From NCBI RefSeq assembly GCF_009828855.1, contig NZ_WUAG01000001.1, positions 1,550,001 to 1,614,000 on the forward strand: DNA of 64,000 nt. Reading direction: 5' to 3'. Every line of letters begins with the position of its first letter. Positions within the stretch are counted from its first letter, which is position 1. Below, piece by piece: positions 1-64,000 of this stretch. Position numbers and translations under genes: made by a program. The DNA comes from Psychromonas sp. L1A2. Its GTDB lineage: Bacteria; Pseudomonadota; Gammaproteobacteria; Enterobacterales; Psychromonadaceae. The notes beneath the pieces were generated by a model. That model saw only the letters and a program-made list of their open reading frames with translations. It was not told the origin of the DNA and ran no database searches.

Positions 1-653
1 TCAACATTTCGCCAATGTAAACCAAACTCTGAACAATGTGCTGTCAGTTTTAAGTCATGTTGTTTTGCAAGAGAATAGGCTTTCCAAAAATGCTCAACGG
101 GCGCTTGATGTTCTTTATAGTCGATGCCAAGTCCTAAAACATAAGGGTGCTTAAAAGCAATCATTTGCTCAACTAATTGAACGGCAACTTCTGGAGATTT
201 TTCACGATTGATAGAGGGAATTAAACGAATGATCAACCCCATTTCTTGTTCTACATAGTCAATCGCTTGTGCTAACGCTTCTGTGACATGTTGGTAGGTT
301 AATTCAGTATCACTTGGGTTCCAGAATGTTTCGATATAGCGAACGCCACAGGCATGTGCGTCTTCTGCGACTTCAATTAATACGCGAATATAATCTTCTG
401 GTTCACGCATTAATTGGTATAACAAAGTCAGTGCTTCAATACCACCTTTAGCGATGCCTGTTTGGGCTTGATAAGCACGGTAATAACATTTTGCATCAAA
501 TTTTGATAACTCAACCTTATATTTATCAGCGAAAGCGAGCATGGTTTCAAGTCTTACGCCACCAAGCAGGTGATAATGAAGATCGGCTTTAGGAAATTGA
601 TGATAAAACTGATCTAACGTAATAGAAGGTGAATACATAGCTGCCTTAATCAT
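1..653 (-). CDS. Adenosine deaminase-like amidohydrolase, partial (C-terminus beyond window)
   Basis: The reading frame runs off the left edge and 217 codons are visible. The N-terminal part carries HYH (in DLHYHLLGG), matching the metal-binding HxH of the adenosine/AMP deaminase family. TAHCSE near the truncated end matches the family's TxHAGE, which holds a metal histidine and the catalytic glutamate. These enzymes deaminate adenosine or related purines with a zinc ion in the cytoplasm. LLGG in place of the usual LDGA/LNGS and HCSE in place of HAGE mark a divergent member, so the exact substrate is open. ATG at 653 was chosen; a second ATG at 638 is possible. It lies 117 bases downstream of, and in the same direction as, a HypT-like regulator. 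Confidence 0.75.
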   Translation of the reverse strand, partial: MIKAAMYSPSITLDQFYHQFPKADLHYHLLGGVRLETMLAFADKYKVELSKFDAKCYYRAYQAQTGIAKGGIEALTLLYQLMREPEDYIRVLIEVAEDAHACGVRYIETFWNPSDTELTYQHVTEALAQAIDYVEQEMGLIIRLIPSINREKSPEVAVQLVEQMIAFKHPYVLGLGIDYKEHQAPVEHFWKAYSLAKQHDLKLTAHCSEFGLHWRNV

Positions 654-770
654 TTAATAAAAATGCATAGATTAAGCTAGTATCTGCTTGTTACGCTTTA
701 ATGTTAAATGCAAATAACGATACGTTAGTGCTGTTTCGGCATTGTGTTTTATTTATAGTGCCGTAAAAGG

Positions 771-1691
771 CTAATTATGGACTTCCCATGGATAGTTTAT
801 TTGCCAATCAGATTGCACTTGAAGGCTAATATTTTGCCAAAAGTCTTCTGCTTCTTTTCTTAAAGGGGCGGGGTTACGATAAAGGCGAATTTGGTAAGGT
901 AGTCGATATAAAAGCGGTTCAATTGCCACTAATTTACCTGCTTTTAACTCTTCTTGAATTAGCGCATCGGGTAGCCAAGCAATGCCTTTTCCACGTAAAG
1001 CCATTTCTTTATGTAGATGACACATTGATGATTCAAAGACTTGATAGGTATTAAGTTTTGTTACTTCTGGTTGATATTGCTCAATCAAGCGAGCGCTATA
1101 AGATTCTGTACTATAACCAATAATGGGGGTGTTGCTGATATGTGGGTTAAATAATGGCTTGCCTTCGTTATCGGCTAAAGAGGTTAATAAGAAGTTCCCA
1201 TGGCCAATTTTAATATTCTGAAAGGGCGGTTGTAATAAGGACAAAATCTCAAAACCAAGAAAAAAATCACAATTACCATCCATCAGCGATTGTATTGCAA
1301 AATCGACGCGTAGAATATCAATAGAAAAACGTTGTTGTTCAAGACTATTATGTTCAATCAGATCAAGTAAAATAGGCGATGATAGTGAATGTGGACTGGC
1401 AATTCGTATCGGGTTAGACAGCGGCTTTTCAAGGTTATTAAGTAGGTTTAAGCCATCTTCCATTTGTGAAATCATGTTATAGGCTATATTTTTAAATTGA
1501 CGTCCTGCTGGCGTTAAGGTGATTGGTGTGGTTGCGCGATCAATTAATGTTTTACCGACGGCTTTCTCTAGGGAGCGAATATGACGGCCAAAGGCGGGTT
1601 GTGTAATATGACGCGACTCTGCTGCTCGTGTAAAATGTTGCAACTCTGCTAGTGCTAAAAAGTCTTGTAGCCATTTAGTATCAATATTCAA
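771..1691 (-). CDS. LysR-family regulator resembling HypT (YjiE)
   Basis: This is a 306-residue LysR-type transcription factor. The N-terminal winged helix-turn-helix spans about residues 5-65 and includes FTRAAESRHITQPAFGRHIR. A periplasmic-binding-protein-like sensor domain follows. The opening (IDTKWLQDFLAL) and the C-terminal GIAWLPDALIQEELKAGKLV strongly recall E. coli HypT, a hypochlorite-responsive regulator activated by methionine oxidation. Whether this protein senses the same oxidant is inference. It reads toward the adenosine-deaminase-like gene and could be cotranscribed with it. The alternative is a LysR paralogue with another ligand. Confidence 0.8.
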   Translation of the reverse strand: MNIDTKWLQDFLALAELQHFTRAAESRHITQPAFGRHIRSLEKAVGKTLIDRATTPITLTPAGRQFKNIAYNMISQMEDGLNLLNNLEKPLSNPIRIASPHSLSSPILLDLIEHNSLEQQRFSIDILRVDFAIQSLMDGNCDFFLGFEILSLLQPPFQNIKIGHGNFLLTSLADNEGKPLFNPHISNTPIIGYSTESYSARLIEQYQPEVTKLNTYQVFESSMCHLHKEMALRGKGIAWLPDALIQEELKAGKLVAIEPLLYRLPYQIRLYRNPAPLRKEAEDFWQNISLQVQSDWQINYPWEVHN

Positions 1692-1894
1692 CTCTTCATA
1701 TCCTTTTCCTAATCATGCTAATAGCTTTAAAATGGTAACTGATTTTTAATTTCTTGTAGCGCATCACTATTTAAAGTGCCTTTAACAAAACCTTTTTACA
1801 GAGCAATGCTTACTTAACAATACCTATTTAACAAGGCTTATTTAATATCGATGTGGAATCGCCACAGAGTTAATTAGATATTAATTCATTATAC

Positions 1895-2806
1895 TTAATG
1901 CATCATGCTACGTTGTATTTCATTCTTAGCGTTTAAAGCAATGTCAACAAACGCATTAACTGTCGCACTCGTATTATTTTTCTTATATTGAACTTGTACG
2001 GGTATGTTTGTAGTTATTTTATCTATCGTAATGAATTGGCAACCTTCACTATATAGTTTACGAATACAATAAGGGGCAATCGCGACACCTAACCCTGCTG
2101 CCACTTCAGTGACTAAGGTTTGCATGTGTCTTGGGTGGCTAGTGATATTAGGTGAAAATCCTGCTTGTTTGCAAAGTATGATGGTTTCATCAAATAACCC
2201 CAGTGCTTCATCTCGATTAAAAATAATAAACGATTGATTTTTCAGATCTGCTAAATTGATGCTCTTTTGTCCAGCTAGGTCATGGTGTTGATTAACAATC
2301 GCGACCAGCTTATCGATATATATATCATGGTGGATAAATTCATCATTAATAGTACTGGGTAAAGGGCGTGAGAATGCAATATCAATTCGATCGTTTTTAA
2401 AGGCTTCAATTTGCTGTGTTGCCGTCATTTCAAATAAGGTCACATGTACTTCTGGAAACAGTGCTTTATAAGTGCGAACTAGTTCAGCCATAAACGTTAA
2501 ACATGCTGAACTGAGATGGGCGATATTAAGGGTTCCTGTTTGTCCATTATGAGCTCGTTTAACCTGAGTTTTAGCTTGTTTGGTCAGCGCTAAAATAACG
2601 CTCGCATCTTTTAATAATTGCTCACCAGCTTCAGTAATAGCAACATCTCTAGAGTTACGGTTAAATAGTGTGACGCCGAGTTCAGCTTCTAATGCTGCAA
2701 TGTGACGACTAATAGCAGGTTGAACGGTATTTAACTCACGAGCTGCTGCAGAAAAGCTTTTATGCCTAGCAACCACGACAAAGCTGTTTAATATTTTTAT
2801 ATCCAT
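1895..2806 (-). CDS. LysR-family regulator (CatM/BenM-like architecture)
   Basis: This 303-residue LysR-type regulator has an N-terminal helix-turn-helix (FSAAARELNTVQPAISRHIA, about residues 18-37) and an effector domain from about residue 90. It is transcribed away from an MFS exporter at 3101, the usual arrangement in which a LysR protein controls its divergent neighbour. The intergenic region holds a perfect inverted repeat containing ATAC-N7-GTAT, the consensus known for BenM and CatM. The effector is not evident from sequence. The gene ends 203 bases from the start of the next LysR gene, in the same orientation. Confidence 0.85.
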   Translation of the reverse strand: MDIKILNSFVVVARHKSFSAAARELNTVQPAISRHIAALEAELGVTLFNRNSRDVAITEAGEQLLKDASVILALTKQAKTQVKRAHNGQTGTLNIAHLSSACLTFMAELVRTYKALFPEVHVTLFEMTATQQIEAFKNDRIDIAFSRPLPSTINDEFIHHDIYIDKLVAIVNQHHDLAGQKSINLADLKNQSFIIFNRDEALGLFDETIILCKQAGFSPNITSHPRHMQTLVTEVAAGLGVAIAPYCIRKLYSEGCQFITIDKITTNIPVQVQYKKNNTSATVNAFVDIALNAKNEIQRSMMH

Positions 2807-2989
2807 CTTACTTTTCTCATCGTTCCCTTATTATCTAAGCACGCTTGTTTATACTCTTTTCTCTACATTTTTATCTAAATTTTTTATCTAAACATTGTTA
2901 TTTAAAAATGGGTATTTAAAGAGGGTTATCTACATGGCCCATCATACTGCGCTCAATGACTATTAATCGTCTAAATCATTAAAATACTA

Positions 2990-3010
2990 TCTATACGTTT
3001 ATTGTATAGA
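2990..3010. promoter_or_regulatory. Candidate LysR operator between lysR and MFS gene
   Basis: A perfect inverted repeat TCTATAC-N7-GTATAGA lies in the divergent intergenic region, about 90 bases before the MFS start and 185 bases before the lysR start. Its core is ATAC-N7-GTAT, which fits the LysR T-N11-A rule and the consensus described for CatM/BenM. Binding by the adjacent regulator is inferred from position. Confidence 0.5.
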
Positions 3011-3100
3011 TTCAATAAAATATTATCATTTTTGTTATTCAAGAAGAACCTCTATTATCCTCACATAATTAGTTACTGAGCATTATTCACTGAGGGTAAA

Positions 3101-4273
3101 ATGATCAACACAGAACAAAATCAATCGTTAAGTCGATTCATATTATTATTAATGACAACCGCAATTGCAGCAACAGCAGCAAACCTTTATTACAGCCAAC
3201 CTATCTTACCTTTGATTGCTGATGAGTTTAAGTTAACGCATTCACAGCTTGGTGGTATTCCGGCGTTAACACAATTTGGTTATGCTTTTGCGTTACTCTT
3301 TATTTCACCCTTAGGTGATTCTGTTGCTCGTCGAAAACTGATTGGTATTTTATCGTGTTTATTGGTGGTGGCTTGTAGTGCTGCGGTAGTCGCGCCTAGT
3401 TTAACTATTTTACTTATCGCAGTATTTCTAATTGGAGTCAGCGCGAATATCACGCAGCAATTAATTCCTTTTGCCGCTTCAATGGTATCGGCTAAAAACA
3501 AAGGCGCAACATTAGGTACGTTAATGATGGGGTTGACCATTGGTATTTTATTATCAAGAACGCTCAGTGGATTTATTGGAGAGCACTTTGGTTGGCGAAG
3601 TGTATTTATTATGTCAGCGCTACTAGCTGCCACTTTTGGTGTGCTTTTACGTGTATTTTTGCCAACCAATAAACCGCATACTAATTTAGGTTATTTCCCT
3701 CTGATTAAAAGTACAGTGTCTTTATTTGTAAAGCATAAATCATTACAAACTTATACATTAGCAGGTGCTTTTTGGTTTGCTTCTTTTAACGTGCTTTGGG
3801 CTACATTAGCTATTTATGTCAGTGATGTACCTTTTAATTACAATGCACAACAAGCAGGTCTATTTGGCGTGATTGCATTAGCAGGGGTTATTGGTGCTAA
3901 ATCGTCTGGACAATGGGTTAATACATTAGGCTCTAAAAAGTTAGTTCTGATGGTATTAACGTTAGCTGCGATTGGTTTTGCGATTACTGGTGTATTTGCT
4001 GGGAATCTTATTGCGTTAATTATCGGTATTATTTTAATCGACTTTGCTATCTTTAGCGCTCAGGTAGCAAACCAAGTTCGTGTATTTAGTATTGATCCAA
4101 GCGCACAAAGTCGTATTAATGGTATTTATATGCTCGGCTACTATTTAGGAGGAGCGTTTGGTTCAATGGCAGGAGTTAAAGCATTAGCAATGTACCAATG
4201 GCCGGGCGTCGTTGTCGTGAGCATTATCTTTATTTTGATTAGCGTCGTTTTTAACGCTTTCGCTAAAAAATAA
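3101..4273 (+). CDS. MFS transporter (DHA1 drug/sugar efflux type)
   Basis: This 390-residue inner-membrane protein has about 12 hydrophobic segments and belongs to the major facilitator superfamily. The first transmembrane region is followed by DSVARRK, which corresponds to the conserved loop 2-3 motif (GxxxDRxGRR). The sequence style (AANLYYSQPILPLIADEF) is that of the YnfM/AraJ branch of proton-driven efflux carriers. The substrate cannot be read from sequence. It is divergent from a LysR gene that probably controls it and stands alone, with a Kef gene converging on it. Confidence 0.85.
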   Translation: MINTEQNQSLSRFILLLMTTAIAATAANLYYSQPILPLIADEFKLTHSQLGGIPALTQFGYAFALLFISPLGDSVARRKLIGILSCLLVVACSAAVVAPSLTILLIAVFLIGVSANITQQLIPFAASMVSAKNKGATLGTLMMGLTIGILLSRTLSGFIGEHFGWRSVFIMSALLAATFGVLLRVFLPTNKPHTNLGYFPLIKSTVSLFVKHKSLQTYTLAGAFWFASFNVLWATLAIYVSDVPFNYNAQQAGLFGVIALAGVIGAKSSGQWVNTLGSKKLVLMVLTLAAIGFAITGVFAGNLIALIIGIILIDFAIFSAQVANQVRVFSIDPSAQSRINGIYMLGYYLGGAFGSMAGVKALAMYQWPGVVVVSIIFILISVVFNAFAKK

Positions 4274-4373
4274 TTTATTCGCTAAGCTTTGTTAACGTTT
4301 AGAAAAAATTCCCTTACTCTCATTACCGTAAAGTATTTGAAAGTAAGGAAAAATTGTATATGGCTAATACTAT

Positions 4374-6347
4374 TTATTCTTTAGCTTTAGCTTTATCTAC
4401 ATCTGCTTCTACTTCTGGAACTGTACTTGTATCGTTATTGAGTCGGGTATTAGCATCGGTTATGTCATCGTCACTATTATTGTCATTGGTTATGTTAAGG
4501 TTATCGTTATTTACCTGCTCCTTCATTGCTGCTCTCATCTCTTTTTCTAAGGATACAAACAGTTCAATAAAATCGTTAAATAGGTAGCTTTCTTTATTCG
4601 CATCATTCCAAGCTTTATGTAATTCTTCATGGTGATCTAGTTCAGTTTGGTAATAAAGTGCTTTGGCCTTCTCAGCTTTTTTCTCATCAAATCCTAATAC
4701 TTTTAACGCACTTTTACTCATTTCTAATGCTGTAAAGTAAGATTCAATAAACACGTGCTCTGCACCCGCTTCTTCAAGAAGATAGGCATGACCACGGTCA
4801 TACGCTCTGGCCACAATAGGTAAGTGCGGATGAAACTGTTTTACGTGTTTGACCAAATGTAATATGTTTTCTGGACCATCAATTGAAATGACGAGTAATG
4901 ACGCTTCTTCAAGACCCGCGGTATAGAGCAAACTAGAGTCTGTTGCATCACCGTAATAAGCATGAATATCAACTTTTCTAACGCGGTCAATCATATCGGT
5001 TGAGCGATCAATCACGGTTGTTTCAAAACCATTTGCCATTAATAAACGATTGATTACTTGTCCAAAACGACCAATCCCTGCAATAACAACTTGGCTTTTT
5101 TTATCAATGTTATCTGCTGCTTTTTTCGGTTGAATCTCTAAATATTGTTTAGTGATCACCTTGTCATAAAAAATGAACAGGAGGGGAGTCAAAAACATAG
5201 AAAGTGTGATAACGGGAGAGAGGATCGCAACCCATTCTGGAGGCAATGCCTGACTTTGTGATGAAAAGCTCAATACTACAAAGCCAAATTCACCTGCTTG
5301 TGCCAAGCTTAATGTTAGTAACCAACCATCTGATTTTTTAATCTTAAAAATAACAGCCAAACTTAACAATACGGCTGCTTTTATAACGATTACTGCAATA
5401 GTTAACCCACTGATTAAGAAAAAGTTATCACTAATTACAGCAAAGCTAATACCTGCGCCCACAGTGATAAAAAATAAACCTAACAATAATCCTTTAAAAG
5501 GTTGAATATTACTTTCTAATTCATGGCGAAACTCACTGTTTGCTAGTACAACACCTGCTAAAAATGTCCCTAATGCTGGCGATAAACCAACGACGCTCAT
5601 TAATGCTGAAATAGAAATAACTAATAATAATGCGGTAGCTGTATAAAGTTCTCGTAGGCCAGATTTTGCAACCAGTGTAAATAAGGGTTTAGAAATATAA
5701 TTTCCTGCAGCGATGATCAAACCAATAACGATTACAATTGCGCCTGCATATTGCCAACCAGATAAGTTCTCAACCAATGAAACATTATGATGTTCTGTGA
5801 TTAATGAACTGGCTTCAGGCATGCCAAAATACGCCGGAATAGCTAATAACGGAATCACTGCAAGCATTGGGATTACCGCAATATCTTGCGATAATAAGAT
5901 TGAAAATGCAGCTTGACCTCCATCTGTTTTATTAAGGGATTTTTCTGCAAAACTTTGCATTACAATCGCTGTCGATGACAGAGAAAAAATTAGGGCGACC
6001 ACCAATGACGGCTGCCATGGAAAATCAAATGCGACACCAAGGGAAGTGATAATTAATGTTGTTAATCCAATCTGTAAACCACCTAAGCCAATCAACCTAT
6101 TTTTCATATTCCATAAAGCTTTAGGCGATAACTCTAAACCAACAATAAAGAGCATCATGACAACACCAAATTCTGCAAAATGCTGAATCGTGTTTGTTTC
6201 TTCGCCTGCTAATCCGGTAATAGGACCTATGATCACGCCTGCACTGAGATAACCAAGGACAGAGCCTAACCCAAACCTTTTAGCTAAAAGAACGCATATT
6301 ACCGCGACTAAAAGGTAAAGAGCTGCTTGAATAAAATAAGTGGTCAT
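4374..6347 (-). CDS. Kef-type K+/H+ antiporter with RCK (TrkA-N) domain
   Basis: The 657-residue protein combines an N-terminal monovalent cation:proton antiporter-2 membrane domain (about residues 1-390, roughly 12 helices) with a cytoplasmic NAD-binding RCK domain from about residue 420 (VVIAGIGRFGQ Rossmann loop, YGDAT). It closely follows KefB/KefC, including GVVMMLFIVGLELSP and SQDIAVIPML. Kef systems release potassium and acidify the cell during electrophile stress, gated by glutathione adducts. No kefF/kefG ancillary gene is adjacent. The C-terminus is an Asn/Asp-rich tail unlike the E. coli proteins. KefB and KefC cannot be told apart here. Confidence 0.85.
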   Translation of the reverse strand: MTTYFIQAALYLLVAVICVLLAKRFGLGSVLGYLSAGVIIGPITGLAGEETNTIQHFAEFGVVMMLFIVGLELSPKALWNMKNRLIGLGGLQIGLTTLIITSLGVAFDFPWQPSLVVALIFSLSSTAIVMQSFAEKSLNKTDGGQAAFSILLSQDIAVIPMLAVIPLLAIPAYFGMPEASSLITEHHNVSLVENLSGWQYAGAIVIVIGLIIAAGNYISKPLFTLVAKSGLRELYTATALLLVISISALMSVVGLSPALGTFLAGVVLANSEFRHELESNIQPFKGLLLGLFFITVGAGISFAVISDNFFLISGLTIAVIVIKAAVLLSLAVIFKIKKSDGWLLTLSLAQAGEFGFVVLSFSSQSQALPPEWVAILSPVITLSMFLTPLLFIFYDKVITKQYLEIQPKKAADNIDKKSQVVIAGIGRFGQVINRLLMANGFETTVIDRSTDMIDRVRKVDIHAYYGDATDSSLLYTAGLEEASLLVISIDGPENILHLVKHVKQFHPHLPIVARAYDRGHAYLLEEAGAEHVFIESYFTALEMSKSALKVLGFDEKKAEKAKALYYQTELDHHEELHKAWNDANKESYLFNDFIELFVSLEKEMRAAMKEQVNNDNLNITNDNNSDDDITDANTRLNNDTSTVPEVEADVDKAKAKE

Positions 6348-6670
6348 ATTGTAAATTCTTTATATTGTGGTGTATGAATAAAATAGAGTGTTAATGGACT
6401 TTACTAACTGTACTTTTGTCATTATTTAAATCGTTTATGGAGAGATTAGTTGTGAGCAACGATTGAAAGAATGCAATCAATAATATAACAATAAGAGCTT
6501 AATATAAAAGTGATAATTGATAGAATTAATTAGAAATTTTATTAATTTAATTCTCTACGTTTTGGGGAATAAAATTAGTTTTTATTACTGTGCTAACTAC
6601 AGTACAAAAAATGTCTCATTATTACTTAAATATTTAAATTTAAATTACCTTTTAGTTTATCTTATTGAGC
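6348..6670. other. Intergenic, AT-rich
   Basis: These 323 bases lie upstream of the Kef gene and downstream of the small membrane-protein gene, both on the minus strand. The stretch is very AT-rich. It presumably holds the kef promoter, but I could not identify specific boxes, a hairpin or a small ORF. Confidence 0.5.
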
Positions 6671-7237
6671 CTAGAGAATAATTTCTCTACAACAATCATT
6701 CACTTCAACCTCTAAGAAATCTCCTAATAAATGTGCATCTTGAAAAATTTGTTGTTGATTATTATGATTCAAAATATTGATTCTTCGTCCATGCTCAGTT
6801 AATAAATTAAGCTCATAACAATAATAGTTTGGGGCATGTTTAGATTGAATAATCTTATTGTTAATTTGCAAAGAAGTAATGTGTTTTAATTTTACGTCTC
6901 TATCTCTATGGTTATCAAAAAGACCCGATGTTTTATTGAAGCTAGCTCGTTTTAAAAAAGGTTGGATTAAGGATAAACCAAAAGTTGCAATGGCAATACC
7001 AAAACCACCTACAAAAATAACAAGATCATACTTGGTTGTGATGATTAATAGGTAAGTGGCGAGGAACAATAAAAAGCTACCGACTACAATATATACCATG
7101 CAGAATAACATCGCGGTAATTGTTGGTTTTAAGTGGGCTAAATCTTCAGCAACAATCACTGTATGGGATAAAAAATTAGGACCATCCTTGAGTAAAGGGC
7201 GGTTTAAATCAATCGTTAGTTTGGCTGTATTTTGCAT
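6671..7237 (-). CDS. Hypothetical inner-membrane protein
   Basis: I do not recognise this family. From the ATG at 7237 the protein has 188 residues. This start is preferred over an in-frame ATG at 7288 because AAAAGGA sits just before it. Two adjacent hydrophobic segments (about residues 40-65 and 70-90) form a probable hairpin in the membrane, separated by TKYD. A soluble C-terminal half of about 90 residues carries charged and His-rich stretches. The layout, two helices followed by a small cytoplasmic domain, resembles many uncharacterised bacterial PH-like or DUF membrane proteins. It is a single-gene unit. Confidence 0.6.
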   Translation of the reverse strand: MQNTAKLTIDLNRPLLKDGPNFLSHTVIVAEDLAHLKPTITAMLFCMVYIVVGSFLLFLATYLLIITTKYDLVIFVGGFGIAIATFGLSLIQPFLKRASFNKTSGLFDNHRDRDVKLKHITSLQINNKIIQSKHAPNYYCYELNLLTEHGRRINILNHNNQQQIFQDAHLLGDFLEVEVNDCCREIIL

Positions 7238-7391
7238 ATTAATCCTTTTCTGCCTATTTCTCTCATTACAGAGCGCTTTATTAACCATGTTCCGTATGGT
7301 TTGTTTTTTAGGCTGACGTCATATTTTAAAAAACATGAGTATAGGATGTTATGTGTACAAATAACACATACAAAGTAGAAAATAATGTATA

Positions 7392-7424
7392 AAAAAAGGC
7401 TATCGCATTTTACTGCGATAGCCT
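7392..7424 (-). terminator. Rho-independent terminator downstream of the AGCS symporter
   Basis: A 12-bp perfect stem (AAGGCTATCGCA / TGCGATAGCCTT) with a six-base loop is followed on the minus strand by a run of seven T. It lies about 100 bases past the symporter stop codon. Confidence 0.85.
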
Positions 7425-7526
7425 TAGAGGTAGTTAAATATTCATTTTAAAACATGTTGGTATTCGCATGTTTAATGAACCTATTGTTAATGTTGAATAT
7501 TAACAATCATAACCCTATTTAGATTT

Positions 7527-9080
7527 TTATTTAGAATGCTTTTCGTAGGTTTTTATTTCGCCTGATTTAACACGTGCGATGAAAGACTGTAGCTCTTTCT
7601 TCACTACTGGCATTAAGAAATATAAACCAATGATATTGAAAATAGACATTGCAAAGATAGCTGCATCAGAGAAGTCGATAACAGCACCAAATTGAATAGT
7701 GGCACCGATAACAACAAATACACAGAATATTAATTTAAATACTAATTCTTTACCTTTACCTTCACCGAATAGGTAAGTCCATGCTTTTAGACCGTAGTAA
7801 GACCAAGAGATCATCGTTGAAAATGCAAACATAACGACTGCTAATGCTAGTAAGTATTTAAACACGCCAGCTGTTTCTGTAAATGAAGCTGCAGTTAGTG
7901 TTACACCTGTTAAACCGCTACCATCGTATGGTGCAACGTTTAAACCAGCAATAGTAATAACTAATGCCGTCATTGTACAAATGACAACCGTATCAATAAA
8001 TGGTTCTAGTAGTGATACTAAACCTTCAGTGATTGGCTCTTTCGTTTTTACTGCTGAGTGAGCAATGGCTGCCGAACCAACACCTGCTTCATTGGAGAAA
8101 GTTGCACGTTTTAAACCTTGAATTAACGCACCAACAAAGCCACCAACAACACCAGCACCTGTGAATGCACCTTCGAAGATAGCAGCAAATGCAGGACCAA
8201 CTTGGCTGATATTAGCCACAATAACGATGACGGCCATACCAACATACAAAGCAGCCATCCAAGGAACCACTTTTTCTGTTACTGAAGCAATTGAAGGCAT
8301 ACCACCCACAATCACAGAGAATACTAATGCTGCTAAAACTACACCAGTGATGATGCCGTATTCACTTGGTACATCAAAAGCGTAAGTTAACATTGCGTGT
8401 GCTTGGTTGGCTTGGAACATGTTACCGCCACCTAATGCACCTAAAATACACATTAATGCAAAACCGATTGCTAATGCTTTACCTAGACCACCTAAACCTT
8501 TTTCGCTTAAACCTTGGCTTAAATAATACATTGGACCACCAGAAACAACGCCTGATGGTAAAATTGTTCTGTATTTAACACCTAAAGTACATTCACAAAA
8601 TTTAGATGCCATACCTAATAAACCACATAAAATCATCCAGAATGTTGCACCTGGACCACCAATCGCAAGAGCTGCACCCACACCAGCAATATTACCTAGT
8701 CCAACCGTTCCTGAAAGCGCCGTTGTTAATGCTTGGAAATGAGAGACTTCACCTTCATGTTTAGAGTTGGGATCAGTGTATTTACCTTTAACAATATCAA
8801 TCGCCATGCCTGCGCGCCTGAACTGAATAAAGCCAAAGTAAATAGTAAAGATAAGTGCTGCTAATAATAACCAACCTACGATAAGGGGAAAGTTAGCTTC
8901 ACCAATCGGTACACTTTTAAAAATTAAAGCAACAAACCATCCCGTATAGTCATTAAAAAAACCATCGACAGATTCACTAAATGCTCCAATAGACTGGCCA
9001 AAAGAACTCGCTTCTTCCGCAAAAGCGCTGGTACTAAAGGCTAATAAAAAGACAGACAAAATTTCTCGTATATTTCTCAT
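7527..9080 (-). CDS. Sodium:alanine (AGCS family) amino-acid symporter
   Basis: This 517-residue multi-pass inner-membrane protein belongs to the alanine/glycine:cation symporter family, which imports small neutral amino acids with sodium. Typical signatures include TALSGTVGLGNIAGVG, GMASKFCECTLGVKYR and ATFSNEAGVGSAAIAHS. The N-terminus begins with a signal-like segment (LSVFLLAFSTSAFA) before the first core helix, a common feature in marine gammaproteobacterial members. AAGGAAG lies just upstream of the ATG. Alanine is the likely substrate by family, but glycine is not excluded. The gene is monocistronic with its own terminator. Confidence 0.9.
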   Translation of the reverse strand: MRNIREILSVFLLAFSTSAFAEEASSFGQSIGAFSESVDGFFNDYTGWFVALIFKSVPIGEANFPLIVGWLLLAALIFTIYFGFIQFRRAGMAIDIVKGKYTDPNSKHEGEVSHFQALTTALSGTVGLGNIAGVGAALAIGGPGATFWMILCGLLGMASKFCECTLGVKYRTILPSGVVSGGPMYYLSQGLSEKGLGGLGKALAIGFALMCILGALGGGNMFQANQAHAMLTYAFDVPSEYGIITGVVLAALVFSVIVGGMPSIASVTEKVVPWMAALYVGMAVIVIVANISQVGPAFAAIFEGAFTGAGVVGGFVGALIQGLKRATFSNEAGVGSAAIAHSAVKTKEPITEGLVSLLEPFIDTVVICTMTALVITIAGLNVAPYDGSGLTGVTLTAASFTETAGVFKYLLALAVVMFAFSTMISWSYYGLKAWTYLFGEGKGKELVFKLIFCVFVVIGATIQFGAVIDFSDAAIFAMSIFNIIGLYFLMPVVKKELQSFIARVKSGEIKTYEKHSK

Positions 9081-9743
9081 ATTTACTTCCTTGTAGGTTA
9101 TTTGATTTTAAACAAGTTGTTTCTTGCATAAATAGTATAGGTATTTTTCTTTGGTTTCATTAACTGAATTTAGAGGTTTTTTTCTGCGATGGGAGTTTAT
9201 TATGCTAAATATATTCTATGAGTAGAGTAAAGCACTGTTTCTTTTGTATTGAGAGGTTTAACTAACCTATATTGTGTTGATATTAAGAGGTTTTAGCTGA
9301 AACAAGCAGATGTAAATGAGTTCCACCTAATTTAGTTTTAAAATGGTTTTAATTATATAAGCAATCTCAATTTCGGATAAGAAAAATTAACATTATCTTA
9401 TAATATTTTTATTTTAACCTGTTGATACTAAATGACATTATCGATCCATTATCCAGAGGTCAGGTTAGGACGCAGTAAAGTTTAGTAGTAAGGAGCCATA
9501 AACAAACTTAAAATAATTACATTGCAGTTTCATTAATGTCGCTAGGTTTTGACTAATTTTGTATCCGTTTCCAAGTGAAATAGGGAAGTTTTGTAATTTA
9601 TAGCCAGTGTATGTGTTTGTTAAACATGGCCATTGCGGCTGTATTATTGATGTAGCTATTATTAACATTGAACTACTTTATAGGTAACTGTTCTTTAATA
9701 GGATATGTTAAAACTGACCCTTAATCAGATTACTATCTTTGGT
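9081..9743. other. Intergenic region with one copy of repeat family C
   Basis: This 663-base gap separates the AGCS start from the 3' end of the RNA methyltransferase gene. The left part must carry the AGCS promoter. The segment at about 9411-9546 resembles 39376-39466. An open frame at 9465-9668 has no start context or protein character and was not accepted as a gene. Confidence 0.5.
9411..9546. repeat. Dispersed intergenic repeat family C, copy 1
   Basis: It shares a patchy but ordered series of words with 39376-39466: TTTTAAC-TGTTGATA, then CCATTATCCAGA followed by AGG, then CATTAATGT. Both copies are non-coding. I infer a diverged repeat family; two copies alone make this tentative. Confidence 0.4.
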
Positions 9744-10334
9744 TTACTGCTTTCTGATTTGATTGGCACATTCAGCTAATACAATAGCACCTGCGGTTGA
9801 TACATTAAGTGAGTTGCCCATGCCAAACATAGGAATATGGATATGTTGGTGGCTTAATTTTAATGCTGCTTCACTTACACCTTTACGTTCATTACCTAAT
9901 ACTAAAACTGTATTGAGTGGATACTTAACTTCGCTGTAATCAACGGAACCATGGCATAGTTCAACACTATAAATAGTATAGCTTTCATCTAATAATGTTT
10001 TTAAGGTTGCTGTTGTAGTATCTCTGTATTCAACTGTTACCCATTTTGCTTCATTTCGAGATGCTTTTTTCATTTTTTTATCTGAAATACTCAAAGCACC
10101 TGCACCACATATAATCACTTTTTCGATAGCAAAGGCATCAGCTAAGCGAATAAAAGCACCAATGTTATAGCTGTTAGTGACATTATCTAATACAACTATT
10201 AAGGGTGTTTTGGGTTTGTCTAGGTATTCGTTTCTTGTTGGCTTACTTTGTCTAAGGTCTTCTTTACTCATTTGTATTTTTGAATTGTTTATTTCGTTTT
10301 TGCTACTTTTATTTATTATTGTTTTTTCTGTCAT
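9744..10334 (-). CDS. TrmH/SpoU-family RNA 2'-O-methyltransferase
   Basis: The protein is a SPOUT-class, SAM-dependent methyltransferase that modifies a ribose in tRNA or rRNA. The C-terminal catalytic part shows all three family motifs: VLDNVTNSYNIGAFIRLADA (motif 1), LVLGNERKGVS (motif 2) and HIPMFGMGNSLNVSTAGAIV (motif 3). The first 45 residues are polar and probably disordered. ATG at 10334 (196 residues) is preferred over ATG at 10361 because CAAGAG lies in front of it. The exact RNA target cannot be predicted. It stands alone. Confidence 0.85.
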   Translation of the reverse strand: MTEKTIINKSSKNEINNSKIQMSKEDLRQSKPTRNEYLDKPKTPLIVVLDNVTNSYNIGAFIRLADAFAIEKVIICGAGALSISDKKMKKASRNEAKWVTVEYRDTTTATLKTLLDESYTIYSVELCHGSVDYSEVKYPLNTVLVLGNERKGVSEAALKLSHQHIHIPMFGMGNSLNVSTAGAIVLAECANQIRKQ

Positions 10335-10740
10335 TTTTAACTCTTGTGGTTTTAGCAGCATTTAGTCTTTATTTTTAAGTGAATTAAACAATACTGTAAA
10401 TATAGCAGTAAGCTATTTGCAATGATTAATGTGGCGTTATTATCACTTATGTAGCAGTACGTGTCGATGTTGGTAGGTAAATTATTACAAAAAAATGAAA
10501 TGAGTAGATAAAGTATTTGTTGGGGAGGAAGGAGGTAAGATAATGATATGTTGCTCTTGAATCAAATATGAAATTTTATAATAAGTTATTTTGCTGAACT
10601 TTTAAGTTAAAGTGATCTTATGATAGGTCTTTGATGTATAAGTTATCTTGTAATAAACACAGAATCGTTATTTGTTTGCTATAACATTAATGTTATCTAC
10701 TTTAGCACTTTTTATATGTTTATTTAGAATGGAGCTTTAA
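10335..10740. other. Intergenic region with a five-codon ORF behind a strong ribosome site
   Basis: This 406-base region lies between divergently read genes. At 10529-10545 GGAAGGAGGTAAGATAATG places a near-perfect Shine-Dalgarno before a five-codon frame (M-I-C-C-S, 10543-10560). The following GCTCTTGAATCAAA recurs upstream of the gene at 36060. A leader-peptide role for the downstream cysteine-rich gene is speculative. Confidence 0.35.
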
Positions 10741-10980
10741 ATGTTAATACTAAGACCTAATTGTGAATGCTGTGATAAAAATTTACCTCCAGAATCTGTT
10801 GAAGCTTTCATTTGTACTTTTGAATGTACATTCTGTTTTAATTGTGCGGAAACAATATTAGACTTTATTTGTCCTAATTGTTCAGGAAATTTGGTTCAAC
10901 GCCCAATTCGTCCTGTAGCGGCTTTAAAAAATAACCCAGCATCAGCTAAGCGTGTATTAAAGGCCCATAGTTGTGCGTAA
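10741..10980 (+). CDS. DUF1272-family small cysteine-rich protein
   Basis: The 79-residue protein has eight cysteines in the N-terminal 50 residues, in pairs (CECC, CTFEC, CFNC, CPNC) typical of a small zinc-ribbon or RING-like fold. The pattern LRPNCECCDKNLPP and AFICTFECTFCFNCAE is that of the DUF1272 family, whose function is unknown. It is cytoplasmic by sequence. A metal-binding role is inferred from the cysteine pairs. The upstream leader carries a short frame that is itself cysteine-rich. Confidence 0.8.
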   Translation: MLILRPNCECCDKNLPPESVEAFICTFECTFCFNCAETILDFICPNCSGNLVQRPIRPVAALKNNPASAKRVLKAHSCA

Positions 10981-11201
10981 AGGCTATGTGGTGTGAGTTT
11001 TCTAGATTTTATGAGGCTTGGGAACATAATAAAATAGAGATAAACATAGAAAATACTATCCAGCTATGACTTGTGTCTACGTAGCTTTGAGCCACATACT
11101 TTTTAAAGATGAAACTTTTATCCATATTACTTGAGGAAGTCGTTCAGCTTAATTACGTTAACTTGCCGCACGATAATATTTTATAATCTAAGGGAAATAT
11201 A

Positions 11202-11612
11202 ATGAACATTAAAGTTAAAAAATCTATTGCTATACCATTGGCTCTCGCCCTGACTATTCAGCTTTCAGGCTGTGGTACTATTTTGAAACCAGAAAGAAAA
11301 GGCCAAAGCTCAGGCCAGCTTGATGTAGGGATTGTGGCATTAAATGCTATCGGTTTATTGTTCTTTCTTGTGCCTGGAGTGATTGCCTTTGCAGTTGATT
11401 TTAATAATGGCACTATCTATTTACCTGGTGGCTCAGCTTCTATTAATGAGAGTGATGTAAATATTGTGTACATCGATGGTGAAGTAACGAATGAAAAAAT
11501 AGAGACGGCTATTTTAGAACAAACAGGTGATGTTGTTAGTTTGAACGATAGTAATGTTCAATCAAGTGACAATATGGGAAGTGATTTTAAAAATGAAGTT
11601 AGGTTTTTATAA
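11202..11612 (+). CDS. Small lipoprotein with transmembrane-like segment
   Basis: The 136-residue protein has a lipoprotein signal: a charged start, a hydrophobic stretch and the lipobox LSGC at about residues 21-24. The next part (GTILKPERKGQSSGQLDVGI) and a hydrophobic segment (LNAIGLLFFLVPGVIAFAVD) are typical of a family of short proteobacterial lipoproteins of unknown role. The C-terminal 45 residues are polar and acidic. The GTIL opening resembles YceK-type lipoproteins. AAGGGAAA lies before the ATG. Localisation is probably the outer membrane; function is unknown. Confidence 0.75.
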   Translation: MNIKVKKSIAIPLALALTIQLSGCGTILKPERKGQSSGQLDVGIVALNAIGLLFFLVPGVIAFAVDFNNGTIYLPGGSASINESDVNIVYIDGEVTNEKIETAILEQTGDVVSLNDSNVQSSDNMGSDFKNEVRFL

Positions 11613-11710
11613 CGTCTTATCTACCGTCACATAATGGTTATGTCAGATAGATTTTAAAGCTGTGATTAATACGATTATTATCACTTCATTTTGAACTTTC
11701 TCTTCAAATT

Positions 11711-11741
11711 AAATGGCTATCACTAAATGTGATAACCATTT
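11711..11741. terminator. Hairpin between convergent lipoprotein and MFS genes
   Basis: A 13-bp stem with one mismatch (AAATGG-TATCAC / GTGATA-CCATTT) and a five-base loop lies midway between two convergent genes and is flanked by AT-rich sequence on both sides. It is probably a bidirectional terminator. Confidence 0.6.
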
Positions 11742-11746
11742 AATCT

Positions 11747-13042
11747 TTATTTTTCATTTTCATTTTCATTTTCATTTTCATTTTCATCGATAGCATCAAC
11801 TTCTGTTCGAGGATCCATTTCATAAGCGGCAGGGCCTGCCATATCAGTGACGGTACGAAACTCTTCTTTTTCCTCTAATGTTGATGGTGGAATGTGACTG
11901 CGTCGTCTAAATAAAACGATGATAAAAAAGATAATTAGCGATCCGCTAGTAAATGCATAAAGGCCGTCTGGCCCCATAAACTTCATTGCGAGTGATGCGA
12001 GTGGTGCTCCAATTGCTGATGATAATCCTAGTGTGATTAGCATAGCACTGCTTATTTCTACAAAATCATCGGATGTCGCGTTATCGTTTGCGTGAGCTAA
12101 ACATATCGCGTACAACGTCATGCAGCTTCCTCCCCAGAAAAAAGCAGAAATGAAAGCCGGCCAACCTGCAAAAACAGTTATAAAATGAGGTAAATAAACA
12201 AATGATAATGAAACCGCAGAGCCTACTAAAGCTGCATACATAAGTACTGTTCTTCTATCAAACCTATCGGATAGTTTTCCTAATGGTAGCTGAAAGCAGG
12301 CACCTCCAAGTACAGTCGCAGATAAAAACAAGCCCAACTGGCTACTATCAAAGTTATTATCCTTTGCGTAGATTGGGGCTAGAGACCAAAAAGCACCTGT
12401 CACTAAACCTGCGACGACTGCACCAATAAGTGCTATATGTGAATGTTGCCAAACCTTGAACATATTCAATTTTACTCGGTGCACTACGGCAGGGGCTGCA
12501 GAACGTGTAAGAGAAACGGGGATGATAGCAATCGATATTAAAATGGCAGCTAGGCTAAATAACATGACATCTTCTACCGTTCCCCCTAAGTTAAATAATT
12601 GTTGTCCACACATCACCATGATTAAATTGAGGGTTGTATAAATAGAAAGTATTGAACCTCGGTTTTGTGCGTTGGCATTACCATTTAACCAACTTTCAAT
12701 GATCATATACAGACCTGAAATAACGATGCCTATAATGAATCGAAGTAACATCCAACTATAAAATTCAGGTAATAAAGGGAAAATTAAGATCACGACAGAG
12801 TAGGATGTCGCTAACACCGCAAAACTACGGATGTGTCCAACCCTTTTTAGCATATAAGGTGTCGCTAAACACCCTGATACAAATCCTAGGAAATAGGCTG
12901 AGCCCGTTAATGCAACTTGAGTATCGGAAAAGCCAACTTCACTCGCTGCAATAGGAAGTAATGTTAATAACAAGCCGTGTCCAAGTAATAAAAACGCATT
13001 AGACATGAGTAATGATGAGATAGGGATTAGTGCACGTAACAT
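11747..13042 (-). CDS. YcaD-like MFS transporter with Glu-Asn repeat tail
   Basis: This 431-residue, 12-helix major facilitator resembles E. coli YcaD (SAYFLGFVSGCLATPYMLKRVGHIR in the helix 2-3 region, IESWLNGNANAQNRG in the central part). The substrate is unknown. The cytoplasmic C-terminus is acidic and ends in five Glu-Asn dipeptides encoded by a perfect hexanucleotide repeat at 11755-11784. Unit changes keep the frame and only alter tail length. The gene is monocistronic and convergent with the lipoprotein gene. Confidence 0.8.
   Translation of the reverse strand: MLRALIPISSLLMSNAFLLLGHGLLLTLLPIAASEVGFSDTQVALTGSAYFLGFVSGCLATPYMLKRVGHIRSFAVLATSYSVVILIFPLLPEFYSWMLLRFIIGIVISGLYMIIESWLNGNANAQNRGSILSIYTTLNLIMVMCGQQLFNLGGTVEDVMLFSLAAILISIAIIPVSLTRSAAPAVVHRVKLNMFKVWQHSHIALIGAVVAGLVTGAFWSLAPIYAKDNNFDSSQLGLFLSATVLGGACFQLPLGKLSDRFDRRTVLMYAALVGSAVSLSFVYLPHFITVFAGWPAFISAFFWGGSCMTLYAICLAHANDNATSDDFVEISSAMLITLGLSSAIGAPLASLAMKFMGPDGLYAFTSGSLIIFFIIVLFRRRSHIPPSTLEEKEEFRTVTDMAGPAAYEMDPRTEVDAIDENENENENENEK
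11755..11784. repeat. Hexanucleotide microsatellite (CATTTT)5 in coding sequence
   Basis: Five perfect CATTTT units encode the Glu-Asn tail of the MFS protein on the minus strand. The six-base unit keeps the reading frame, so slippage changes protein length and cannot switch the gene off. Confidence 0.9.
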
Positions 13043-13820
13043 ATAACTCCAATAGGATTGGCTATAATGCAGTGTTTTTATTTTTCACTTACATTATGGC
13101 GATACCAAGATTATTTGTATGTGATTGTATTTTTCTTGTTCTTAGTCAGAATGAGCAATTTATTATTAAATTTAATAAAGGTTTTTGTAGAAAAGCACAG
13201 AATATATTCTTTAATGAAAGAACTATGCCAACATAATTAAAGTTTTTTATTCTTTTAAATCATAAGCTTATTTTAATTGGGTGTAATGATGTTAATTTTT
13301 TAGCACCAAGTTGGTTTGTACTTTCTCAATACGCACTTTTTTGTACAAAGCGGTAAAGTAATAAAACGATTAACAATACTGATTAGAAATGGATTTAAAA
13401 GTAACCAAAATAACTTTATTTTTTCGCTTTGAATGCGAGCTAAAGTTGCTAGACCCATCACCGTTCAAGTGCTTTGTTCAGTCGTCAGCTTGTACTCCAA
13501 ATCAACGCGTAACATGATAACAATAGCTAGTCCTTTTAGAAGATTACAGCAGAGTTGATTTTCAGTTAACGACCCAGAGCTGTGGAGCAAATATCTTTGT
13601 TCTTAGAAAGTATTGATTTCACCCGTTAGATCTTTCTCTTTCTGCTTAGTGCCTGTTGACTTCATTGTTTTCTGAATGTTTCACTTTGAATGGTAACGGT
13701 TATATATCAAAAGGTTAAATCTTTAGCTGATGTGAACTTGAGTGAATGCTCAACCGCCGCTTTAACCTTTTTAATTTCTTTTATCAGTTTTTTAAATCAT
13801 TGTACGATGCTTTATTTTGC
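13043..13820. other. Intergenic region with repeat family B copy 1
   Basis: This 778-base gap precedes the YcaD-like gene and follows the thioesterase gene, both on the minus strand. The part from about 13450 to 13707 is a diverged copy of the element at 14633-14910. Open frames at 13030-13240 overlap each other, lack ribosome sites and have no protein character, so I did not call them. Confidence 0.5.
13450..13707 (+). repeat. Dispersed intergenic repeat family B, copy 1
   Basis: It aligns in order with 14633-14910: ATTCAGTCG-like, ACAATRGCTAGT, TTGATT, and TTAGATCTTT-CTTT-TGC-TAG words occur with similar spacing. Both copies are in the same orientation and flank the thioesterase gene. The ends are degraded compared with copy 2. 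Confidence 0.5.
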
Positions 13821-14402
13821 CTAAGCACTTTGTACTGTTTGTGGTTGTTTACTTTGCGCTCTGTTCTTCGCCTCTTTTCTTTCTTCTGAACGTTTTTCTT
13901 TACGTTTTAAGGCGGCTGCAAAACGCTCTCTTTCTCTATCTGTTTCGCAAATGATTTGTGGAATATGACGAGGTTTCCCTTCTGGATCAAGAGATACAAA
14001 GGTGAGGTATGCAGATGCAGTATGTCGAACTTCACCTGTTAATACTGCTTCAGCTTCAATTCGAGCACCAATTTCCATTGATGTTGAACCAACATAATTG
14101 ACACTGGTTTTTATTCTTAGAATATCACCAACATAAACAGGAGAGTGGAAATCTAAACGGTCAAGAGATACTGTAACCGCATTCCCACCAGTATGACGCA
14201 TACCAACCATACACGCAGTATTGTCGACTAATTTCATTATTGAACCACCATGAACATTGCCGGCGATGTTAGCGTCGACATCCATCATTTGTTGAACAAC
14301 CGTGATGGTACTGAATGCAATTGTTTTTGGTTCCATATTGTCTTCGATATAAGCGTCAGTAGGTCTAACTTGTTTTCTATCGATGATTTTTACAGCTTTC
14401 AT
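13821..14402 (-). CDS. Acyl-CoA thioesterase, hotdog fold (YciA/BFIT type)
   Basis: The 193-residue cytoplasmic enzyme has one hotdog domain (about residues 28-140) and a highly charged C-terminal tail. The family hallmark GNVHGGSIMKLVDNTACMVGMRHTG includes the region that supplies the catalytic Asp and CoA contacts, and VTVSLDRLDFHSPVYVGD follows. Such enzymes hydrolyse acyl-CoA to free acid and CoA. The chain-length range is not predictable. GGAG lies before the ATG. The Lys/Arg/Glu/Gln-rich tail of about 40 residues extends beyond the core fold. Confidence 0.88.
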   Translation of the reverse strand: MKAVKIIDRKQVRPTDAYIEDNMEPKTIAFSTITVVQQMMDVDANIAGNVHGGSIMKLVDNTACMVGMRHTGGNAVTVSLDRLDFHSPVYVGDILRIKTSVNYVGSTSMEIGARIEAEAVLTGEVRHTASAYLTFVSLDPEGKPRHIPQIICETDRERERFAAALKRKEKRSEERKEAKNRAQSKQPQTVQSA

Positions 14403-14632
14403 TGTTTCTCCAGATTAAGGTCGGTATTGAGAATTTGTCTGACACGACAAAAAATGTCACCATTTAGGATCTGCGTCACATTTTTTGATTTTCAGACTAG
14501 TATAAATATTTTTCAGTATAATTGTTAATTATTTGTTATTAATTTTCTTTATATTTTGAAAAGAAATGTTAATGAATGTGAATATTGAATAATTTATTAG
14601 ATAAAATTGAGGTTACAGGTAGCGAAAAGAGG

Positions 14633-14910
14633 CTATATACCCGTTGCTAATCAAGAGGCATTATTCAGTCGCTAACTCGGACGCCAGACAAGGCGTTGAT
14701 GACAATGGCTAGTTCTTATCGAATGTTACAACGCGGTATTGATTCTCGAGTTGGCGAACCGCAGGGCAAGTCATGAGGCAACCACTTTTGTTCTTGTCAT
14801 AGCAAGGAAATAAAGTCTCGATTTAACCCCTTAGATCTTTACCTTTATGCCTAGAATTTGTTTACTTCACGATTTGCTGATTTTTGCATCTTGTTTAGTG
14901 ACGGGTATAG
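14633..14910 (+). repeat. Dispersed intergenic repeat family B, copy 2, with terminal inverted repeats
   Basis: This 278-base non-coding unit starts with CTATATACCCGT and ends with ACGGGTATAG, so the ends are inverted repeats. It contains no long ORF. The internal sequence is related to 13450-13707. The layout is that of a miniature inverted-repeat element (MITE-like); mobility is inferred. Confidence 0.55.
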
Positions 14911-15040
14911 ATAGTAGTGAGAATAGGCAGGTGTTTATTTTGATCGAGTGAAGCTTAATCATGGATATTTGTATCAGTAATTAAGAGCGTTTTATAGAGT
15001 GGTGAGGTTAATAATAGAAGGGGTGGTTTATATAAGAAAA

Positions 15041-15075
15041 GAACACCGAAACCCTAATAACAGGTTAAGGTGTTC
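15041..15075 (-). terminator. Terminator downstream of haloacid dehalogenase-like gene
   Basis: The stem GAACACC / GGTGTTC continues with AACC / GGTT, and on the minus strand is followed by TTTTCTTATA. It lies about 60 bases past the stop codon at 15137. Confidence 0.75.
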
Positions 15076-15136
15076 ACATAATGCTAAATCAATTTTGACT
15101 TTTGAGCATTAGAATAAAGGTTAATTAGCTTAATAC

Positions 15137-15913
15137 TTATTTAGCATTAGTCTCTAACTGGTTTGCTATCTCAATAAGGTCACTTCCAATCAGGTCTGGT
15201 TTTGCTACAAGCGGGTAAAGTGCTTTACCAGGACGCATGATAAATGCTGTTTTCCAGCCTGCTTTATCTGCACCAGCTAAATCCCATGGATGTGCAGCGA
15301 TTAACATTGCATCTTCAGGTGCGACATTCATTTCTTTTTGTGCCCATTCATACACTTTCAAATCAGGTTTAAATGTTTTTAAGTTTTGAACCGTTAATGA
15401 ACCATCAAAATATTGTGCTAGGTTTGAGTTTTTAAGTTGAGCTGCAATACCTGCATCAGATGAATTAGTTAGCGTAATCATGGTATATCCCATTGCACGT
15501 AGCTTTTTCAAACCTTCAACAACATCTTTATGTGGTGCTAAATCTCTAAATGGAGTTAGTACTGCTGTGCGTGCTTCTTCTGGTGTTAGTTTTATATTTT
15601 TTTGGTTTGCAATCATTTCTAATGATGCGATACCGATTTCAGCAAAACTATTATATTCGCCTGTTACATTACCTACTAATGAGTAATGTAGCATAGTAGT
15701 AAACCAATAAGGGACTAAGTCATCTCGACCACCTAATGCTTTAGACACTGATTTACCTACATTGCCTAAGTCTAGGAGTGTTTCATTAACATCAAAGAAA
15801 ATGACCTTTGGTTTTAGTTGTTCATTTGAGTCTGAATCTTGAGAATGTGCAGTAGTGGTCATTAAGCTCATTGACACTAATAAACCAATCATAAGAGTTT
15901 TAAAACGAATCAT
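15137..15913 (-). CDS. Exported haloacid dehalogenase, type II-like
   Basis: The protein has 258 residues. The HAD core shows motif I FFDVNETLLDL with the nucleophile Asp41, motif II TLTNSSDAG, the motif III lysine in FKPDLKVYEWA, and motif IV AAHPWDLAGADKAGWKTAFIMR. This matches L-2-haloacid dehalogenase (type II), which releases halide from short 2-haloacids. An N-terminal signal peptide (MIGLLVSMSLMTTTAHS) indicates export to the periplasm, unusual for the family, whose known members are mostly cytoplasmic. True dehalogenase activity versus a phosphatase-like role is unproven. Confidence 0.85.
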   Translation of the reverse strand: MIRFKTLMIGLLVSMSLMTTTAHSQDSDSNEQLKPKVIFFDVNETLLDLGNVGKSVSKALGGRDDLVPYWFTTMLHYSLVGNVTGEYNSFAEIGIASLEMIANQKNIKLTPEEARTAVLTPFRDLAPHKDVVEGLKKLRAMGYTMITLTNSSDAGIAAQLKNSNLAQYFDGSLTVQNLKTFKPDLKVYEWAQKEMNVAPEDAMLIAAHPWDLAGADKAGWKTAFIMRPGKALYPLVAKPDLIGSDLIEIANQLETNAK

Positions 15914-16368
15914 TATAAATAATACCTGTAAAGTTAAATTGTAAAGATTATAAATAAAGCCTATAAACGACGTTATAGCGCTTAAATAAACGAAAAACGG
16001 CCTGAAACTTGAAAAGAGAAATAGGCCGTTCTGTTATAGACCTTTGAATATCACTTTTAATTTCAATTTATTTTTATTTTTATAAAAATAAATTACTTGA
16101 GCATGGTTGTTGCTAATAAAAAGACTGCTAGTGTTGAGGTTGTTGTGAGTTCGTATTATTAAACAAACGGTCAGGGGCTTTAAAAAGAAGCTATTTATTA
16201 GTAAGCTTGTTTACAGTTGTTGAGAGAAAACAATGTCATCTAAATGAAACTCTACTATTGTTCTTTTCCACTACTAAATGATTAACTATCTCGATTATCT
16301 AATGAAAAAATATTTGTGTATTTATTTTACGATAAGCTTTTGTTAACAAATTAAATAATAGGATATTT
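15914..16368. other. Divergent intergenic region with two hairpins
   Basis: It separates the exported dehalogenase-like gene from the DUF1656-HlyD-FUSC operon. It contains an 8-bp-arm inverted repeat AACGGCCT / AGGCCGTT (15996-16030) and a perfect 13-bp-arm AT-only hairpin at 16065-16094. Promoters for both directions should be here, and the hairpins may insulate them. No gene was seen. Confidence 0.5.
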
Positions 16369-16572
16369 ATGCTTCAAGCTGTGGTTTTAGGTGGGATGAC
16401 GTTTAGTCCTTTGGTTATTTATATTCCGATCACTTTTATCTTATCTGCATTAACTCGTTTTATTTTACACCGTCTAGATTGGCATGATCGAATTTGGAAA
16501 GTTGCATGGTTTGAAGTATCACTTTTTGTCTGTTATTTCGCCTTAATTGTCTATTTATTAAGTGGAAGATAA
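16369..16572 (+). CDS. DUF1656 small membrane protein (AaeX-like)
   Basis: This 67-residue protein has two hydrophobic segments. It matches the DUF1656 family (MTFSPLVIYIPITFILSALTRFILHRL, then a conserved Trp-rich turn), to which E. coli AaeX belongs. Members almost always stand first in operons with an HlyD-type adaptor and an FUSC-type membrane protein, as here. Its own function is unknown. The stop codon TAA directly abuts the next gene's first possible ATG. AATAGGA precedes the start. Confidence 0.85.
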   Translation: MLQAVVLGGMTFSPLVIYIPITFILSALTRFILHRLDWHDRIWKVAWFEVSLFVCYFALIVYLLSGR

Positions 16573-17439
16573 ATGCTTATGAAAAAATATTTACGTATTA
16601 CTTTTACCATTGCTGTCGTGTTTGCTGCGGTCTTTGCCGGGCGTTGGGTTTGGACTGATTACATGCATACGCCTTGGACTCGTGATGGACGGATTAGAGC
16701 TGAAATTGTGACCGTTTCGGCAGACGTTTCAGGCTGGGTGACCACTTTAAATGTGAAAGATGGTCAAGACGTTAAGAAAGGACAATTACTTTTTAGTGTG
16801 GATAATAAACGTTATCAAGCTGCTTTAGGAAAAGCCAAAGCGAATACGGAAAGTGCGTTATTAACCTGGGAATTAGCTAAACATAAATACAATCGCCGTG
16901 TTGAATTAAAGAGTCAAAAAGCAATCAGTGAAGAAGATTTAGAGTTAACCCGTATCAATAGAAATATTGCAAATGCAAATTATGACCTTGCTAAAACAGA
17001 GCAGGATTTAGCGCAGTTAAATGTTGATAGAACTGAGGTTGTTGCGCCTGTGTCGGGTCAAATAATTAATTTGAATTTACGTCAAGGTAATTATATAGGA
17101 CAAGGAGTCTCAGTTTTTGCCATTGTAAAATCTAATTCTTTTTATGTAACCGGTTATTTTGAAGAGACTAAAATTCCACTGATTTATGAAAATCAACAAG
17201 CCAAAATTGCATTGCTGAGTGGAGGCAAGCAACTCACCGGACATGTAGTTAGTGTCGGTAAAGCCATTGCAAATACTAATACACAAAGTAATAGTCAATT
17301 GTTACCACAGGTTCAACAAACGTTTAACTGGGTACGTCTATCTCAGCGTATTCCCGTTGATATTCAATTAGATGCATTACCGAAAGATAGTCAGCTCAGC
17401 GCAGGTATGACAGCCACAATACACCTCTCTACAAAATAA
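16573..17439 (+). CDS. HlyD-family membrane-fusion protein (AaeA-like)
   Basis: The 288-residue protein has an N-terminal membrane anchor (about residues 6-25), a biotinyl-lipoyl-like domain split by an alpha-helical hairpin (about residues 45-160; VSGWVTTLNVKDGQDVKKGQ and VVAPVSGQIINLNLRQGNYI), and a beta-barrel region. It is the periplasmic adaptor of an efflux pump, linking the FUSC protein encoded next to an outer-membrane channel. The family includes AaeA, which exports aromatic carboxylic acids. The start is either ATG 16573 or ATG 16579. No outer-membrane TolC-type gene is adjacent. Confidence 0.85.
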   Translation: MLMKKYLRITFTIAVVFAAVFAGRWVWTDYMHTPWTRDGRIRAEIVTVSADVSGWVTTLNVKDGQDVKKGQLLFSVDNKRYQAALGKAKANTESALLTWELAKHKYNRRVELKSQKAISEEDLELTRINRNIANANYDLAKTEQDLAQLNVDRTEVVAPVSGQIINLNLRQGNYIGQGVSVFAIVKSNSFYVTGYFEETKIPLIYENQQAKIALLSGGKQLTGHVVSVGKAIANTNTQSNSQLLPQVQQTFNWVRLSQRIPVDIQLDALPKDSQLSAGMTATIHLSTK

Positions 17440-17449
17440 GGAGAATATT

Positions 17450-19483
17450 TTGGGGGTCGTTTTACGTAATTTATTTTCTCCTAAAAAACAGGCCGTTATT
17501 TTTGCGATAAAAGGCGTGCTTGCTATGGCCATGGCGTTGACTATTGCAATGGCGCTTAATCTAGAACGGCCATACTGGGCTTTAGTCTCTGCTATTTTTT
17601 TACAATTACGTCCTGAGAGTGGGTTGGTGATTGAAAAAGCGATTTGCCAAATAATAGGAACCATTGTTGGAGGCCTATTTGGCATCTTATTATTAAGCCT
17701 GTTGATGCCATACCCTTATTTAGCATTAGGAACATTAGCCATTTGGTTAGGGTTAAATTCAGCATTATCAGCCATGGTGAGACAAGCCAATTTCGTTTAT
17801 GCCTTTGCAATGGCAGCTGTGACGGCCGCAATTGTTGTGCTTTTAGTCATGGTCGATCCCACTTCTGTTAGTAGCCAAAGCATATTTGATGTAGCTCAAG
17901 CTCGTATGAGTGAGATCATTATCGGATCTATTTGTGCTGGCCTTGTTAGTCATTTATTTTGGCCTGTAAAAGTAAAGCATTCACTACAAATCCAATCAAG
18001 AGCGGTCATAAATCAAACCTTAGATTATCTAGTGGCAGAGTTAGACGCCAAAGGCACACATGAAAAGCGTCATACACAAATTGATAATGTAATGGCGACG
18101 TTAGGTGTTATAAATGATGACTCTAGCGCGGTACGCTACGAAGGACCAAAAGGGCCTGGGCGTTCACGAGCGGCAAACCAATTAGCACAAAAAGTATTAT
18201 CTTTATTAGCCTTAATTCAAATTTTTGGTCGTTTACAACGTAATCATTCAGAACTAATTACCTCTGATTTAGAGCAACTATTTAATAGACTTAAAGAAGT
18301 GCTGGCCAGCATTGCTGCTTCTGATAACTATGAGTTTTGTGCTGAAAAGATTAAAGTCTTTCGTAAAGAGCTAACGGAATGGCGAGTAAATAATACATTT
18401 GAAGCGCCATTTGAATCCCATATGTTTAATGTTGGTTTAGATATTGCGGTAGACATAACTATTTTATTACGTGCCTATAAAGCATTAGAAGAACGAGATA
18501 AAACCTTGTTGAATGCGCCGAGTATGCTGACTTATCGAGACCCTTTAGCGGGTGTTATTGTTGGTTTTAGAACGTTATTAGTATTTGTTATTGGAGCATG
18601 TATTTGGATAAGTACAGGCTCATCTGCAGCGTTGATGGTCATGATTTTACCCGTCATATTTTCTATTATGCTAGCGCGTATACCTTTAGCTATTTTACGA
18701 GTAGTTATTAAGCGTTTATTAATGGGCGTCGTGGTGGCCTCTTTTGTCACTATTTTCTTCGCCCTAAATTTACTGTCGCAAAGTGGCGGACAGCTTGAAA
18801 TATTATTACTGATATTAGCGGGACCTTACTTTTTAGGGTTGTTGTTACTTGCTGATCGTGAAACATTGCCTTATGGCTTAGGGTTTTGTGTGCCATTTTC
18901 AATTTTAGTGAGACCCAGTAGCGATATGAGCTTAGCATTTTCAATCGATTATACATTAAGTGCTGCTATGGCTATTTTTGCAGGTGTCAGTATTTTATTT
19001 TGGATTTTTCACTTGTTTACCGGGCCTAGTGTTCAGTTATTAGTGAGTCGTGTTTTTAAAGCGACTCATAAAGACTTATTAGAGATTGATAATCAGAAAA
19101 TGCCTGCAATTTGGTATAACCGTCGAATGTCGGATAGATTACTAAGGTTAATTAATTACGATCAGGGTTCCCATTCTCGTGCTATTACCGATCTCGCATT
19201 AACCGGACTTAATTTAGGTCATGCAACGGTTCGAGTACAATCAATATGTGAAAATTTAGCGGGTAAAAACTTAAAGCATTTAAAGAAATGGCAATATAAA
19301 TTGGCTGATGCATTTTTATTAGCGAGTAAAGGCAAGTGCGATGAAGAATTTAAACAAGCTTCTGATTTATTATATCAAGAGTTAATTTCTGAAGTAGGCG
19401 ATTCTGCTCAAGTAGAAGCGATTCAAGGGATGTTTATTCGTATTAACCTGACCTTAAAAAGAAGTGCAAGTAAGATAAATTAG
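17450..19483 (+). CDS. FUSC-family inner-membrane efflux protein (AaeB-like)
   Basis: The 677-residue protein has two membrane blocks of about six helices each (about residues 15-175 and 365-520), each followed by a cytoplasmic region. This is the FUSC/AaeB layout. The N-terminal sequence (LERPYWALVSAIFLQLRPESG, IIGTIVGGLFGI) matches the family. With the two upstream genes it forms an AaeXAB-like efflux system, probably for hydroxylated or aromatic carboxylates. The start is TTG at 17450, seven bases behind AAGGAG. No AaeR-like LysR gene is adjacent. Confidence 0.85.
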   Translation: MGVVLRNLFSPKKQAVIFAIKGVLAMAMALTIAMALNLERPYWALVSAIFLQLRPESGLVIEKAICQIIGTIVGGLFGILLLSLLMPYPYLALGTLAIWLGLNSALSAMVRQANFVYAFAMAAVTAAIVVLLVMVDPTSVSSQSIFDVAQARMSEIIIGSICAGLVSHLFWPVKVKHSLQIQSRAVINQTLDYLVAELDAKGTHEKRHTQIDNVMATLGVINDDSSAVRYEGPKGPGRSRAANQLAQKVLSLLALIQIFGRLQRNHSELITSDLEQLFNRLKEVLASIAASDNYEFCAEKIKVFRKELTEWRVNNTFEAPFESHMFNVGLDIAVDITILLRAYKALEERDKTLLNAPSMLTYRDPLAGVIVGFRTLLVFVIGACIWISTGSSAALMVMILPVIFSIMLARIPLAILRVVIKRLLMGVVVASFVTIFFALNLLSQSGGQLEILLLILAGPYFLGLLLLADRETLPYGLGFCVPFSILVRPSSDMSLAFSIDYTLSAAMAIFAGVSILFWIFHLFTGPSVQLLVSRVFKATHKDLLEIDNQKMPAIWYNRRMSDRLLRLINYDQGSHSRAITDLALTGLNLGHATVRVQSICENLAGKNLKHLKKWQYKLADAFLLASKGKCDEEFKQASDLLYQELISEVGDSAQVEAIQGMFIRINLTLKRSASKIN

Positions 19484-19932
19484 TTCAATGAGTTTTATAA
19501 AGGTTAGAAATAAGCGAGTAATTACACATGAGCTTCGATCATTAAATATAAGTTAACCAGTTAATTTAACTATAATTTTTTCATTTCATAATTCATTTTA
19601 ATTGCAAATACAGTTCTTGTATTACGCCTTAATTTCTTCCATTTTTAGTGATAAATAAATACCAATAAATAACTTGTTAATTGGTTGAATTATTTCGTTG
19701 TGCTTGGAGAATTTCTATGTACAATCGGCAAAAAATAGAAGGGGTTAATTTTTTGAAATATTTTGGCCGTTTTTTAATTCATAAAACCACAATATATTTC
19801 ACTTAATACCTAAGTCTAGTGGCTCTACAGAGTTTTCACTTTATCCTATCTATTGTTTTAACCTTTCTTAAACCCTAGCAAGTTTAAGCTTATTTTAACT
19901 GCCATTATGGCTCGACTTTTGGAATATTGAAT
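19484..19932. other. Intergenic region upstream of potABCD
   Basis: About 440 AT-rich bases separate the FUSC gene from potA, with both neighbours on the plus strand. The pot promoter is expected here. I saw no clear terminator for the FUSC operon, no convincing promoter boxes and no small gene. Confidence 0.4.
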
Positions 19933-21039
19933 GTGACTGAGTGCCAACCTCTTTTACAACTGTATGGGGTCAGTAAAACGTTTACCGATAACACGGTATT
20001 GGACGCTTTAGACCTTACTATTTACGACGGTGAATTTCTTACTTTGTTAGGCCCTTCAGGCTGCGGTAAAACCACTGTATTACGTATTATTGCCGGTTTT
20101 GAACAACAAGACCAAGGACAAGTGCTGTTGGATGATAAAGATATATCTATCCTTAAGGCCGAACATCGCCCAGTGAATACGGTATTCCAAAGTTATGCGT
20201 TATTTCCTCATATGAGTGTTTATGACAATATCGCTTTTGGCTTGAAAATGCATAAAGTAGCAAAAGAAGAGATCAATGAACGTGTACTTGAAGCACTTCG
20301 AATGGTGCGTTTAGATAGCTTTGCACAACGTAAACCACATCAATTGTCTGGCGGACAGCAACAACGTGTTGCTATTGCGCGTGCAGTGGTTAATCGCCCT
20401 CGTTTATTATTGTTGGATGAATCTTTAAGTGCGCTTGATTATAAATTGCGCCAAGAGATGCAAATTGAGTTAAAAAGATTACAGCGCCAACTTAACATTA
20501 CGTTTGTGTATGTAACGCATGACCAAGAAGAAGCGTTGTCGATGTCAGATCGTATCGTGGTACTTAATAAAGGTAAAGTGCAGCAAATTGGAACACCTCG
20601 AGAGATTTATGAAACGCCAGTGAATCTTTTTGTGGCACGTTTTATTGGTGAAATAAACCAATTTGATGGTCATGTTGTGCGTCGAATTGATGATAAGCAT
20701 GTTGAAGTGACTGCAGAAGGCGCTGACTGGATAGTACAAACTGATTATCCTTTTGCCGTTAATGACAAAGTACATGTATTACTGCGTCCTGAAGATGTTC
20801 GCTTAACAAAGCCTGAATTAGCTGAAAATACAGTGCATATAGAAGGGCATATTCACGAGTGTAATTATAAAGGCAAAACGTTAGATTCTTATATTCGTTT
20901 ATCAACGGGGACAAACGTGATTGCGAGTGAGTTTTTTGACGAAGACGACCCTGATTTTGATTACCGTTTAGGTCAAAAAGTCGCATTACAATGGATAACC
21001 GGTTGGGAAGTGGTATTGCCATATGAACAAACAATTTAA
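19933..21039 (+). CDS. potA: Spermidine/putrescine ABC transporter ATP-binding protein PotA
   Basis: The ATPase of the polyamine importer has about 368 residues. It contains Walker [10 protein letters not shown], signature LSGGQQQR, Walker [13 protein letters not shown], an H-loop VTHDQEEAL, and a C-terminal TOBE-type domain ([11 protein letters not shown]). Similarity to E. coli PotA is high throughout. The start is non-ATG: GTG at 19933 (nine bases after GGA) seems better than in-frame TTG at 19927, because the TTG is very close to the GGA. It overlaps potB by 17 bases, so the four genes are a translationally coupled operon. Confidence 0.93.
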
Positions 21040-21895
21040 TCAGTTTCGTTTTTGGGCTATTGGTCTAGCAACAAGCTGGCTAGCGCTGTTCGTTTTAGTG
21101 CCGAGCTTAATGGTTTTAGTCACAAGCTTTTTAACGCGTGATGCTGATTTTTTAATACAGTATCAATTTAGTTTAGAGGGCTGGAAAAGTGTGCTTGATC
21201 CGAGCTTTATTTCATTGTTATGGGACTCTGTTTTCATGGCAATGATGACGGCTGCTATTTGTTTGAGTATTGCTTACCCTTTTTCAATCTGCCTAATGGG
21301 CTTACCACAACGCTGGCGTAGTATTATTTTATTCCTGTTAATTGTGCCTTTTTGGACCAATTCACTGGTACGTATTTATGCGATTCAATTTATGTTGGGT
21401 AAAAAAGGGTTAATTAACCAAGGGCTAGAGTTTGTTGGCTTAATTGATAAACCGTTAGATTTATTATACAGCCAGTTTGCTGTGATTTTTGGACTGAGTT
21501 ATATCTTGCTGCCATTTATGATTTTGCCTATCTATTCCTCTATGGAAAAGTTGGATTTTAAATTATTAGATGCTGCAAAAGATTTGGGGGCGAATGCCAC
21601 TGAGCGCTTATTACGCATTACTTTACCGTTAACACTGCCTGGTATTATTGCCGGTTGTTTGATGGTTATTTTACCTGCGATGGGGATGTTTTTTGTGGCT
21701 GATTTATTAGGCGGCTCTAAGCATGCATTGTTGGGGAATGTTATTAAGAATCAGTTTATTCAAACTCGTGACTGGCCATTCGGCGCTGCACTGAGCATAT
21801 TAATGATCGCATTGTTGTCATTTATGCTTTGGCTTTATTACCGTGCGACTAAAATGTCGAATCGCGCTGGAGGCATTAATGACTCGAATTTTTAA
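21023..21895 (+). CDS. potB: Polyamine ABC transporter permease PotB
   Basis: This 290-residue inner-membrane permease has about six helices. The EAA loop typical of binding-protein-dependent importers is visible as [20 protein letters not shown]. Other PotB marks include [12 protein letters not shown] and [21 protein letters not shown]. It pairs with PotC to form the polyamine channel driven by PotA. It overlaps potA by 17 bases and potC by 17 bases. Confidence 0.93.
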
Positions 21896-22652
21896 ATTAG
21901 GTTTTATCGGTTTAGTGCTTTTATATGTATATACACCGATTTTAATCTTAGTGACGAACTCTTTTAATGCTTCTCGTTATGGTTATAAATGGGATGGTTT
22001 TACCTTTAAATGGTATGAAAAATTATTTGAGAATGACTCTTTAATGGAAGCAGGGTGGCATACATTACAAGTCGGTCTTACTAGCGCAACAGCGGCTACG
22101 GTAATTGGTACATTAGCAGCAGTGGCACTACAGCGTTACCGTTTTTATGGTAAAGGTGCAGTCTCATCACTGGTGTTCGTGAGTATGTTAACGCCTGATA
22201 TTGTGATGGCTATTGCGTTGCTCATTTTATTTATCACTTTGGGTATTGAGCTTGGTTATATGTCGTTATTAATTGCGCATATTACTTTTTGTTTGCCTTT
22301 TGTGATTATCAGTGTGTTTTCACGCTTAAAAGGAATGGATATGTCGGTGACTGAAGCTGCACGTGATTTGGGCGCTAATGAGTGGAACGTGTTTAGTAAA
22401 ATTATTTTTCCGATGATCTTGCCGGCTATTGCTTCTGGCTGGTTGTTAAGTTTTACCTTATCAATAGATGATGTAATTGTAAGTTCCTTTGTGACGGGGC
22501 CTGGCTATGAAATATTACCGCTAAAAGTATATTCCATGGTGCGTGTTGGTGTGTCACCAGAGGTAAATGCTATCTCTACCTTGCTCTTTTTGGGCTCGGT
22601 ATTATTAATTGTAATATCACAACTACTACTACGTAAAAAAGGAAGTTTGTAA
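21879..22652 (+). CDS. potC: Polyamine ABC transporter permease PotC
   Basis: This is the second permease of the polyamine importer, 257 residues from ATG 21879. That start has GGAGG six bases upstream (21869-21873). An upstream in-frame ATG at 21843 would add 12 residues absent from known PotC. The EAA loop is EAARDLGANEWNVFSKIIFP, and the C-terminal region LSFTLSIDDVIVSSFVTGPG is nearly the E. coli text. Its stop codon overlaps the potD start by one base (TAATG). Confidence 0.93.
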   Translation: MTRIFKLGFIGLVLLYVYTPILILVTNSFNASRYGYKWDGFTFKWYEKLFENDSLMEAGWHTLQVGLTSATAATVIGTLAAVALQRYRFYGKGAVSSLVFVSMLTPDIVMAIALLILFITLGIELGYMSLLIAHITFCLPFVIISVFSRLKGMDMSVTEAARDLGANEWNVFSKIIFPMILPAIASGWLLSFTLSIDDVIVSSFVTGPGYEILPLKVYSMVRVGVSPEVNAISTLLFLGSVLLIVISQLLLRKKGSL

Positions 22653-23683
22653 TGAAGAAATGGTTAACCCTAACAGCAATGATGCTGATCAGTTTTTCAT
22701 CAGTTGCACAAGAAAAGGTCGTATTATACAACTGGGCAGATTACATTCCAGACTCTGTATTACGCTCATTTACTAAGGAAACAGGTATTAAAGTTGAAGT
22801 TGCTACGTTCGATAGTAATGAAACGATGTTTGCTAAGTTACAATTAGTTAATGGTAAAGGCTATGATTTAGCGATACCGACTACGTTTTTTATTGAACGT
22901 ATGAAACGTGCGGATCTGATACAGCCTATTGATAAATCTAAGTTAAAGAACTTTAAAAACCTAGAACCGTCATTACTGAATCAGGCTTACGATCCTAACA
23001 ATAAATATAGTATTCCGTATCTTTGGGGGAGTACTGCGATTGCCGTTAATACGGATGAGATGGATGCGTCATCTATTACGTCGTGGAAAGATCTTTGGAA
23101 ACCAGAATTTAAAGATCAAATTCTGTTATTAGATGATGTTCGAGATATCTTTTTAATGGCATTAAAAGCAAAAGGCTTTGAAAATAACACAACTAACGAA
23201 GACGAAATTCGTCAAGCTTATGAAGCATTAGTTGAACTATTACCTAATGTGAAATTGTTCTTGTCTGACTCGCCAAAGGGGCCACTTATTCAAGGTAATG
23301 TCCCAATGGGCGTTATGTGGAATGGCGAAACGTATATGGCACAACTTGAGTTAGGTACCGTTGAGTATGTGTACCCAAGTGAAGGTGTTACGCTTTGGGT
23401 GGATAGCTTTGTGATTCCAAAAGGTGCGGAGAACGTTGAAAATGCTCATAAGTTTATCGATTATGTTTTACGTGCAGATATTGGGAAAATTATTTTAGAG
23501 GGGGTAGGGAATTCAACACCTAACAGAGCAACTATTTCATTATTAAGTGAAGAGATGCGTAACAATCCAATGGTTGTTCCACCTGCAGAAGTGATTGAAA
23601 AAGGTTCTTTTCATAGGGATTTAGGTGAAGTGAATGCTATTTATGAAAAGTATTGGCAAATGCTAAAGCAAGCTAAATCATAA
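22652..23683 (+). CDS. potD: Periplasmic spermidine/putrescine-binding protein PotD
   Basis: The 343-residue secreted solute-binding protein has a signal peptide (MKKWLTLTAMMLISFSSVAQ) and a two-lobed mature domain that opens VVLYNWADYIPDSVL, the PotD/PotF hallmark. It captures polyamines in the periplasm for PotABC. WGSTAIAVN and MGVMWNGETY are further family signatures. Spermidine or putrescine preference cannot be decided by eye. It is the last gene of the operon and is followed by a terminator. Confidence 0.92.
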   Translation: MKKWLTLTAMMLISFSSVAQEKVVLYNWADYIPDSVLRSFTKETGIKVEVATFDSNETMFAKLQLVNGKGYDLAIPTTFFIERMKRADLIQPIDKSKLKNFKNLEPSLLNQAYDPNNKYSIPYLWGSTAIAVNTDEMDASSITSWKDLWKPEFKDQILLLDDVRDIFLMALKAKGFENNTTNEDEIRQAYEALVELLPNVKLFLSDSPKGPLIQGNVPMGVMWNGETYMAQLELGTVEYVYPSEGVTLWVDSFVIPKGAENVENAHKFIDYVLRADIGKIILEGVGNSTPNRATISLLSEEMRNNPMVVPPAEVIEKGSFHRDLGEVNAIYEKYWQMLKQAKS

Positions 23684-23740
23684 TGATGGTTTAAGTTAAG
23701 TGCTTTGCTATCCTGATAGATAGCTTTAAACTCTATTTAA

Positions 23741-23767
23741 AACCGCTCATACCAGAGCGGTTTTTTA
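23741..23767 (+). terminator. Terminator of the potABCD operon
   Basis: The stem AACCGCTC / GAGCGGTT with a six-base loop is followed by TTTTATTG. It lies 60 bases past the potD stop codon. Confidence 0.9.
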
Positions 23768-23989
23768 TTGCGTTTTATTGATGGATTGATACTTATTTTT
23801 AGTCTTTATTAGCGTTTTAAATGAGTTAAGTAACAGGGTATTAGGAAGTTGTTCTGTAAATAAAAGGGCAGATATTATCTACCCAATTTATTTAACTAAT
23901 TTATCTAAATTTAGGGGGTCACCTCCTACCCAATACCCATGATCAACATTCCTTAATGATGGTGAAATAACCTGTTTTTATAAGATTTA

Positions 23990-24952
23990 TTACATCAACT
24001 GCAACCAATATAATAATGACACTCCAAGGCTACAAGTCACTAATGAACCAATCGTTGTCATAGCAATAATATTTGCTGCTAGTGCTGCACTGTGACCCAT
24101 TGCTCTCGCCATCACATAACTTGCTGCTGCTGTTGGCGCGGCAGACATGAAGAAAACTAACCCAAGTGTTTCACCGGTATAACCTAAAAAGTATGCGCCA
24201 CCAGTGATGAATATTGGCCCGATAACAATTTTTAATATAGTAGAAAAACGGCAATTAAGGCTATTATCTTTCAAAGATTTAATACTCAAACTTCCGCCAG
24301 TGCATAACAGGGCTACAGGCAATGTCATATCAGAAAAGTATTGGCCTGTATTAATGACGATATCAGGTACTGGAATAGTTAATACAAAGAAGATTAATCC
24401 TAAAATAATACTGATAATCAGTGGGTTTTTAAGAATAGATTTCATTAAGCCGATCAGCATTTTTGGATTAAAGCCTTCTTCCTTAGGCGATAATATAATC
24501 ACTGATAAAATATTATAAAGTACGGTATGCGCAGCAACATAAACGGCTGCTAGTCCTAGACTCGCTTCACCATAAACATTGGCCATATAGGCCAAGCCAA
24601 TAATGGCGGTATTACTTCGAAATGCACCTTGAATAACGACACCATGATGGTGTTTGTCTTTTATCCAATATTGAGTGACTAAGATACATAACATAAAGAA
24701 TAGGAAGTTGGCGATTAAGCCATAAGCGATCAGGTCAAAGTCTATGACTGCTTCATGATCCATTTTAACAATGCCTAGAAAAAGTAAAGCTGGCAGGGTC
24801 ACCTTAAATACCAACTTCGAACCTACTTCAATAAAAGCATCATTAATCGTATTCGTTTTTCTTAAAAACCACCCTAAAAAAAGTAATAGGCAAATCGGTC
24901 CTACAATGGAAAACGAAAACTGTAATGATTCAAAAAACATGAAATATCTCAT
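23990..24952 (-). CDS. AEC-family (auxin efflux carrier-like) transporter
   Basis: The 320-residue protein has about 10 hydrophobic helices in two repeats of five, the fold of the AEC/BASS-type carriers. Family text includes FLGWFLRKTNTIND near the N-terminus, RSNTAIIGLAYM, and a C-terminal AAPTAAASYVMARAMGHS. Bacterial members carry malonate, malate or other organic acids, or are uncharacterised. The start is ATG 24952 or ATG 24940; only the latter has a weak GAGA upstream. It is convergent with the pot operon and monocistronic. Confidence 0.85.
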   Translation of the reverse strand: MRYFMFFESLQFSFSIVGPICLLLFLGWFLRKTNTINDAFIEVGSKLVFKVTLPALLFLGIVKMDHEAVIDFDLIAYGLIANFLFFMLCILVTQYWIKDKHHHGVVIQGAFRSNTAIIGLAYMANVYGEASLGLAAVYVAAHTVLYNILSVIILSPKEEGFNPKMLIGLMKSILKNPLIISIILGLIFFVLTIPVPDIVINTGQYFSDMTLPVALLCTGGSLSIKSLKDNSLNCRFSTILKIVIGPIFITGGAYFLGYTGETLGLVFFMSAAPTAAASYVMARAMGHSAALAANIIAMTTIGSLVTCSLGVSLLYWLQLM

Positions 24953-25537
24953 TTATTAATGATTATAAAAGGGCGTAAGTTGCTGTTGCTAGGTTATATA
25001 TAATGTTAAGCACGATTAGAACAATACGGTTAAGTTTTTCATTTTGCATGAATTACTCAGTTCTTTATATAAAAAAGTGAATCAATTTTAAGCTAAAAGG
25101 TTTTTAGAGGGATAATGGCGATAGAGTTGTGTACTTTAGGAAGGAGCGCATGTTGAATCTTTTAAAAACGAACAAGGTTATTGTTGCCATAAAATTGAAT
25201 GATTAACTCTGTAGATTGACCTTGCTGACTTAGCTTTTTTATAGCACTGGTAACACTTTAGTGAACAACGGGTTTCCTCTGTTTGTGCATTGCTTAAATG
25301 ATTAACTAAAATTGTTTATTTTAAGTACGTTATAAAAAATTATGTTACTTGTTCGGTCACAGATGATTGACTAAGGTTGCTTTCACATTTTATTAACATT
25401 AAAATTGGGTAGGCTTATAGGCTTTATTTTTTCATCTTATGATTCATCATTAATATTACCTATACTGCAAAGCCAAACAGGGAATGTTGGACAGCAATTC
25501 CCTACCCCCCGAAATTTTTAAAATAAGGCTATTTAAT
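24953..25537. other. Divergent intergenic region
   Basis: This region lies between the AEC gene and the cytochrome c gene. Close to the cytochrome start there is a small hairpin, GGGAAT / ATTCCC (25480-25502). I did not see other structure or a convincing small gene. Confidence 0.4.
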
Positions 25538-26839
25538 ATGCTAAAACGTATTGTTTATGGCGTATCTGGCGCAGTTATTGTTGGACTTGGTTTATTCAGT
25601 TTTTATGCTTGGAATTCCTCAATTGATCCCATTGCACCTCCAGTTAACGCAGACTACCCCCCACAAGTTATCGAACAAGGTAAAATACTTGCTGCTGCAG
25701 GTTATTGCAGTACTTGTCATACCACTCCTGATGGAGAGGCTTATGCAGGTAACTATGAAATGCACACTGAATTTGGCACTATTTACTCAAGTAACATTAC
25801 GCCAGATGTTGAAACAGGTATTGGTAGTTGGTCTGAAGCTGCCTTTAATCGTGCTATGCGCACTGGTGTAAGTCGTGATGGACATCATTTATTACCTGCA
25901 TTTCCTTATGAACATTTTAACAAAATGAGTGACGATGATATTGCTGCTATTTACGCTTATATCATGACGTCAATTCCTGCTGTTAACCAAGTTAAAAAAG
26001 AAAATGGTATTCCATTCCCGCTTAATATTCGTTGGTTGCAAGCTGGCTGGAAATTATTATTCGCGGATACACAGAGCTTCGAAATTAATGATAATAAATC
26101 TGAGCAGTGGAATCGTGGTGCTTATTTAGCTGAAGGCGTTGCCCATTGTGGTGCTTGTCATACCCCACGTAATGCATTAGGCGGTGAAAAATACGACCAA
26201 ATGTATCAAGGAGCTGCAATTGATGGTTGGATTGCACCATCATTAACGTCTACGAGTACCTCACCAATTCCTTGGCGAGCACAAGACTTTTATGAATATT
26301 TAACAACAGGTAACTCTCCATACCATGGCAGTGCAGCCGGCCCTATGGCGCCTGTTATGCATAAAGGTTTATCTGCCTTACCTAAGAGCGATATTGAAGC
26401 CATTAGTTACTATTTTGCAGATCATTCAGACGCAAAAGAAAGTGATGATCCTGCTGAAAATAGTCATTTGCAAACGGCAATTGCTGCGCAACATATACAA
26501 ACCGATCTTCGTATTGATGAAGGTGCTCGCTTATATGCAACGGCTTGCCAAGCATGTCATTACAGTAGTGATGAATTAGTGAAAGGACGTCCATTACTGA
26601 CGTTGGGTTCTGCAACTCACCTTGATCAACCAACTAACTTGGTTAACGTTATACTGGACGGTGTGCGTAACGATCAAGGTATAAGCGGTGTGGTTATGCC
26701 TGGATTCCGTGATGCACTTAGTGATCAAGATATATCTGCTATCGCCGCGTATTTACGACAAGCGACAGGTAAAAGTGCTTGGCCGGAATTACAACAAAAA
26801 GTAATTGAAATCCGTAACCAACCTCGATTCGAGCAATAA
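25538..26839 (+). CDS. Tri-haem cytochrome c subunit of a molybdenum hydroxylase
   Basis: From ATG 25538 the protein has 433 residues. It has an N-terminal membrane anchor (about residues 5-25) and three c-type haem sites: CSTCH (57-61), CGACH (204-208) and CQACH (337-341). This is the three-domain layout of the cytochrome subunits of alcohol or aldehyde dehydrogenases. It would carry electrons from the Mo/2Fe-2S subunits, encoded next, to the respiratory chain in the periplasm. An earlier ATG at 25484 is in frame but has no ribosome site and would place polar residues before the anchor. Confidence 0.88.
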   Translation: MLKRIVYGVSGAVIVGLGLFSFYAWNSSIDPIAPPVNADYPPQVIEQGKILAAAGYCSTCHTTPDGEAYAGNYEMHTEFGTIYSSNITPDVETGIGSWSEAAFNRAMRTGVSRDGHHLLPAFPYEHFNKMSDDDIAAIYAYIMTSIPAVNQVKKENGIPFPLNIRWLQAGWKLLFADTQSFEINDNKSEQWNRGAYLAEGVAHCGACHTPRNALGGEKYDQMYQGAAIDGWIAPSLTSTSTSPIPWRAQDFYEYLTTGNSPYHGSAAGPMAPVMHKGLSALPKSDIEAISYYFADHSDAKESDDPAENSHLQTAIAAQHIQTDLRIDEGARLYATACQACHYSSDELVKGRPLLTLGSATHLDQPTNLVNVILDGVRNDQGISGVVMPGFRDALSDQDISAIAAYLRQATGKSAWPELQQKVIEIRNQPRFEQ

Positions 26840-26857
26840 TTCACAGGAGAAGTGACA

Positions 26858-27331
26858 ATGGCAAAATTTATTTTAAACGGCGAGTCAATGACTGCCGATG
26901 TAGAAAGTGATACTCCTTTACTGTGGGTTATTCGTGATGAATTAGATATGACAGGGACTAAATTTGGTTGTGGTATTGGTACTTGCGGTGCTTGTACTGT
27001 GCATGTAGGTGGGCGTGCTACACGTTCATGTATTACGCCGGTATCGTCAGTTGAAGGTGCGGAAATTACGACGATTGAAGGGTTGTCAGAAAAAGACGAT
27101 CATCCTTTGCAAATTTCCTGGAAAAACTTACAGGTGCCACAATGTGGTTACTGTCAGTCAGGACAAATTATGCAGGCGGCTGCATTGTTGAAAGACATTC
27201 CTAAACCAACGGATAAAGATATTGATGCAGTGATGGGCGGTAACTTATGCCGTTGTATGACTTACGTACGTATCCGCAGTGCGATTCATGAAGCAGCAAA
27301 TGCAATTGAAATCAAAGGAGAGCAATCATGA
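26858..27331 (+). CDS. [2Fe-2S] subunit of a molybdenum hydroxylase (IorA-like)
   Basis: This 157-residue subunit has two iron-sulfur domains. The plant-ferredoxin-type cluster ligands are in FGCGIGTCGACTVHV plus a later Cys (RSC). The second, four-helix cluster ligands are in QCGYCQSGQ and GNLCRC. Such short subunits pair with isoquinoline 1-oxidoreductase or aldehyde-oxidase-type large subunits lacking an FAD subunit. ATG 26858 with AGGAGA in front is preferred over GTG 26852. It overlaps the following gene by four bases (ATGA). Confidence 0.92.
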   Translation: MAKFILNGESMTADVESDTPLLWVIRDELDMTGTKFGCGIGTCGACTVHVGGRATRSCITPVSSVEGAEITTIEGLSEKDDHPLQISWKNLQVPQCGYCQSGQIMQAAALLKDIPKPTDKDIDAVMGGNLCRCMTYVRIRSAIHEAANAIEIKGEQS

Positions 27332-29631
27332 GCAGATTACCTAAACGTAATTCACCGGGCATAACCCGTCGTGGTTTTTTAATTGGTATGACTGCAGTTG
27401 GTATTAGCTTTGGTTTCCCTCGTCATTTAATGGCAGCAATGGATCCTGCAAGTCCAGACGGCAAAGTGTTACCGAGCGAAGGTGACATTTATGAACCATC
27501 ATTGTGGTATTCAATCGATACTGCCGGCAAGATTAAAGTCAATATTATGCGCTCAGAAATGGGGCAGCATGTGGGTACCGCGATCGCGCGTATTCTTGCT
27601 GATGAGTTAGAAGCGGATTGGGATGATGTTGAAATTATCCATGTTGATAGTGATCCTCGTTGGGGTTACATGGTTACTGGTGGTAGTTGGTCTATTTCAC
27701 AAAGTTGGCCTGTTTATCGTCAAGCGGGTGCTGCGGGTCGTACTGCACTCATTGAAGCTGCGGCTAAAAAATGGGGCATTACAGCTAAAGAGTGTGAAGC
27801 GAAAAACGGTAAAATCATCTCAAGTAAAGGTGAGTTATCTTACGGCGAATTAGTAAGCTTAGGGTTAACACGCCAATTTACAGAAGAAGAATTAAAAACG
27901 CTGCCACTTAAACCAAATGAAGATCTTAAATTGGTTGGGCAACAAGTGACGTCGCTTGATGTTGCTAATAAAACCAATGGTAAAACCATATACGGTATCG
28001 ACGCTAAAGTTGATGGTATGGTGTACGCAAACCCTATTTTACCACCCACTCGCTATGGTTCTAAAGTGGTAACATTTGATGATTCAGCGGCAAAAGCAGT
28101 CAAAGGTTATCAAAAAACCATCGTACTAGATGATGCAAGTGGCAGTGTACCTGGTTGGTTGATGGTCATTGCGAGTAGCTTTATTGCTGCACAAAAAGCA
28201 TCTAAATTAGTTAAAGTAACTTGGGATGCGGGTGAAACCGCTAATGTATCTGAAGCTAATATTATAGATCATGGTAAAAAACTATTAGGCGACTCAAGCA
28301 AAGGTAGTATTTTAGATACGGGTAATACTAAAACTGAGCCTGTATTTGAGGGGGCTAGTAGCACGATTTCTCATGAATATATTACTAGTACGGTATTACA
28401 TGCTCAGATGGAACCTTTGAATGCCTTGGTATTTAAAAATCCAGATGGCGTGTGGGAAGTGCATTCTGGTTGTCAGTGGCAATCACTTACGTTACCTGTA
28501 CTTGCTACGGCATTGGGTGAAGATGCGGCTAATATTGTTATTCGTACTTATATGCTAGGTGGCGGTTTTGGTCGTCGATTAAATGGTGATTATACTATTC
28601 CTGCTGCGTTAACGTCTAAAGCATTAGGTGGCAAGCCGGTTAAAATGGTGTTAATGCGTCCACAAGATATGTTATTCGATAGTGCGCGTTCAGCTTCAGT
28701 TCAACAGCTTAAAATGGCTTTTGATGATAAGAAAGCAGTCACAGCGATGGAACATCATGCGACGGCAGGTTGGCCAACACAAGTATTAGCACCTGGTTTT
28801 ATGCCTAAAGGTGTTAATGATGAACCTTATGACCCATTTGCTATCGCAGGTGCGGATCATTGGTATAGCGTTGGTGCACAAAAAGTTCGTGCCGTTTCTA
28901 ACGATCTTGCTATGGCGACTTTTAGACCGGGTTGGTTACGTTCAGTAGGACCAGGTTGGACAGGGTGGGCTGTTGAAAGCTTTATGGATGAAGCCGCGCA
29001 TCATGCCGGTAAAGATCCAGTACAATTCCGTCTTGATATGTTAATTGCAGAAGGTCGTAATGCAGGTACAACACCAGTGGCAGAAGGTGGTGCTGCACGT
29101 CAAGCTGTGGTATTGAAAAAAGCTGCGGAAATGATTGGTTGGGGCTCTGAGCAACCTGAAAACACTGGGCTTGGTATCGCCTCTACTTTTGGTCAAGAGC
29201 GTGATATGCCAACTTGGGTCTCTTGTGCAGTGCAAGTTCAAGTCAATAAAAGTAACGGACTTGTGGACGTGAAGAAATTGGTTGTTGCGATTGATGCAGG
29301 TATTATCGTGGATCCAAATGGTGCTGAAGCACAATGTCAGGGTGCTGCATTATGGGGATTATCAATGGCATTGTATGAAGGTACAGAGCTACGTGATGGA
29401 CAGTATAAAGATACTAACTTTGATACTTATACGCCTTTACGTTTAGGTCAAACACCTGAAGTACACGTTGAGTTTATTGCCAGTAAAATGCCACCATCTG
29501 GATTAGGTGAGCCTGCTGTGACAGCGGTTGCACCTGCTATTGCTAATGCAATTTACCAAGCGGTGGGAGTGCGTTTACGTAAAATCCCAATGAAACCAAG
29601 TGAATTAAAAAGTGCTTTAGATAAAGCCTAG
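27328..29631 (+). CDS. Molybdopterin-binding large subunit, xanthine dehydrogenase family (IorB-like)
   Basis: The 767-residue catalytic subunit has a Tat-type signal (TRRGFLIGMTAVGISFG), so the folded enzyme is exported to the periplasm. Family motifs include GGGFGRRLNGDY, YRQ-like substrate and cofactor loops, and PPSGLGEPAVTAVAPAIANA, which holds the catalytic glutamate. Members oxidise aldehydes or N-heterocycles with water as oxygen donor. With the 2Fe-2S and cytochrome c subunits it makes a three-part periplasmic dehydrogenase. The substrate is unknown; an aldehyde is most likely by family frequency. Confidence 0.9.
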   Translation: MSRLPKRNSPGITRRGFLIGMTAVGISFGFPRHLMAAMDPASPDGKVLPSEGDIYEPSLWYSIDTAGKIKVNIMRSEMGQHVGTAIARILADELEADWDDVEIIHVDSDPRWGYMVTGGSWSISQSWPVYRQAGAAGRTALIEAAAKKWGITAKECEAKNGKIISSKGELSYGELVSLGLTRQFTEEELKTLPLKPNEDLKLVGQQVTSLDVANKTNGKTIYGIDAKVDGMVYANPILPPTRYGSKVVTFDDSAAKAVKGYQKTIVLDDASGSVPGWLMVIASSFIAAQKASKLVKVTWDAGETANVSEANIIDHGKKLLGDSSKGSILDTGNTKTEPVFEGASSTISHEYITSTVLHAQMEPLNALVFKNPDGVWEVHSGCQWQSLTLPVLATALGEDAANIVIRTYMLGGGFGRRLNGDYTIPAALTSKALGGKPVKMVLMRPQDMLFDSARSASVQQLKMAFDDKKAVTAMEHHATAGWPTQVLAPGFMPKGVNDEPYDPFAIAGADHWYSVGAQKVRAVSNDLAMATFRPGWLRSVGPGWTGWAVESFMDEAAHHAGKDPVQFRLDMLIAEGRNAGTTPVAEGGAARQAVVLKKAAEMIGWGSEQPENTGLGIASTFGQERDMPTWVSCAVQVQVNKSNGLVDVKKLVVAIDAGIIVDPNGAEAQCQGAALWGLSMALYEGTELRDGQYKDTNFDTYTPLRLGQTPEVHVEFIASKMPPSGLGEPAVTAVAPAIANAIYQAVGVRLRKIPMKPSELKSALDKA

Positions 29632-29654
29632 TTAATCTGATTGGTTTCCACATA

Positions 29655-29684
29655 AAAAAGCCCGATTTATTCGGGCTTTTTTGT
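29655..29684 (+). terminator. Terminator of the molybdenum hydroxylase operon
   Basis: The inverted repeat AAAAAAGCCCGA / TCGGGCTTTTTT lies 25 bases past the stop codon and is T-rich on both strands. Confidence 0.9.
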
Positions 29685-29738
29685 CTCCTAAATTCGCATA
29701 ATAAGTGCAATTTTTGACTCGTTCTAAGTTTTATCTTT

Positions 29739-29961
29739 ATACCGATTACATTAAATATGTTATTTAAATTTTGCGCTGGAAAAACAGTTCAATTCAAGGC
29801 GTAAATTGATGCCTTTCGAAGATTAACTTCGTTAATCGTCTGTCGGTGAATTAACTAAAACATGTTAATTCTTTAATGGCTGTTCCCTTTACGAAATTTA
29901 TAACGAGGAAGTGGGCTGTTTTAACAAGTAAAATAGATAAGCTATTTATTGTGATTGGTAT
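29739..29961 (-). repeat. Dispersed intergenic repeat family A, copy 1 (full length)
   Basis: This 223-base element matches 52865-53088 in inverse orientation over its whole length. Ends are ATACCGATTACAT and ATTGTGATTGGTAT, which are imperfect inverted repeats. It contains the palindromic TTCGAAGATTAACTTCG region and the conserved CCCTTTACGAAATTTA segment. It is non-coding and MITE-like. It lies between convergent genes just after a terminator. Confidence 0.75.
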
Positions 29962-29976
29962 TATTATTGACTACCA

Positions 29977-30693
29977 TTAATTTTCTAACTGTTGTTGCCA
30001 TTTTAGAAAGTCATCTAGTGTGTCTATATCGTTTATTGCATTAGGTAAATCCAAGCAAGTTAACCTATGATTTTGTGCTAATTGTTGGAGAACAGGTTTA
30101 GCTCCTTGATCACCTTTGAGGTACGTTAAAGCCTCAAATTGTTCACTGTCGAAGATAGCAGGAACACCTAACTGAGCTTGGTACGAAGCACAAACACTGT
30201 TTTGTTGGGTCAACCAAAGATCAGCCAGCTTTATATAGTGTTGGTAAGTGACGCCAATATGGTCACCAAGTGCTAATAACAAGCCATTAGCATTAGCAGA
30301 AAGAGCGGCTTCAACACCTACTTTAACTGATGTCGATAAACCAAAGTCACTTTTTTCGTTGATCATATAAGCAGTAGAACTTGGTAATAATTTACTTAAT
30401 GTATCGTGGTGATTTCCTAGTATGACAACAATATTGTTTGCTATATTTTGTGACGTTAAGTAGTCTGCCAAATAGTTTAATTTATCTAAACTATGTAGTA
30501 ATAAAGGTTGCTCAACTAATACATTATTGGCATTTAAGTCTGTTATTGGCTGTGCTAATTTAATGCCGTTAAATCGACTACTTTTACCTGCGGCTAATAA
30601 TACTAACGTTAATGTTTTCTGTTCGATACCATGAGACTTAGCTTCTTCTTTTACTGTTTCGATGGTGTTTGTCTTGATAGAGGTTATATTCAC
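29977..30693 (-). CDS. mocA: MocA-like molybdenum cofactor nucleotidyltransferase
   Basis: This 238-residue enzyme of the MobA-like NTP transferase family has an N-terminal nucleotide loop LVLLAAGKSSRFNGIKL and the metal-binding region LLLALGDHIGV. MocA transfers CMP to molybdopterin to make the cytosine dinucleotide cofactor used by xanthine-dehydrogenase-family enzymes. That fits the neighbouring hydroxylase operon, which converges on it. It lies 62 bases downstream of xdhC in the same direction. LGDHIGV departs slightly from the usual GDMP loop. CTP versus another nucleotide is inferred. Confidence 0.8.
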   Translation of the reverse strand: MNITSIKTNTIETVKEEAKSHGIEQKTLTLVLLAAGKSSRFNGIKLAQPITDLNANNVLVEQPLLLHSLDKLNYLADYLTSQNIANNIVVILGNHHDTLSKLLPSSTAYMINEKSDFGLSTSVKVGVEAALSANANGLLLALGDHIGVTYQHYIKLADLWLTQQNSVCASYQAQLGVPAIFDSEQFEALTYLKGDQGAKPVLQQLAQNHRLTCLDLPNAINDIDTLDDFLKWQQQLEN

Positions 30694-30755
30694 AAGGCTC
30701 CATGTTACTTTTTTATAGATACTCGTCGCTTAAAAAGTGAAGAATACCTATCTTG

Positions 30756-31757
30756 TTAGTTTATTAAATCAGTTCGGTTATGAAAAAGTGCATGGCACTC
30801 AGCTAATATACTCAGTGCAATAGACTCAGGTAGCTCACCGCCTATATTGAACCCTGCAGGGGCTGAAAAGAAACCTTTAAAATCATCTAAGGTAATATTG
30901 GCTTTACTAAAAACCTGGTCACGACGATGGTGAGGCCCAAGCAATGCGATATAAGTTTGGTTGCTTTGACTAATGAGTTTTACTGCTAATGCATCTAAGC
31001 TTAAATTATGTTGCATTACCACGACGCCATCAATATTTAACAAGTGTTTTGTTTCTAATGTGGAAATAGGCTGTTTAATTATATGGGTATTAGGGAAATG
31101 ATGTTGATGCGCATAGCTAGACCGTTCATCAAATACCGTGACTTTCCAGCCTAATTGTATCGCCATCTTTGCTAAAGGTTGGGCATCTAAACCGCCACCA
31201 AAAATAGCAAGGTGGAACCGTGTTCGACAAGGGATTTGAAGTATGGTGACATTTGGAGCATTGTTAGATTTACCGTAAGTACTTTTAGCAAAATCATAGT
31301 CATTTTTATCTGTAATTGGTACGACATTAACTGAGATAGAGGCGGCTTGAGTACCTGTCTTTACTAAGGGTAAATGATATTCACAATTGCTCGATTTTAA
31401 TTGCTCCATTAATGTTTGTAAATTCAGGTAGTTATTTTCAGTAGTCACGGGAATTAACAATAGATCGACAATGCCGCCACAACCCAATTGGTAACTTGCA
31501 TCTGACTCATCACTGGCATCGTAAGTGATATTAATGGCTTGATCCTGTTGAATTGCGCGTTGTGCATGACGTAATAAGTCACCTTCTAAACAACCGCCAC
31601 TAACAAGTCCTATGCTATTTCCTAATGAATGAAACAGCATCATTGCGCCAGTTTTTCGGTATGAAGAGCCTTGAATGTTAGTGATAACGGCTAGCACCCA
31701 TTTATCATTTGGGAACTTGCTCCACTGTGAAAGTAAATCTTCAATATGATGTGACAT
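30756..31757 (-). CDS. xdhC: XdhC-family molybdenum enzyme maturation factor
   Basis: The 333-residue protein has the XdhC/CoxI N-terminal domain (about residues 5-75; WVLAVITNIQGSSYRKTGAMM and SGGCLEGDLL) and a C-terminal Rossmann domain (LAIFGGGLDAQPLAKMAIQLGWKVTVFDER). XdhC proteins bind the sulfurated molybdenum cofactor and insert it into xanthine-dehydrogenase-type apoenzymes. The Mo hydroxylase encoded at 27328 is the evident client. TAGGAAA lies before the start. It is probably cotranscribed with mocA. Confidence 0.9.
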   Translation of the reverse strand: MSHHIEDLLSQWSKFPNDKWVLAVITNIQGSSYRKTGAMMLFHSLGNSIGLVSGGCLEGDLLRHAQRAIQQDQAINITYDASDESDASYQLGCGGIVDLLLIPVTTENNYLNLQTLMEQLKSSNCEYHLPLVKTGTQAASISVNVVPITDKNDYDFAKSTYGKSNNAPNVTILQIPCRTRFHLAIFGGGLDAQPLAKMAIQLGWKVTVFDERSSYAHQHHFPNTHIIKQPISTLETKHLLNIDGVVVMQHNLSLDALAVKLISQSNQTYIALLGPHHRRDQVFSKANITLDDFKGFFSAPAGFNIGGELPESIALSILAECHALFHNRTDLIN

Positions 31758-31814
31758 TCATTTCCTATTTTAATAAGCAAGGCAGTTAAAATGATATGCT
31801 AGGCTTATTAATTG

Positions 31815-31955
31815 ATGAGTACTGTGTTCATTTTAGTGTTCATTTTTAATCTTTCTAATGCTGTAATTAGGCATTCTTCAATAATGATTCAGCAATTAGA
31901 TATAAAAAATAAAGAAAGTAAGTTTGAGGCTTTAAAGCCTTTATTTCAAGGTTAA
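31815..31955 (+). CDS. Possible small ORF, 46 residues
   Basis: An ATG-started frame begins hydrophobic (MSTVFILVFIFNLSNAV) and ends polar (KFEALKPLFQG). No good ribosome site precedes it (only TAGG, too distant). It could be a small membrane protein, a gene remnant or chance. Function is unknown. Confidence 0.15.
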   Translation: MSTVFILVFIFNLSNAVIRHSSIMIQQLDIKNKESKFEALKPLFQG

Positions 31956-32186
31956 TTGCTTTTAAAACAGGGGATTTAGAAAATTATTTATTTGTGTCAT
32001 TGATCAGGTTCAAGGAGGTTAATATTTATACTTATAGGCCCGGTAAATAATTCTGTTTTGTCAGTTTAGATTTGATTTATTAACAATTAGTAAATGATAT
32101 TTTGTGCGAATATAGATGGTTTTTGTCATATAGTGATTGTTTTATATTAAAGGCTCATATTTTTTTACCTTCCATATATTACCTTT

Positions 32187-32220
32187 TACAAAGAAGAACG
32201 CTTTCACGCTCTTCTTTGTA
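32187..32220 (-). terminator. Hairpin downstream of the amino-acid ABC operon
   Basis: Arms of 14 bases (TACAAAGAAGAACG / CGCTCTTCTTTGTA) carry one mismatch around a short loop, about 30 bases past the ATPase stop codon. The T tract on the minus strand is weak, so it may act as a processing or stability element as well. Confidence 0.65.
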
Positions 32221-32250
32221 TTTTACTCACATTGATTAATTGTTAGTAAC

Positions 32251-32973
32251 TTAAAGTACTTTACTCAAAAACTGTTGTGTTCTCTCTTTTTGAGGATTAT
32301 CCAATACTTCTTGAGGTGTACCTATTTCTTCAATTAAGCCTTCATGAAAAAAGGCCACTTTATCTGAAACTTCCTTAGCAAAGGCTATTTCATGAGTGAC
32401 ACAAATCATGGTCATACCATCATCACGTAGTAACCTTAAGGTGTCTAACACTTCACCAACAAGCTCAGGATCGAGCGCAGATGTTACCTCATCAAATAAC
32501 ATGTATGGCGGTTCCATTGCTAATGCTCTTGCAATTGCTAGACGTTGTTGTTGCCCGCCAGACATCTTCGTCGGGTATTCGTGTAACTTATCGCCTAGAC
32601 CAACGTGAGTGAGCTCTTTTGTTGCAATTTCTTCTGCTTTTTCTTTGCTAAAGCCTTTCACTACTTGTGGTGCAAGTGCTGCATTTTCTAATACAGTTAA
32701 ATGCGGAAAAGAGTTCCACTGCTGAAATACCATCCCTAGATTTTGTCTTAATGCGTTAATATCTGTTTTCTTATCATGCACATCTACTCCATCAACTAGA
32801 ATATTACCGCTATTGATGCTTTCAATCGCATTAATACAATACAAAAGAGTCGATTTACCACTGCCACTTGCACCAATGATACTAATAACCTCACCGTTGT
32901 TAACGGTTAAATCAATACCCTTTAGTACTTCTAAGTCACCAAAAGATTTATGAACACCTTTTATTTCAATCAT
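32251..32973 (-). CDS. Polar amino-acid ABC transporter ATP-binding protein (GlnQ-like)
   Basis: This 240-residue ATPase has Walker A GASGSGKST, signature MSGGQQQRLAIARALA, Walker B YMLFDEVTSALDPE and H-loop VTHEIAFA, all in the form used by the GlnQ/HisP group of polar amino-acid importers. It energises uptake through the two permeases encoded upstream. It overlaps the upstream permease gene by four bases. The transported amino acid is not identified. Confidence 0.92.
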   Translation of the reverse strand: MIEIKGVHKSFGDLEVLKGIDLTVNNGEVISIIGASGSGKSTLLYCINAIESINSGNILVDGVDVHDKKTDINALRQNLGMVFQQWNSFPHLTVLENAALAPQVVKGFSKEKAEEIATKELTHVGLGDKLHEYPTKMSGGQQQRLAIARALAMEPPYMLFDEVTSALDPELVGEVLDTLRLLRDDGMTMICVTHEIAFAKEVSDKVAFFHEGLIEEIGTPQEVLDNPQKERTQQFLSKVL

Positions 32974-33620
32974 ATTTCCATTTTCCTTTCTACATATTTA
33001 CCGTAACGCGACAACGGGTAAGAAATCATAAAGTAAAACAACCCAACGCCTATAAGTATCATAAGCGGTTGTTGCGTTCTTGATATTAATTGTTCAGCCG
33101 TTCTTAGCAATTCCATATAACCAATCACAGAGACAAGTGCAGAGTCTTTAATGACACTGAGAGCCACGCCAATCCAAGATGGGAAGACGGCTCTCATACC
33201 AATGGGTATTCTTATATACCTGACTGTTTGAAAGTAATTCAACCCTAATGATCTGGCTGCTTTTACCATAGACACAGGAACACTATTAAATCCACTTCTG
33301 AATACTTCACTCATAAACGCCATTGTATAAAGCGATAATATAATTGAGCCGGCAACAAAAGGAGGTAATGGGAAACCCATTACACCGATAAAAGTGCTAA
33401 ATAGTATAAGCTGAATAATCAACGGAACAGAACGTAGAATATCTAAAACTGCGCCTATACAAACATTAACTGATTTATTTGATTCTGCTCTAATAAAGCC
33501 TATCAGTAACCCTAATAAGCTACCAATGACAATGGCAATAACAGAGATATAAACGGTATTTAAAATTCCCGTTAAAATAAATCCAGTATCATTCCACGAT
33601 AAAGGAGTAAATAAGTTCAT
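32970..33620 (-). CDS. Polar amino-acid ABC transporter permease 2
   Basis: This 216-residue HisMQ-type inner-membrane permease has about five helices. The EAA loop reads KAARSLGLNYFQTVRYIRIP, and AFMSEVFRSGFNSVP precedes it, as in GlnP/GltK proteins. It forms a heterodimer with the permease encoded immediately upstream, whose gene it overlaps by one base (TAATG). Confidence 0.9.
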   Translation of the reverse strand: MNLFTPLSWNDTGFILTGILNTVYISVIAIVIGSLLGLLIGFIRAESNKSVNVCIGAVLDILRSVPLIIQLILFSTFIGVMGFPLPPFVAGSIILSLYTMAFMSEVFRSGFNSVPVSMVKAARSLGLNYFQTVRYIRIPIGMRAVFPSWIGVALSVIKDSALVSVIGYMELLRTAEQLISRTQQPLMILIGVGLFYFMISYPLSRYGKYVERKMEI

Positions 33621-34291
33621 TATGAGATTTCTCCTTTAAATACTTTTTTGGCAATTAAATCAGAAGCTAATAACACTAACTTTGTGATCACATAATACAT
33701 AACCGCTGCTACCATAAAAAATTCTAATGTTCTGAACGAGGTTGATTGCAATCGTTGTGTTTCACCGGATAATTCATTCATGCCAACCAGTATCCCAAGT
33801 GAGCTCATTAGTATTGACCAAACAAATTGGTTAGTCATTGGGTGATAAATTCTACGGAACATTTGCGGTAAAATGATGTAGCGGTAGACCTTAAAGCTAT
33901 TCATACCTAGAGATTTTGCTGCGCTATATTGTGTTTTTGGAATGGATTGAAAACCACCCCTGAATGTTTCTGCTAAGTAACCTGCATTAATAAATACTAA
34001 GGCAGAAAAAACCGAGACGTATGGGCTAAGATGTATGCCATAAGCTCCTAAACCAAAATAGGCCATATAGATAAGAAAAAGGGCGGGGGTATTCCTTGCG
34101 ATTTCTATCCAAATATTTGCAACATGATAAAAAACTTTGGTTTCTGACATTTTTCCTAATGCTAATAATACGGCAATTATTATCCCTACTAGCATTGATA
34201 AAACAGAGACATGAACGGTAGTAAATGCGCCTGATAATAGTTGTGGAAATGCATCAAATACTACATTCCAGTGAAATTCATAATTATCCAT
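33620..34291 (-). CDS. Polar amino-acid ABC transporter permease 1
   Basis: This 223-residue HisMQ-type permease has EAA loop SAAKSLGMNSFKVYRYIILP and the preceding AGYLAETFRGGFQSIP. The N-terminal hydrophobic segment and ARNTPALFLIYMAYFG are typical of GltJ-like members. It lies downstream of the binding-protein gene with a 394-base gap that contains a hairpin, so it may be expressed at a lower level than the binding protein. Confidence 0.9.
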   Translation of the reverse strand: MDNYEFHWNVVFDAFPQLLSGAFTTVHVSVLSMLVGIIIAVLLALGKMSETKVFYHVANIWIEIARNTPALFLIYMAYFGLGAYGIHLSPYVSVFSALVFINAGYLAETFRGGFQSIPKTQYSAAKSLGMNSFKVYRYIILPQMFRRIYHPMTNQFVWSILMSSLGILVGMNELSGETQRLQSTSFRTLEFFMVAAVMYYVITKLVLLASDLIAKKVFKGEIS

Positions 34292-34685
34292 ATATCCTCT
34301 TTATAAGCATTTCTATTTGGCTTTGAGTCATATTTATTAAATTTGATGCTGTTTTATAATTGTTTTGACAATTATGATCCTCGGGCATCGTTAGTTTTAT
34401 ATGACGTATTTTTAATTGCTAATACAATGCGATATAAATTATTTCCTTTATTAAACGATCTTATTAATTGACCTTGTTAATTTAACTAAACTATTAGCCC
34501 AGATTAATTGAAATTGATAACTCAATAAAAACGATAAAATTTAAACTTATATTGATGTTTTCTATTTTAATTTTTTGATGGCTCATAACGGAGAGGGGTG
34601 ATGTTTAACCCTAGGGTTTTTAAATTGATATCCTCCAGCAGCACTGGAGGATGACTTACTTTTAGTTAGCACAAGCAAAAAATAA
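34292..34685. other. Intra-operon gap with hairpin
   Basis: This 394-base AT-rich gap lies between the binding-protein gene and the permease genes. Apart from the hairpin at 34630-34652 I saw no gene. A separate promoter for the permeases is possible but not identified. Confidence 0.4.
34630..34652 (-). terminator. Attenuating hairpin after the binding-protein gene
   Basis: ATCCTCCAG / CTGGAGGAT with a five-base loop lies about 35 bases past the binding-protein stop codon and lacks a strong T tract. Such hairpins commonly stabilise the upstream mRNA or partly terminate, giving more binding protein than permease. Confidence 0.55.
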
Positions 34686-35513
34686 TTACTTATTTTCTCT
34701 TAACGCTTTAACCATATCAGCAGATACAGGTGTACCAAAATGCTTAACATGTAATTCATTTAAACGACCATCACGAACTTGGTGAACTAAGAAAAGGTTT
34801 AGGTATTTAATCCAAGCCTGTTCACTTCTTTTAGCAATAATACCGACTACGTCATCGTAGTTTGGTACATAAGGACCAGCAACAAAATTATCAAATTGAC
34901 CAGAAGTTAGTTTAGTTGCGATATTGGTATTAGTTGAAATAAGCGCATCAACTTTGCCTTGATATAGTCCTAGGAATGCATCATTTTCTGATTTAAATGC
35001 AGTATAATTATCTCTTCCCCAGCCTTGTGCATCTGCATAATTGAAGTATTCAGTTTCATAGGTCGTACCTAGTGCCGCACCTACTTTTACATCCTTAAGA
35101 TCATCAAAAGATGTCATTTCCACACCTTTCTTAGAAATTACTTGGAACTTAAAAACAAAGTATGGATAAGTAAAGCCAACAGATTTAGCACGTGCTAATG
35201 AGTCTGAAGTCGACCCTATAACTACATCGGTTTTAGCTGAAATTAAAGAAGGGATACGATCACCCCAAGTTAGATTGATAACATTTGATTTTACGCCTAA
35301 AACTGCAGCTAAATCGTTACAGTAATCAACATCAAAACCGGCAGGTTTGTTATCTTTATCTGTGTAACCCATTGGTGGGAAATCAAGCACTACGCCACAA
35401 TTTAATGTGCCACGGCTGATTACATCATCTAGTTGATCTGCACTTGCGCTTGAAAAGGCACCGAGCGCTGAAATGGAAGCAACAACTAATGAGATTTTCT
35501 TTACGAACTTCAT
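34686..35513 (-). CDS. Polar amino-acid ABC transporter substrate-binding protein
   Basis: The 275-residue periplasmic protein has a signal peptide (LVVASISALGAFSSASA) and a family-3 solute-binding fold. Typical text includes GTLNCGVVLDFPPMGYTD, PAGFDVDYCNDLAAVLG and VDALISTNTNIA. The Asp in GFDVDYC and the Arg in SLARAKSVGFTYPY sit where amino-acid ligands are held. It delivers an amino acid to the permeases encoded downstream. The ligand cannot be stated from sequence. Confidence 0.9.
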   Translation of the reverse strand: MKFVKKISLVVASISALGAFSSASADQLDDVISRGTLNCGVVLDFPPMGYTDKDNKPAGFDVDYCNDLAAVLGVKSNVINLTWGDRIPSLISAKTDVVIGSTSDSLARAKSVGFTYPYFVFKFQVISKKGVEMTSFDDLKDVKVGAALGTTYETEYFNYADAQGWGRDNYTAFKSENDAFLGLYQGKVDALISTNTNIATKLTSGQFDNFVAGPYVPNYDDVVGIIAKRSEQAWIKYLNLFLVHQVRDGRLNELHVKHFGTPVSADMVKALRENK

Positions 35514-36059
35514 ACTTTCTCCTTGATTTTTATTTACAATTTACTTGTGCATAGGGTGGCTAGAACATAATGCGCCGCACTTTTGTATCTTGTATTTAAA
35601 TTAGATATCCCTATTTACAAGTCGATGTTAATTCTTATAAGTTTTTTTATTAATTGTTATAAGCAGATGTTAATCCTTTTAACACTTTAATGACTCTATC
35701 AAACTTTAGAATAACTTGTTGAGCTTTTTATGATTTATTCGAGGTTAAAAAATATCTAGGTATTTGGTATAGATAGGTAACAAGGAAGAGTTATTAGCTT
35801 TATATTTAATGCTTCTGTGAATGGATACTTAGTAAGTTATCTGATAATGCTTGCAACTAAATTTCATTTACCGTTGTCGTAATAGCATATCCATACTAGT
35901 CACTTATTTGTGGTTTTATAAAATTTTGAATTAAAAACCAGACCAAACACGGTCTTAATTGTAAGTGAGAGAGCAATGAGTCGCTCTTGAATCAAACAAT
36001 AATTTATGACGGTAGAAGTATTACCGATTTAAATCTAGTTAGTTTTAAAAGGAAATCTA
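35514..36059. other. Divergent intergenic region with a four-codon ORF and shared motif
   Basis: This 546-base gap separates the divergently read binding-protein gene and the gene at 36060. At 35976-35990 a four-codon frame (M-S-R-S) behind GAGAGAG ends in TCTTGA and is followed by ATCAAA. The same GCTCTTGAATCAAA occurs at 10553-10566 behind another mini-frame. No other structure was recognised. Confidence 0.35.
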
Positions 36060-36983
36060 ATGAAATTAACATTCTTATTAGCAATTATCATGAGCTTCTT
36101 TGTTTCTCCAAGTATAAGCTCAGCTGAAAATAGAGATAATAAAAAACATCACAATAGACAAAGTGTACATAAGCATTTGGAGTCTAAAAAAAATAGAGTT
36201 GTACGTAAACCTATCATCTATGAAAAGGGTTCTGTGCTACCAAAAAATCGTGCCGTTCGTAATAAAGAAGACAGGCAGAGCAATAAAAAAGCAATTGCTC
36301 ATAAAAATTCAAAAATTAACATTAATAGAAACATTCATCATCGTAATGTTCATAAACGCAATATTTCACAAAACCGTTCACAAATAAAAACGTCAGTATT
36401 ACCTCCCAATGCAGCTGTTCGAAATAAACAGAAAGCTAAAAGATTAATAGCCGCTAAAAAGTTAAAAAGTAAACGAAGTAAAAGTTTTCGTAAACGTGCT
36501 ATTTATAAAGCAGGTCTCAGGAGTCATAAATTACCAAGAAATGGTCGTAGGCTTCGTTTTGCAGGACTTTCTTTTATTTTTAGTAGCGGATTATATTATC
36601 GCCATCTAAATAATGGATATACCGTCGTGCATCCTCCAGTGGGGCTGAAAATTCGTTATTTACCACAGGGTTTTGAAGACATTTTTATTCATGGGATCCA
36701 TTATTACTTTTTCCAAGGTATTTATTATATTGCTAATGGTGGATATTACGAAGTAGTGGAAGAACCATCCAGCGATACAACTTCATTATCAATAAGTGAT
36801 GAAGCTGCATATATTAATGGATTACATGATGATTTTGAGCTCGGGCAACATTATTCTCTATTACCTAAAGGAGCTCAATTAGTTGTTATTAATGGCGAAC
36901 AATACTTTAAGTTCCAAGATATTTATTTTTTACCTCAGTCATTTGATAATGGTGTGCATTATTTAGCCGTGAAACTGAACTAA
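36060..36983 (+). CDS. Secreted basic protein with C-terminal DUF6515-like domain
   Basis: The 307-residue protein has a signal peptide (LLAIIMSFFVSPSISSA) and a strongly basic, Lys/Arg/Asn/His-rich region to about residue 165. The C-terminal part resembles DUF6515-type proteins (YYRHLNNGYTVVHPPVGLKI, then YLPQGFEDIFIHGIHYYFF). A phrase recurs within the basic region: SVLPKNRAVRNK and SVLPPNAAVRNK. Tyr-rich repeats (GIYYIANGGYYEVV, QDIYFLP) suggest a small beta fold. It is probably periplasmic or surface-located. Function is unknown. The basic part could bind anionic polymers, which is inference. Confidence 0.7.
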   Translation: MKLTFLLAIIMSFFVSPSISSAENRDNKKHHNRQSVHKHLESKKNRVVRKPIIYEKGSVLPKNRAVRNKEDRQSNKKAIAHKNSKININRNIHHRNVHKRNISQNRSQIKTSVLPPNAAVRNKQKAKRLIAAKKLKSKRSKSFRKRAIYKAGLRSHKLPRNGRRLRFAGLSFIFSSGLYYRHLNNGYTVVHPPVGLKIRYLPQGFEDIFIHGIHYYFFQGIYYIANGGYYEVVEEPSSDTTSLSISDEAAYINGLHDDFELGQHYSLLPKGAQLVVINGEQYFKFQDIYFLPQSFDNGVHYLAVKLN

Positions 36984-37604
36984 GGAACTTGAAACTTGGA
37001 TAAGCAGTATCACCTATTAGGTTATTATCACCTCTAATGATTTCTAGATACTCTAGTACGTGTTTTTTCAAACAATAAATCAACACCTCTAAAGTAGCCT
37101 TAACATAGATCCTGTTTCATTATGGTATCGGCTATGCTCTATTTTAAGTGTGTTTTTATTGACCGTTTCTATAATGTCTCTTTTTGGTAATGTGGTGGCA
37201 TTGTAAACAGGTTTGAATTTCATCTACCCACTATTATGTTTAAATATTTTTTAATTAAAAGAGCTGATTACTAGGCCGGTATTTAATTCAAATTTTAAAT
37301 GAAATTAAGGTTAAGTATTTATTTTTGAAGTTAATGTAGAAACTGTTATTTGAATGTAACCTTTTGTATCATGAAAATTTAATCATTAGTTATCAGTTAG
37401 ATTAATATATAAAATATTCTATTAATTAACGACTTTAGGAGTTCGATTTAGAGTGAGCTTCTTTATACCAATCATAGTAAGTAGCGGATCTATTTTACTG
37501 GCTATATCAATTCACTTTCTCATTATAAATTTGCGTATTTTAAAATTGTTACTTACGCTTAAAAATTAGTCTAGTACACTTTTTTATGAAGAAAAGGAAA
37601 TGTT
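36984..37604. other. Intergenic region with a degraded family A repeat
   Basis: This 621-base AT-rich gap separates two plus-strand secreted-protein genes. A partial copy of repeat family A lies at 37465-37545. No other element or gene was recognised. Confidence 0.4.
37465..37545 (+). repeat. Dispersed intergenic repeat family A, degraded partial copy
   Basis: It begins ATACCAATCATAGTAA and continues with GATCTATTTTACT and CATTATAAATTTGCGT, matching the first 80 bases of family A (compare 52865 onward). The remainder is missing. It lies just upstream of a small secreted-protein gene. Confidence 0.45.
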
Positions 37605-37847
37605 ATGATCAATAAAATACTTTTATTTACCAGTGTGCTTATTATCTCTAGTGGAGTCATGGCCAAACAAAACACTAAAGTATCTAAAAGTATATGTTTA
37701 AAAATTGATGCAAAAATTGTGACTGCTAAAAAGAATATGCGTGTTATGTATACAGATAAGAAAGGTCAGAAGTTAAGGGCTAAGTTAAAAGCGCTACAGA
37801 AAAAAAAGGCATATTGTAAAATAAGTAAGTTTCCAACGTCATCGTAA
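37605..37847 (+). CDS. Small secreted lysine-rich protein, unknown
   Basis: The 80-residue protein has a clear signal peptide (ILLFTSVLIISSGVMA) and a mature part of about 60 residues that is very rich in lysine and carries two cysteines (SKSICLKID, KAYCKIS) that could form one disulfide. AAAAGGAAA lies just before the ATG. I do not recognise a family. It is probably a periplasmic protein. The next gene starts 72 bases downstream in the same direction, so cotranscription with the metal transporter is possible. Confidence 0.6.
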   Translation: MINKILLFTSVLIISSGVMAKQNTKVSKSICLKIDAKIVTAKKNMRVMYTDKKGQKLRAKLKALQKKKAYCKISKFPTSS

Positions 37848-37918
37848 ATTAGTTTCTTATCCAGCGGTTTATTTCCTTTCTACTCTGTTTTTAAGAGTGT
37901 AGTCTTTATGACTCTCAT

Positions 37919-39211
37919 ATGTTCATTGATGGATCATCATTCAGAGTCTCTATGAAAATAAGGTCATTGTTTACATTAAATTCCTCGCATAAAAATAAAC
38001 ATGGGTTGAGTGAAATCCTTAAATATATGGGACCGGGTTTACTGGTCACTGTTGGTTTTATAGATCCGGGGAATTGGGCTTCCAATATTGCGGCGGGCTC
38101 AATGTTTGGATATACACTTCTATGGATGGTAACGCTGTCTACGCTAATGTTGATTTTATTGCAGCATAATGTTGCTCACCTAGGCATTGTTACTGGGGAT
38201 TGTTTAGCTGAATCCGCAATGAAAAATCTCAATGTGCATGTGGCTCAATTTGTACTTTTTACCAGTATTATAGCGGTTATATCGACTGCTTTGGCTGAGA
38301 TATTGGGTGGAGCAATTGCACTACAATTACTGTTTGATATACCGATAGTGATTGGTTCTGTCATTATTCTTGTTATCGTCATTTTCTTACTGTTTACCAA
38401 TACTTATACCAAGCTTGAAAAACTGATTATTGGTTTTGTGTCAATTATTGGATTTTCATTTTTGTATGAAATGAGCATTGTTAATATTGACTGGCCGGAG
38501 GCTGCTAGAAGTTGGGTAACCGTTAGTATTCCTGATGGTTCAATGATTATCGTTATGGCGGTATTAGGCGCTGTTGTTATGCCTCATAACCTATTTTTAC
38601 ATTCAGAAATTATTCAAAGTCGGCAATGGAGTAATGACAATGAAGCCGTTATTAAAAAACAATTAAGATATGAGTTTACTGATACTTTTGTATCAATGAT
38701 TATTGGCTGGGCTATTAATAGTGCAATGATTATATTGGCTGCAGCTACCTTTTTTGATAACAATATAGTGGTGACAGAACTAGAACAAGCGCAGCACCTT
38801 CTTTCTCCTATGTTGGGTTCAAAAGCCGCTATTGTATTTGGTATTGCATTATTATTTGCGGGAATTTCTTCAACCATTACTGCTGGTATGGCGGGTGGCT
38901 CTGTTTATGCCGGTTTATTTAAAGAACCTTACAATATCAAAGCGACCCACACTAAAGTGGGTGTGGCGGGTATATTAATTATTTCAACATTGATTGTTTT
39001 TTTGATTTCAGACCCCTTTAAAGGTTTGATTATTTCTCAAATGGTACTCAGCATTCAATTACCTATTACCGTTTTTCTACAAATTTATTTAACCTCATCG
39101 AAGAGGGTAATGGGAAAACATAGGAACTCCAAATTGATGAATTTTTTGTTGTTATCTATTTGGTTAATTTTAACTCTTTTGAATATAATGTTATTTGTCA
39201 GTTTTTTGTAA
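37919..39211 (+). CDS. NRAMP-family divalent metal transporter
   Basis: This inner-membrane protein of about 430 residues has 11 or so helices. The helix 1 metal-binding motif is DPGNW (GFIDPGNWASNIAAGS) and the helix 6 motif is MPHNLFLHS, both intact, so Mn2+ or Fe2+ uptake coupled to protons is expected. The helix 6 Met that favours soft transition metals is present. The start is uncertain: ATG 37919 or ATG 37952, neither with a strong ribosome site. The sequence is distant from E. coli MntH. No regulator is adjacent. Confidence 0.88.
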   Translation: MFIDGSSFRVSMKIRSLFTLNSSHKNKHGLSEILKYMGPGLLVTVGFIDPGNWASNIAAGSMFGYTLLWMVTLSTLMLILLQHNVAHLGIVTGDCLAESAMKNLNVHVAQFVLFTSIIAVISTALAEILGGAIALQLLFDIPIVIGSVIILVIVIFLLFTNTYTKLEKLIIGFVSIIGFSFLYEMSIVNIDWPEAARSWVTVSIPDGSMIIVMAVLGAVVMPHNLFLHSEIIQSRQWSNDNEAVIKKQLRYEFTDTFVSMIIGWAINSAMIILAAATFFDNNIVVTELEQAQHLLSPMLGSKAAIVFGIALLFAGISSTITAGMAGGSVYAGLFKEPYNIKATHTKVGVAGILIISTLIVFLISDPFKGLIISQMVLSIQLPITVFLQIYLTSSKRVMGKHRNSKLMNFLLLSIWLILTLLNIMLFVSFL

Positions 39212-39375
39212 TGACATATATTACCTCAATTCTGGTTAAATAAATCGATACATAACCCTTATTTATAGGTACTTTTTTTCCGTATTTCTGTGTTAAATCA
39301 CCTTAGAATAACTCGTTATAGCTTCGATGATTTGCCTTGAACTACACAAACATTACGATACTTTCATAATATGAA

Positions 39376-39466
39376 ATTTTAACATGTTGATATTTAATAG
39401 TATTACACTTCCATTATCCAGAACGGAGGTTATGCAATAAACCAAGTTGCATTATTAATGTAGCGG
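39376..39466. repeat. Dispersed intergenic repeat family C, copy 2
   Basis: Ordered words (TTTTAACATGTTGATA, CCATTATCCAGA followed by GGAGG, CATTAATG-like) match 9411-9546. It is followed by a GC-richer tail absent from copy 1. Non-coding. Confidence 0.4.
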
Positions 39467-39863
39467 TGCGCTCCGAAATAGTGCGAAAGCGAACATTGAT
39501 AGTGCGCTGACATGGAGCCTTCTTTCGATACCATCCAATAAATGATCAATTTAAATCGATAATAATTTCAATTTTAGTCAAAAAACACCATTAATATGAT
39601 TACATCTCAAATTGATTTAATTTAAATTTTTCATCGCTAATTAATTAAAAAAAATTGATATTTGCTAACCATTATTAACTTTATGATGACGGTTAATCAT
39701 TCATTTAAATTAATAGAAAGCGAGTGTTTATAGGTGGTTTGGCTTTTTATTGCGTGAAAAAATAAATGATATTAGACGCTTTTTACATTTGTTGTTTTTT
39801 TGAATAGATTCCTTGTTATCAGTGATTTAATACACTCTCTTTAAGTTGAATAGAGATCAAAAA

Positions 39864-39892
39864 TTTAGCATTAATAATACACTTGGTATAAT
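39864..39892 (+). promoter_or_regulatory. Candidate sigma-70 promoter of the lyase-TRAP operon
   Basis: A perfect -10 box TATAAT (39887-39892), preceded by TTGG, lies 17 bases after a weak -35 TTTAGC (39864-39869). Transcription would start near 39899, downstream of the first in-frame ATG at 39895. This argues for translation starting at 39952 or 39964. Confidence 0.45.
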
Positions 39893-39963
39893 TAATGCTG
39901 TTGCTTTGGACATATCTTTTGATTGCAGTTGCACTCAAATTGTTCAAGGTGATGTATAGACAT

Positions 39964-41403
39964 ATGGAAAATAGTCAAAACATAAAAGAACAAGTAAAAA
40001 TGATAGGGATGGATTTCGGTTCAACCACTAGCAGTGCGATGATCGCGGTGGCTGGCGTTGGAATGAATTCGGTGACGGGGCGAATGGCATTCTCTGCACC
40101 AGAAATTGTCTATCGATCTAATGTTGAATTTACACCTTTTAGAGGTGCTGAAATTGATGCATCCGCTATCGCTGAACTATTAGATACTTGGTTAGAAAAA
40201 GGTGATAACATTTTTTCGGGCGGGGTGATCATTACTGGTTTAGCTGCTTTACAACAAAACTCAGTGCATATTGCTGCTTTAATTAAAGAGCGTATTGGAC
40301 AAGCTGTTATTGCGACGGTTGATGATCCAAATCTTGAATCATGGTTAGCTTTCATGGGGTGTGCAGCATTATTATCTCGGCATTTTAAGAATGAAACGCT
40401 CGTTAATCTCGATATTGGTGGCGGTACAACTAATCCCGCAGCAGGTCAAAATGGACAAGTCAAAACAACGGGATGTTTTTATATTGGCGCCAGGCATTTT
40501 CAGTTTGAACCAGGGACTTACCGTTTAATTAATATCTCTGAATACGGTTATTCAATGTTAAACCACATCGGTGCAAACAATGAGATTGGCGATACTCTTG
40601 GTGCCGATATTCTCAATAAAATCCTCGATCTTTACATTGAAGCACTAAAAGCCATCGCTCGAGGAAACCTCGTGTTTTTTGAAAGCGACATTGGCCAGCG
40701 TCTTTGCCAAACTTCTTTTATACTGCCTCCAAACGTTTCTTCACCTATGATTACTTTTTCCGGTGGTGTAGGCGAACTTATTTATAAAATTACTGAAAAC
40801 GAACCGATACCTAGCACCACCTTTTATGGTGATTTAGGTATCGACCTAGCTAAAAAAATTATCTCCGATTCTTTCTTTTCTAAACAAATAACAACCATTC
40901 GCCCAGAAAATATGGGTAGAGCAACTGTGTACGGGTTGACGCTTCACAATACTGAAATTTCAGGTGCAACTTTATTTTTACCAGACACTTCGGCACTACC
41001 TTTAAATGATGTCCCTATTGTTGCTCGACTCAGTATGTCTTGTGATTTAGATGATCTTCTTAATTCTATTTCTGTTGTTGCACAACGTAGCGGCAAAGCT
41101 TGTATTCAAATGCTACCAGTAACTGATTCAGAAGGGGGGGCTTTACCTGCTTCTCTGCAACAAATTAAAACGCTTGGTGTTCGAATAAATCAAGCATTAG
41201 CAACACTCACTATTGATTTACCGTTAGTGATATTGGTACCCGGAAATTTTGGGAAAGCATTAGGTAACTATGCAACGGACTGGGGAAAATCATCCGCTAA
41301 ATTAATGATCATAGATGAAATTCCAGATCGTAATGCACAGTTTGTAAACATTGGAAGTCCGTATCGCGGCGTTGTACCCGTTTCTTTTTATGGCATTTAT
41401 TAG
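39964..41403 (+). CDS. eutA: EutA-like reactivating factor for the B12-dependent ammonia-lyase
   Basis: From ATG 39964 the protein has 479 residues, close to E. coli EutA. It is an actin/Hsp70-fold ATPase: phosphate loop 1 is MDFGSTTSS and phosphate loop 2 is NLDIGGGTTN. EutA exchanges damaged cobalamin for intact adenosylcobalamin in ethanolamine ammonia-lyase, using ATP. GGVIITGLAALQQN matches the EutA region GAIIITGESAKTRN. Alternative in-frame starts are 39952 and 39895; the last probably precedes the transcription start. Seventeen bases separate it from the fused lyase gene, its expected client. EutA rather than another actin-fold reactivase is chosen mainly from this text and the neighbour. 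Confidence 0.8.
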   Translation: MENSQNIKEQVKMIGMDFGSTTSSAMIAVAGVGMNSVTGRMAFSAPEIVYRSNVEFTPFRGAEIDASAIAELLDTWLEKGDNIFSGGVIITGLAALQQNSVHIAALIKERIGQAVIATVDDPNLESWLAFMGCAALLSRHFKNETLVNLDIGGGTTNPAAGQNGQVKTTGCFYIGARHFQFEPGTYRLINISEYGYSMLNHIGANNEIGDTLGADILNKILDLYIEALKAIARGNLVFFESDIGQRLCQTSFILPPNVSSPMITFSGGVGELIYKITENEPIPSTTFYGDLGIDLAKKIISDSFFSKQITTIRPENMGRATVYGLTLHNTEISGATLFLPDTSALPLNDVPIVARLSMSCDLDDLLNSISVVAQRSGKACIQMLPVTDSEGGALPASLQQIKTLGVRINQALATLTIDLPLVILVPGNFGKALGNYATDWGKSSAKLMIIDEIPDRNAQFVNIGSPYRGVVPVSFYGIY

Positions 41404-41420
41404 AATTTAAGGTTTATTTA

Positions 41421-43616
41421 ATGAAAAAGATTATCCCACTTAAAGATATTCATGTTCCCGTTCCAGGGCCAGAGGAAGTTTATTCTTTCAAAATATTGAA
41501 TGAAATTTTTTACTTTGAAGGGCTTAAAAAGTTATTAGGAGCCGCTGATATCAGCAAAGCTGGTGATAGAACAACGGAGCTGGCTCCCAAGAATGCAATG
41601 GATAGAGAAGCGGCAAGAGCAATTCTGGCTTCTTTAACATTGCAGTACCTTTATGATAATCCGTTAACTGCTGATGATGGCAGTGTTGACTCTGTCATGC
41701 GTGCTGGTTATGAGATAGATCTTGAACTGTTTCAAAGCATTGCCCATATGACTATGGGCGATCTTAAAGATCATTTGCTGGCCAGTAATGGAACGCGAGT
41801 GGCTGCGATTGGTTTAGCATTAACACCTGTCATGGCATCCGCTTTAACCAAGTTAATGGATGTACATGAATTAGTTTATTTACCCGGTAAAATATTTCGA
41901 CCGACTAAAGCAAGAACCTTGATTGGTACGCCTAAAACACTGTCATTTCGTCTTCAACCTAATCATCCTAAAGATAATTTAGATGCTATTTCTATGATGG
42001 TTTATAACGATTTAGCAATGGGAATGGGCGATTGTTTAATTGGTGTTAATCCCTCTGACGGCTCGGTAGATAATATAGCCGCAATGCTGTGGCACATAGA
42101 TAAGCTTCGTCGCGAAACAGGTGCGCCCACTCAAATTTGTGTACTTGGGCATATTAAAAGTCAACTTACCGCTTTAAAGCAGGGCGCACCAGTTGAAATC
42201 TTATTCCAAAGCTTTGCAGGTACAGATGAAACATTAACTGGAGAGTTCGACGTAACGGTAGAGTTTTTAGATCAAGCCGTGGAAACCATGAAAAATGAAG
42301 GGCCGCTAAAAGAGATAGCGGAACAATTTATGTACTTTGAAACAGGTCAAGGCAGTGAAATGACTTACCGTAAACATAACGGTATGGATATGGCGACTTG
42401 CGAAGCATTATGTTACGGACTATGTCGACGTTATGATCCTTTTATGGTGAATAATGCAACAGGTTTCATTGGTCCAGAAACACATCTTAATGACTTTGAA
42501 TTAATGGTCTCGACACTTCAAGACCACTTCATGGGGAAACTGTTAGGCTTACCGATGGGCATCAGCCCAAGTTATACCTTGCATTCTAACTCCCATTTAG
42601 AAGGTCAGCAAATGGCTGTGCAATTGGCTACAGCGGCGGGGGCTAACTTCTTTATGGATATCTATTTAGGTACCGATCGTATGCTTGCTCACTTTGTGAA
42701 TTCAGGACACGACGATCAAACCTTAAGGGAAATATATCACCGTAATCCTGCGCCTGAGTTTTTACAATGGGCAGTTCAAAAAGGTATTTATATTCAACAT
42801 ACCGATGGTAACGTTGAGCGTGGTCCAAATTGGGGAAACCCAAGGTTATTTATCAAGAGTGATTTAGAGTTTCAGCGTCTGCATGAAGCAACACCAAATG
42901 CCCCTGGATTTGAAAATGCAGGTCCACGTCCTGCGCATAAAGTACAAGAAGTGATTCGTATTAATCAATCAGTAGGACGAGAAGCGGTTCATTCACATCT
43001 TAAACCAGAGTTGTTTACTGGTTTCACCTTTAGAGAGTTCGTCTCTACGGCTATTGATCATGCTGAACATTTAAAAAATCCTGAAGTTGGCTCAAAACTG
43101 TCTAAAACTGATCTAGATAGCCTTTCTGCTGAAGGTAATGATGTGCAAATTATTATCACCGATGGTTTATCGGCTGAAGCTGTTCATCATAACGTTCCGG
43201 ATATGATTCCAGTATTAATGGATGGATTAAAAAGCCGTCATTACTCATTAGGCGAGCCTATCGTTACACACTTTGGTCGCGTTAAATTAGCTGAATGTAT
43301 CTCCGATGTATTAGATTGTAATGTTGCTATTTTATTGGCAGGAGAGCGACCAGGGGGAGATGCACTTTCTTCAAAAAGTATGTCTGCTTATTTGGTGCTA
43401 AAGCTGAAGGATGAGAAGGCGAGAAAAGCCGCTGCAATTTACAGTGAACATGAAAAAATTCGTTATGAATACACTTTAATTACAAACATTTACCAAGGAG
43501 GTTTACCGCCTATCGAAGGAGGCAGTGTTGTCGCAGAAAAAGTAATGGAAATTCTTGAAAATCAAGCCGCAGGTAATCGATTAGAAGATCTGTTGAAAGC
43601 TCAAAAAAACGTATAA
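41421..43616 (+). CDS. eutBC: Fused EutB-EutC ethanolamine ammonia-lyase-type enzyme, adenosylcobalamin-dependent
   Basis: This single 731-residue chain joins both lyase subunits. Residues 25-478 align with the EutB barrel and residues about 500-720 with EutC (GPRP, ITDGLSAEAV, THFGRVKLAE, LLAGERPGG, NIYQGGLPP). Ethanolamine ammonia-lyase converts ethanolamine to acetaldehyde and ammonia by radical chemistry. Residues aligned with E. coli Arg160, Gln162, Asn193, Ser247, Glu287, Phe329 and Met392 are kept as Arg177, Gln179, Asn210, Ser264, Glu307, Phe349 and Met412. The position aligned with Asp362 is Ser382, and the adjoining Cys-Cys pair is Pro-Ser. The EutC half has a different N-terminal segment. 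A related amino alcohol is therefore a possible substrate. No frameshift is seen at the junction, so the fusion looks genuine. Confidence 0.88.
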   Translation: MKKIIPLKDIHVPVPGPEEVYSFKILNEIFYFEGLKKLLGAADISKAGDRTTELAPKNAMDREAARAILASLTLQYLYDNPLTADDGSVDSVMRAGYEIDLELFQSIAHMTMGDLKDHLLASNGTRVAAIGLALTPVMASALTKLMDVHELVYLPGKIFRPTKARTLIGTPKTLSFRLQPNHPKDNLDAISMMVYNDLAMGMGDCLIGVNPSDGSVDNIAAMLWHIDKLRRETGAPTQICVLGHIKSQLTALKQGAPVEILFQSFAGTDETLTGEFDVTVEFLDQAVETMKNEGPLKEIAEQFMYFETGQGSEMTYRKHNGMDMATCEALCYGLCRRYDPFMVNNATGFIGPETHLNDFELMVSTLQDHFMGKLLGLPMGISPSYTLHSNSHLEGQQMAVQLATAAGANFFMDIYLGTDRMLAHFVNSGHDDQTLREIYHRNPAPEFLQWAVQKGIYIQHTDGNVERGPNWGNPRLFIKSDLEFQRLHEATPNAPGFENAGPRPAHKVQEVIRINQSVGREAVHSHLKPELFTGFTFREFVSTAIDHAEHLKNPEVGSKLSKTDLDSLSAEGNDVQIIITDGLSAEAVHHNVPDMIPVLMDGLKSRHYSLGEPIVTHFGRVKLAECISDVLDCNVAILLAGERPGGDALSSKSMSAYLVLKLKDEKARKAAAIYSEHEKIRYEYTLITNIYQGGLPPIEGGSVVAEKVMEILENQAAGNRLEDLLKAQKNV

Positions 43617-43697
43617 CCCAATTTAACAAAGTAATGCTAAAAATATTTTAATCAATATTCAACACACAGCTACATACATTAAATAAGGATATAAATA

Positions 43698-44729
43698 ATG
43701 ATATTGAGAAAGAAAGTAATTAAACAAGTCACACTTGCGACCACTTGTGTGATGTTGCTGTTAGCGCCTGTCGTGCAAGCTGATTCAATGAGACTTAAGT
43801 TTGCTCATCAAAATAACGTTTATGATGCAGATCAGCTATTGGCTGAAACGTTTAAAACATTATTAGAAGAAAAGACGAACGGTGACCTAAAGGTTTCAAT
43901 TTACCCTGGTACCTTAACTGGATCAGAAGAAGAAGCGTTAGAATTTGCTAAAGCAGGGACGGTTTCCCTAGCGGCGACGAGTGCGGGTCATATAGCAGGT
44001 TATTACGAGGACATTCAATTTCTTCAACTTCCTTATTTATTTAAAAGTTTGGAGCATTATAAAGTAGCAAGAAGCTCTAGTGTGGTTAAAGAGATCCTTG
44101 CTGGTGCCAGTAAAGCAACAGGTATGAAAGCATTGGGCGTCTATTCTGATTGTAATGGTTTTGCGATTGCCAGTAAAAAACCTATTAATAGTATAGCGGA
44201 TGCTAAAGGCGTGAAGTTACGAGCGATGCAAAATCCTTTGTTTATTGATATCTACGAAGCATTTGGCTTTACGGTGACACCGACAGACTGGGGTGAGCTT
44301 TATACTTCATTACAAACAGGCATGGTAGAAGCTGATGATTTAGGTGTGTATTGCAACGATATTTTCAAAATGAGTGAAGTTGTTGATAGTTATGCAATAT
44401 TGAATCAAATGTGGACGCAAAAAATATTATTTATGTCTCCAAAAGTCTGGGACAAATTAACTGCAGAACAAAAAGTGATTGTGACTGATATTGCCGATGA
44501 AGCAATAGAGTTAACAGATGCTTGGCAGTATGCTCGTGAAGCTAAATTCATCGAAAAAGTAAAAGAAGATAAAGATCAAACGATTACTTACCCGAATACT
44601 GACGAATTTAAAGAAGCCTCTAAATCTGTGTATACAAAATGGTTTGCTAAAGAACCTAAATGGAAAACGTGGTACGAACAAATCCAATACCTAGATCCGA
44701 ATGCACGTCTACCTAAAGCATTTAAATAA
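43698..44729 (+). CDS. dctP: TRAP transporter solute-binding protein, DctP family
   Basis: The 343-residue periplasmic protein has a signal peptide (TLATTCVMLLLAPVVQA) and the DctP fold. The signature helix region reads AKGVKLRAMQNPLFIDIYEA; Arg175 is the arginine that in known TRAP proteins binds the substrate carboxylate. The usual QENP-type segment is replaced by EADDLGVYCND, suggesting an unusual ligand. It delivers the substrate to DctQM, encoded next. It lies 81 bases after the lyase gene, so the imported compound is probably the lyase substrate or a precursor. Confidence 0.9.
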   Translation: MILRKKVIKQVTLATTCVMLLLAPVVQADSMRLKFAHQNNVYDADQLLAETFKTLLEEKTNGDLKVSIYPGTLTGSEEEALEFAKAGTVSLAATSAGHIAGYYEDIQFLQLPYLFKSLEHYKVARSSSVVKEILAGASKATGMKALGVYSDCNGFAIASKKPINSIADAKGVKLRAMQNPLFIDIYEAFGFTVTPTDWGELYTSLQTGMVEADDLGVYCNDIFKMSEVVDSYAILNQMWTQKILFMSPKVWDKLTAEQKVIVTDIADEAIELTDAWQYAREAKFIEKVKEDKDQTITYPNTDEFKEASKSVYTKWFAKEPKWKTWYEQIQYLDPNARLPKAFK

Positions 44730-44818
44730 TAGTTAATTGCTTGAATAAGGTCAGTCTTGTTTACAAAAGAGACTGACCTATTAATTAATAGCAAACAAAA
44801 AATAATAAGGTGAGCAAT

Positions 44819-45331
44819 ATGCCTGATACAGAAAAAAGTGTGCTAGGTAATAAAATTGAAGGCGTCATGCATAAAGTAAGTAGTGTATGTGGAGTTACTT
44901 TGCTGGTGTTAATGTGTAGTTTGATTTTGTTACTTGGAGTGAATATTTTTTTACGATATTGCTTCGACTCACCGATTGCTTGGTCCAATACTATTTCAAG
45001 ATATATTTATATCGTTATTGCATTAATAGGCAGTGCTATTGCTTATACACAACAGAGTCATGCTCGAATTGATATTCTTTATAATCGAGTAGGGCCTAAG
45101 ACTAAAAAGGTTTTCGACTTTTTTCATTGCATTATTATGATGACACTTTGCGTTATTTTTATGGTAGTTGGTAGTCAACATGCCGTAACGATGTGGCCTG
45201 TGCACCCTCCCATTATTCCTTGGTTGCCTATTGGTAGTATTTACCTTGCTATTCCTATTTTTTCTTTTTTGATTTTTCTTTATCTATTAACAAAAATGAT
45301 ATCTATTTTTAATAAACGGAGTGCTTCATGA
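44819..45331 (+). CDS. dctQ: TRAP transporter small membrane subunit, DctQ family
   Basis: From ATG 44819 the protein has 170 residues and four hydrophobic helices. NIFLRYCFDSPIAWSNTISRY is the DctQ hallmark region with the conserved Arg and Trp. It pairs with DctM in sodium-driven solute uptake. AAGG stands eight bases before this ATG, so I prefer it to the GTG at 44810. It overlaps dctM by four bases. Confidence 0.9.
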   Translation: MPDTEKSVLGNKIEGVMHKVSSVCGVTLLVLMCSLILLLGVNIFLRYCFDSPIAWSNTISRYIYIVIALIGSAIAYTQQSHARIDILYNRVGPKTKKVFDFFHCIIMMTLCVIFMVVGSQHAVTMWPVHPPIIPWLPIGSIYLAIPIFSFLIFLYLLTKMISIFNKRSAS

Positions 45332-46608
45332 CTTTTATTTTTTTAATGATCCTTTGTTTTATTTTGCTGATGGCAATTAGAATACCTATTCCTTTTGCAT
45401 TGCTTGCGTCAACACTTGTTTACTTCATTGGAGCGGATATTCCTCTCAGTATTATGGTGGTTCGATTATTCCGTTCTTTTGATTCATTTGTATTGTTAGC
45501 TATCCCATTCTTTATTTTAGCGGGAAAAGTGATGGCAGAATCGGGTATCAGTGATCGAATTATTCGTTTAGCTGATTTAATAGTAGGGCGTGTTAAGGGC
45601 AATCTTGCTTATGTGAATATTGTCGTCAGTATGTTTTTTGGCGGTATTACTGGTACGGCTATTTCTGATACAACGGCGGTTGGCTCTGTGATGATCCCGG
45701 CGATGACTAAAGCGGGTTATAAAAAAAGTTTTAGTGCGGCTGTCACCGCTGCATCATCAACCATGGGACCGATTATTCCTCCTAGTTTAATGTTTATTCT
45801 CTATGGTTCAATTGCTCAGGTATCTATTAAAGATATGTTTTTAGCGGGTGCTATTCCTGGAGTCATGGTTGGACTTGCTCAAATTGCCGTTGTTTGGTTA
45901 TACGGTCGTAAAAATGACTTACCGAGAAGAGAAGAAAAAATAACACGCAAGCAAGGTTTTGATATTGTTGGTGGCGCTTTTTATGCAATGTTACTGCCGG
46001 TGATCATTCTCGGTGGCATTTTAATGGGCGTGGTAAGTCCCACTGAAGCGGCTGTTATTGCAGTGTTTTATTCTATTTTTATTGCTATTTTTGTATATCG
46101 TTCTTTAACTTGGAAAAGGTTAATGGGGGCAATTCGAGAATCAACCGTTGAAACCGGTAGTGTGTCGATTATCATTGCTGCAGCGGGTATTTTTGGATGG
46201 GCATTATCAAATGAACAGTTGCCAATGATCTTTGCAGAATACTTAGTAGAGAATATTGAATCAACTTGGTTAATTTTATTACTTATCAACGTTTTATTAT
46301 TTTTTCTGGGCATGTTTATGGATTCGATTCCTGCCTTGATGATAGTGACACCTGTATTACTACCGGTGTTTGACATGTTAGGTATTGACCCATTACATGC
46401 GGGTATTTTCATGTGTGTTAATTTAATTACAGGTCTGGCAACACCCCCCGTAGGTTGCTGTTTGTTTGCGTCATCAATTATATCAGGTGAGTCGATGGAA
46501 AAAATTAGCCGAGCAATATTGCCGTTTATTCTAGCTAACGTGATTATCGTTTTATTGATTACTTACATCCCTTGGATCACACTGTTTTTGCCTTCATTGT
46601 TTGATTAA
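45328..46608 (+). CDS. dctM: TRAP transporter large membrane subunit, DctM family
   Basis: This 426-residue protein has about 12 hydrophobic segments and belongs to the ion transporter superfamily. Family text includes LLAIPFFILAGKVMAESGISDRI, GGITGTAISDTTAVGSVMIPAM and PTEAAVIAVFYS, with a second repeat MFMDSIPALMIVTPVLLPV. It catalyses sodium-coupled import of the ligand bound by DctP. The gene starts within the dctQ stop (ATGA). It is the last gene of the operon, followed by a strong terminator. Confidence 0.93.
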   Translation: MTFIFLMILCFILLMAIRIPIPFALLASTLVYFIGADIPLSIMVVRLFRSFDSFVLLAIPFFILAGKVMAESGISDRIIRLADLIVGRVKGNLAYVNIVVSMFFGGITGTAISDTTAVGSVMIPAMTKAGYKKSFSAAVTAASSTMGPIIPPSLMFILYGSIAQVSIKDMFLAGAIPGVMVGLAQIAVVWLYGRKNDLPRREEKITRKQGFDIVGGAFYAMLLPVIILGGILMGVVSPTEAAVIAVFYSIFIAIFVYRSLTWKRLMGAIRESTVETGSVSIIIAAAGIFGWALSNEQLPMIFAEYLVENIESTWLILLLINVLLFFLGMFMDSIPALMIVTPVLLPVFDMLGIDPLHAGIFMCVNLITGLATPPVGCCLFASSIISGESMEKISRAILPFILANVIIVLLITYIPWITLFLPSLFD

Positions 46609-46640
46609 TTTAATCGTCATTTATGAAAAAATTCTATTAA

Positions 46641-46675
46641 ATGATTGGCTATATTGACTTTAGCCAATCATTTTT
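46641..46675 (+). terminator. Terminator of the lyase-TRAP operon
   Basis: A 10-bp GC-containing stem (TGATTGGCTA / TAGCCAATCA, extended by one A-T pair) is followed by TTTTTCC. It lies about 30 bases past the dctM stop codon and separates the operon from the EAL-domain gene. Confidence 0.9.
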
Positions 46676-46844
46676 CCTACCTATTTAAGTTATGCACTTA
46701 TTATTTGAATTCAAGTAGTAAAAGTAATCTAAAAGGTTTTGTGATTTTTATTCTACCTCGCTTTTGGTAGGCCTTAATGAGTGTGTAATTGATTTTCTGT
46801 TATACTAATAATATATAATTAATTTATAGGTTATTAGAGGTGCT

Positions 46845-48494
46845 ATGACAGATAAGACAAACACATTACTTGCTTTTTTGACTATATATAACGGCAGTAT
46901 TCCAACAGTCAAAGCCTGTAATGATAACTTTACTGAAATGCTAGGGTTTTCTGAGTCTCAAATAAAACATGTCCCGTTAGCTGATAAGTTAGTCTTATGT
47001 GAGGAATCATCTTTCTTACATTTAGATGATTTATTTCGAAGTGCAATGACCACCAGTGGCGGTGTTTTTACTTCAGCTAAGATGTTTAATAGTTTTCATT
47101 ATGCGGTAAGTGTTAAGTTACATTGCGTACACGAAGAAAATGATCTTTTTACGTTATATTTGTCAGTGTCAGAAAACAAATCTGTCGATCCTATCTCAAC
47201 ATTACCTAATGGCTGGGCATTAACTTCTCGGGTTAATTATTTAATTAATCAGCAAAAAATGTCCTTAAAAAATGTCATCCTTATTATTTTAGAAGCGGAT
47301 AATTTTTCAACAATTAACTATCGCTATGATTATGCTATTGGTGATCAATATCTAATTTTATTAGGGGAGCGTTTACAGAATATAATGAAAGGGTTTGGTT
47401 TTGTAATACGTTTTTCAAATGCAAAGTTCGCTATTTTAATTGAAGATTATGAGCAGCTTCCTGAAGATATTTTATACAAACGTATTGAACTCATTTGTCA
47501 AAACTTATGCTCAACCTTAGCTGAACCTATTTGGATCTCTGATCAACTGCCAATAACGAAGTCATTTAGCATTGGGGTTAGCTCTCCTGGTTACGATTAT
47601 AATTGTTATCATTCAATGGATATTGCTGCTGAAACGGAAAAAGAAAAGGCGAAGAAATACAGCATTAATAAATATTTTATTGCCTCTGCTGAACCTGCAG
47701 AAGAGTTATTAACGAGAAAATTAATTATTGAAGCGTTACCTGAAGCGATTATAAAACACCAAATTGAAGTCCATTATCAACCTCAATACGATATGAAAAG
47801 CAGAGAGCTAACTGGACTGGAAGCTTTATCGCGCTGGAATGATGAAAACTTAGGTTTTATTCCCCCCAATATATTTGTAGCAATTACTGAAGATATAGGA
47901 TTGCATTTTGAATTTGACCTGTGGGTTTTTGAAAAAGTATGTACACAATTGATGGACTGGCAATATCAAGAGATTCAAGTACCACGTGTTGCTATCAACA
48001 TTTCATTCAAAACAATGGAAATGACGACCTTTATTGAACGTATAAAATATATTCTAAACAAGACGGGATGTCCCACTCATTTTATTGAGTTAGAAGTGAC
48101 TGAAACAAGCTCAATAAATAACACTAAAATGCTAGTTGATAATATGTTGAAGGTTAAAGAATTGGGAATGCATATTGCGGTGGATGATTTTGGGACGGGC
48201 TATTCCTCGTTAAGCTTAGTGCGAACTTTTCATTTATCATTAGACAAATTAAAATTAGACCGTAGTTTAGTTGATAAAGTTTGCCATACTGAATTAGATA
48301 GAAACTTTATTAAGCATATCATTGAGCTAGGTAAAATTTTAAACCTTAGCGTATTAGCTGAAGGAGTAGAAACACAAGAGCAGTTAGATTTGTTAATGGA
48401 ACTTGGCTGTGATTATGCACAAGGGTATTATTTTTCTAAAGCATTGCCAAGTGATGATATTGCACGGTTAATCGAGAATAATCACACGTCTTAG
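46845..48494 (+). CDS. PAS-like/degenerate GGDEF-EAL cyclic-di-GMP phosphodiesterase
   Basis: The 549-residue cytoplasmic protein has a PAS-like sensor (about residues 8-115), a GGDEF-fold domain (about 120-270) and an EAL domain (about 285-545). The GGDEF signature is replaced by FSNAKFAIL, so cyclase activity is not expected. The EAL domain keeps LEALSRW, ELEVTETS, VDDFGTGYSS and AEGVETQEQ, the metal and catalytic residues, so c-di-GMP hydrolysis is expected. No membrane segment is seen. It has its own leader after the operon terminator; a link to the lyase operon is only by position. Confidence 0.88.
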   Translation: MTDKTNTLLAFLTIYNGSIPTVKACNDNFTEMLGFSESQIKHVPLADKLVLCEESSFLHLDDLFRSAMTTSGGVFTSAKMFNSFHYAVSVKLHCVHEENDLFTLYLSVSENKSVDPISTLPNGWALTSRVNYLINQQKMSLKNVILIILEADNFSTINYRYDYAIGDQYLILLGERLQNIMKGFGFVIRFSNAKFAILIEDYEQLPEDILYKRIELICQNLCSTLAEPIWISDQLPITKSFSIGVSSPGYDYNCYHSMDIAAETEKEKAKKYSINKYFIASAEPAEELLTRKLIIEALPEAIIKHQIEVHYQPQYDMKSRELTGLEALSRWNDENLGFIPPNIFVAITEDIGLHFEFDLWVFEKVCTQLMDWQYQEIQVPRVAINISFKTMEMTTFIERIKYILNKTGCPTHFIELEVTETSSINNTKMLVDNMLKVKELGMHIAVDDFGTGYSSLSLVRTFHLSLDKLKLDRSLVDKVCHTELDRNFIKHIIELGKILNLSVLAEGVETQEQLDLLMELGCDYAQGYYFSKALPSDDIARLIENNHTS

Positions 48495-48541
48495 TAAGAC
48501 TTTACCATTTTAAAAAAATTGAAGCTGAAAACTAATAATAG

Positions 48542-48572
48542 ACTAACAATATACCGATTTTCTATTGTTAGT
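48542..48572. terminator. Hairpin between convergent EAL and hypothetical genes
   Basis: Perfect 10-base arms ACTAACAATA / TATTGTTAGT with an 11-base loop. The right edge touches the stop codon of the minus-strand gene. It is AT-rich with weak T tails, so it is a possible terminator. Confidence 0.4.
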
Positions 48573-49210
48573 TATGCTTTATATAATAAATCTAATTCAC
48601 CATGTTGAATGCTTTTATTGACGCCTTGTAGGCAACTGTGTGCCACTTTCAGTACTTCGTTCATATTCTCATAACATTTACTCTCACTTTTACCATAAGC
48701 TAGAAAGGTTAATGTTACTTGGTAGCCCATTCCCCCAGTATTCGGTTGGTCGCCTAAAGCTAAATAACAGGTTGGAGAATGGGATAAAGCAATCGCTCCG
48801 GCTTTAAAATTAGGTTTCATCGTTGATACTAACGTTAATATTTTATTACTCAGCCAATCAATACTTTTTTCTTGGCAATTTTCTGGAATCTCTCGAAATA
48901 AAATCATTAAACGAGCACTGCATTTTTTGGGGTAAGGGTACTGTTTTTCTGTGTTTTTTTCGATAGGATTAAATACACAATCATTGCTTTCTAATAATGA
49001 TTGAGAACTATTTATCCATTCAATTAAGGAATAAAATGCTTCTACAAAATCCCATTTTTTAAATGGTGTAAGATCCTCTAATGCACTACGAATTAATTTA
49101 GGTTGTTTCTTAAAATCGATATAGGCGTTACCATCATTTGATACCATGCTTGTCCAAGGGTGTGACCTTAGTGTTGTTTGATCAATCTGCTTGGAAATTA
49201 AAGCATCCAT
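48572..49210 (-). CDS. Hypothetical cytoplasmic protein
   Basis: I do not recognise this 212-residue protein. ATG 49210 is chosen because AAAGG precedes it; an upstream ATG at 49327 would add about 39 very hydrophobic, Tyr/Leu-rich residues encoded by AT-rich leader DNA. No signal peptide or membrane segment is visible from the chosen start. Six cysteines are scattered (NDCVFNP, KKCSARL, ENCQEK, PTCYLA, KCYENM, SCLQG). It appears to be one soluble domain, and it stands alone facing the EAL gene. Confidence 0.65.
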   Translation of the reverse strand: MDALISKQIDQTTLRSHPWTSMVSNDGNAYIDFKKQPKLIRSALEDLTPFKKWDFVEAFYSLIEWINSSQSLLESNDCVFNPIEKNTEKQYPYPKKCSARLMILFREIPENCQEKSIDWLSNKILTLVSTMKPNFKAGAIALSHSPTCYLALGDQPNTGGMGYQVTLTFLAYGKSESKCYENMNEVLKVAHSCLQGVNKSIQHGELDLLYKA

Positions 49211-49638
49211 TCTTATGGCCTTTTTGTCTATCTCTATTGGAAGAAGCAGGATTCTAACAGTTAACTCAAAATAGCTGTACAAAATATAAAGAGTATAGAA
49301 ATAATAAAAGTTTATAGTCGTTATCAATTTATTAGGTATTTATTTTTTATGTGGTTTTTGTGGCCCAATTTTCACTTTAAATCTAGTGATTAACCATTCA
49401 TTTATATTGACATTATATTGGTAATGTTTTCCTGGTTATAGTTTGGGTTTTCATTTTAATTATCAGGAAAATAGACATTATTTTGGTGTCGCAGTGGTTG
49501 ATGAATATGTGTGAATCAAGTACTCTAATAATGTTAATTCGTCTTTAGGCACATGTATTCTTACACAATTAATGTGGTATTTTTAATTGCCTAATAAATT
49601 GTTATTTTTGATTACAATTATAAACATGAGGAAATGAA
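49211..49638. other. Divergent intergenic region upstream of dps
   Basis: This 428-base AT-rich gap between the divergently read hypothetical gene and the dps-like gene must hold both promoters. I recognised no clear OxyR, Fur or other operator. Confidence 0.4.
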
Positions 49639-50112
49639 ATGGCTGATATAGATATTGGTATAAGTAAAGAGAATAGAGCGGAAATATCAGATGGTTTAAA
49701 ACGACTATTAGCTGATTCTTACACGTTGTATTTACAAACTCATAATTTTCACTGGAATGTAACAGGTATGCAATTTCGTGAGTTACATTTAATGTTCGAA
49801 GAGCATTACACGGAACTAGCTACTGCAGTTGATGATATTGCTGAACGTATTAGAACACTTGATGTTCCAGCTCCAGGAACGTACAAAGAATTTGCAAAAT
49901 TAAGTTCAATCAAAGAAGTCGATGGTGTGCCAAGTTCAGCAGAAATGGTCGAGTTGTTGACTAAAGGGCACGAACAGGTCATTAAAACTTCTCGTCAAGT
50001 ATTGAAAGTTGCACAAGAGGCAGACGATGAGTCTACAGCTTCTTTAGTGTCTGACCGTATGCGTATACATGAAAAAACTGCTTGGATGTTAAGAGCGACT
50101 AAAACAGCATAA
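49639..50112 (+). CDS. dps: Dps-family ferritin-like protein
   Basis: The 157-residue protein assembles by family knowledge into a 12-subunit shell that oxidises and stores iron and protects DNA from peroxide. The ferroxidase region shows [21 protein letters not shown] and [19 protein letters not shown], which supply the His, Asp and Glu ligands at the subunit interface. The N-terminal tail is short and not strongly basic, so direct DNA binding is uncertain. GAGGAAATGAA stands before the ATG. It is monocistronic. Confidence 0.93.
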
Positions 50113-50154
50113 TTAGTTGTTACACATAATCTATTACAATTAGTAAACTATAAT

Positions 50155-50200
50155 TTAGTAGACGTCTAATGTAATAGACGACAATGTAGTAGACGAAAAT
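50155..50200. repeat. Short tandem repeat of about 15 bp, three units
   Basis: Three imperfect units containing (G/A)TAGACG, spaced 15-17 bases, lie 75 bases before the next gene's start. They could be repeated operator half-sites or simple slippage. Confidence 0.4.
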
Positions 50201-50274
50201 GGAAAATAGTATTGGGTGTTTATAGACCTTATTATTTTTTGTCTATTTAAGCACAATCAGCCAAAGGGACTCAC

Positions 50275-50937
50275 GTGATTTCAAAATTACCTCGTTGGGT
50301 TGAATACGGTTCGTTTGTGCTTGCTCTAGTTGCCGGTCTAGTGAATTCCGTAGGTTTATTAGGTTTTCAACATCAATCTGTTTCACACTTGTCTGGTACC
50401 GCAACCTTACTAGGCACCGGTCTTATCAATACAAACCTTTCAGATACCTTACATTTAGTGTTTATCCTACTTAGTTTCTTAGCTGGTTCTGTTATTTCTG
50501 GATATTTTTTAAATGGCGGATCATTAAAATTAGGACGTAACTATAGTGGACTTCTTTCTTTAGAAGCCATTTTTTTGTTTGGTGCCATTTATTTTCTATC
50601 AAATGATTCTGTTAATGGGCATTACTTAGCCTCTGCTGCTTGCGGGTTACAAAATGCGCTAGCAACTACTTATAGTGGAGCAGTGGTAAGAACAACACAT
50701 GTAACAGGCATATTTACTGATATTGGTATCATGTTAGGCTCTAAATTAAGAGGAGAAACTTTTGATAGAAGGAAGTTAACCTTATTTTTACTGATTATTT
50801 GTGGATTTATTTCTGGCGGACTATTCGGTGCCTATTTCTTTAATTTGTTAAAATTTCAAGCATTATATATACCTGCAAGTATTTGTTTATTATTAGCTTT
50901 ATCCTATTCAATTTACAATATAAAGGCCAATCAGTAA
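50275..50937 (+). CDS. DUF1275 (YoaK-like) membrane protein
   Basis: This 220-residue inner-membrane protein has about six helices. Characteristic DUF1275 text includes GLVNSVGLLGFQHQSVSHLSGTATLLG and LQNALATTYSGAVVRTTHVTGIFTDIGIMLG. Function of the family is unknown; a carrier role has been suggested from topology only. The start is GTG at 50275 with AAAGGGA in front. Its leader holds the short GTAGACG repeats. Confidence 0.85.
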   Translation: MISKLPRWVEYGSFVLALVAGLVNSVGLLGFQHQSVSHLSGTATLLGTGLINTNLSDTLHLVFILLSFLAGSVISGYFLNGGSLKLGRNYSGLLSLEAIFLFGAIYFLSNDSVNGHYLASAACGLQNALATTYSGAVVRTTHVTGIFTDIGIMLGSKLRGETFDRRKLTLFLLIICGFISGGLFGAYFFNLLKFQALYIPASICLLLALSYSIYNIKANQ

Positions 50938-50991
50938 TCTGTTTCTGATTGGTAATGATAAGTTTTAATTTATATATGGAGTTTGATTATC

Positions 50992-51621
50992 ATGGAACTG
51001 AACACCTTAATACTTTTTGTTATTTCAGCGCTTTCTATCAATTTAATCCCTGGTCCAGATGTTATTTACATCGTAACAACGACAATGAAAAATAAAATGA
51101 AGTCGGGTATTGAGGCTTCATTAGGGTTGGGCGTGGGTTATTTAATTCACACTATTGCCGCTGTGTTAGGCCTTTCTGCATTAATTTTAAGTTCTGCATT
51201 TTTGTTTACTGTTATTAAGTATTTAGGTGCACTTTATCTATTGTACTTAGGGATCAGTTCATTATTAAGTTGTTACAGTAACGATTCTAAATTAACGGCA
51301 GAAACATCTAATGAGCCACCTAAAAATATTTTTAAACAGGGCGTTATTATTAGCGTATTAAATCCTAAAGTGGCGATGTTCTTTTTAGCGTTTCTTCCTC
51401 AATTTATTGACCCTTCAGCGACTAACGCGACGACTGAGCTACTTACTTTAGGTTTGTTGTTTAGCGTCTTAGCGACATGTTGTAATTTATTCTATGCCAG
51501 TTTAGGCAGTATGTTGTTTCGTAGCCCTAAAGCACGAAAATACTCAAGAATACTAGAGGGAGTTTCTGGTACTATTTTAGTCGGGTTGAGTGCTAAAATT
51601 GCTTTAACAAGCAACCGCTAA
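50992..51621 (+). CDS. LysE-family amino-acid exporter
   Basis: The protein has 209 residues and about six helices. The N-terminal LSINLIPGPDVIYIVTTTMKN and GIEASLGLGVGYLIHTIAAVLG are the LysE/RhtB signature, and VLNPKVAMFFLAFLPQFI is the second conserved block. Such carriers export amino acids or homoserine lactone-like compounds. The substrate is unknown. ATG 50992 follows GGAG by ten bases and was preferred over the in-frame TTG at 50983. It may be cotranscribed with the DUF1275 gene, 54 bases upstream. Confidence 0.9.
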   Translation: MELNTLILFVISALSINLIPGPDVIYIVTTTMKNKMKSGIEASLGLGVGYLIHTIAAVLGLSALILSSAFLFTVIKYLGALYLLYLGISSLLSCYSNDSKLTAETSNEPPKNIFKQGVIISVLNPKVAMFFLAFLPQFIDPSATNATTELLTLGLLFSVLATCCNLFYASLGSMLFRSPKARKYSRILEGVSGTILVGLSAKIALTSNR

Positions 51622-51752
51622 TTAAATAAAAATCGCAGCATAAAGTCACGATAGTAAGTGGCTTTTTCTGGTCAATGATCACCACGTAATACTTTAATAT
51701 TTACACACTCATAAACATTACTATTTAACTATCAAAAGTTAACTATCAAAAG

Positions 51753-52757
51753 TTAACTATCACTACTTAATTGTTTTGCTTCCATTAGAATTTCAAGTGC
51801 TTTATTACGTTTTTCTGGTTCGTATAAATCATTAGTAAATATAAATTCATCAACGTCTAGCTGTTCCGCTATCACCTCTAATTTATGTTTTATACTGGCA
51901 GGCCCTCCAGTGACACTTAAACTTAAAAAGCTATCGACTTGTTGTTTCTCTTGCGCAGTCCATAATCCATCCATTGTATCAACGGGAGGTGTTAACCATA
52001 ACTCTTTGCCACGTATGAGTGCTAATACACGTTGTTTTGATGTTGTTGATAGATATTGTGCTTCTTGATCAGTTTCTGCTGCAACGAGTGGTAACGCGAG
52101 CATGAAGTAAGGTTGACTAAGCACACTTGATGGTTTGAAGTTTTGCTTATAAAGCGCAACGGCATCATGTAAAAGGCGCGGTGCAAAATGTCCAGCAAAA
52201 ACATAAGGTAAGCCTTTTTCTGCTGCTAATTGTGCACTAAATAAACTTGATCCTAATAACCAAATAGGTACATTGGTATCTTCACCTGGAATGGCTCGAA
52301 TTCGGCTGTTACTGTTATATGGACCTAATAATTTTTGCAATTCACTGACTTCATTTGGAAAGTTGTCTGCTCGTCGCATGTCACTGTTTAAAGCTTGGCT
52401 TGTTATTGAGTCACTACCTGGCGCTCTTCCAAGTCCTAAATCGATTCTGCCTGGATATAAACTTTCAAGTGTTCCAAATTGCTCTGCTACCACTAATGTA
52501 GAATGGTTTGGTAGCATGATACCGCCTGAACCTACTCGAATACGCTCAGTCTTTCCTGCAATATGACCTACTAATATCGATGTCGCTGAACATATAATGC
52601 CTGGCATGTTGTGATGCTCTGCTAGCCAAAAACGGTTAAAGCCAAGTTGATCTGCTTTTTGCGCATATTGAACCGTTTTATTAAGTGTTTCTGATACGCT
52701 TGCCCCTTTTACCATAGGCGCAAGATCTAATAATGAAAAAGGAATGTTTGATAACAA
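51753..52757 (-). CDS. Luciferase-like flavin-dependent monooxygenase (LLM class)
   Basis: The 334-residue TIM-barrel oxidoreductase is close to the YhbW/MsnO8 group. The N-terminal FSLLDLAPMVKGASVSETL, GFNRFWLAEHHNMPGI and GGIMLPNHSTLVVAEQFGTLE, and then GRIDLGLGRAPGSDS, are family hallmarks and include FMN-contacting residues. It uses reduced flavin and oxygen on an unknown substrate. The start is TTG at 52757 with AGAGG eight or so bases upstream; no nearer ATG fits the family N-terminus. Confidence 0.9.
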   Translation of the reverse strand: MLSNIPFSLLDLAPMVKGASVSETLNKTVQYAQKADQLGFNRFWLAEHHNMPGIICSATSILVGHIAGKTERIRVGSGGIMLPNHSTLVVAEQFGTLESLYPGRIDLGLGRAPGSDSITSQALNSDMRRADNFPNEVSELQKLLGPYNSNSRIRAIPGEDTNVPIWLLGSSLFSAQLAAEKGLPYVFAGHFAPRLLHDAVALYKQNFKPSSVLSQPYFMLALPLVAAETDQEAQYLSTTSKQRVLALIRGKELWLTPPVDTMDGLWTAQEKQQVDSFLSLSVTGGPASIKHKLEVIAEQLDVDEFIFTNDLYEPEKRNKALEILMEAKQLSSDS

Positions 52758-53098
52758 AATAGTACCTCTCAGAAAATGTCAGTAGGTTTAATGTACCTAA
52801 ACATACTGTATATGATCAGAGATGGGGTGAGGCTGACGTTAATTCAAGGTGAAGAGACTCTGTTATACCAATCACACTAATTAATTGATCTATTTTAGTT
52901 GTTAAAATAACTTATTTCTTCGTTGTAAATTTCGTAAAGGGAACAGCCTATTAAAGAATTAACCTCTTTTAGTTAATTCTCCGATAGACGATTAACGAAG
53001 TTAATCTTCGAAAGGCCGCAATTTACGCCTTAAACTAAGTCATTTTTCCTGCGCAAAACTTAGATCATTTAATTAATGTAATCGGTATTAGATTAAAT
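52758..53098. other. Intergenic region filled by repeat family A copy 2
   Basis: Of 341 bases, 52865-53088 is a full-length family A element. The remaining 100 bases upstream of the monooxygenase gene must hold its promoter. Confidence 0.6.
52865..53088 (+). repeat. Dispersed intergenic repeat family A, copy 2 (full length)
   Basis: Its 224 bases run from ATACCAATCACA to TGTAATCGGTAT, imperfect terminal inverted repeats. It aligns end to end with the reverse complement of 29739-29961, including TCGTAAAGGGAACAGCC and GATTAACGAAGTTAATCTTC. It ends 11 bases from the stop codon of the siderophore-interacting protein gene and might serve as its terminator. Confidence 0.75.
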
Positions 53099-53863
53099 CT
53101 ATGAGTTTTGATTCTTCTGTTGCTGACGTTGTTCTTTATAGCGTTCCGAATTAACACCTTTTTTCCAATAACCTGAGGCCACAATATTATAACGGGGTAT
53201 CGCGTATTTTTGGTCAAACATTTTTTTAAGTTGGCTGACTAATCCTGCTTCTAATGCCATAAAAATAGTCGGCAATGATGTTGTTATGCTTAGGTTGCTT
53301 AATGCCATCTCCATTGCTTGATTTGGCGTATTAGTGATAACCCAGTTCACTGGTCGTGTTGTCTCTAAATCAATAATATCTTGTTTAGAAGGGACATGGA
53401 TAAAAGCATCAATTTTAGCTGCACTAGGAAGTTGTTGTAAGTAACTTTTAATCGCATTAACTGAGGTTAAGTCACCTAGTAATAGGTAATGTGATTGACT
53501 AAAATCATCCATTTTCTTAGGGCCTGGTCCTGCGATAGCTAAACTATCTCCTTTCTGGGTTTCTTGTGCCCAATCAGTCGCTGGTCCTTGGTGCATATTA
53601 ATCACAAAGTCTAATGTAAGAGCGCCTGTTTCGCTATCAACGTCTCTAATTGTGTAAGAACGCATGACTGCCGTTTTAGGATCTAGATTAAGGCTCGATT
53701 GTCCTTTTTTGGGTAACAATACTTTGACATAGTTGCCTATGTAATTAGGCATGGATATATCAGAAAATTCTTTAAACTCATCTGAACCAATGATAATACG
53801 CTGTAAATGAGGTGTTATTTGTTGTGTGCTCAATACTTTGGCTTGTCGAATTTGTCTACTCAT
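53099..53863 (-). CDS. Siderophore-interacting FAD protein (ferric reductase type)
   Basis: This 254-residue flavoprotein has an N-terminal FAD-binding barrel (TAVMRSYTIRDVDSETGALTLDFVIN, including the RxYT flavin motif) and a C-terminal NAD(P)H-binding-like domain (SHYLLLGDLTSVNAIKSYLQQLP, ending with SGYWKKG). Family members such as ViuB/YqjH reduce iron from ferric siderophores in the cytoplasm. It is divergent from a MarR-type regulator whose intergenic region holds several palindromes. GAGATAAAG precedes the ATG. Confidence 0.88.
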   Translation of the reverse strand: MSRQIRQAKVLSTQQITPHLQRIIIGSDEFKEFSDISMPNYIGNYVKVLLPKKGQSSLNLDPKTAVMRSYTIRDVDSETGALTLDFVINMHQGPATDWAQETQKGDSLAIAGPGPKKMDDFSQSHYLLLGDLTSVNAIKSYLQQLPSAAKIDAFIHVPSKQDIIDLETTRPVNWVITNTPNQAMEMALSNLSITTSLPTIFMALEAGLVSQLKKMFDQKYAIPRYNIVASGYWKKGVNSERYKEQRQQQKNQNS

Positions 53864-53946
53864 CTTTATCTCACTGCGATTAATGTAAACAACTATTAAA
53901 AGTTGTTAGACCATCACACTATTAATGTTTGCACTAATACCATTTG

Positions 53947-53981
53947 GTTGATAAAATCAACTATATCAATTTGATTGATAT
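53947..53981. promoter_or_regulatory. Palindromic operator candidates between SIP and marR genes
   Basis: GTTGATAAAATCAAC (53947-53961) and ATATCAAT-TTG-ATTGATAT (53963-53981) lie side by side in the divergent intergenic region, followed by TTGTCAAC. The repeated TTGAT/ATCAA half-sites fit MarR-type dimer binding. Control of both genes is inferred. Confidence 0.5.
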
Positions 53982-54004
53982 TGTCAACTACTTTAAGGCT
54001 CGTC

Positions 54005-54433
54005 ATGAATACAGTTAAACCTATCGCCAATACACTTTTTACATTAATGCAAAACTATCGTGTCACTATCCGTAAAGCGATTAATGCTAATGAGCTAGGA
54101 TTAAATGCTATGCATGTGCGTTGCTTGCATATTATTGCAGATAATAAAAGCTGTACTGCAAATGACATTGTTAATCAAACTCAACGAGATAAAGCGCAAA
54201 TTGCTCGCCTAGTTAAAGAACTTATTAGCCTGGAGTTAATTAATAAACGTGGTTGCGAAGAGGATAAGCGCAGCTATATTTTGTCATTTACCGTGCAAGG
54301 GGATGAACTTTTCAATAAATTATTAAGCGCTGAGCAGCAAGTTAATGAGTTAATGTGCCAAAATTTAACCCCTCAACAGATTCAAGCGTTTTCAAATGTA
54401 GCTTCAATCATGAGTGAAAATATGCAAACCTAG
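54005..54433 (+). CDS. MarR-family transcriptional regulator
   Basis: The 142-residue winged-helix regulator starts at ATG 54005, six bases after AAGG; an earlier in-frame codon at 53975 lies inside the palindromes. The wHTH covers about residues 30-100 (SCTANDIVNQTQRDKAQIARLVKELISLELI, then the wing KRGCEEDKRSYILSFT). It is divergent from the siderophore-interacting protein gene, which it probably controls. Whether it responds to iron, a siderophore or a phenolic ligand is unknown. Confidence 0.88.
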   Translation: MNTVKPIANTLFTLMQNYRVTIRKAINANELGLNAMHVRCLHIIADNKSCTANDIVNQTQRDKAQIARLVKELISLELINKRGCEEDKRSYILSFTVQGDELFNKLLSAEQQVNELMCQNLTPQQIQAFSNVASIMSENMQT

Positions 54434-54568
54434 GTTTTTATCGTTTTTTATAAAATTTTATGCAGTTATCTTTACTGCATTACAGGATATTCAATTTCTT
54501 ATTAACCATCTTTTCTCTTGTGATAGCGTTTAATCGAAAATTGATTTTTTACTTTTTAAAGAGGTTAT

Positions 54569-55195
54569 ATGAATGATTTGTATACGCAGTTGATAACTGT
54601 TTTTATGGGTTTTTTCGCTATAATGAATCCCATTGCTAATACGGCGGCATTTGTTGGATTGGTAGGGCATAAGTGTCACACAGAGAAAATACGCATCGCT
54701 GCAAGAGCGTTGATTATTACCTTTGGTATTATTTTACTCTTCTCTATTCTCGGAAAAGTGATTTTCCATTTATTTGGAATCACGCTGCCAGCATTGAGGA
54801 TCGCTGGTGGTATTTTAGTCTTTTTAATTGGTTATCAAATGCTTAACGGGTCTGGTTCTAAATTACACTCTCCTGAAAATAACGATGACTCTGATATTGC
54901 AGTTTCCCCCTTGGCTGTACCTCTTTTAGCAGGGCCTGGCACCATTGCAACAGCGATGAATTACTCTGCTTCAGGTGGAACAACTGGGTTAATTATTACC
55001 ATTTCAGTATTTGCTTTTTTGTGCTTAATTACCTTTTTATGTTTTATTTTTAGTTCAAAAATTTTAGGCATAATAGGAGAAGGAACACTCAGTATTATTA
55101 CTCGTTTAATGGGATTAATTTTAACTGTCATAGGCGTTCAAATGATAATTGAAGGGATTATTGGTGCGTTCAATATTTCAGGCTTGGCTTCGTAA
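54569..55195 (+). CDS. MarC-family integral membrane protein
   Basis: This 208-residue inner-membrane protein has six hydrophobic helices in two repeats. MGFFAIMNPIANTAAFVGL and AVPLLAGPGTIATAMNYSA are the two conserved MarC/YhgN signatures with Asn-Pro and Gly-Pro-Gly-Thr helix breaks. Members were once linked to antibiotic resistance, but the function is not established. AAAGAGG precedes the ATG. It is monocistronic. Confidence 0.9.
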   Translation: MNDLYTQLITVFMGFFAIMNPIANTAAFVGLVGHKCHTEKIRIAARALIITFGIILLFSILGKVIFHLFGITLPALRIAGGILVFLIGYQMLNGSGSKLHSPENNDDSDIAVSPLAVPLLAGPGTIATAMNYSASGGTTGLIITISVFAFLCLITFLCFIFSSKILGIIGEGTLSIITRLMGLILTVIGVQMIIEGIIGAFNISGLAS

Positions 55196-55386
55196 TATTC
55201 GTTACTTTAACGATTACTTTAATTATTAACTTATTGATTATGCGTTTAAATTTGATATTGTGATCTTAGCTTTTAATTATTTTAGTTTTGCTCGCAAGGT
55301 TTAAATTAGGTTGTGTAACCAAGCTATGAAATTAAATAACAAAACTACATCGAAAAACTATATTGTTGAACAATGTGATTTTTACT

Positions 55387-55413
55387 TAAGAATAAGAATA
55401 AGAATAAGAATAA
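55387..55413 (+). repeat. Hexanucleotide microsatellite (AGAATA)n upstream of psiE-like gene
   Basis: Four uninterrupted AGAATA units plus partial ends lie about 60 bases before the psiE-like start codon. The position is in the promoter or leader, where changes in copy number could change expression. Confidence 0.75.
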
Positions 55414-55471
55414 AAAGCTGGCGATCAATCAGTTTTTTATATAGAAGTTATATTTGTATAAAGGAAATACA

Positions 55472-55873
55472 ATGTTGAAAATAAAAAAAGCGGGCTATAA
55501 GGCATTGTCTTTGGTTGAGCATACTGCGTTATTTACTATTGCTTTACTCACTGTTATCGCCATGGCAAATGAAGTCTGGATAGTGTTTAAAAACTGGGAA
55601 GTTACTTTAGCTGACTTATTATTGCTCTTTATCTATTTAGAAGTTTTTGCAATGGTCGGGTTGTACTTAAAATCAGGGCGCTTACCCGTTAGGATGCCAC
55701 TCTATATTGCAGTTGTTGCATTAGCTCGTTATATGATTTTAGATATGAAAAATCTAGATACTTGGAGAATGTTAGGGTTATCTGCTTCAATTTTGATTAT
55801 TGTTATAGCTATTTTAGTTATTCGTTATGGCCATATTAAATATCCTTATGGTAATTCGGATAAAGAGATCTGA
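55472..55873 (+). CDS. psiE: PsiE-family membrane protein
   Basis: The 133-residue protein has four hydrophobic helices and matches the phosphate-starvation-inducible PsiE family (LADLLLLFIYLEVFAMVGLYLKSG, RMPLYIAVVALARYMILD). Its role is unknown beyond induction by phosphate starvation in E. coli. ATG 55472 with AAAGGAA in front is preferred over the in-frame ATG at 55454. It is probably cotranscribed with the rof-like gene 54 bases downstream. A hexanucleotide microsatellite precedes it. Confidence 0.87.
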   Translation: MLKIKKAGYKALSLVEHTALFTIALLTVIAMANEVWIVFKNWEVTLADLLLLFIYLEVFAMVGLYLKSGRLPVRMPLYIAVVALARYMILDMKNLDTWRMLGLSASILIIVIAILVIRYGHIKYPYGNSDKEI

Positions 55874-55927
55874 ATAATCTTTATCATTATTTAATGAAAT
55901 AGATCATGCCAATTAAAGGAAAATGTA

Positions 55928-56173
55928 ATGATAAGTTGCCATCAATATGATTATATTGAAATTGTATGTTTGTACCATTATCCAGTGATATTAACCTTAA
56001 AATCGGGGCAGATCGTCAAAGGAATTGCTTTAGATACGGCGCGTAACGATTCTCGGCAAGAGTGTATAAAATTAGATGTAAAAGGAATAAATGTTGATAT
56101 TGTATTAATTGAGATCGCGTTGCTAAGTGTTGATGTCGAAAATCCACATATCACGCAAGTTTCTTTTACTTAA
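55928..56173 (+). CDS. rof: Rho-binding antiterminator Rof (YaeO-like)
   Basis: This 81-residue protein has an Sm-like small beta-barrel pattern: ISCHQYDYIEIVCLYHYPVILTLKSGQIVKGIALDTARN is the family signature. Rof binds the RNA-binding domain of Rho and blocks Rho-dependent termination. It sits between psiE and a spermidine-synthase-like gene, whose start lies only three bases after its stop, so the two are probably translationally coupled. AAAGGAAAA precedes the ATG. Confidence 0.85.
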   Translation: MISCHQYDYIEIVCLYHYPVILTLKSGQIVKGIALDTARNDSRQECIKLDVKGINVDIVLIEIALLSVDVENPHITQVSFT

Positions 56174-56176
56174 TTT

Positions 56177-56944
56177 ATGAATGTCGAACAATTATTTACT
56201 AATAACAACACTTTATTATTTCAACAAGAAATTGGTGGTTGTCTATTAGAGGTGAAAGAAACAGAGCACTATAGGTGGTTTGAATATAATGGACATTCAA
56301 TCCAATCTTTAATGTCAAAAGTTAATCCAAAGCAAGTAATAATGCCTGTTTCTCAATCATTATTACTTTTTTTGTTATTGGATAATCAACACAAAAAAAT
56401 ACTTAATTTAGGGTTGGGGGGAGCATCGTTAGAGCGTGCTTTAGTTTCTATACCTAATTTACATATCACTTCTATCGAAGCCTCTCAGCCTATTATTGAC
56501 ATGGCTAAACGTTATTTTTACTTGCCTGGCAAGGTTGATGTGATTTGCCAACAGGCTGAACAGTTTGTTGAAAGTATTAAAGCTAAATATGATGTTGTTT
56601 TGTGTGATTTATTTATAGGTGAAAAAAGTCCTGATTTTTTATTTACTGAGTACTTTTATAAACAGTTATGTGAAATAACAACTGAAAAAGCAGTGTTATC
56701 TCTAAATATAAAAGCGCAAAATAACCAACAATTATTGAAAATGTTACTTATCATTAAAAAGCACTTTATCAACATCGCCATTATTGAGTTTGATAATTAT
56801 AGTAATATTGTGATTCTATGTAGCCATGAAATGATACCTAAGCAATCCGTGTTACAACAACGCTTAGCCAATTTCACTCAGATAGGGTTATCAGGCTTGG
56901 AAAAAACAATCGATAAAATGACTTATATTCCAATCAATCAGTAA
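56177..56944 (+). CDS. Spermidine synthase-like methyltransferase-fold protein
   Basis: The 255-residue protein has a Rossmann-type SAM/dcSAM-binding core: ILNLGLGGASLERALVSIPNLHITSIEAS is the glycine-rich loop and acidic strand end, and YDVVLCDLFIGEKSP resembles the spermidine synthase region DVIIxDSxDPxGP, though without that exact sequence. The loss of this Asp/Pro pattern makes true aminopropyl transfer doubtful. Many such proteins are uncharacterised. It is coupled to rof and is last in the psiE-rof unit. Confidence 0.7.
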   Translation: MNVEQLFTNNNTLLFQQEIGGCLLEVKETEHYRWFEYNGHSIQSLMSKVNPKQVIMPVSQSLLLFLLLDNQHKKILNLGLGGASLERALVSIPNLHITSIEASQPIIDMAKRYFYLPGKVDVICQQAEQFVESIKAKYDVVLCDLFIGEKSPDFLFTEYFYKQLCEITTEKAVLSLNIKAQNNQQLLKMLLIIKKHFINIAIIEFDNYSNIVILCSHEMIPKQSVLQQRLANFTQIGLSGLEKTIDKMTYIPINQ

Positions 56945-57331
56945 GGTTATACACGACCAAATCATCAAGAAAAGAGTAGATCCTATTAACACTATTGCTA
57001 AGTTATTTACTCTCATCGATTATGGCAAACACATTGTACGGCTTTAATTAACTTAGATATCTTCTTTTTCAATTGAAATAATTACACGTCTATTTTCTTG
57101 CCTACCTAGAATATTTCTATTATCTGCAACATGATGTTTTTCACCAAAACCAGACACTTTAATGTTGTCATTAGTGTACAACCTTAATTAACTTAGATAT
57201 CTTCTTTTTCAATTGAAATAATTACACGTCTATTTTCTTGCCTACCTAGAATATTTCTATTATCTGCAACATGATGTTTTTCACAAAACCAGACACTTTA
57301 ATGTTGTCATTAGTGTACAACCTTAATTAAC
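56945..57331. other. Non-coding region made mostly of motY 3'-end copies
   Basis: After about 95 bases of unique sequence, almost all of this 387-base gap is two tandem copies of the last part of motY. They are described separately. Confidence 0.8.
57044..57319 (-). pseudogene. Two tandem extra copies of the motY 3' end
   Basis: Copy 1 (about 57044-57183, unit 140 bases) and copy 2 (about 57184-57319, unit 139 bases, lacking one C in CACCAAAACC) repeat the 3' coding end of motY and its stop codon, downstream of the intact gene. The copies are nearly identical to the gene's own end at 57320-57450 and so are recent. They lack a start and cannot make MotY. Confidence 0.9.
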
Positions 57332-58201
57332 TTAGATATCTTCTTTTTCAATTGAAATAATTACACGTCTATTTTCTTGCCTACCTAGAATATTTCTATT
57401 ATCTGCAACATGATGTTTTTCACCAAAACCAGATACTTTAATGTTGTCATTGCTGAACCCCAACTCAGATAAGTACGCTTTAACTGAGTTGGCTCTTTCT
57501 TCAGATAATACTTGGTTTGTATTAACCCCTCCGTAACCATCTGAATAACCTGATACTAAAATTACATTGATAGATTTATCATGTTTTATGTAATCACCGA
57601 TCATTTTTAAACGTTTTTTGGAAAATTGAGTTAATAAAGATCCATCTTTTTTATAACGTAAAATACTATATGAGATATCATCGAAATTATAAGGCAATAA
57701 CTGTGAAATACAGTTATTAAAATCATCGTAGCTTTTATTAAAGTTAATTGATGATAAACCGACAGTGACCATTTGTTTATTGTTGTACCAATCATGGAAA
57801 TAAAAGGTAGGTACTTGACCACTTTCTAGTTCATTGAGCATTCTCCAAGCACTTTGCTTAGTGACATATCCATCAAATTGCTGGTGAAAAGTGACAGTAT
57901 CTATTAATTCAGGAGCTGAACCTGGATGCCATGCAGGAGGAACTGATTTTAATTGAACTACTTCCGTTGTTGGCATCGCTCGTTTGCTTTCTAACCTAAA
58001 ATCTAGATTAATTTTTTTACTCGCTTTAGCTATAAAATTTGCTTGGCCATATCGAGGAATAGGGTGCTCGAGCGTGCATTGTATTGGAGAAGAACTACTT
58101 AAATACCAATTAGAGTTGTCCATTCCTGCATGATACTGCTTATTGGCAGAAGTCGCTGGCATTGTGGTTACTATGAATATTAAAGGTAGTATTTTTTTCA
58201 T
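57332..58201 (-). CDS. motY: MotY, T-ring protein of the sodium-driven flagellar motor
   Basis: From ATG 58201 the protein has 289 residues. A signal peptide (MKKILPLIFIVTTMPATSA) is followed by the MotY-specific N-terminal domain (DNSNWYLSSSSPIQC, HPIPRYGQANFIAKASKKIN, PPAWHPG) and a C-terminal OmpA-like peptidoglycan-binding domain from about residue 175 (VSGYSDGYGG, NQVLSEERANSVKAYL, RQENRRVIISIE). MotY binds the basal body and peptidoglycan to hold the PomAB stators. An upstream in-frame GTG at 58225 is not needed. It is divergent from rnt. Two tandem copies of its 3' end follow it. Confidence 0.92.
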   Translation of the reverse strand: MKKILPLIFIVTTMPATSANKQYHAGMDNSNWYLSSSSPIQCTLEHPIPRYGQANFIAKASKKINLDFRLESKRAMPTTEVVQLKSVPPAWHPGSAPELIDTVTFHQQFDGYVTKQSAWRMLNELESGQVPTFYFHDWYNNKQMVTVGLSSINFNKSYDDFNNCISQLLPYNFDDISYSILRYKKDGSLLTQFSKKRLKMIGDYIKHDKSINVILVSGYSDGYGGVNTNQVLSEERANSVKAYLSELGFSNDNIKVSGFGEKHHVADNRNILGRQENRRVIISIEKEDI

Positions 58202-58326
58202 AATGGCTCGATATTTTTTAATCACTGTTGTTTATATCGACAAGTAAGTAAATATCTTTAGTAAAATTATGAGGTTTTTCGTGCTTCTGGCATAATATTC
58301 GAACTTTATTTTAACAGTGAGATGAA

Positions 58327-58935
58327 ATGGATAACAAATTAGTAGATCGTTTTCGAGGTTTTTACCCGGTTATCATTGATATTGAAACTTCAGGCTTGGA
58401 TCCTCAAGTCCATGCTATTTTAGAAATCGCGGCTATCTTTCCTGAAATGGATGAGCAAGGATACTTAAGAAGCGTAGATAAGATACATTTTCATGTGATG
58501 CCTTTTGAAGGGGCAGAATTAGATCCTAAAGCACTTAGTTTTACTGGTATTGATCCCTTTAACCCTCTACGTAATGCAATTGATGAACGTGAAGCATTAA
58601 CAGAAATCTTTAAGAAAGTACGTAAATACCAAAAGCACAATGATTGTAATCGTGCAATATTAGTTGCTCATAATGCATCGTTTGATCAAGGTTTTATTAA
58701 TAAGGCAACTGAGCGTTGTAATTTAAAGCGAGTGCCATTTCATCCTTTTGCATCTTTTGATACAGCAAGTATGGCCGCTTTAACATTAGGTCAAACAGTT
58801 TTGGCTAAAGCCTGTGAAAAAGCCGGGGTAGCGTATGATAATAAAGAAGCTCATTCTGCTTTATACGATACAGAAGTAACCGCTGAATTGTTTTATTACA
58901 TGGTAAATCGTTATAAAGCATTTGGTGGGTGGTAG
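58327..58935 (+). CDS. rnt: Ribonuclease T
   Basis: This 202-residue DEDD-type 3' exoribonuclease trims the 3' ends of tRNA, 5S and 23S rRNA. The exonuclease motifs are [12 protein letters not shown] (ExoI), [12 protein letters not shown] (ExoII) and [17 protein letters not shown] (ExoIII, HxxxxD type). Length and text match RNase T closely, including [26 protein letters not shown] precedes the ATG. It is divergent from motY. Confidence 0.95.
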
Positions 58936-59195
58936 AAAAGTCAAAAAAATACAGTAAAAACAATACCTAAAGTCGCAGTATTTTCATATATTCGTGGCTT
59001 TTTTTTTATTATAATAATTTATGTTTTAGTGATATATTTTTCCTCCGTTAATTTCCATTCCTCAAATATTTTATAGATGAATTTTAAAGTGAATCTTTTG
59101 CTACTAAGGTAGTCTATAACGTTGAATTTTTTAACTGACTATTTTTGTTGTTTGTTGAAAATAGATGAAATCGGTTAAAAAGGACCTAGTAGAAA

Positions 59196-59600
59196 ATGAT
59201 AAAAAGTAAGTGTTATAAATTGATTATGCTGTTAGCGTTTATTCCTTTAATTGGATGTAATAGCGGAAGCACAGATTCACTGCAAAGTAGTGAAGTTTAC
59301 AATGATTCTACAACTGAAAGTACCTCTGCAAATGAAAGTACTTCTATAATAGATGTTCTAAAGGAATATGAATCTCTTGAAATTAGTTGGGATGATTTAG
59401 CTGATAATGAAGAGGGCTTTCTTATTGAACGAAGTGTTGGTGGGGATGATGACTTTATTATATTAACTTCTGTAGATGCTAATCAAATAAGCTATGTAGA
59501 TAGTAATGTATTATCAAATAATACATATTGTTATAGAATTGGTGCATACAATGAAAGTGGAATCGCTTACTCAGACATCAGTTGTAATAACAATAACTGA
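59196..59600 (+). CDS. Small lipoprotein with one fibronectin type III domain
   Basis: The 134-residue protein has a lipoprotein signal (LIMLLAFIPLIGC, lipidated Cys at about residue 21), a Ser/Thr-rich linker of about 30 residues, and a single Fn3-like domain (LEISWDDLADNEEGFLIERS, TYCYRIGAYNESGIAYSD). It is probably anchored in a membrane facing the periplasm or surface. The ligand is unknown. It is convergent with grxD and shares a bidirectional terminator with it. Confidence 0.75.
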   Translation: MIKSKCYKLIMLLAFIPLIGCNSGSTDSLQSSEVYNDSTTESTSANESTSIIDVLKEYESLEISWDDLADNEEGFLIERSVGGDDDFIILTSVDANQISYVDSNVLSNNTYCYRIGAYNESGIAYSDISCNNNN

Positions 59601-59633
59601 TTAAGTCTTATCATTAATACATATTCAAAAAAA

Positions 59634-59662
59634 AGCCCGCATTAAGATTATTAATGCGGGCT
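59634..59662. terminator. Bidirectional terminator between the Fn3 lipoprotein and grxD
   Basis: A 12-bp stem (AGCCCGCATTAA / TTAATGCGGGCT) with a five-base loop has an A run on its left and a T run on its right, serving both convergent genes. Confidence 0.92.
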
Positions 59663-59681
59663 TTTTTGCAAGAAGACCACT

Positions 59682-60014
59682 TTATTTAGCTGCTTCTGCT
59701 TTTTCTGCCGCAGCGGTAATTAATTGTTGTAATTCACCTTGTTGAGACATTTCTAAAATAATGTCACATCCACCGACTAACTCACCGTCTACCCATAGTT
59801 GTGGGAAAGTAGGCCAGTTTGCATATTTTGGTAATTCTGCACGGATATCTGGGTTTTGTAGAATATCAACATAAGCAAATGGTTGTCCGCATTGCATTAA
59901 AGCTTGCGATGCTTGTGATGAAAAACCACAACTTGGTAATTTTGGCGAACCTTTCATGTATAACAAGATAGTATTTTCGCTTAATTGTTCTTTAATTTTA
60001 TCTAATGTTTCCAT
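59682..60014 (-). CDS. grxD: Monothiol glutaredoxin GrxD (Grx4)
   Basis: The 110-residue thioredoxin-fold protein has the monothiol active site CGFS (LPSCGFSSQA) and the glutathione-binding text WPTFPQLWVDGELVGGCDII. Grx4 binds a 2Fe-2S cluster with glutathione, often with BolA, and delivers clusters. An Ala/Glu-rich C-terminus is usual. AGAGGAAA precedes the ATG. It is divergent from sodB, an arrangement also seen in Vibrio. Confidence 0.95.
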   Translation of the reverse strand: METLDKIKEQLSENTILLYMKGSPKLPSCGFSSQASQALMQCGQPFAYVDILQNPDIRAELPKYANWPTFPQLWVDGELVGGCDIILEMSQQGELQQLITAAAEKAEAAK

Positions 60015-60222
60015 TATATTTCCTCTAACGATAGAATGTTATTAATTAATTGCACATTATAACATTTGTATACGTGCAATCTATCTATGAATTTGCGATT
60101 ATTCTATCATAGACACAAAATGATCTAGATCAATCTTTATGGTGGCTTTTTATTCTTAAAGTAAGTATAAATAACCACTATAAATTTAGATCCCCCCCCA
60201 GCCTTTATTAGGAGAATTTAAA

Positions 60223-60807
60223 ATGGCTTTTGAATTACCAGCATTACCTTATGCAAAAGACGCATTAGAACCACATATCTCAGCTGAAACATTAGAATTT
60301 CACCACGGCAAACATCATGCGACATACGTTGCTAAGCTAAACGGTTTAGTTGAAGGTACTGATCTTGCTGAAAAATCTTTAGAAGAAATCATCAAAACTT
60401 CTGAAGGTGGTGTTTTTAACAATGCTGCACAAATCTGGAACCACACATTTTACTGGAACTGTTTAGCACCAAACGCTGGTGGCGAACCTTCTGGTGAACT
60501 TGCTGCTGCTATTGATGCTAAATTTGGTTCATTTGCTGAATTTCAAGCTCAATTAAATGACAAAGCTGTGAATAACTTCGGTTCTTCATGGACTTGGTTA
60601 GTTAAAAAAGCTGACGGTTCACTAGAATTAGTTAATACATCAAATGCAGGAACTCCACTAACTGAAGAAGGCACTACTCCACTTCTTACTGTTGATTTAT
60701 GGGAACATGCTTACTACATCGATTACCGTAACGTTCGCCCTAACTACCTAAATGGTTTTTGGGCATTAGTTAACTGGGAATTTGTAGCTAAGAACTTTGC
60801 TGCATAA
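60223..60807 (+). CDS. sodB: Iron superoxide dismutase SodB
   Basis: The 194-residue cytoplasmic enzyme converts superoxide to oxygen and peroxide. Metal ligands lie in [24 protein letters not shown] and [17 protein letters not shown], all intact. The text [18 protein letters not shown] is of the iron, not manganese, type. AGGAG stands before the ATG. It has its own terminator. A run of eight C lies about 30 bases upstream. Confidence 0.95.
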
Positions 60808-60883
60808 TTTTATTAAGAACAGAATAATTAGTGTTTAACTAAAAATTACTGTTATTAACATTCGTTAATTCGCTTGTTATATT

Positions 60884-60926
60884 AAAAGCCTATCTAGATA
60901 TTATTATCTGATAGGCTTTTTTATTG
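60884..60926 (+). terminator. Terminator of sodB
   Basis: An 11-bp stem AAAAGCCTATC / GATAGGCTTTT with a loop of about 15 bases is followed by TTATTG. It lies about 75 bases past the stop codon. Confidence 0.85.
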
Positions 60927-61031
60927 CCCGTTTTTACCAAATGGGAAGCGGACTTGATATTCTCCATTACCACCAAAACTAATTATAGGGCCACCGCAGT
61001 AAGGAAAAGCGTGTTTTTGACCCAAAACAAT
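60921..61031 (-). pseudogene. Possible gene relic (C-terminal fragment)
   Basis: A stop-bounded 36-codon frame without a start reads GQKHAFPYCGGPIISFGG and continues GEYQVRFPFGKNG. Its composition (Gly, Pro, Phe, Cys, balanced charge) and higher GC than its surroundings look coding. No start codon or ribosome site is present. I infer a remnant of a deleted gene; the family is not recognised. Confidence 0.3.
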
Positions 61032-61134
61032 TTATTTTCTTAAAGTTAAATCTATTTTAAAAATTACCTAATTCAGTTAAATGTATGCAGTAATCACTTT
61101 CATTATTTAAAACATGAATAAGCATTAATGTTTA

Positions 61135-61281
61135 ATATCAATCACACTATTTAACTCTGATTAAAGTAACTTATTTATTCATTATAAATTCTTTAATGGT
61201 TGTTTCCTTTACGAAATTTACAAAGAGGAAGTAGGCTGTTTTAACAAATAAAATAGATAAGCTATTTATTGTAATTGATAT
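61135..61281 (-). repeat. Dispersed intergenic repeat family A, copy 3 (shorter form)
   Basis: Its 147 bases run from ATATCAATCACA to TGTAATTGATAT, near-perfect terminal inverted repeats. The right 95 bases are about 90% identical by eye to 29868-29961. The middle section present in copies 1 and 2 is missing, so this is an internally deleted form. Confidence 0.75.
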
Positions 61282-61442
61282 AATAGAAGTTTAATTTAGG
61301 AAACGGAGGAGGTTGTATTGATCATATTTTAAATCAGAATGTAAGTGGAATACTATGTGACTAAAAGTACTCTCATAGTTAAACATTTAAGAGAGAGTAC
61401 TTTTAGTTTTAATGAAAATTAGGCATTGAATCTATACTAGTA

Positions 61443-62222
61443 TTATTCAATGAGGTTGAGTGGATTATCTAATACTTGTTTCTTATAAATATCTACCCAA
61501 GCTGCTGTAGCACCACAGACGGCAATTGGCATGATAATAAAATTCACTAATGGAATGGTCGTGCAAAAGCTAATAATCATACCGAACGTGATATTTTTAC
61601 CAAAACGAGTTGCGAGGGTCTTTCTCATAGTCAAAAAAGAGACTTTATGATTATCAAATGGGTAATCAGCATATTGAATAGCCATCATCCAACCTGCAAA
61701 AATAAACCAAACTATTGGTGCAAGAGTTTGTCCAATAACAGGGACAAAAAATAAAATCAGGCAGCCCAGCATACGCGGTAAGAAATAAAGCCATTTTTGA
61801 CATTCTCTTTTTAATATACGAGGAAGATCTTTAAAGATATCTTTCCAACCATCATCATTTATCGTTGAGTTTGTTAGTAGAATTTCAGTTTTTTCTGCTA
61901 ATAAACCATTAAATGGCGCTGCAATGAGATTTGCTATGGTAGAAAATATAAAAGAAAATGAAAATAAGATCGTAAAAATAATGATTGGCCATAAAATATA
62001 AGATAACCAACTTAAAAAAGTAGGAAGATCTTGCATGTAGCTTTCTATCCATGTTGTGATACTGGAAAATAAAAACCAAAATGCACTGGCAAAAATCAAT
62101 ACATTAATCAGTAATGGAATTAACACAAATACTCTAAGTTGTGGATGACGAAGTAGTTGAATGCCTTTTAGTAAATAGCCTAAACCACTTAAAGGTTGAT
62201 CGATTATGTTTTTACTGTTCAT
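61443..62222 (-). CDS. cysZ: Sulfate transporter CysZ
   Basis: This 259-residue inner-membrane protein has about four long hydrophobic segments and a cytoplasmic central part. Family text includes SGLGYLLKGIQLLRHPQLRVFVLIPLLIN at the N-terminus, ANLIAAPFNGLLAEK, and FIFAGWMMAIQYADYPFDNHK. CysZ imports sulfate for cysteine synthesis. It is divergent from zipA, the standard gammaproteobacterial cysZ-zipA-ligA arrangement. Confidence 0.95.
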   Translation of the reverse strand: MNSKNIIDQPLSGLGYLLKGIQLLRHPQLRVFVLIPLLINVLIFASAFWFLFSSITTWIESYMQDLPTFLSWLSYILWPIIIFTILFSFSFIFSTIANLIAAPFNGLLAEKTEILLTNSTINDDGWKDIFKDLPRILKRECQKWLYFLPRMLGCLILFFVPVIGQTLAPIVWFIFAGWMMAIQYADYPFDNHKVSFLTMRKTLATRFGKNITFGMIISFCTTIPLVNFIIMPIAVCGATAAWVDIYKKQVLDNPLNLIE

Positions 62223-62431
62223 TATTAAGCCTTCTTATTGATATATCTGATAATATTACCTTGTAGACAGTAAATATCAGCTAATAAATACATTCTTTTA
62301 TAAATACATTCGCCGTTTTATAAAAAATTAGATGCAAACGATAGACGTATAGGGCGATACAGGGTAATTTAAGGGTCATTAAATTATCTAAAATGAATCA
62401 AGTTAATTAACACGAATCAAGAGAATCAATA

Positions 62432-63364
62432 ATGCAGCATTTTCAATCTATTCTTATTGTCATTGGTATTTTGGCTATCGCCGGAGTATCAATTCACGGT
62501 TTTTTATTAAACAGAAAAAATAAATTAGCATTAAAAGCTGAGAAACAAGCTCAATTAGACGAGCTTGAAGAACAAGAACGTGAAGAAGCAGAAGAAATCG
62601 ACGATTCTGAAGAACTTGATAGTGAACGATCATCTGAGCGAGATTTTGATAGTGTTTCATTTACCTCACATATAGGAGATGAAAAAGAAGAGCTTGAACC
62701 CTTCGAATTTAATCTTGGTTCGAAGATACACGATAATCAAACTGATTTTGTGAATTTAAATCATGCCCAAGAAAATGAAGTCATAACCTCTCTTGCTCAA
62801 GCCGCTGCATTATCATCAGAAGATGACGCATTAAGTAGTGAAAAACAATTAACAAATACAGAAAAAGCTTTAAAAGATTCTGAAAAAAGCTCGTGTACAA
62901 CTAAGTCAGAGCAACAAGATAAAGCACATAAAGAAATAAATAATAACGATGACCCTGTTGAATTATTTATATTTAATGTCGCAGCGAGAGAAGGTAAACG
63001 TTTAGGTGGACATGAATTATTGCAATTCTTTCTAACGTCAGGGTTTCGCTATGGTGATATGAATATATTCCATCGACATGAGCATTCAAATGGTACTGGT
63101 GAAGTGTTATTTAGTATTGCTAATATGATGGCGCCAGGAACATTCGATGTCGACTATATGGAACAATTTAATTCACCTGGGATTTCATTTTTCTTTACCG
63201 CCCCTAATCATAAAATTAGCGTGAATAAATCGTTTGATATGATGTTAAGAGCCGTTGAGCAGGTTGCTGAAGAGTTTGATTGTGAAGTATTAAACGAAAA
63301 ACGTGAGCTGTTTACTCAAGAGCAATTTATTGAATATCGTAAACGTTTAGAAAAATATAAATAA
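62432..63364 (+). CDS. zipA: Cell division protein ZipA
   Basis: The 310-residue protein has an N-terminal membrane anchor (about residues 5-25), a charged and then Ser/Glu-rich linker (about 30-170), and a C-terminal FtsZ-binding domain from about residue 180 (ELFIFNVAAREGKRLGGHEL, FRYGDMNIFHRHE, GISFFFTAPNH). It tethers the FtsZ ring to the membrane. AAGAGAA precedes the ATG. It is followed by a terminator and ligA. Confidence 0.95.
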   Translation: MQHFQSILIVIGILAIAGVSIHGFLLNRKNKLALKAEKQAQLDELEEQEREEAEEIDDSEELDSERSSERDFDSVSFTSHIGDEKEELEPFEFNLGSKIHDNQTDFVNLNHAQENEVITSLAQAAALSSEDDALSSEKQLTNTEKALKDSEKSSCTTKSEQQDKAHKEINNNDDPVELFIFNVAAREGKRLGGHELLQFFLTSGFRYGDMNIFHRHEHSNGTGEVLFSIANMMAPGTFDVDYMEQFNSPGISFFFTAPNHKISVNKSFDMMLRAVEQVAEEFDCEVLNEKRELFTQEQFIEYRKRLEKYK

Positions 63365-63400
63365 GGTCCGGTATTAATATCAGGACTTACTTCCTAAGAG

Positions 63401-63424
63401 AGCCTCGTTTACGAGGTTTTTTTA
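63401..63424 (+). terminator. Terminator between zipA and ligA
   Basis: A short GC stem CCTCG / CGAGG with a TTTA loop is followed by seven T. It lies about 40 bases past zipA and 30 bases before ligA, so it may be only partly effective. Confidence 0.7.
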
Positions 63425-63441
63425 TTAGAAAAAAACAATAA

Positions 63442-64000
<559 letters not shown>

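Follow-up and report, generated by a model that had tools for sequence, protein, structure and literature searches.

The window, a stretch of 64,000 nucleotides from Psychromonas sp. L1A2, contains five genes on the same strand: a gene for an EutA-like protein, a single-chain eutBC gene, and the three genes of a TRAP transporter, dctPQM (Table 1). The EutA-like gene is separated from the fusion by 17 bases, the fusion from dctP by 81, and dctP from dctQ by 80. The true start of the EutA-like gene may lie about 20–30 codons inward of the called one, and its product scores below all four NCBIfam EutA cut-offs matched (best, 184.6 of 598). Next after dctM is a GGDEF-EAL gene (46845–48494). Within positions 30000–50000, no cobalamin riboswitch or other Rfam element reaches the gathering score. 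An Nramp-family metal transporter is encoded upstream (37919–39211; NCBIfam MntH 338.5, below 430; general Nramp 134.3, above 50), and an Nramp gene also lies upstream of the cassette in another Psychromonas genome (L005).

Table 1 Features of the eutA-eutBC-dctPQM locus (positions in the window).
Feature	Position	Strand	Basis
EutA-like reactivating ATPase, 502 aa as called	39895..41403	+	Pfam EutA 221.7 bits, cut-off 27
Single-chain EutB-EutC lyase P0001, 731 aa	41421..43616	+	Pfam, alignment, pocket comparison
EutB domain, residues 30–457	41508..42791	+	Pfam EutB
Ala346 (E. coli position 326)	42456..42458	+	Ala in 6/6 TRAP-linked; Val in other 17 and in 24/24 non-clade EutBs
Ser382 (E. coli Asp362)	42564..42566	+	Ser/Ala in 23/23 clade; Asp in 24/24 others
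Asp413 (E. coli Gly393)	42657..42659	+	Asp in 23/23 clade; 0/24 others
Arg420 (E. coli Ile400)	42678..42680	+	Arg in 23/23 clade; 0/24 others
Linker, residues 458–482, replacing EutC N-terminal region	42792..42866	+	Gap between Pfam matches; E. coli EutC alignment
EutC domain, residues 483–721	42867..43583	+	Pfam EutC
DctP, TRAP substrate-binding protein (Arg175 codon, 44220–44222)	43698..44729	+	Pfam DctP
DctQ, TRAP small permease	44810..45331	+	Profile match; same order in 6 TRAP-linked loci
DctM, TRAP large permease (4-base overlap with DctQ)	45328..46608	+	Profile match; same order in 6 TRAP-linked loci

The eutBC frame is open from ATG to stop over 731 codons. A preliminary description had proposed one uninterrupted EutB plus EutC frame with domain borders at residues 478 and 500. 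The frame call and the Pfam matches to both families (EutB, 408.8 bits, cut-off 25; EutC, 143.1 bits, cut-off 25.8) bear this out, and the borders are correct to within about 20 residues (EutB to 457, EutC from 483). The EutC N-terminal region, described there as remodelled, is replaced by the linker in the alignment to E. coli EutC. The protein scores below the NCBIfam cut-offs for both EutB (390.3 against 554) and EutC (123.7 against 230). In a sequence search, its two parts match the solved E. coli EutB and EutC chains, respectively, and the EutB part is 34% identical to E. coli EutB (153 of 450). The predicted model aligns with both chain types of the E. coli ethanolamine ammonia-lyase structure (3abo) and also matches diol dehydratases. 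It is a weak model (mean pLDDT 73, with several active-site stretches below 50) that supports both folds and not the geometry of the pocket.

Like the E. coli enzyme (3abo), the window protein has both domains and retains R160, Q162, N193, and E287 (E. coli EutB numbering throughout). It differs in being one chain, in carrying an N-terminal extension of about 18–25 residues relative to E. coli EutB, in lacking the long EutC N-terminus, and in having D362 replaced and a new D393 and R400. An extension before EutB, of about 18 residues or more relative to E. coli, is present throughout the clade of relatives described below. The fusion does fix the subunit stoichiometry at 1:1, as had been pointed out; this adds little, the two-chain enzyme being already 1:1.

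The fusion is real and conserved. The fusion copies of two other Psychromonas genomes (L005 and L019) are 98–99% identical and free of stops, and the clade rows aligned (the window plus 15 loci out of 16 from a pattern scan) are single chains of 717–808 aa in 16/16 cases, none split by a stop at the junction. Therefore, an assembly error that joined two frames is ruled out. More broadly, the idea that two genes were joined by a sequencing or assembly error, or that the copy is decaying, has almost nothing left to recommend it. Two relatives could be taken to speak for it: L020, the row omitted from the alignment, has a frame change, and L076, a later find, is shortened, matching the protein only up to about residue 347. 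However, the L020 break falls inside the EutB part (one piece stops near residue 163 and the next starts near residue 187), away from the EutB–EutC junction, and the aligned single chains come from several phyla. Divergence at the amino-acid level is low as well: against the Vibrio protein (L006), dN is 0.096 for the whole protein (dS was returned as -1, which we take as saturation), and dN is 0.114 with dS 1.86 for the EutC part. From its sequence, the fusion protein looks functional.

Relatives were sought by scanning genome contigs with six peptide patterns, a method that reaches close relatives only. The scan returned 16 loci (L005–L020; 54–99% identity) from Psychromonas, Vibrio, Desulfobacterales, Planctomycetota, Hyphomicrobium, Nannocystis, Sorangium, Oligoflexales, Kistimonas, and an Oceanospirillales metagenome-assembled genome (MAG). 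Later members of the clade are a locus on a Methylocystis plasmid (L067) and loci from genome samples (L062–L064, L074, L075, and L078); L076 was left unscored in the pocket counts. The clade is rare, patchy, and spread over several phyla. At strict E-value limits (1e-90 or 1e-110), a clade fusion is present in 2/398 genomes of the own-phylum sample (the own genome and G547), 2/274 of the own class, 3/294 of the phylum of G063, 1/297 of the phylum of G062 (which also has three group II fusions, see below), 2/178 of the order of G062, 1/289 of the class of G064, and 3/188 of the phylum of G068, one of these three being truncated. With no strict limit, 3/60 relatives of the own genome have it, the own genome included. 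These samples overlap partly, and the centre genome is counted where it was sampled. A third match in the own-phylum sample (G421) was discarded as a split canonical pair, and frames of 730 and 772 aa near the EutB matches of G037 and G052 turned out to belong to separate eutB and eutC genes.

A tree was built from 37 rows after dropping 8 near copies and removing the diagnostic columns, with L075 and L078 outside it. The clade receives 100/100 support on a long stem (1.39). The window, L006, L007, and L013 form one 100/100 branch that unites Gammaproteobacteria and Desulfobacterales; these are four of the six rows linked to TRAP genes, the remaining two having been dropped as near copies of the window. 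Two further groups of fused EutBC lie outside the clade. Group II (L052–L054), a second kind of single-chain ethanolamine ammonia-lyase, comes from three genomes in the sample of the G062 phylum. Its members, like the window protein, are one chain (703–704 aa), but they have the canonical pocket (D362, no D393) and no N-terminal extension, and the one tested, L052, is above the NCBIfam cut-offs for EutB and EutC, unlike the window protein. L065 and L066 are fused too but fall into a third, distant group, which has D362. An AU test does not reject a single fusion event for all three fused groups (p 0.297), so we do not claim independent fusions.

An EutA-like gene adjoins the fusion in 19/24 clade loci (the window, 13/16 pattern-scan loci, L062, L063, L074, L075, and L078). 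Such a neighbour was not seen at L009, L012 (Hyphomicrobium), L064, or L067; for L010, the upstream DNA is lacking. The plasmid-borne member (L067 9001–11196, Methylocystis sp. MJC1) has no annotated eutA within 9 kb on either side. In two loci, from Kistimonas and the Oceanospirillales MAG, an alkaline phosphatase gene lies directly upstream of eutA (L017 4519–6261, by Pfam; L020 1882–3519, by clustering). In L074, a DASS transporter gene lies about 1 kb downstream of the fusion.

The substrate pocket was compared in 47 rows, with E. coli EutB (L068) as the reference. The 23 clade rows comprise the 20 first compared plus L074, L075, and L078, and are not all independent (L005 and L019 are nearly identical to the window, as is L010 to L012). 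The 24 others are E. coli EutB, a further 18 EutBs that are separate chains, and 5 fused EutBCs from the two other groups. R160, Q162, N193, and E287, which we take to be substrate-site residues of ethanolamine ammonia-lyase, are present in 47/47 rows, the window included. Because the four are kept in 23/23 clade rows, adenosylcobalamin (AdoCbl) radical chemistry is plausible. Position 362, the aspartate of which in E. coli EutB is presumably a ligand of the substrate amine, is Ala in 16 and Ser in 7 of the 23 clade rows but Asp in 24/24 others. Position 393 is Asp in 23/23 clade rows, whereas the others have Gly (18), Ala (5), or Ser (1). Even the five fused EutBs outside the clade keep D362 and lack D393. 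Asp393 would reach the substrate, at a site where the predicted model is weak. I400R, V327T, and C363P are likewise clade-wide and absent from the 24 others; N367L was rejected as a clade mark, being clade-wide yet also present in two group III rows. Given this pocket and the missed NCBIfam cut-offs, the designation of the product as simply ethanolamine ammonia-lyase is not supported.

Within the clade, a further change follows the neighbouring transporter. V326 and M392 are assumed here to line the pocket of ethanolamine ammonia-lyase. A326 together with S364 occurs in exactly the six TRAP-linked rows, all of which have S362. In the other 17 clade rows the residues are V326 and C364; position 362 is Ala in 16 of them and Ser in the remaining one, L017. 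The dctPQM genes stand behind the fusion in the window, L005, L006, L007, L013, and L019; no TRAP gene like the window's occurs in the stretches examined around the other 17 clade members. DctM of the window is 73–74% identical to those of two Desulfobacterales loci. The cassette was presumably transferred horizontally between phyla.

Arg175 of DctP lies in a 'KLR' motif that is invariant in the 5/5 proteins aligned (the window and four relatives, out of six TRAP loci), and it aligns with an arginine of solved DctPs. Judged by its motif and by alignment to other DctPs, not to SiaP, it would be the equivalent of SiaP Arg147. In DctP proteins, a conserved arginine mediates the binding of carboxylates; Csal_0678 is without that arginine and binds ethanolamine (PMC4646407; this and the other reports are cited from excerpts of their text). 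The window's DctP retains the arginine; therefore, by this family rule, an acidic solute is predicted for it. Ethanolamine has been called a surprising TRAP ligand given its positive charge (PMC5812351), and EtoX is a TRAP transporter for ethanolamine (PMC10132767). The window resembles the Csal_0678 and EtoX systems in tying TRAP uptake to amino-alcohol breakdown (PMC4646407, PMC10132767). It differs from the former in keeping Arg175 of DctP, where Csal_0678 lacks the carboxylate arginine (PMC4646407), and from the latter in that the EtoX operon goes with gamma-glutamylation genes (PMC10132767).

The single-chain form had been thought undescribed. However, two EutBC fusions, Pcar_0491 and Pcar_0467, were reported in Pelobacter carbinolicus in 2012 (PMC3543383), and the Methylocystis plasmid record already calls one clade member 'ethanolamine ammonia-lyase'. 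Compared by description only, the P. carbinolicus fusions, like the window's, join the large and small subunits in one chain and adjoin predicted uptake genes, but the P. carbinolicus genome is reported to be without eutA, unlike the window; the authors considered distinct lyases for ethanolamine and choline possible (PMC3543383, excerpted text). Another report, PMC8330102, appeared to combine ethanolamine ammonia-lyase with a TRAP transporter and was set aside, EutB and EutC in its excerpted text being ectoine utilisation genes. In the excerpts of the open-licence literature that we searched (subscription papers lie outside this scope), we found no single-chain ethanolamine ammonia-lyase besides those of P. 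carbinolicus, no TRAP cassette with EutBC, and no description of the replacement of D362 by Ser or Ala with D393. The fusion as such is not new; what makes the locus interesting is its altered pocket and the cassette.

The own genome also encodes a canonical set. At a separate locus, it has eutB (733.3 bits, NCBIfam cut-off 554), eutC (329 bits, cut-off 230), and the Eat ethanolamine permease (489.8 bits, cut-off 381.75); a gene for an EutR-like regulator nearby scores 93.9, far below its cut-off of 319. A canonical EutB is present in four of the six TRAP-linked genomes, the own included, the two without being MAGs. A search of 12 further clade genomes, covering 12 of the 16 pattern-scan loci, found it in 6 and not in the other 6, so that an argument from redundancy is not general.

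The preliminary description had further suggested that the fusion may stand in for microcompartment targeting, for which residues 1–19 of EutC are known to direct cargo to Eut compartments (PMC3299773, PMC12487888, both in excerpt). The alignment reveals no counterpart of these residues in the 731-aa chain. However, the own genome's separate EutC is likewise without the long E. coli N-terminus, so the lack of targeting is not tied to the fusion; a search for the BMC shell family (PF00936) gave no match in the own genome, while the E. coli and Synechococcus controls were positive. The suggestion is not supported.

Taken together, the sequence comparisons point to an AdoCbl-dependent single-chain lyase, the TRAP subgroup of which would be specialised for a vicinal amino alcohol that is acidic or differs from ethanolamine in some other way. 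We give this reading an even chance; the enzyme activity and the substrate class are what we infer. With both subunits joined in one chain, catalysis would proceed as in ethanolamine ammonia-lyase: after cleavage of the Co–C bond of adenosylcobalamin, the 5'-deoxyadenosyl radical would abstract a hydrogen atom from the substrate's carbinol carbon, and the amine would migrate and leave to give an aldehyde or ketone; the EutA-like neighbour would exchange damaged cofactor. Across the clade, position 393 would have taken over from 362 as the site of the acidic residue holding the substrate amine. Ala326, Ser362, and Ser364 would alter the pocket further in the TRAP-linked members (Psychromonas, Vibrio, and Desulfobacterales). 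The portable five-gene cassette eutA-eutBC-dctPQM would import and cleave an acidic or non-standard vicinal amino alcohol, not plain ethanolamine. A more specific proposal, which we hold tentatively and at somewhat short of even, is that the TRAP-linked proteins are a coenzyme-B12 lyase of a new kind, for an acidic vicinal amino alcohol (e.g., isoserine, a 4-amino-3-hydroxyacid, or an N-hydroxyethyl amino acid). On this proposal, the lyase arose when the amine-binding Asp of a single-chain EutBC shifted from barrel position 362 to 393, and it spread across phyla as an import-and-cleave cassette.

Ethanolamine ammonia-lyase is generally regarded as a family that acts on ethanolamine and close analogues, and AdoCbl eliminases are, to our knowledge, a short list. 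A clade with a swapped acidic residue, in which the transporter type tracks the pocket, offers a case where a change of substrate by a radical enzyme can be tested directly. In addition, an enzyme encoded by one gene might be simpler to express and engineer than the two-subunit one.

A changed substrate is favoured because eutB, eutC, and the Eat permease are already encoded elsewhere in the own genome, because V326A is confined to the six TRAP-linked rows, and because DctP keeps the arginine that the ethanolamine-binding Csal_0678 lacks (PMC4646407, excerpted text). The same three points, together with fusion scores under the NCBIfam EutB and EutC cut-offs, weigh against a plainer explanation, namely an ordinary one-chain isoenzyme of ethanolamine ammonia-lyase that is fed by a high-affinity ethanolamine TRAP importer and in which Asp has moved from 362 to 393 while doing the same job. 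We consider this explanation doubtful, though deserving of serious weight. Ethanolamine retains a claim as the substrate because two non-TRAP clade members, L008 and L078, which have D393 too, adjoin EutH, that of L008 above the equivalog cut-off (617.8 of 575), which speaks for ethanolamine in these two. Breakdown of phosphoethanolamine would fit as well, because alkaline phosphatase precedes the L017 and L020 loci. The remaining presumed substrate residues are kept, and TRAP systems for ethanolamine are known from the excerpted reports (PMC5812351, PMC10132767).

A leaving group other than an amine, eliminated from a hydroxy-sulfonate (e.g., isethionate) or a diol after TRAP import, is improbable. 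The loss of the acid at 362, the predicted TRAP import of an anion, and the match of the model to diol dehydratases would agree with it, as would a match of DctP to the isethionate-binding DctP 8t9t (96.6 bits). However, 8t9t is far from the best solved match, 4n8y, itself at just 123 bits, for which reason no ligand was assigned to DctP from solved relatives. Moreover, all scored members have the new Asp393, which suggests continued binding of a cation, and EutH stands beside two clade members. In just two of the six TRAP loci, GntR-FCD, ornithine-cyclodeaminase-like, and opine-dehydrogenase-like neighbours may point to amino-acid-like chemistry and offer possible clues to the substrate. These genes lie behind the TRAP genes in Desulfobacterales (L007 10469–13277, assigned by Pfam; L013 7241–9765, assigned by clustering).

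Outside the clade, the planctomycete group III fusion (L065 7632–9938; 768 aa, D362 kept) begins with RRTFLG and then a hydrophobic stretch, which by eye resembles a twin-arginine signal. If real, this signal would make the protein an exported B12 lyase.
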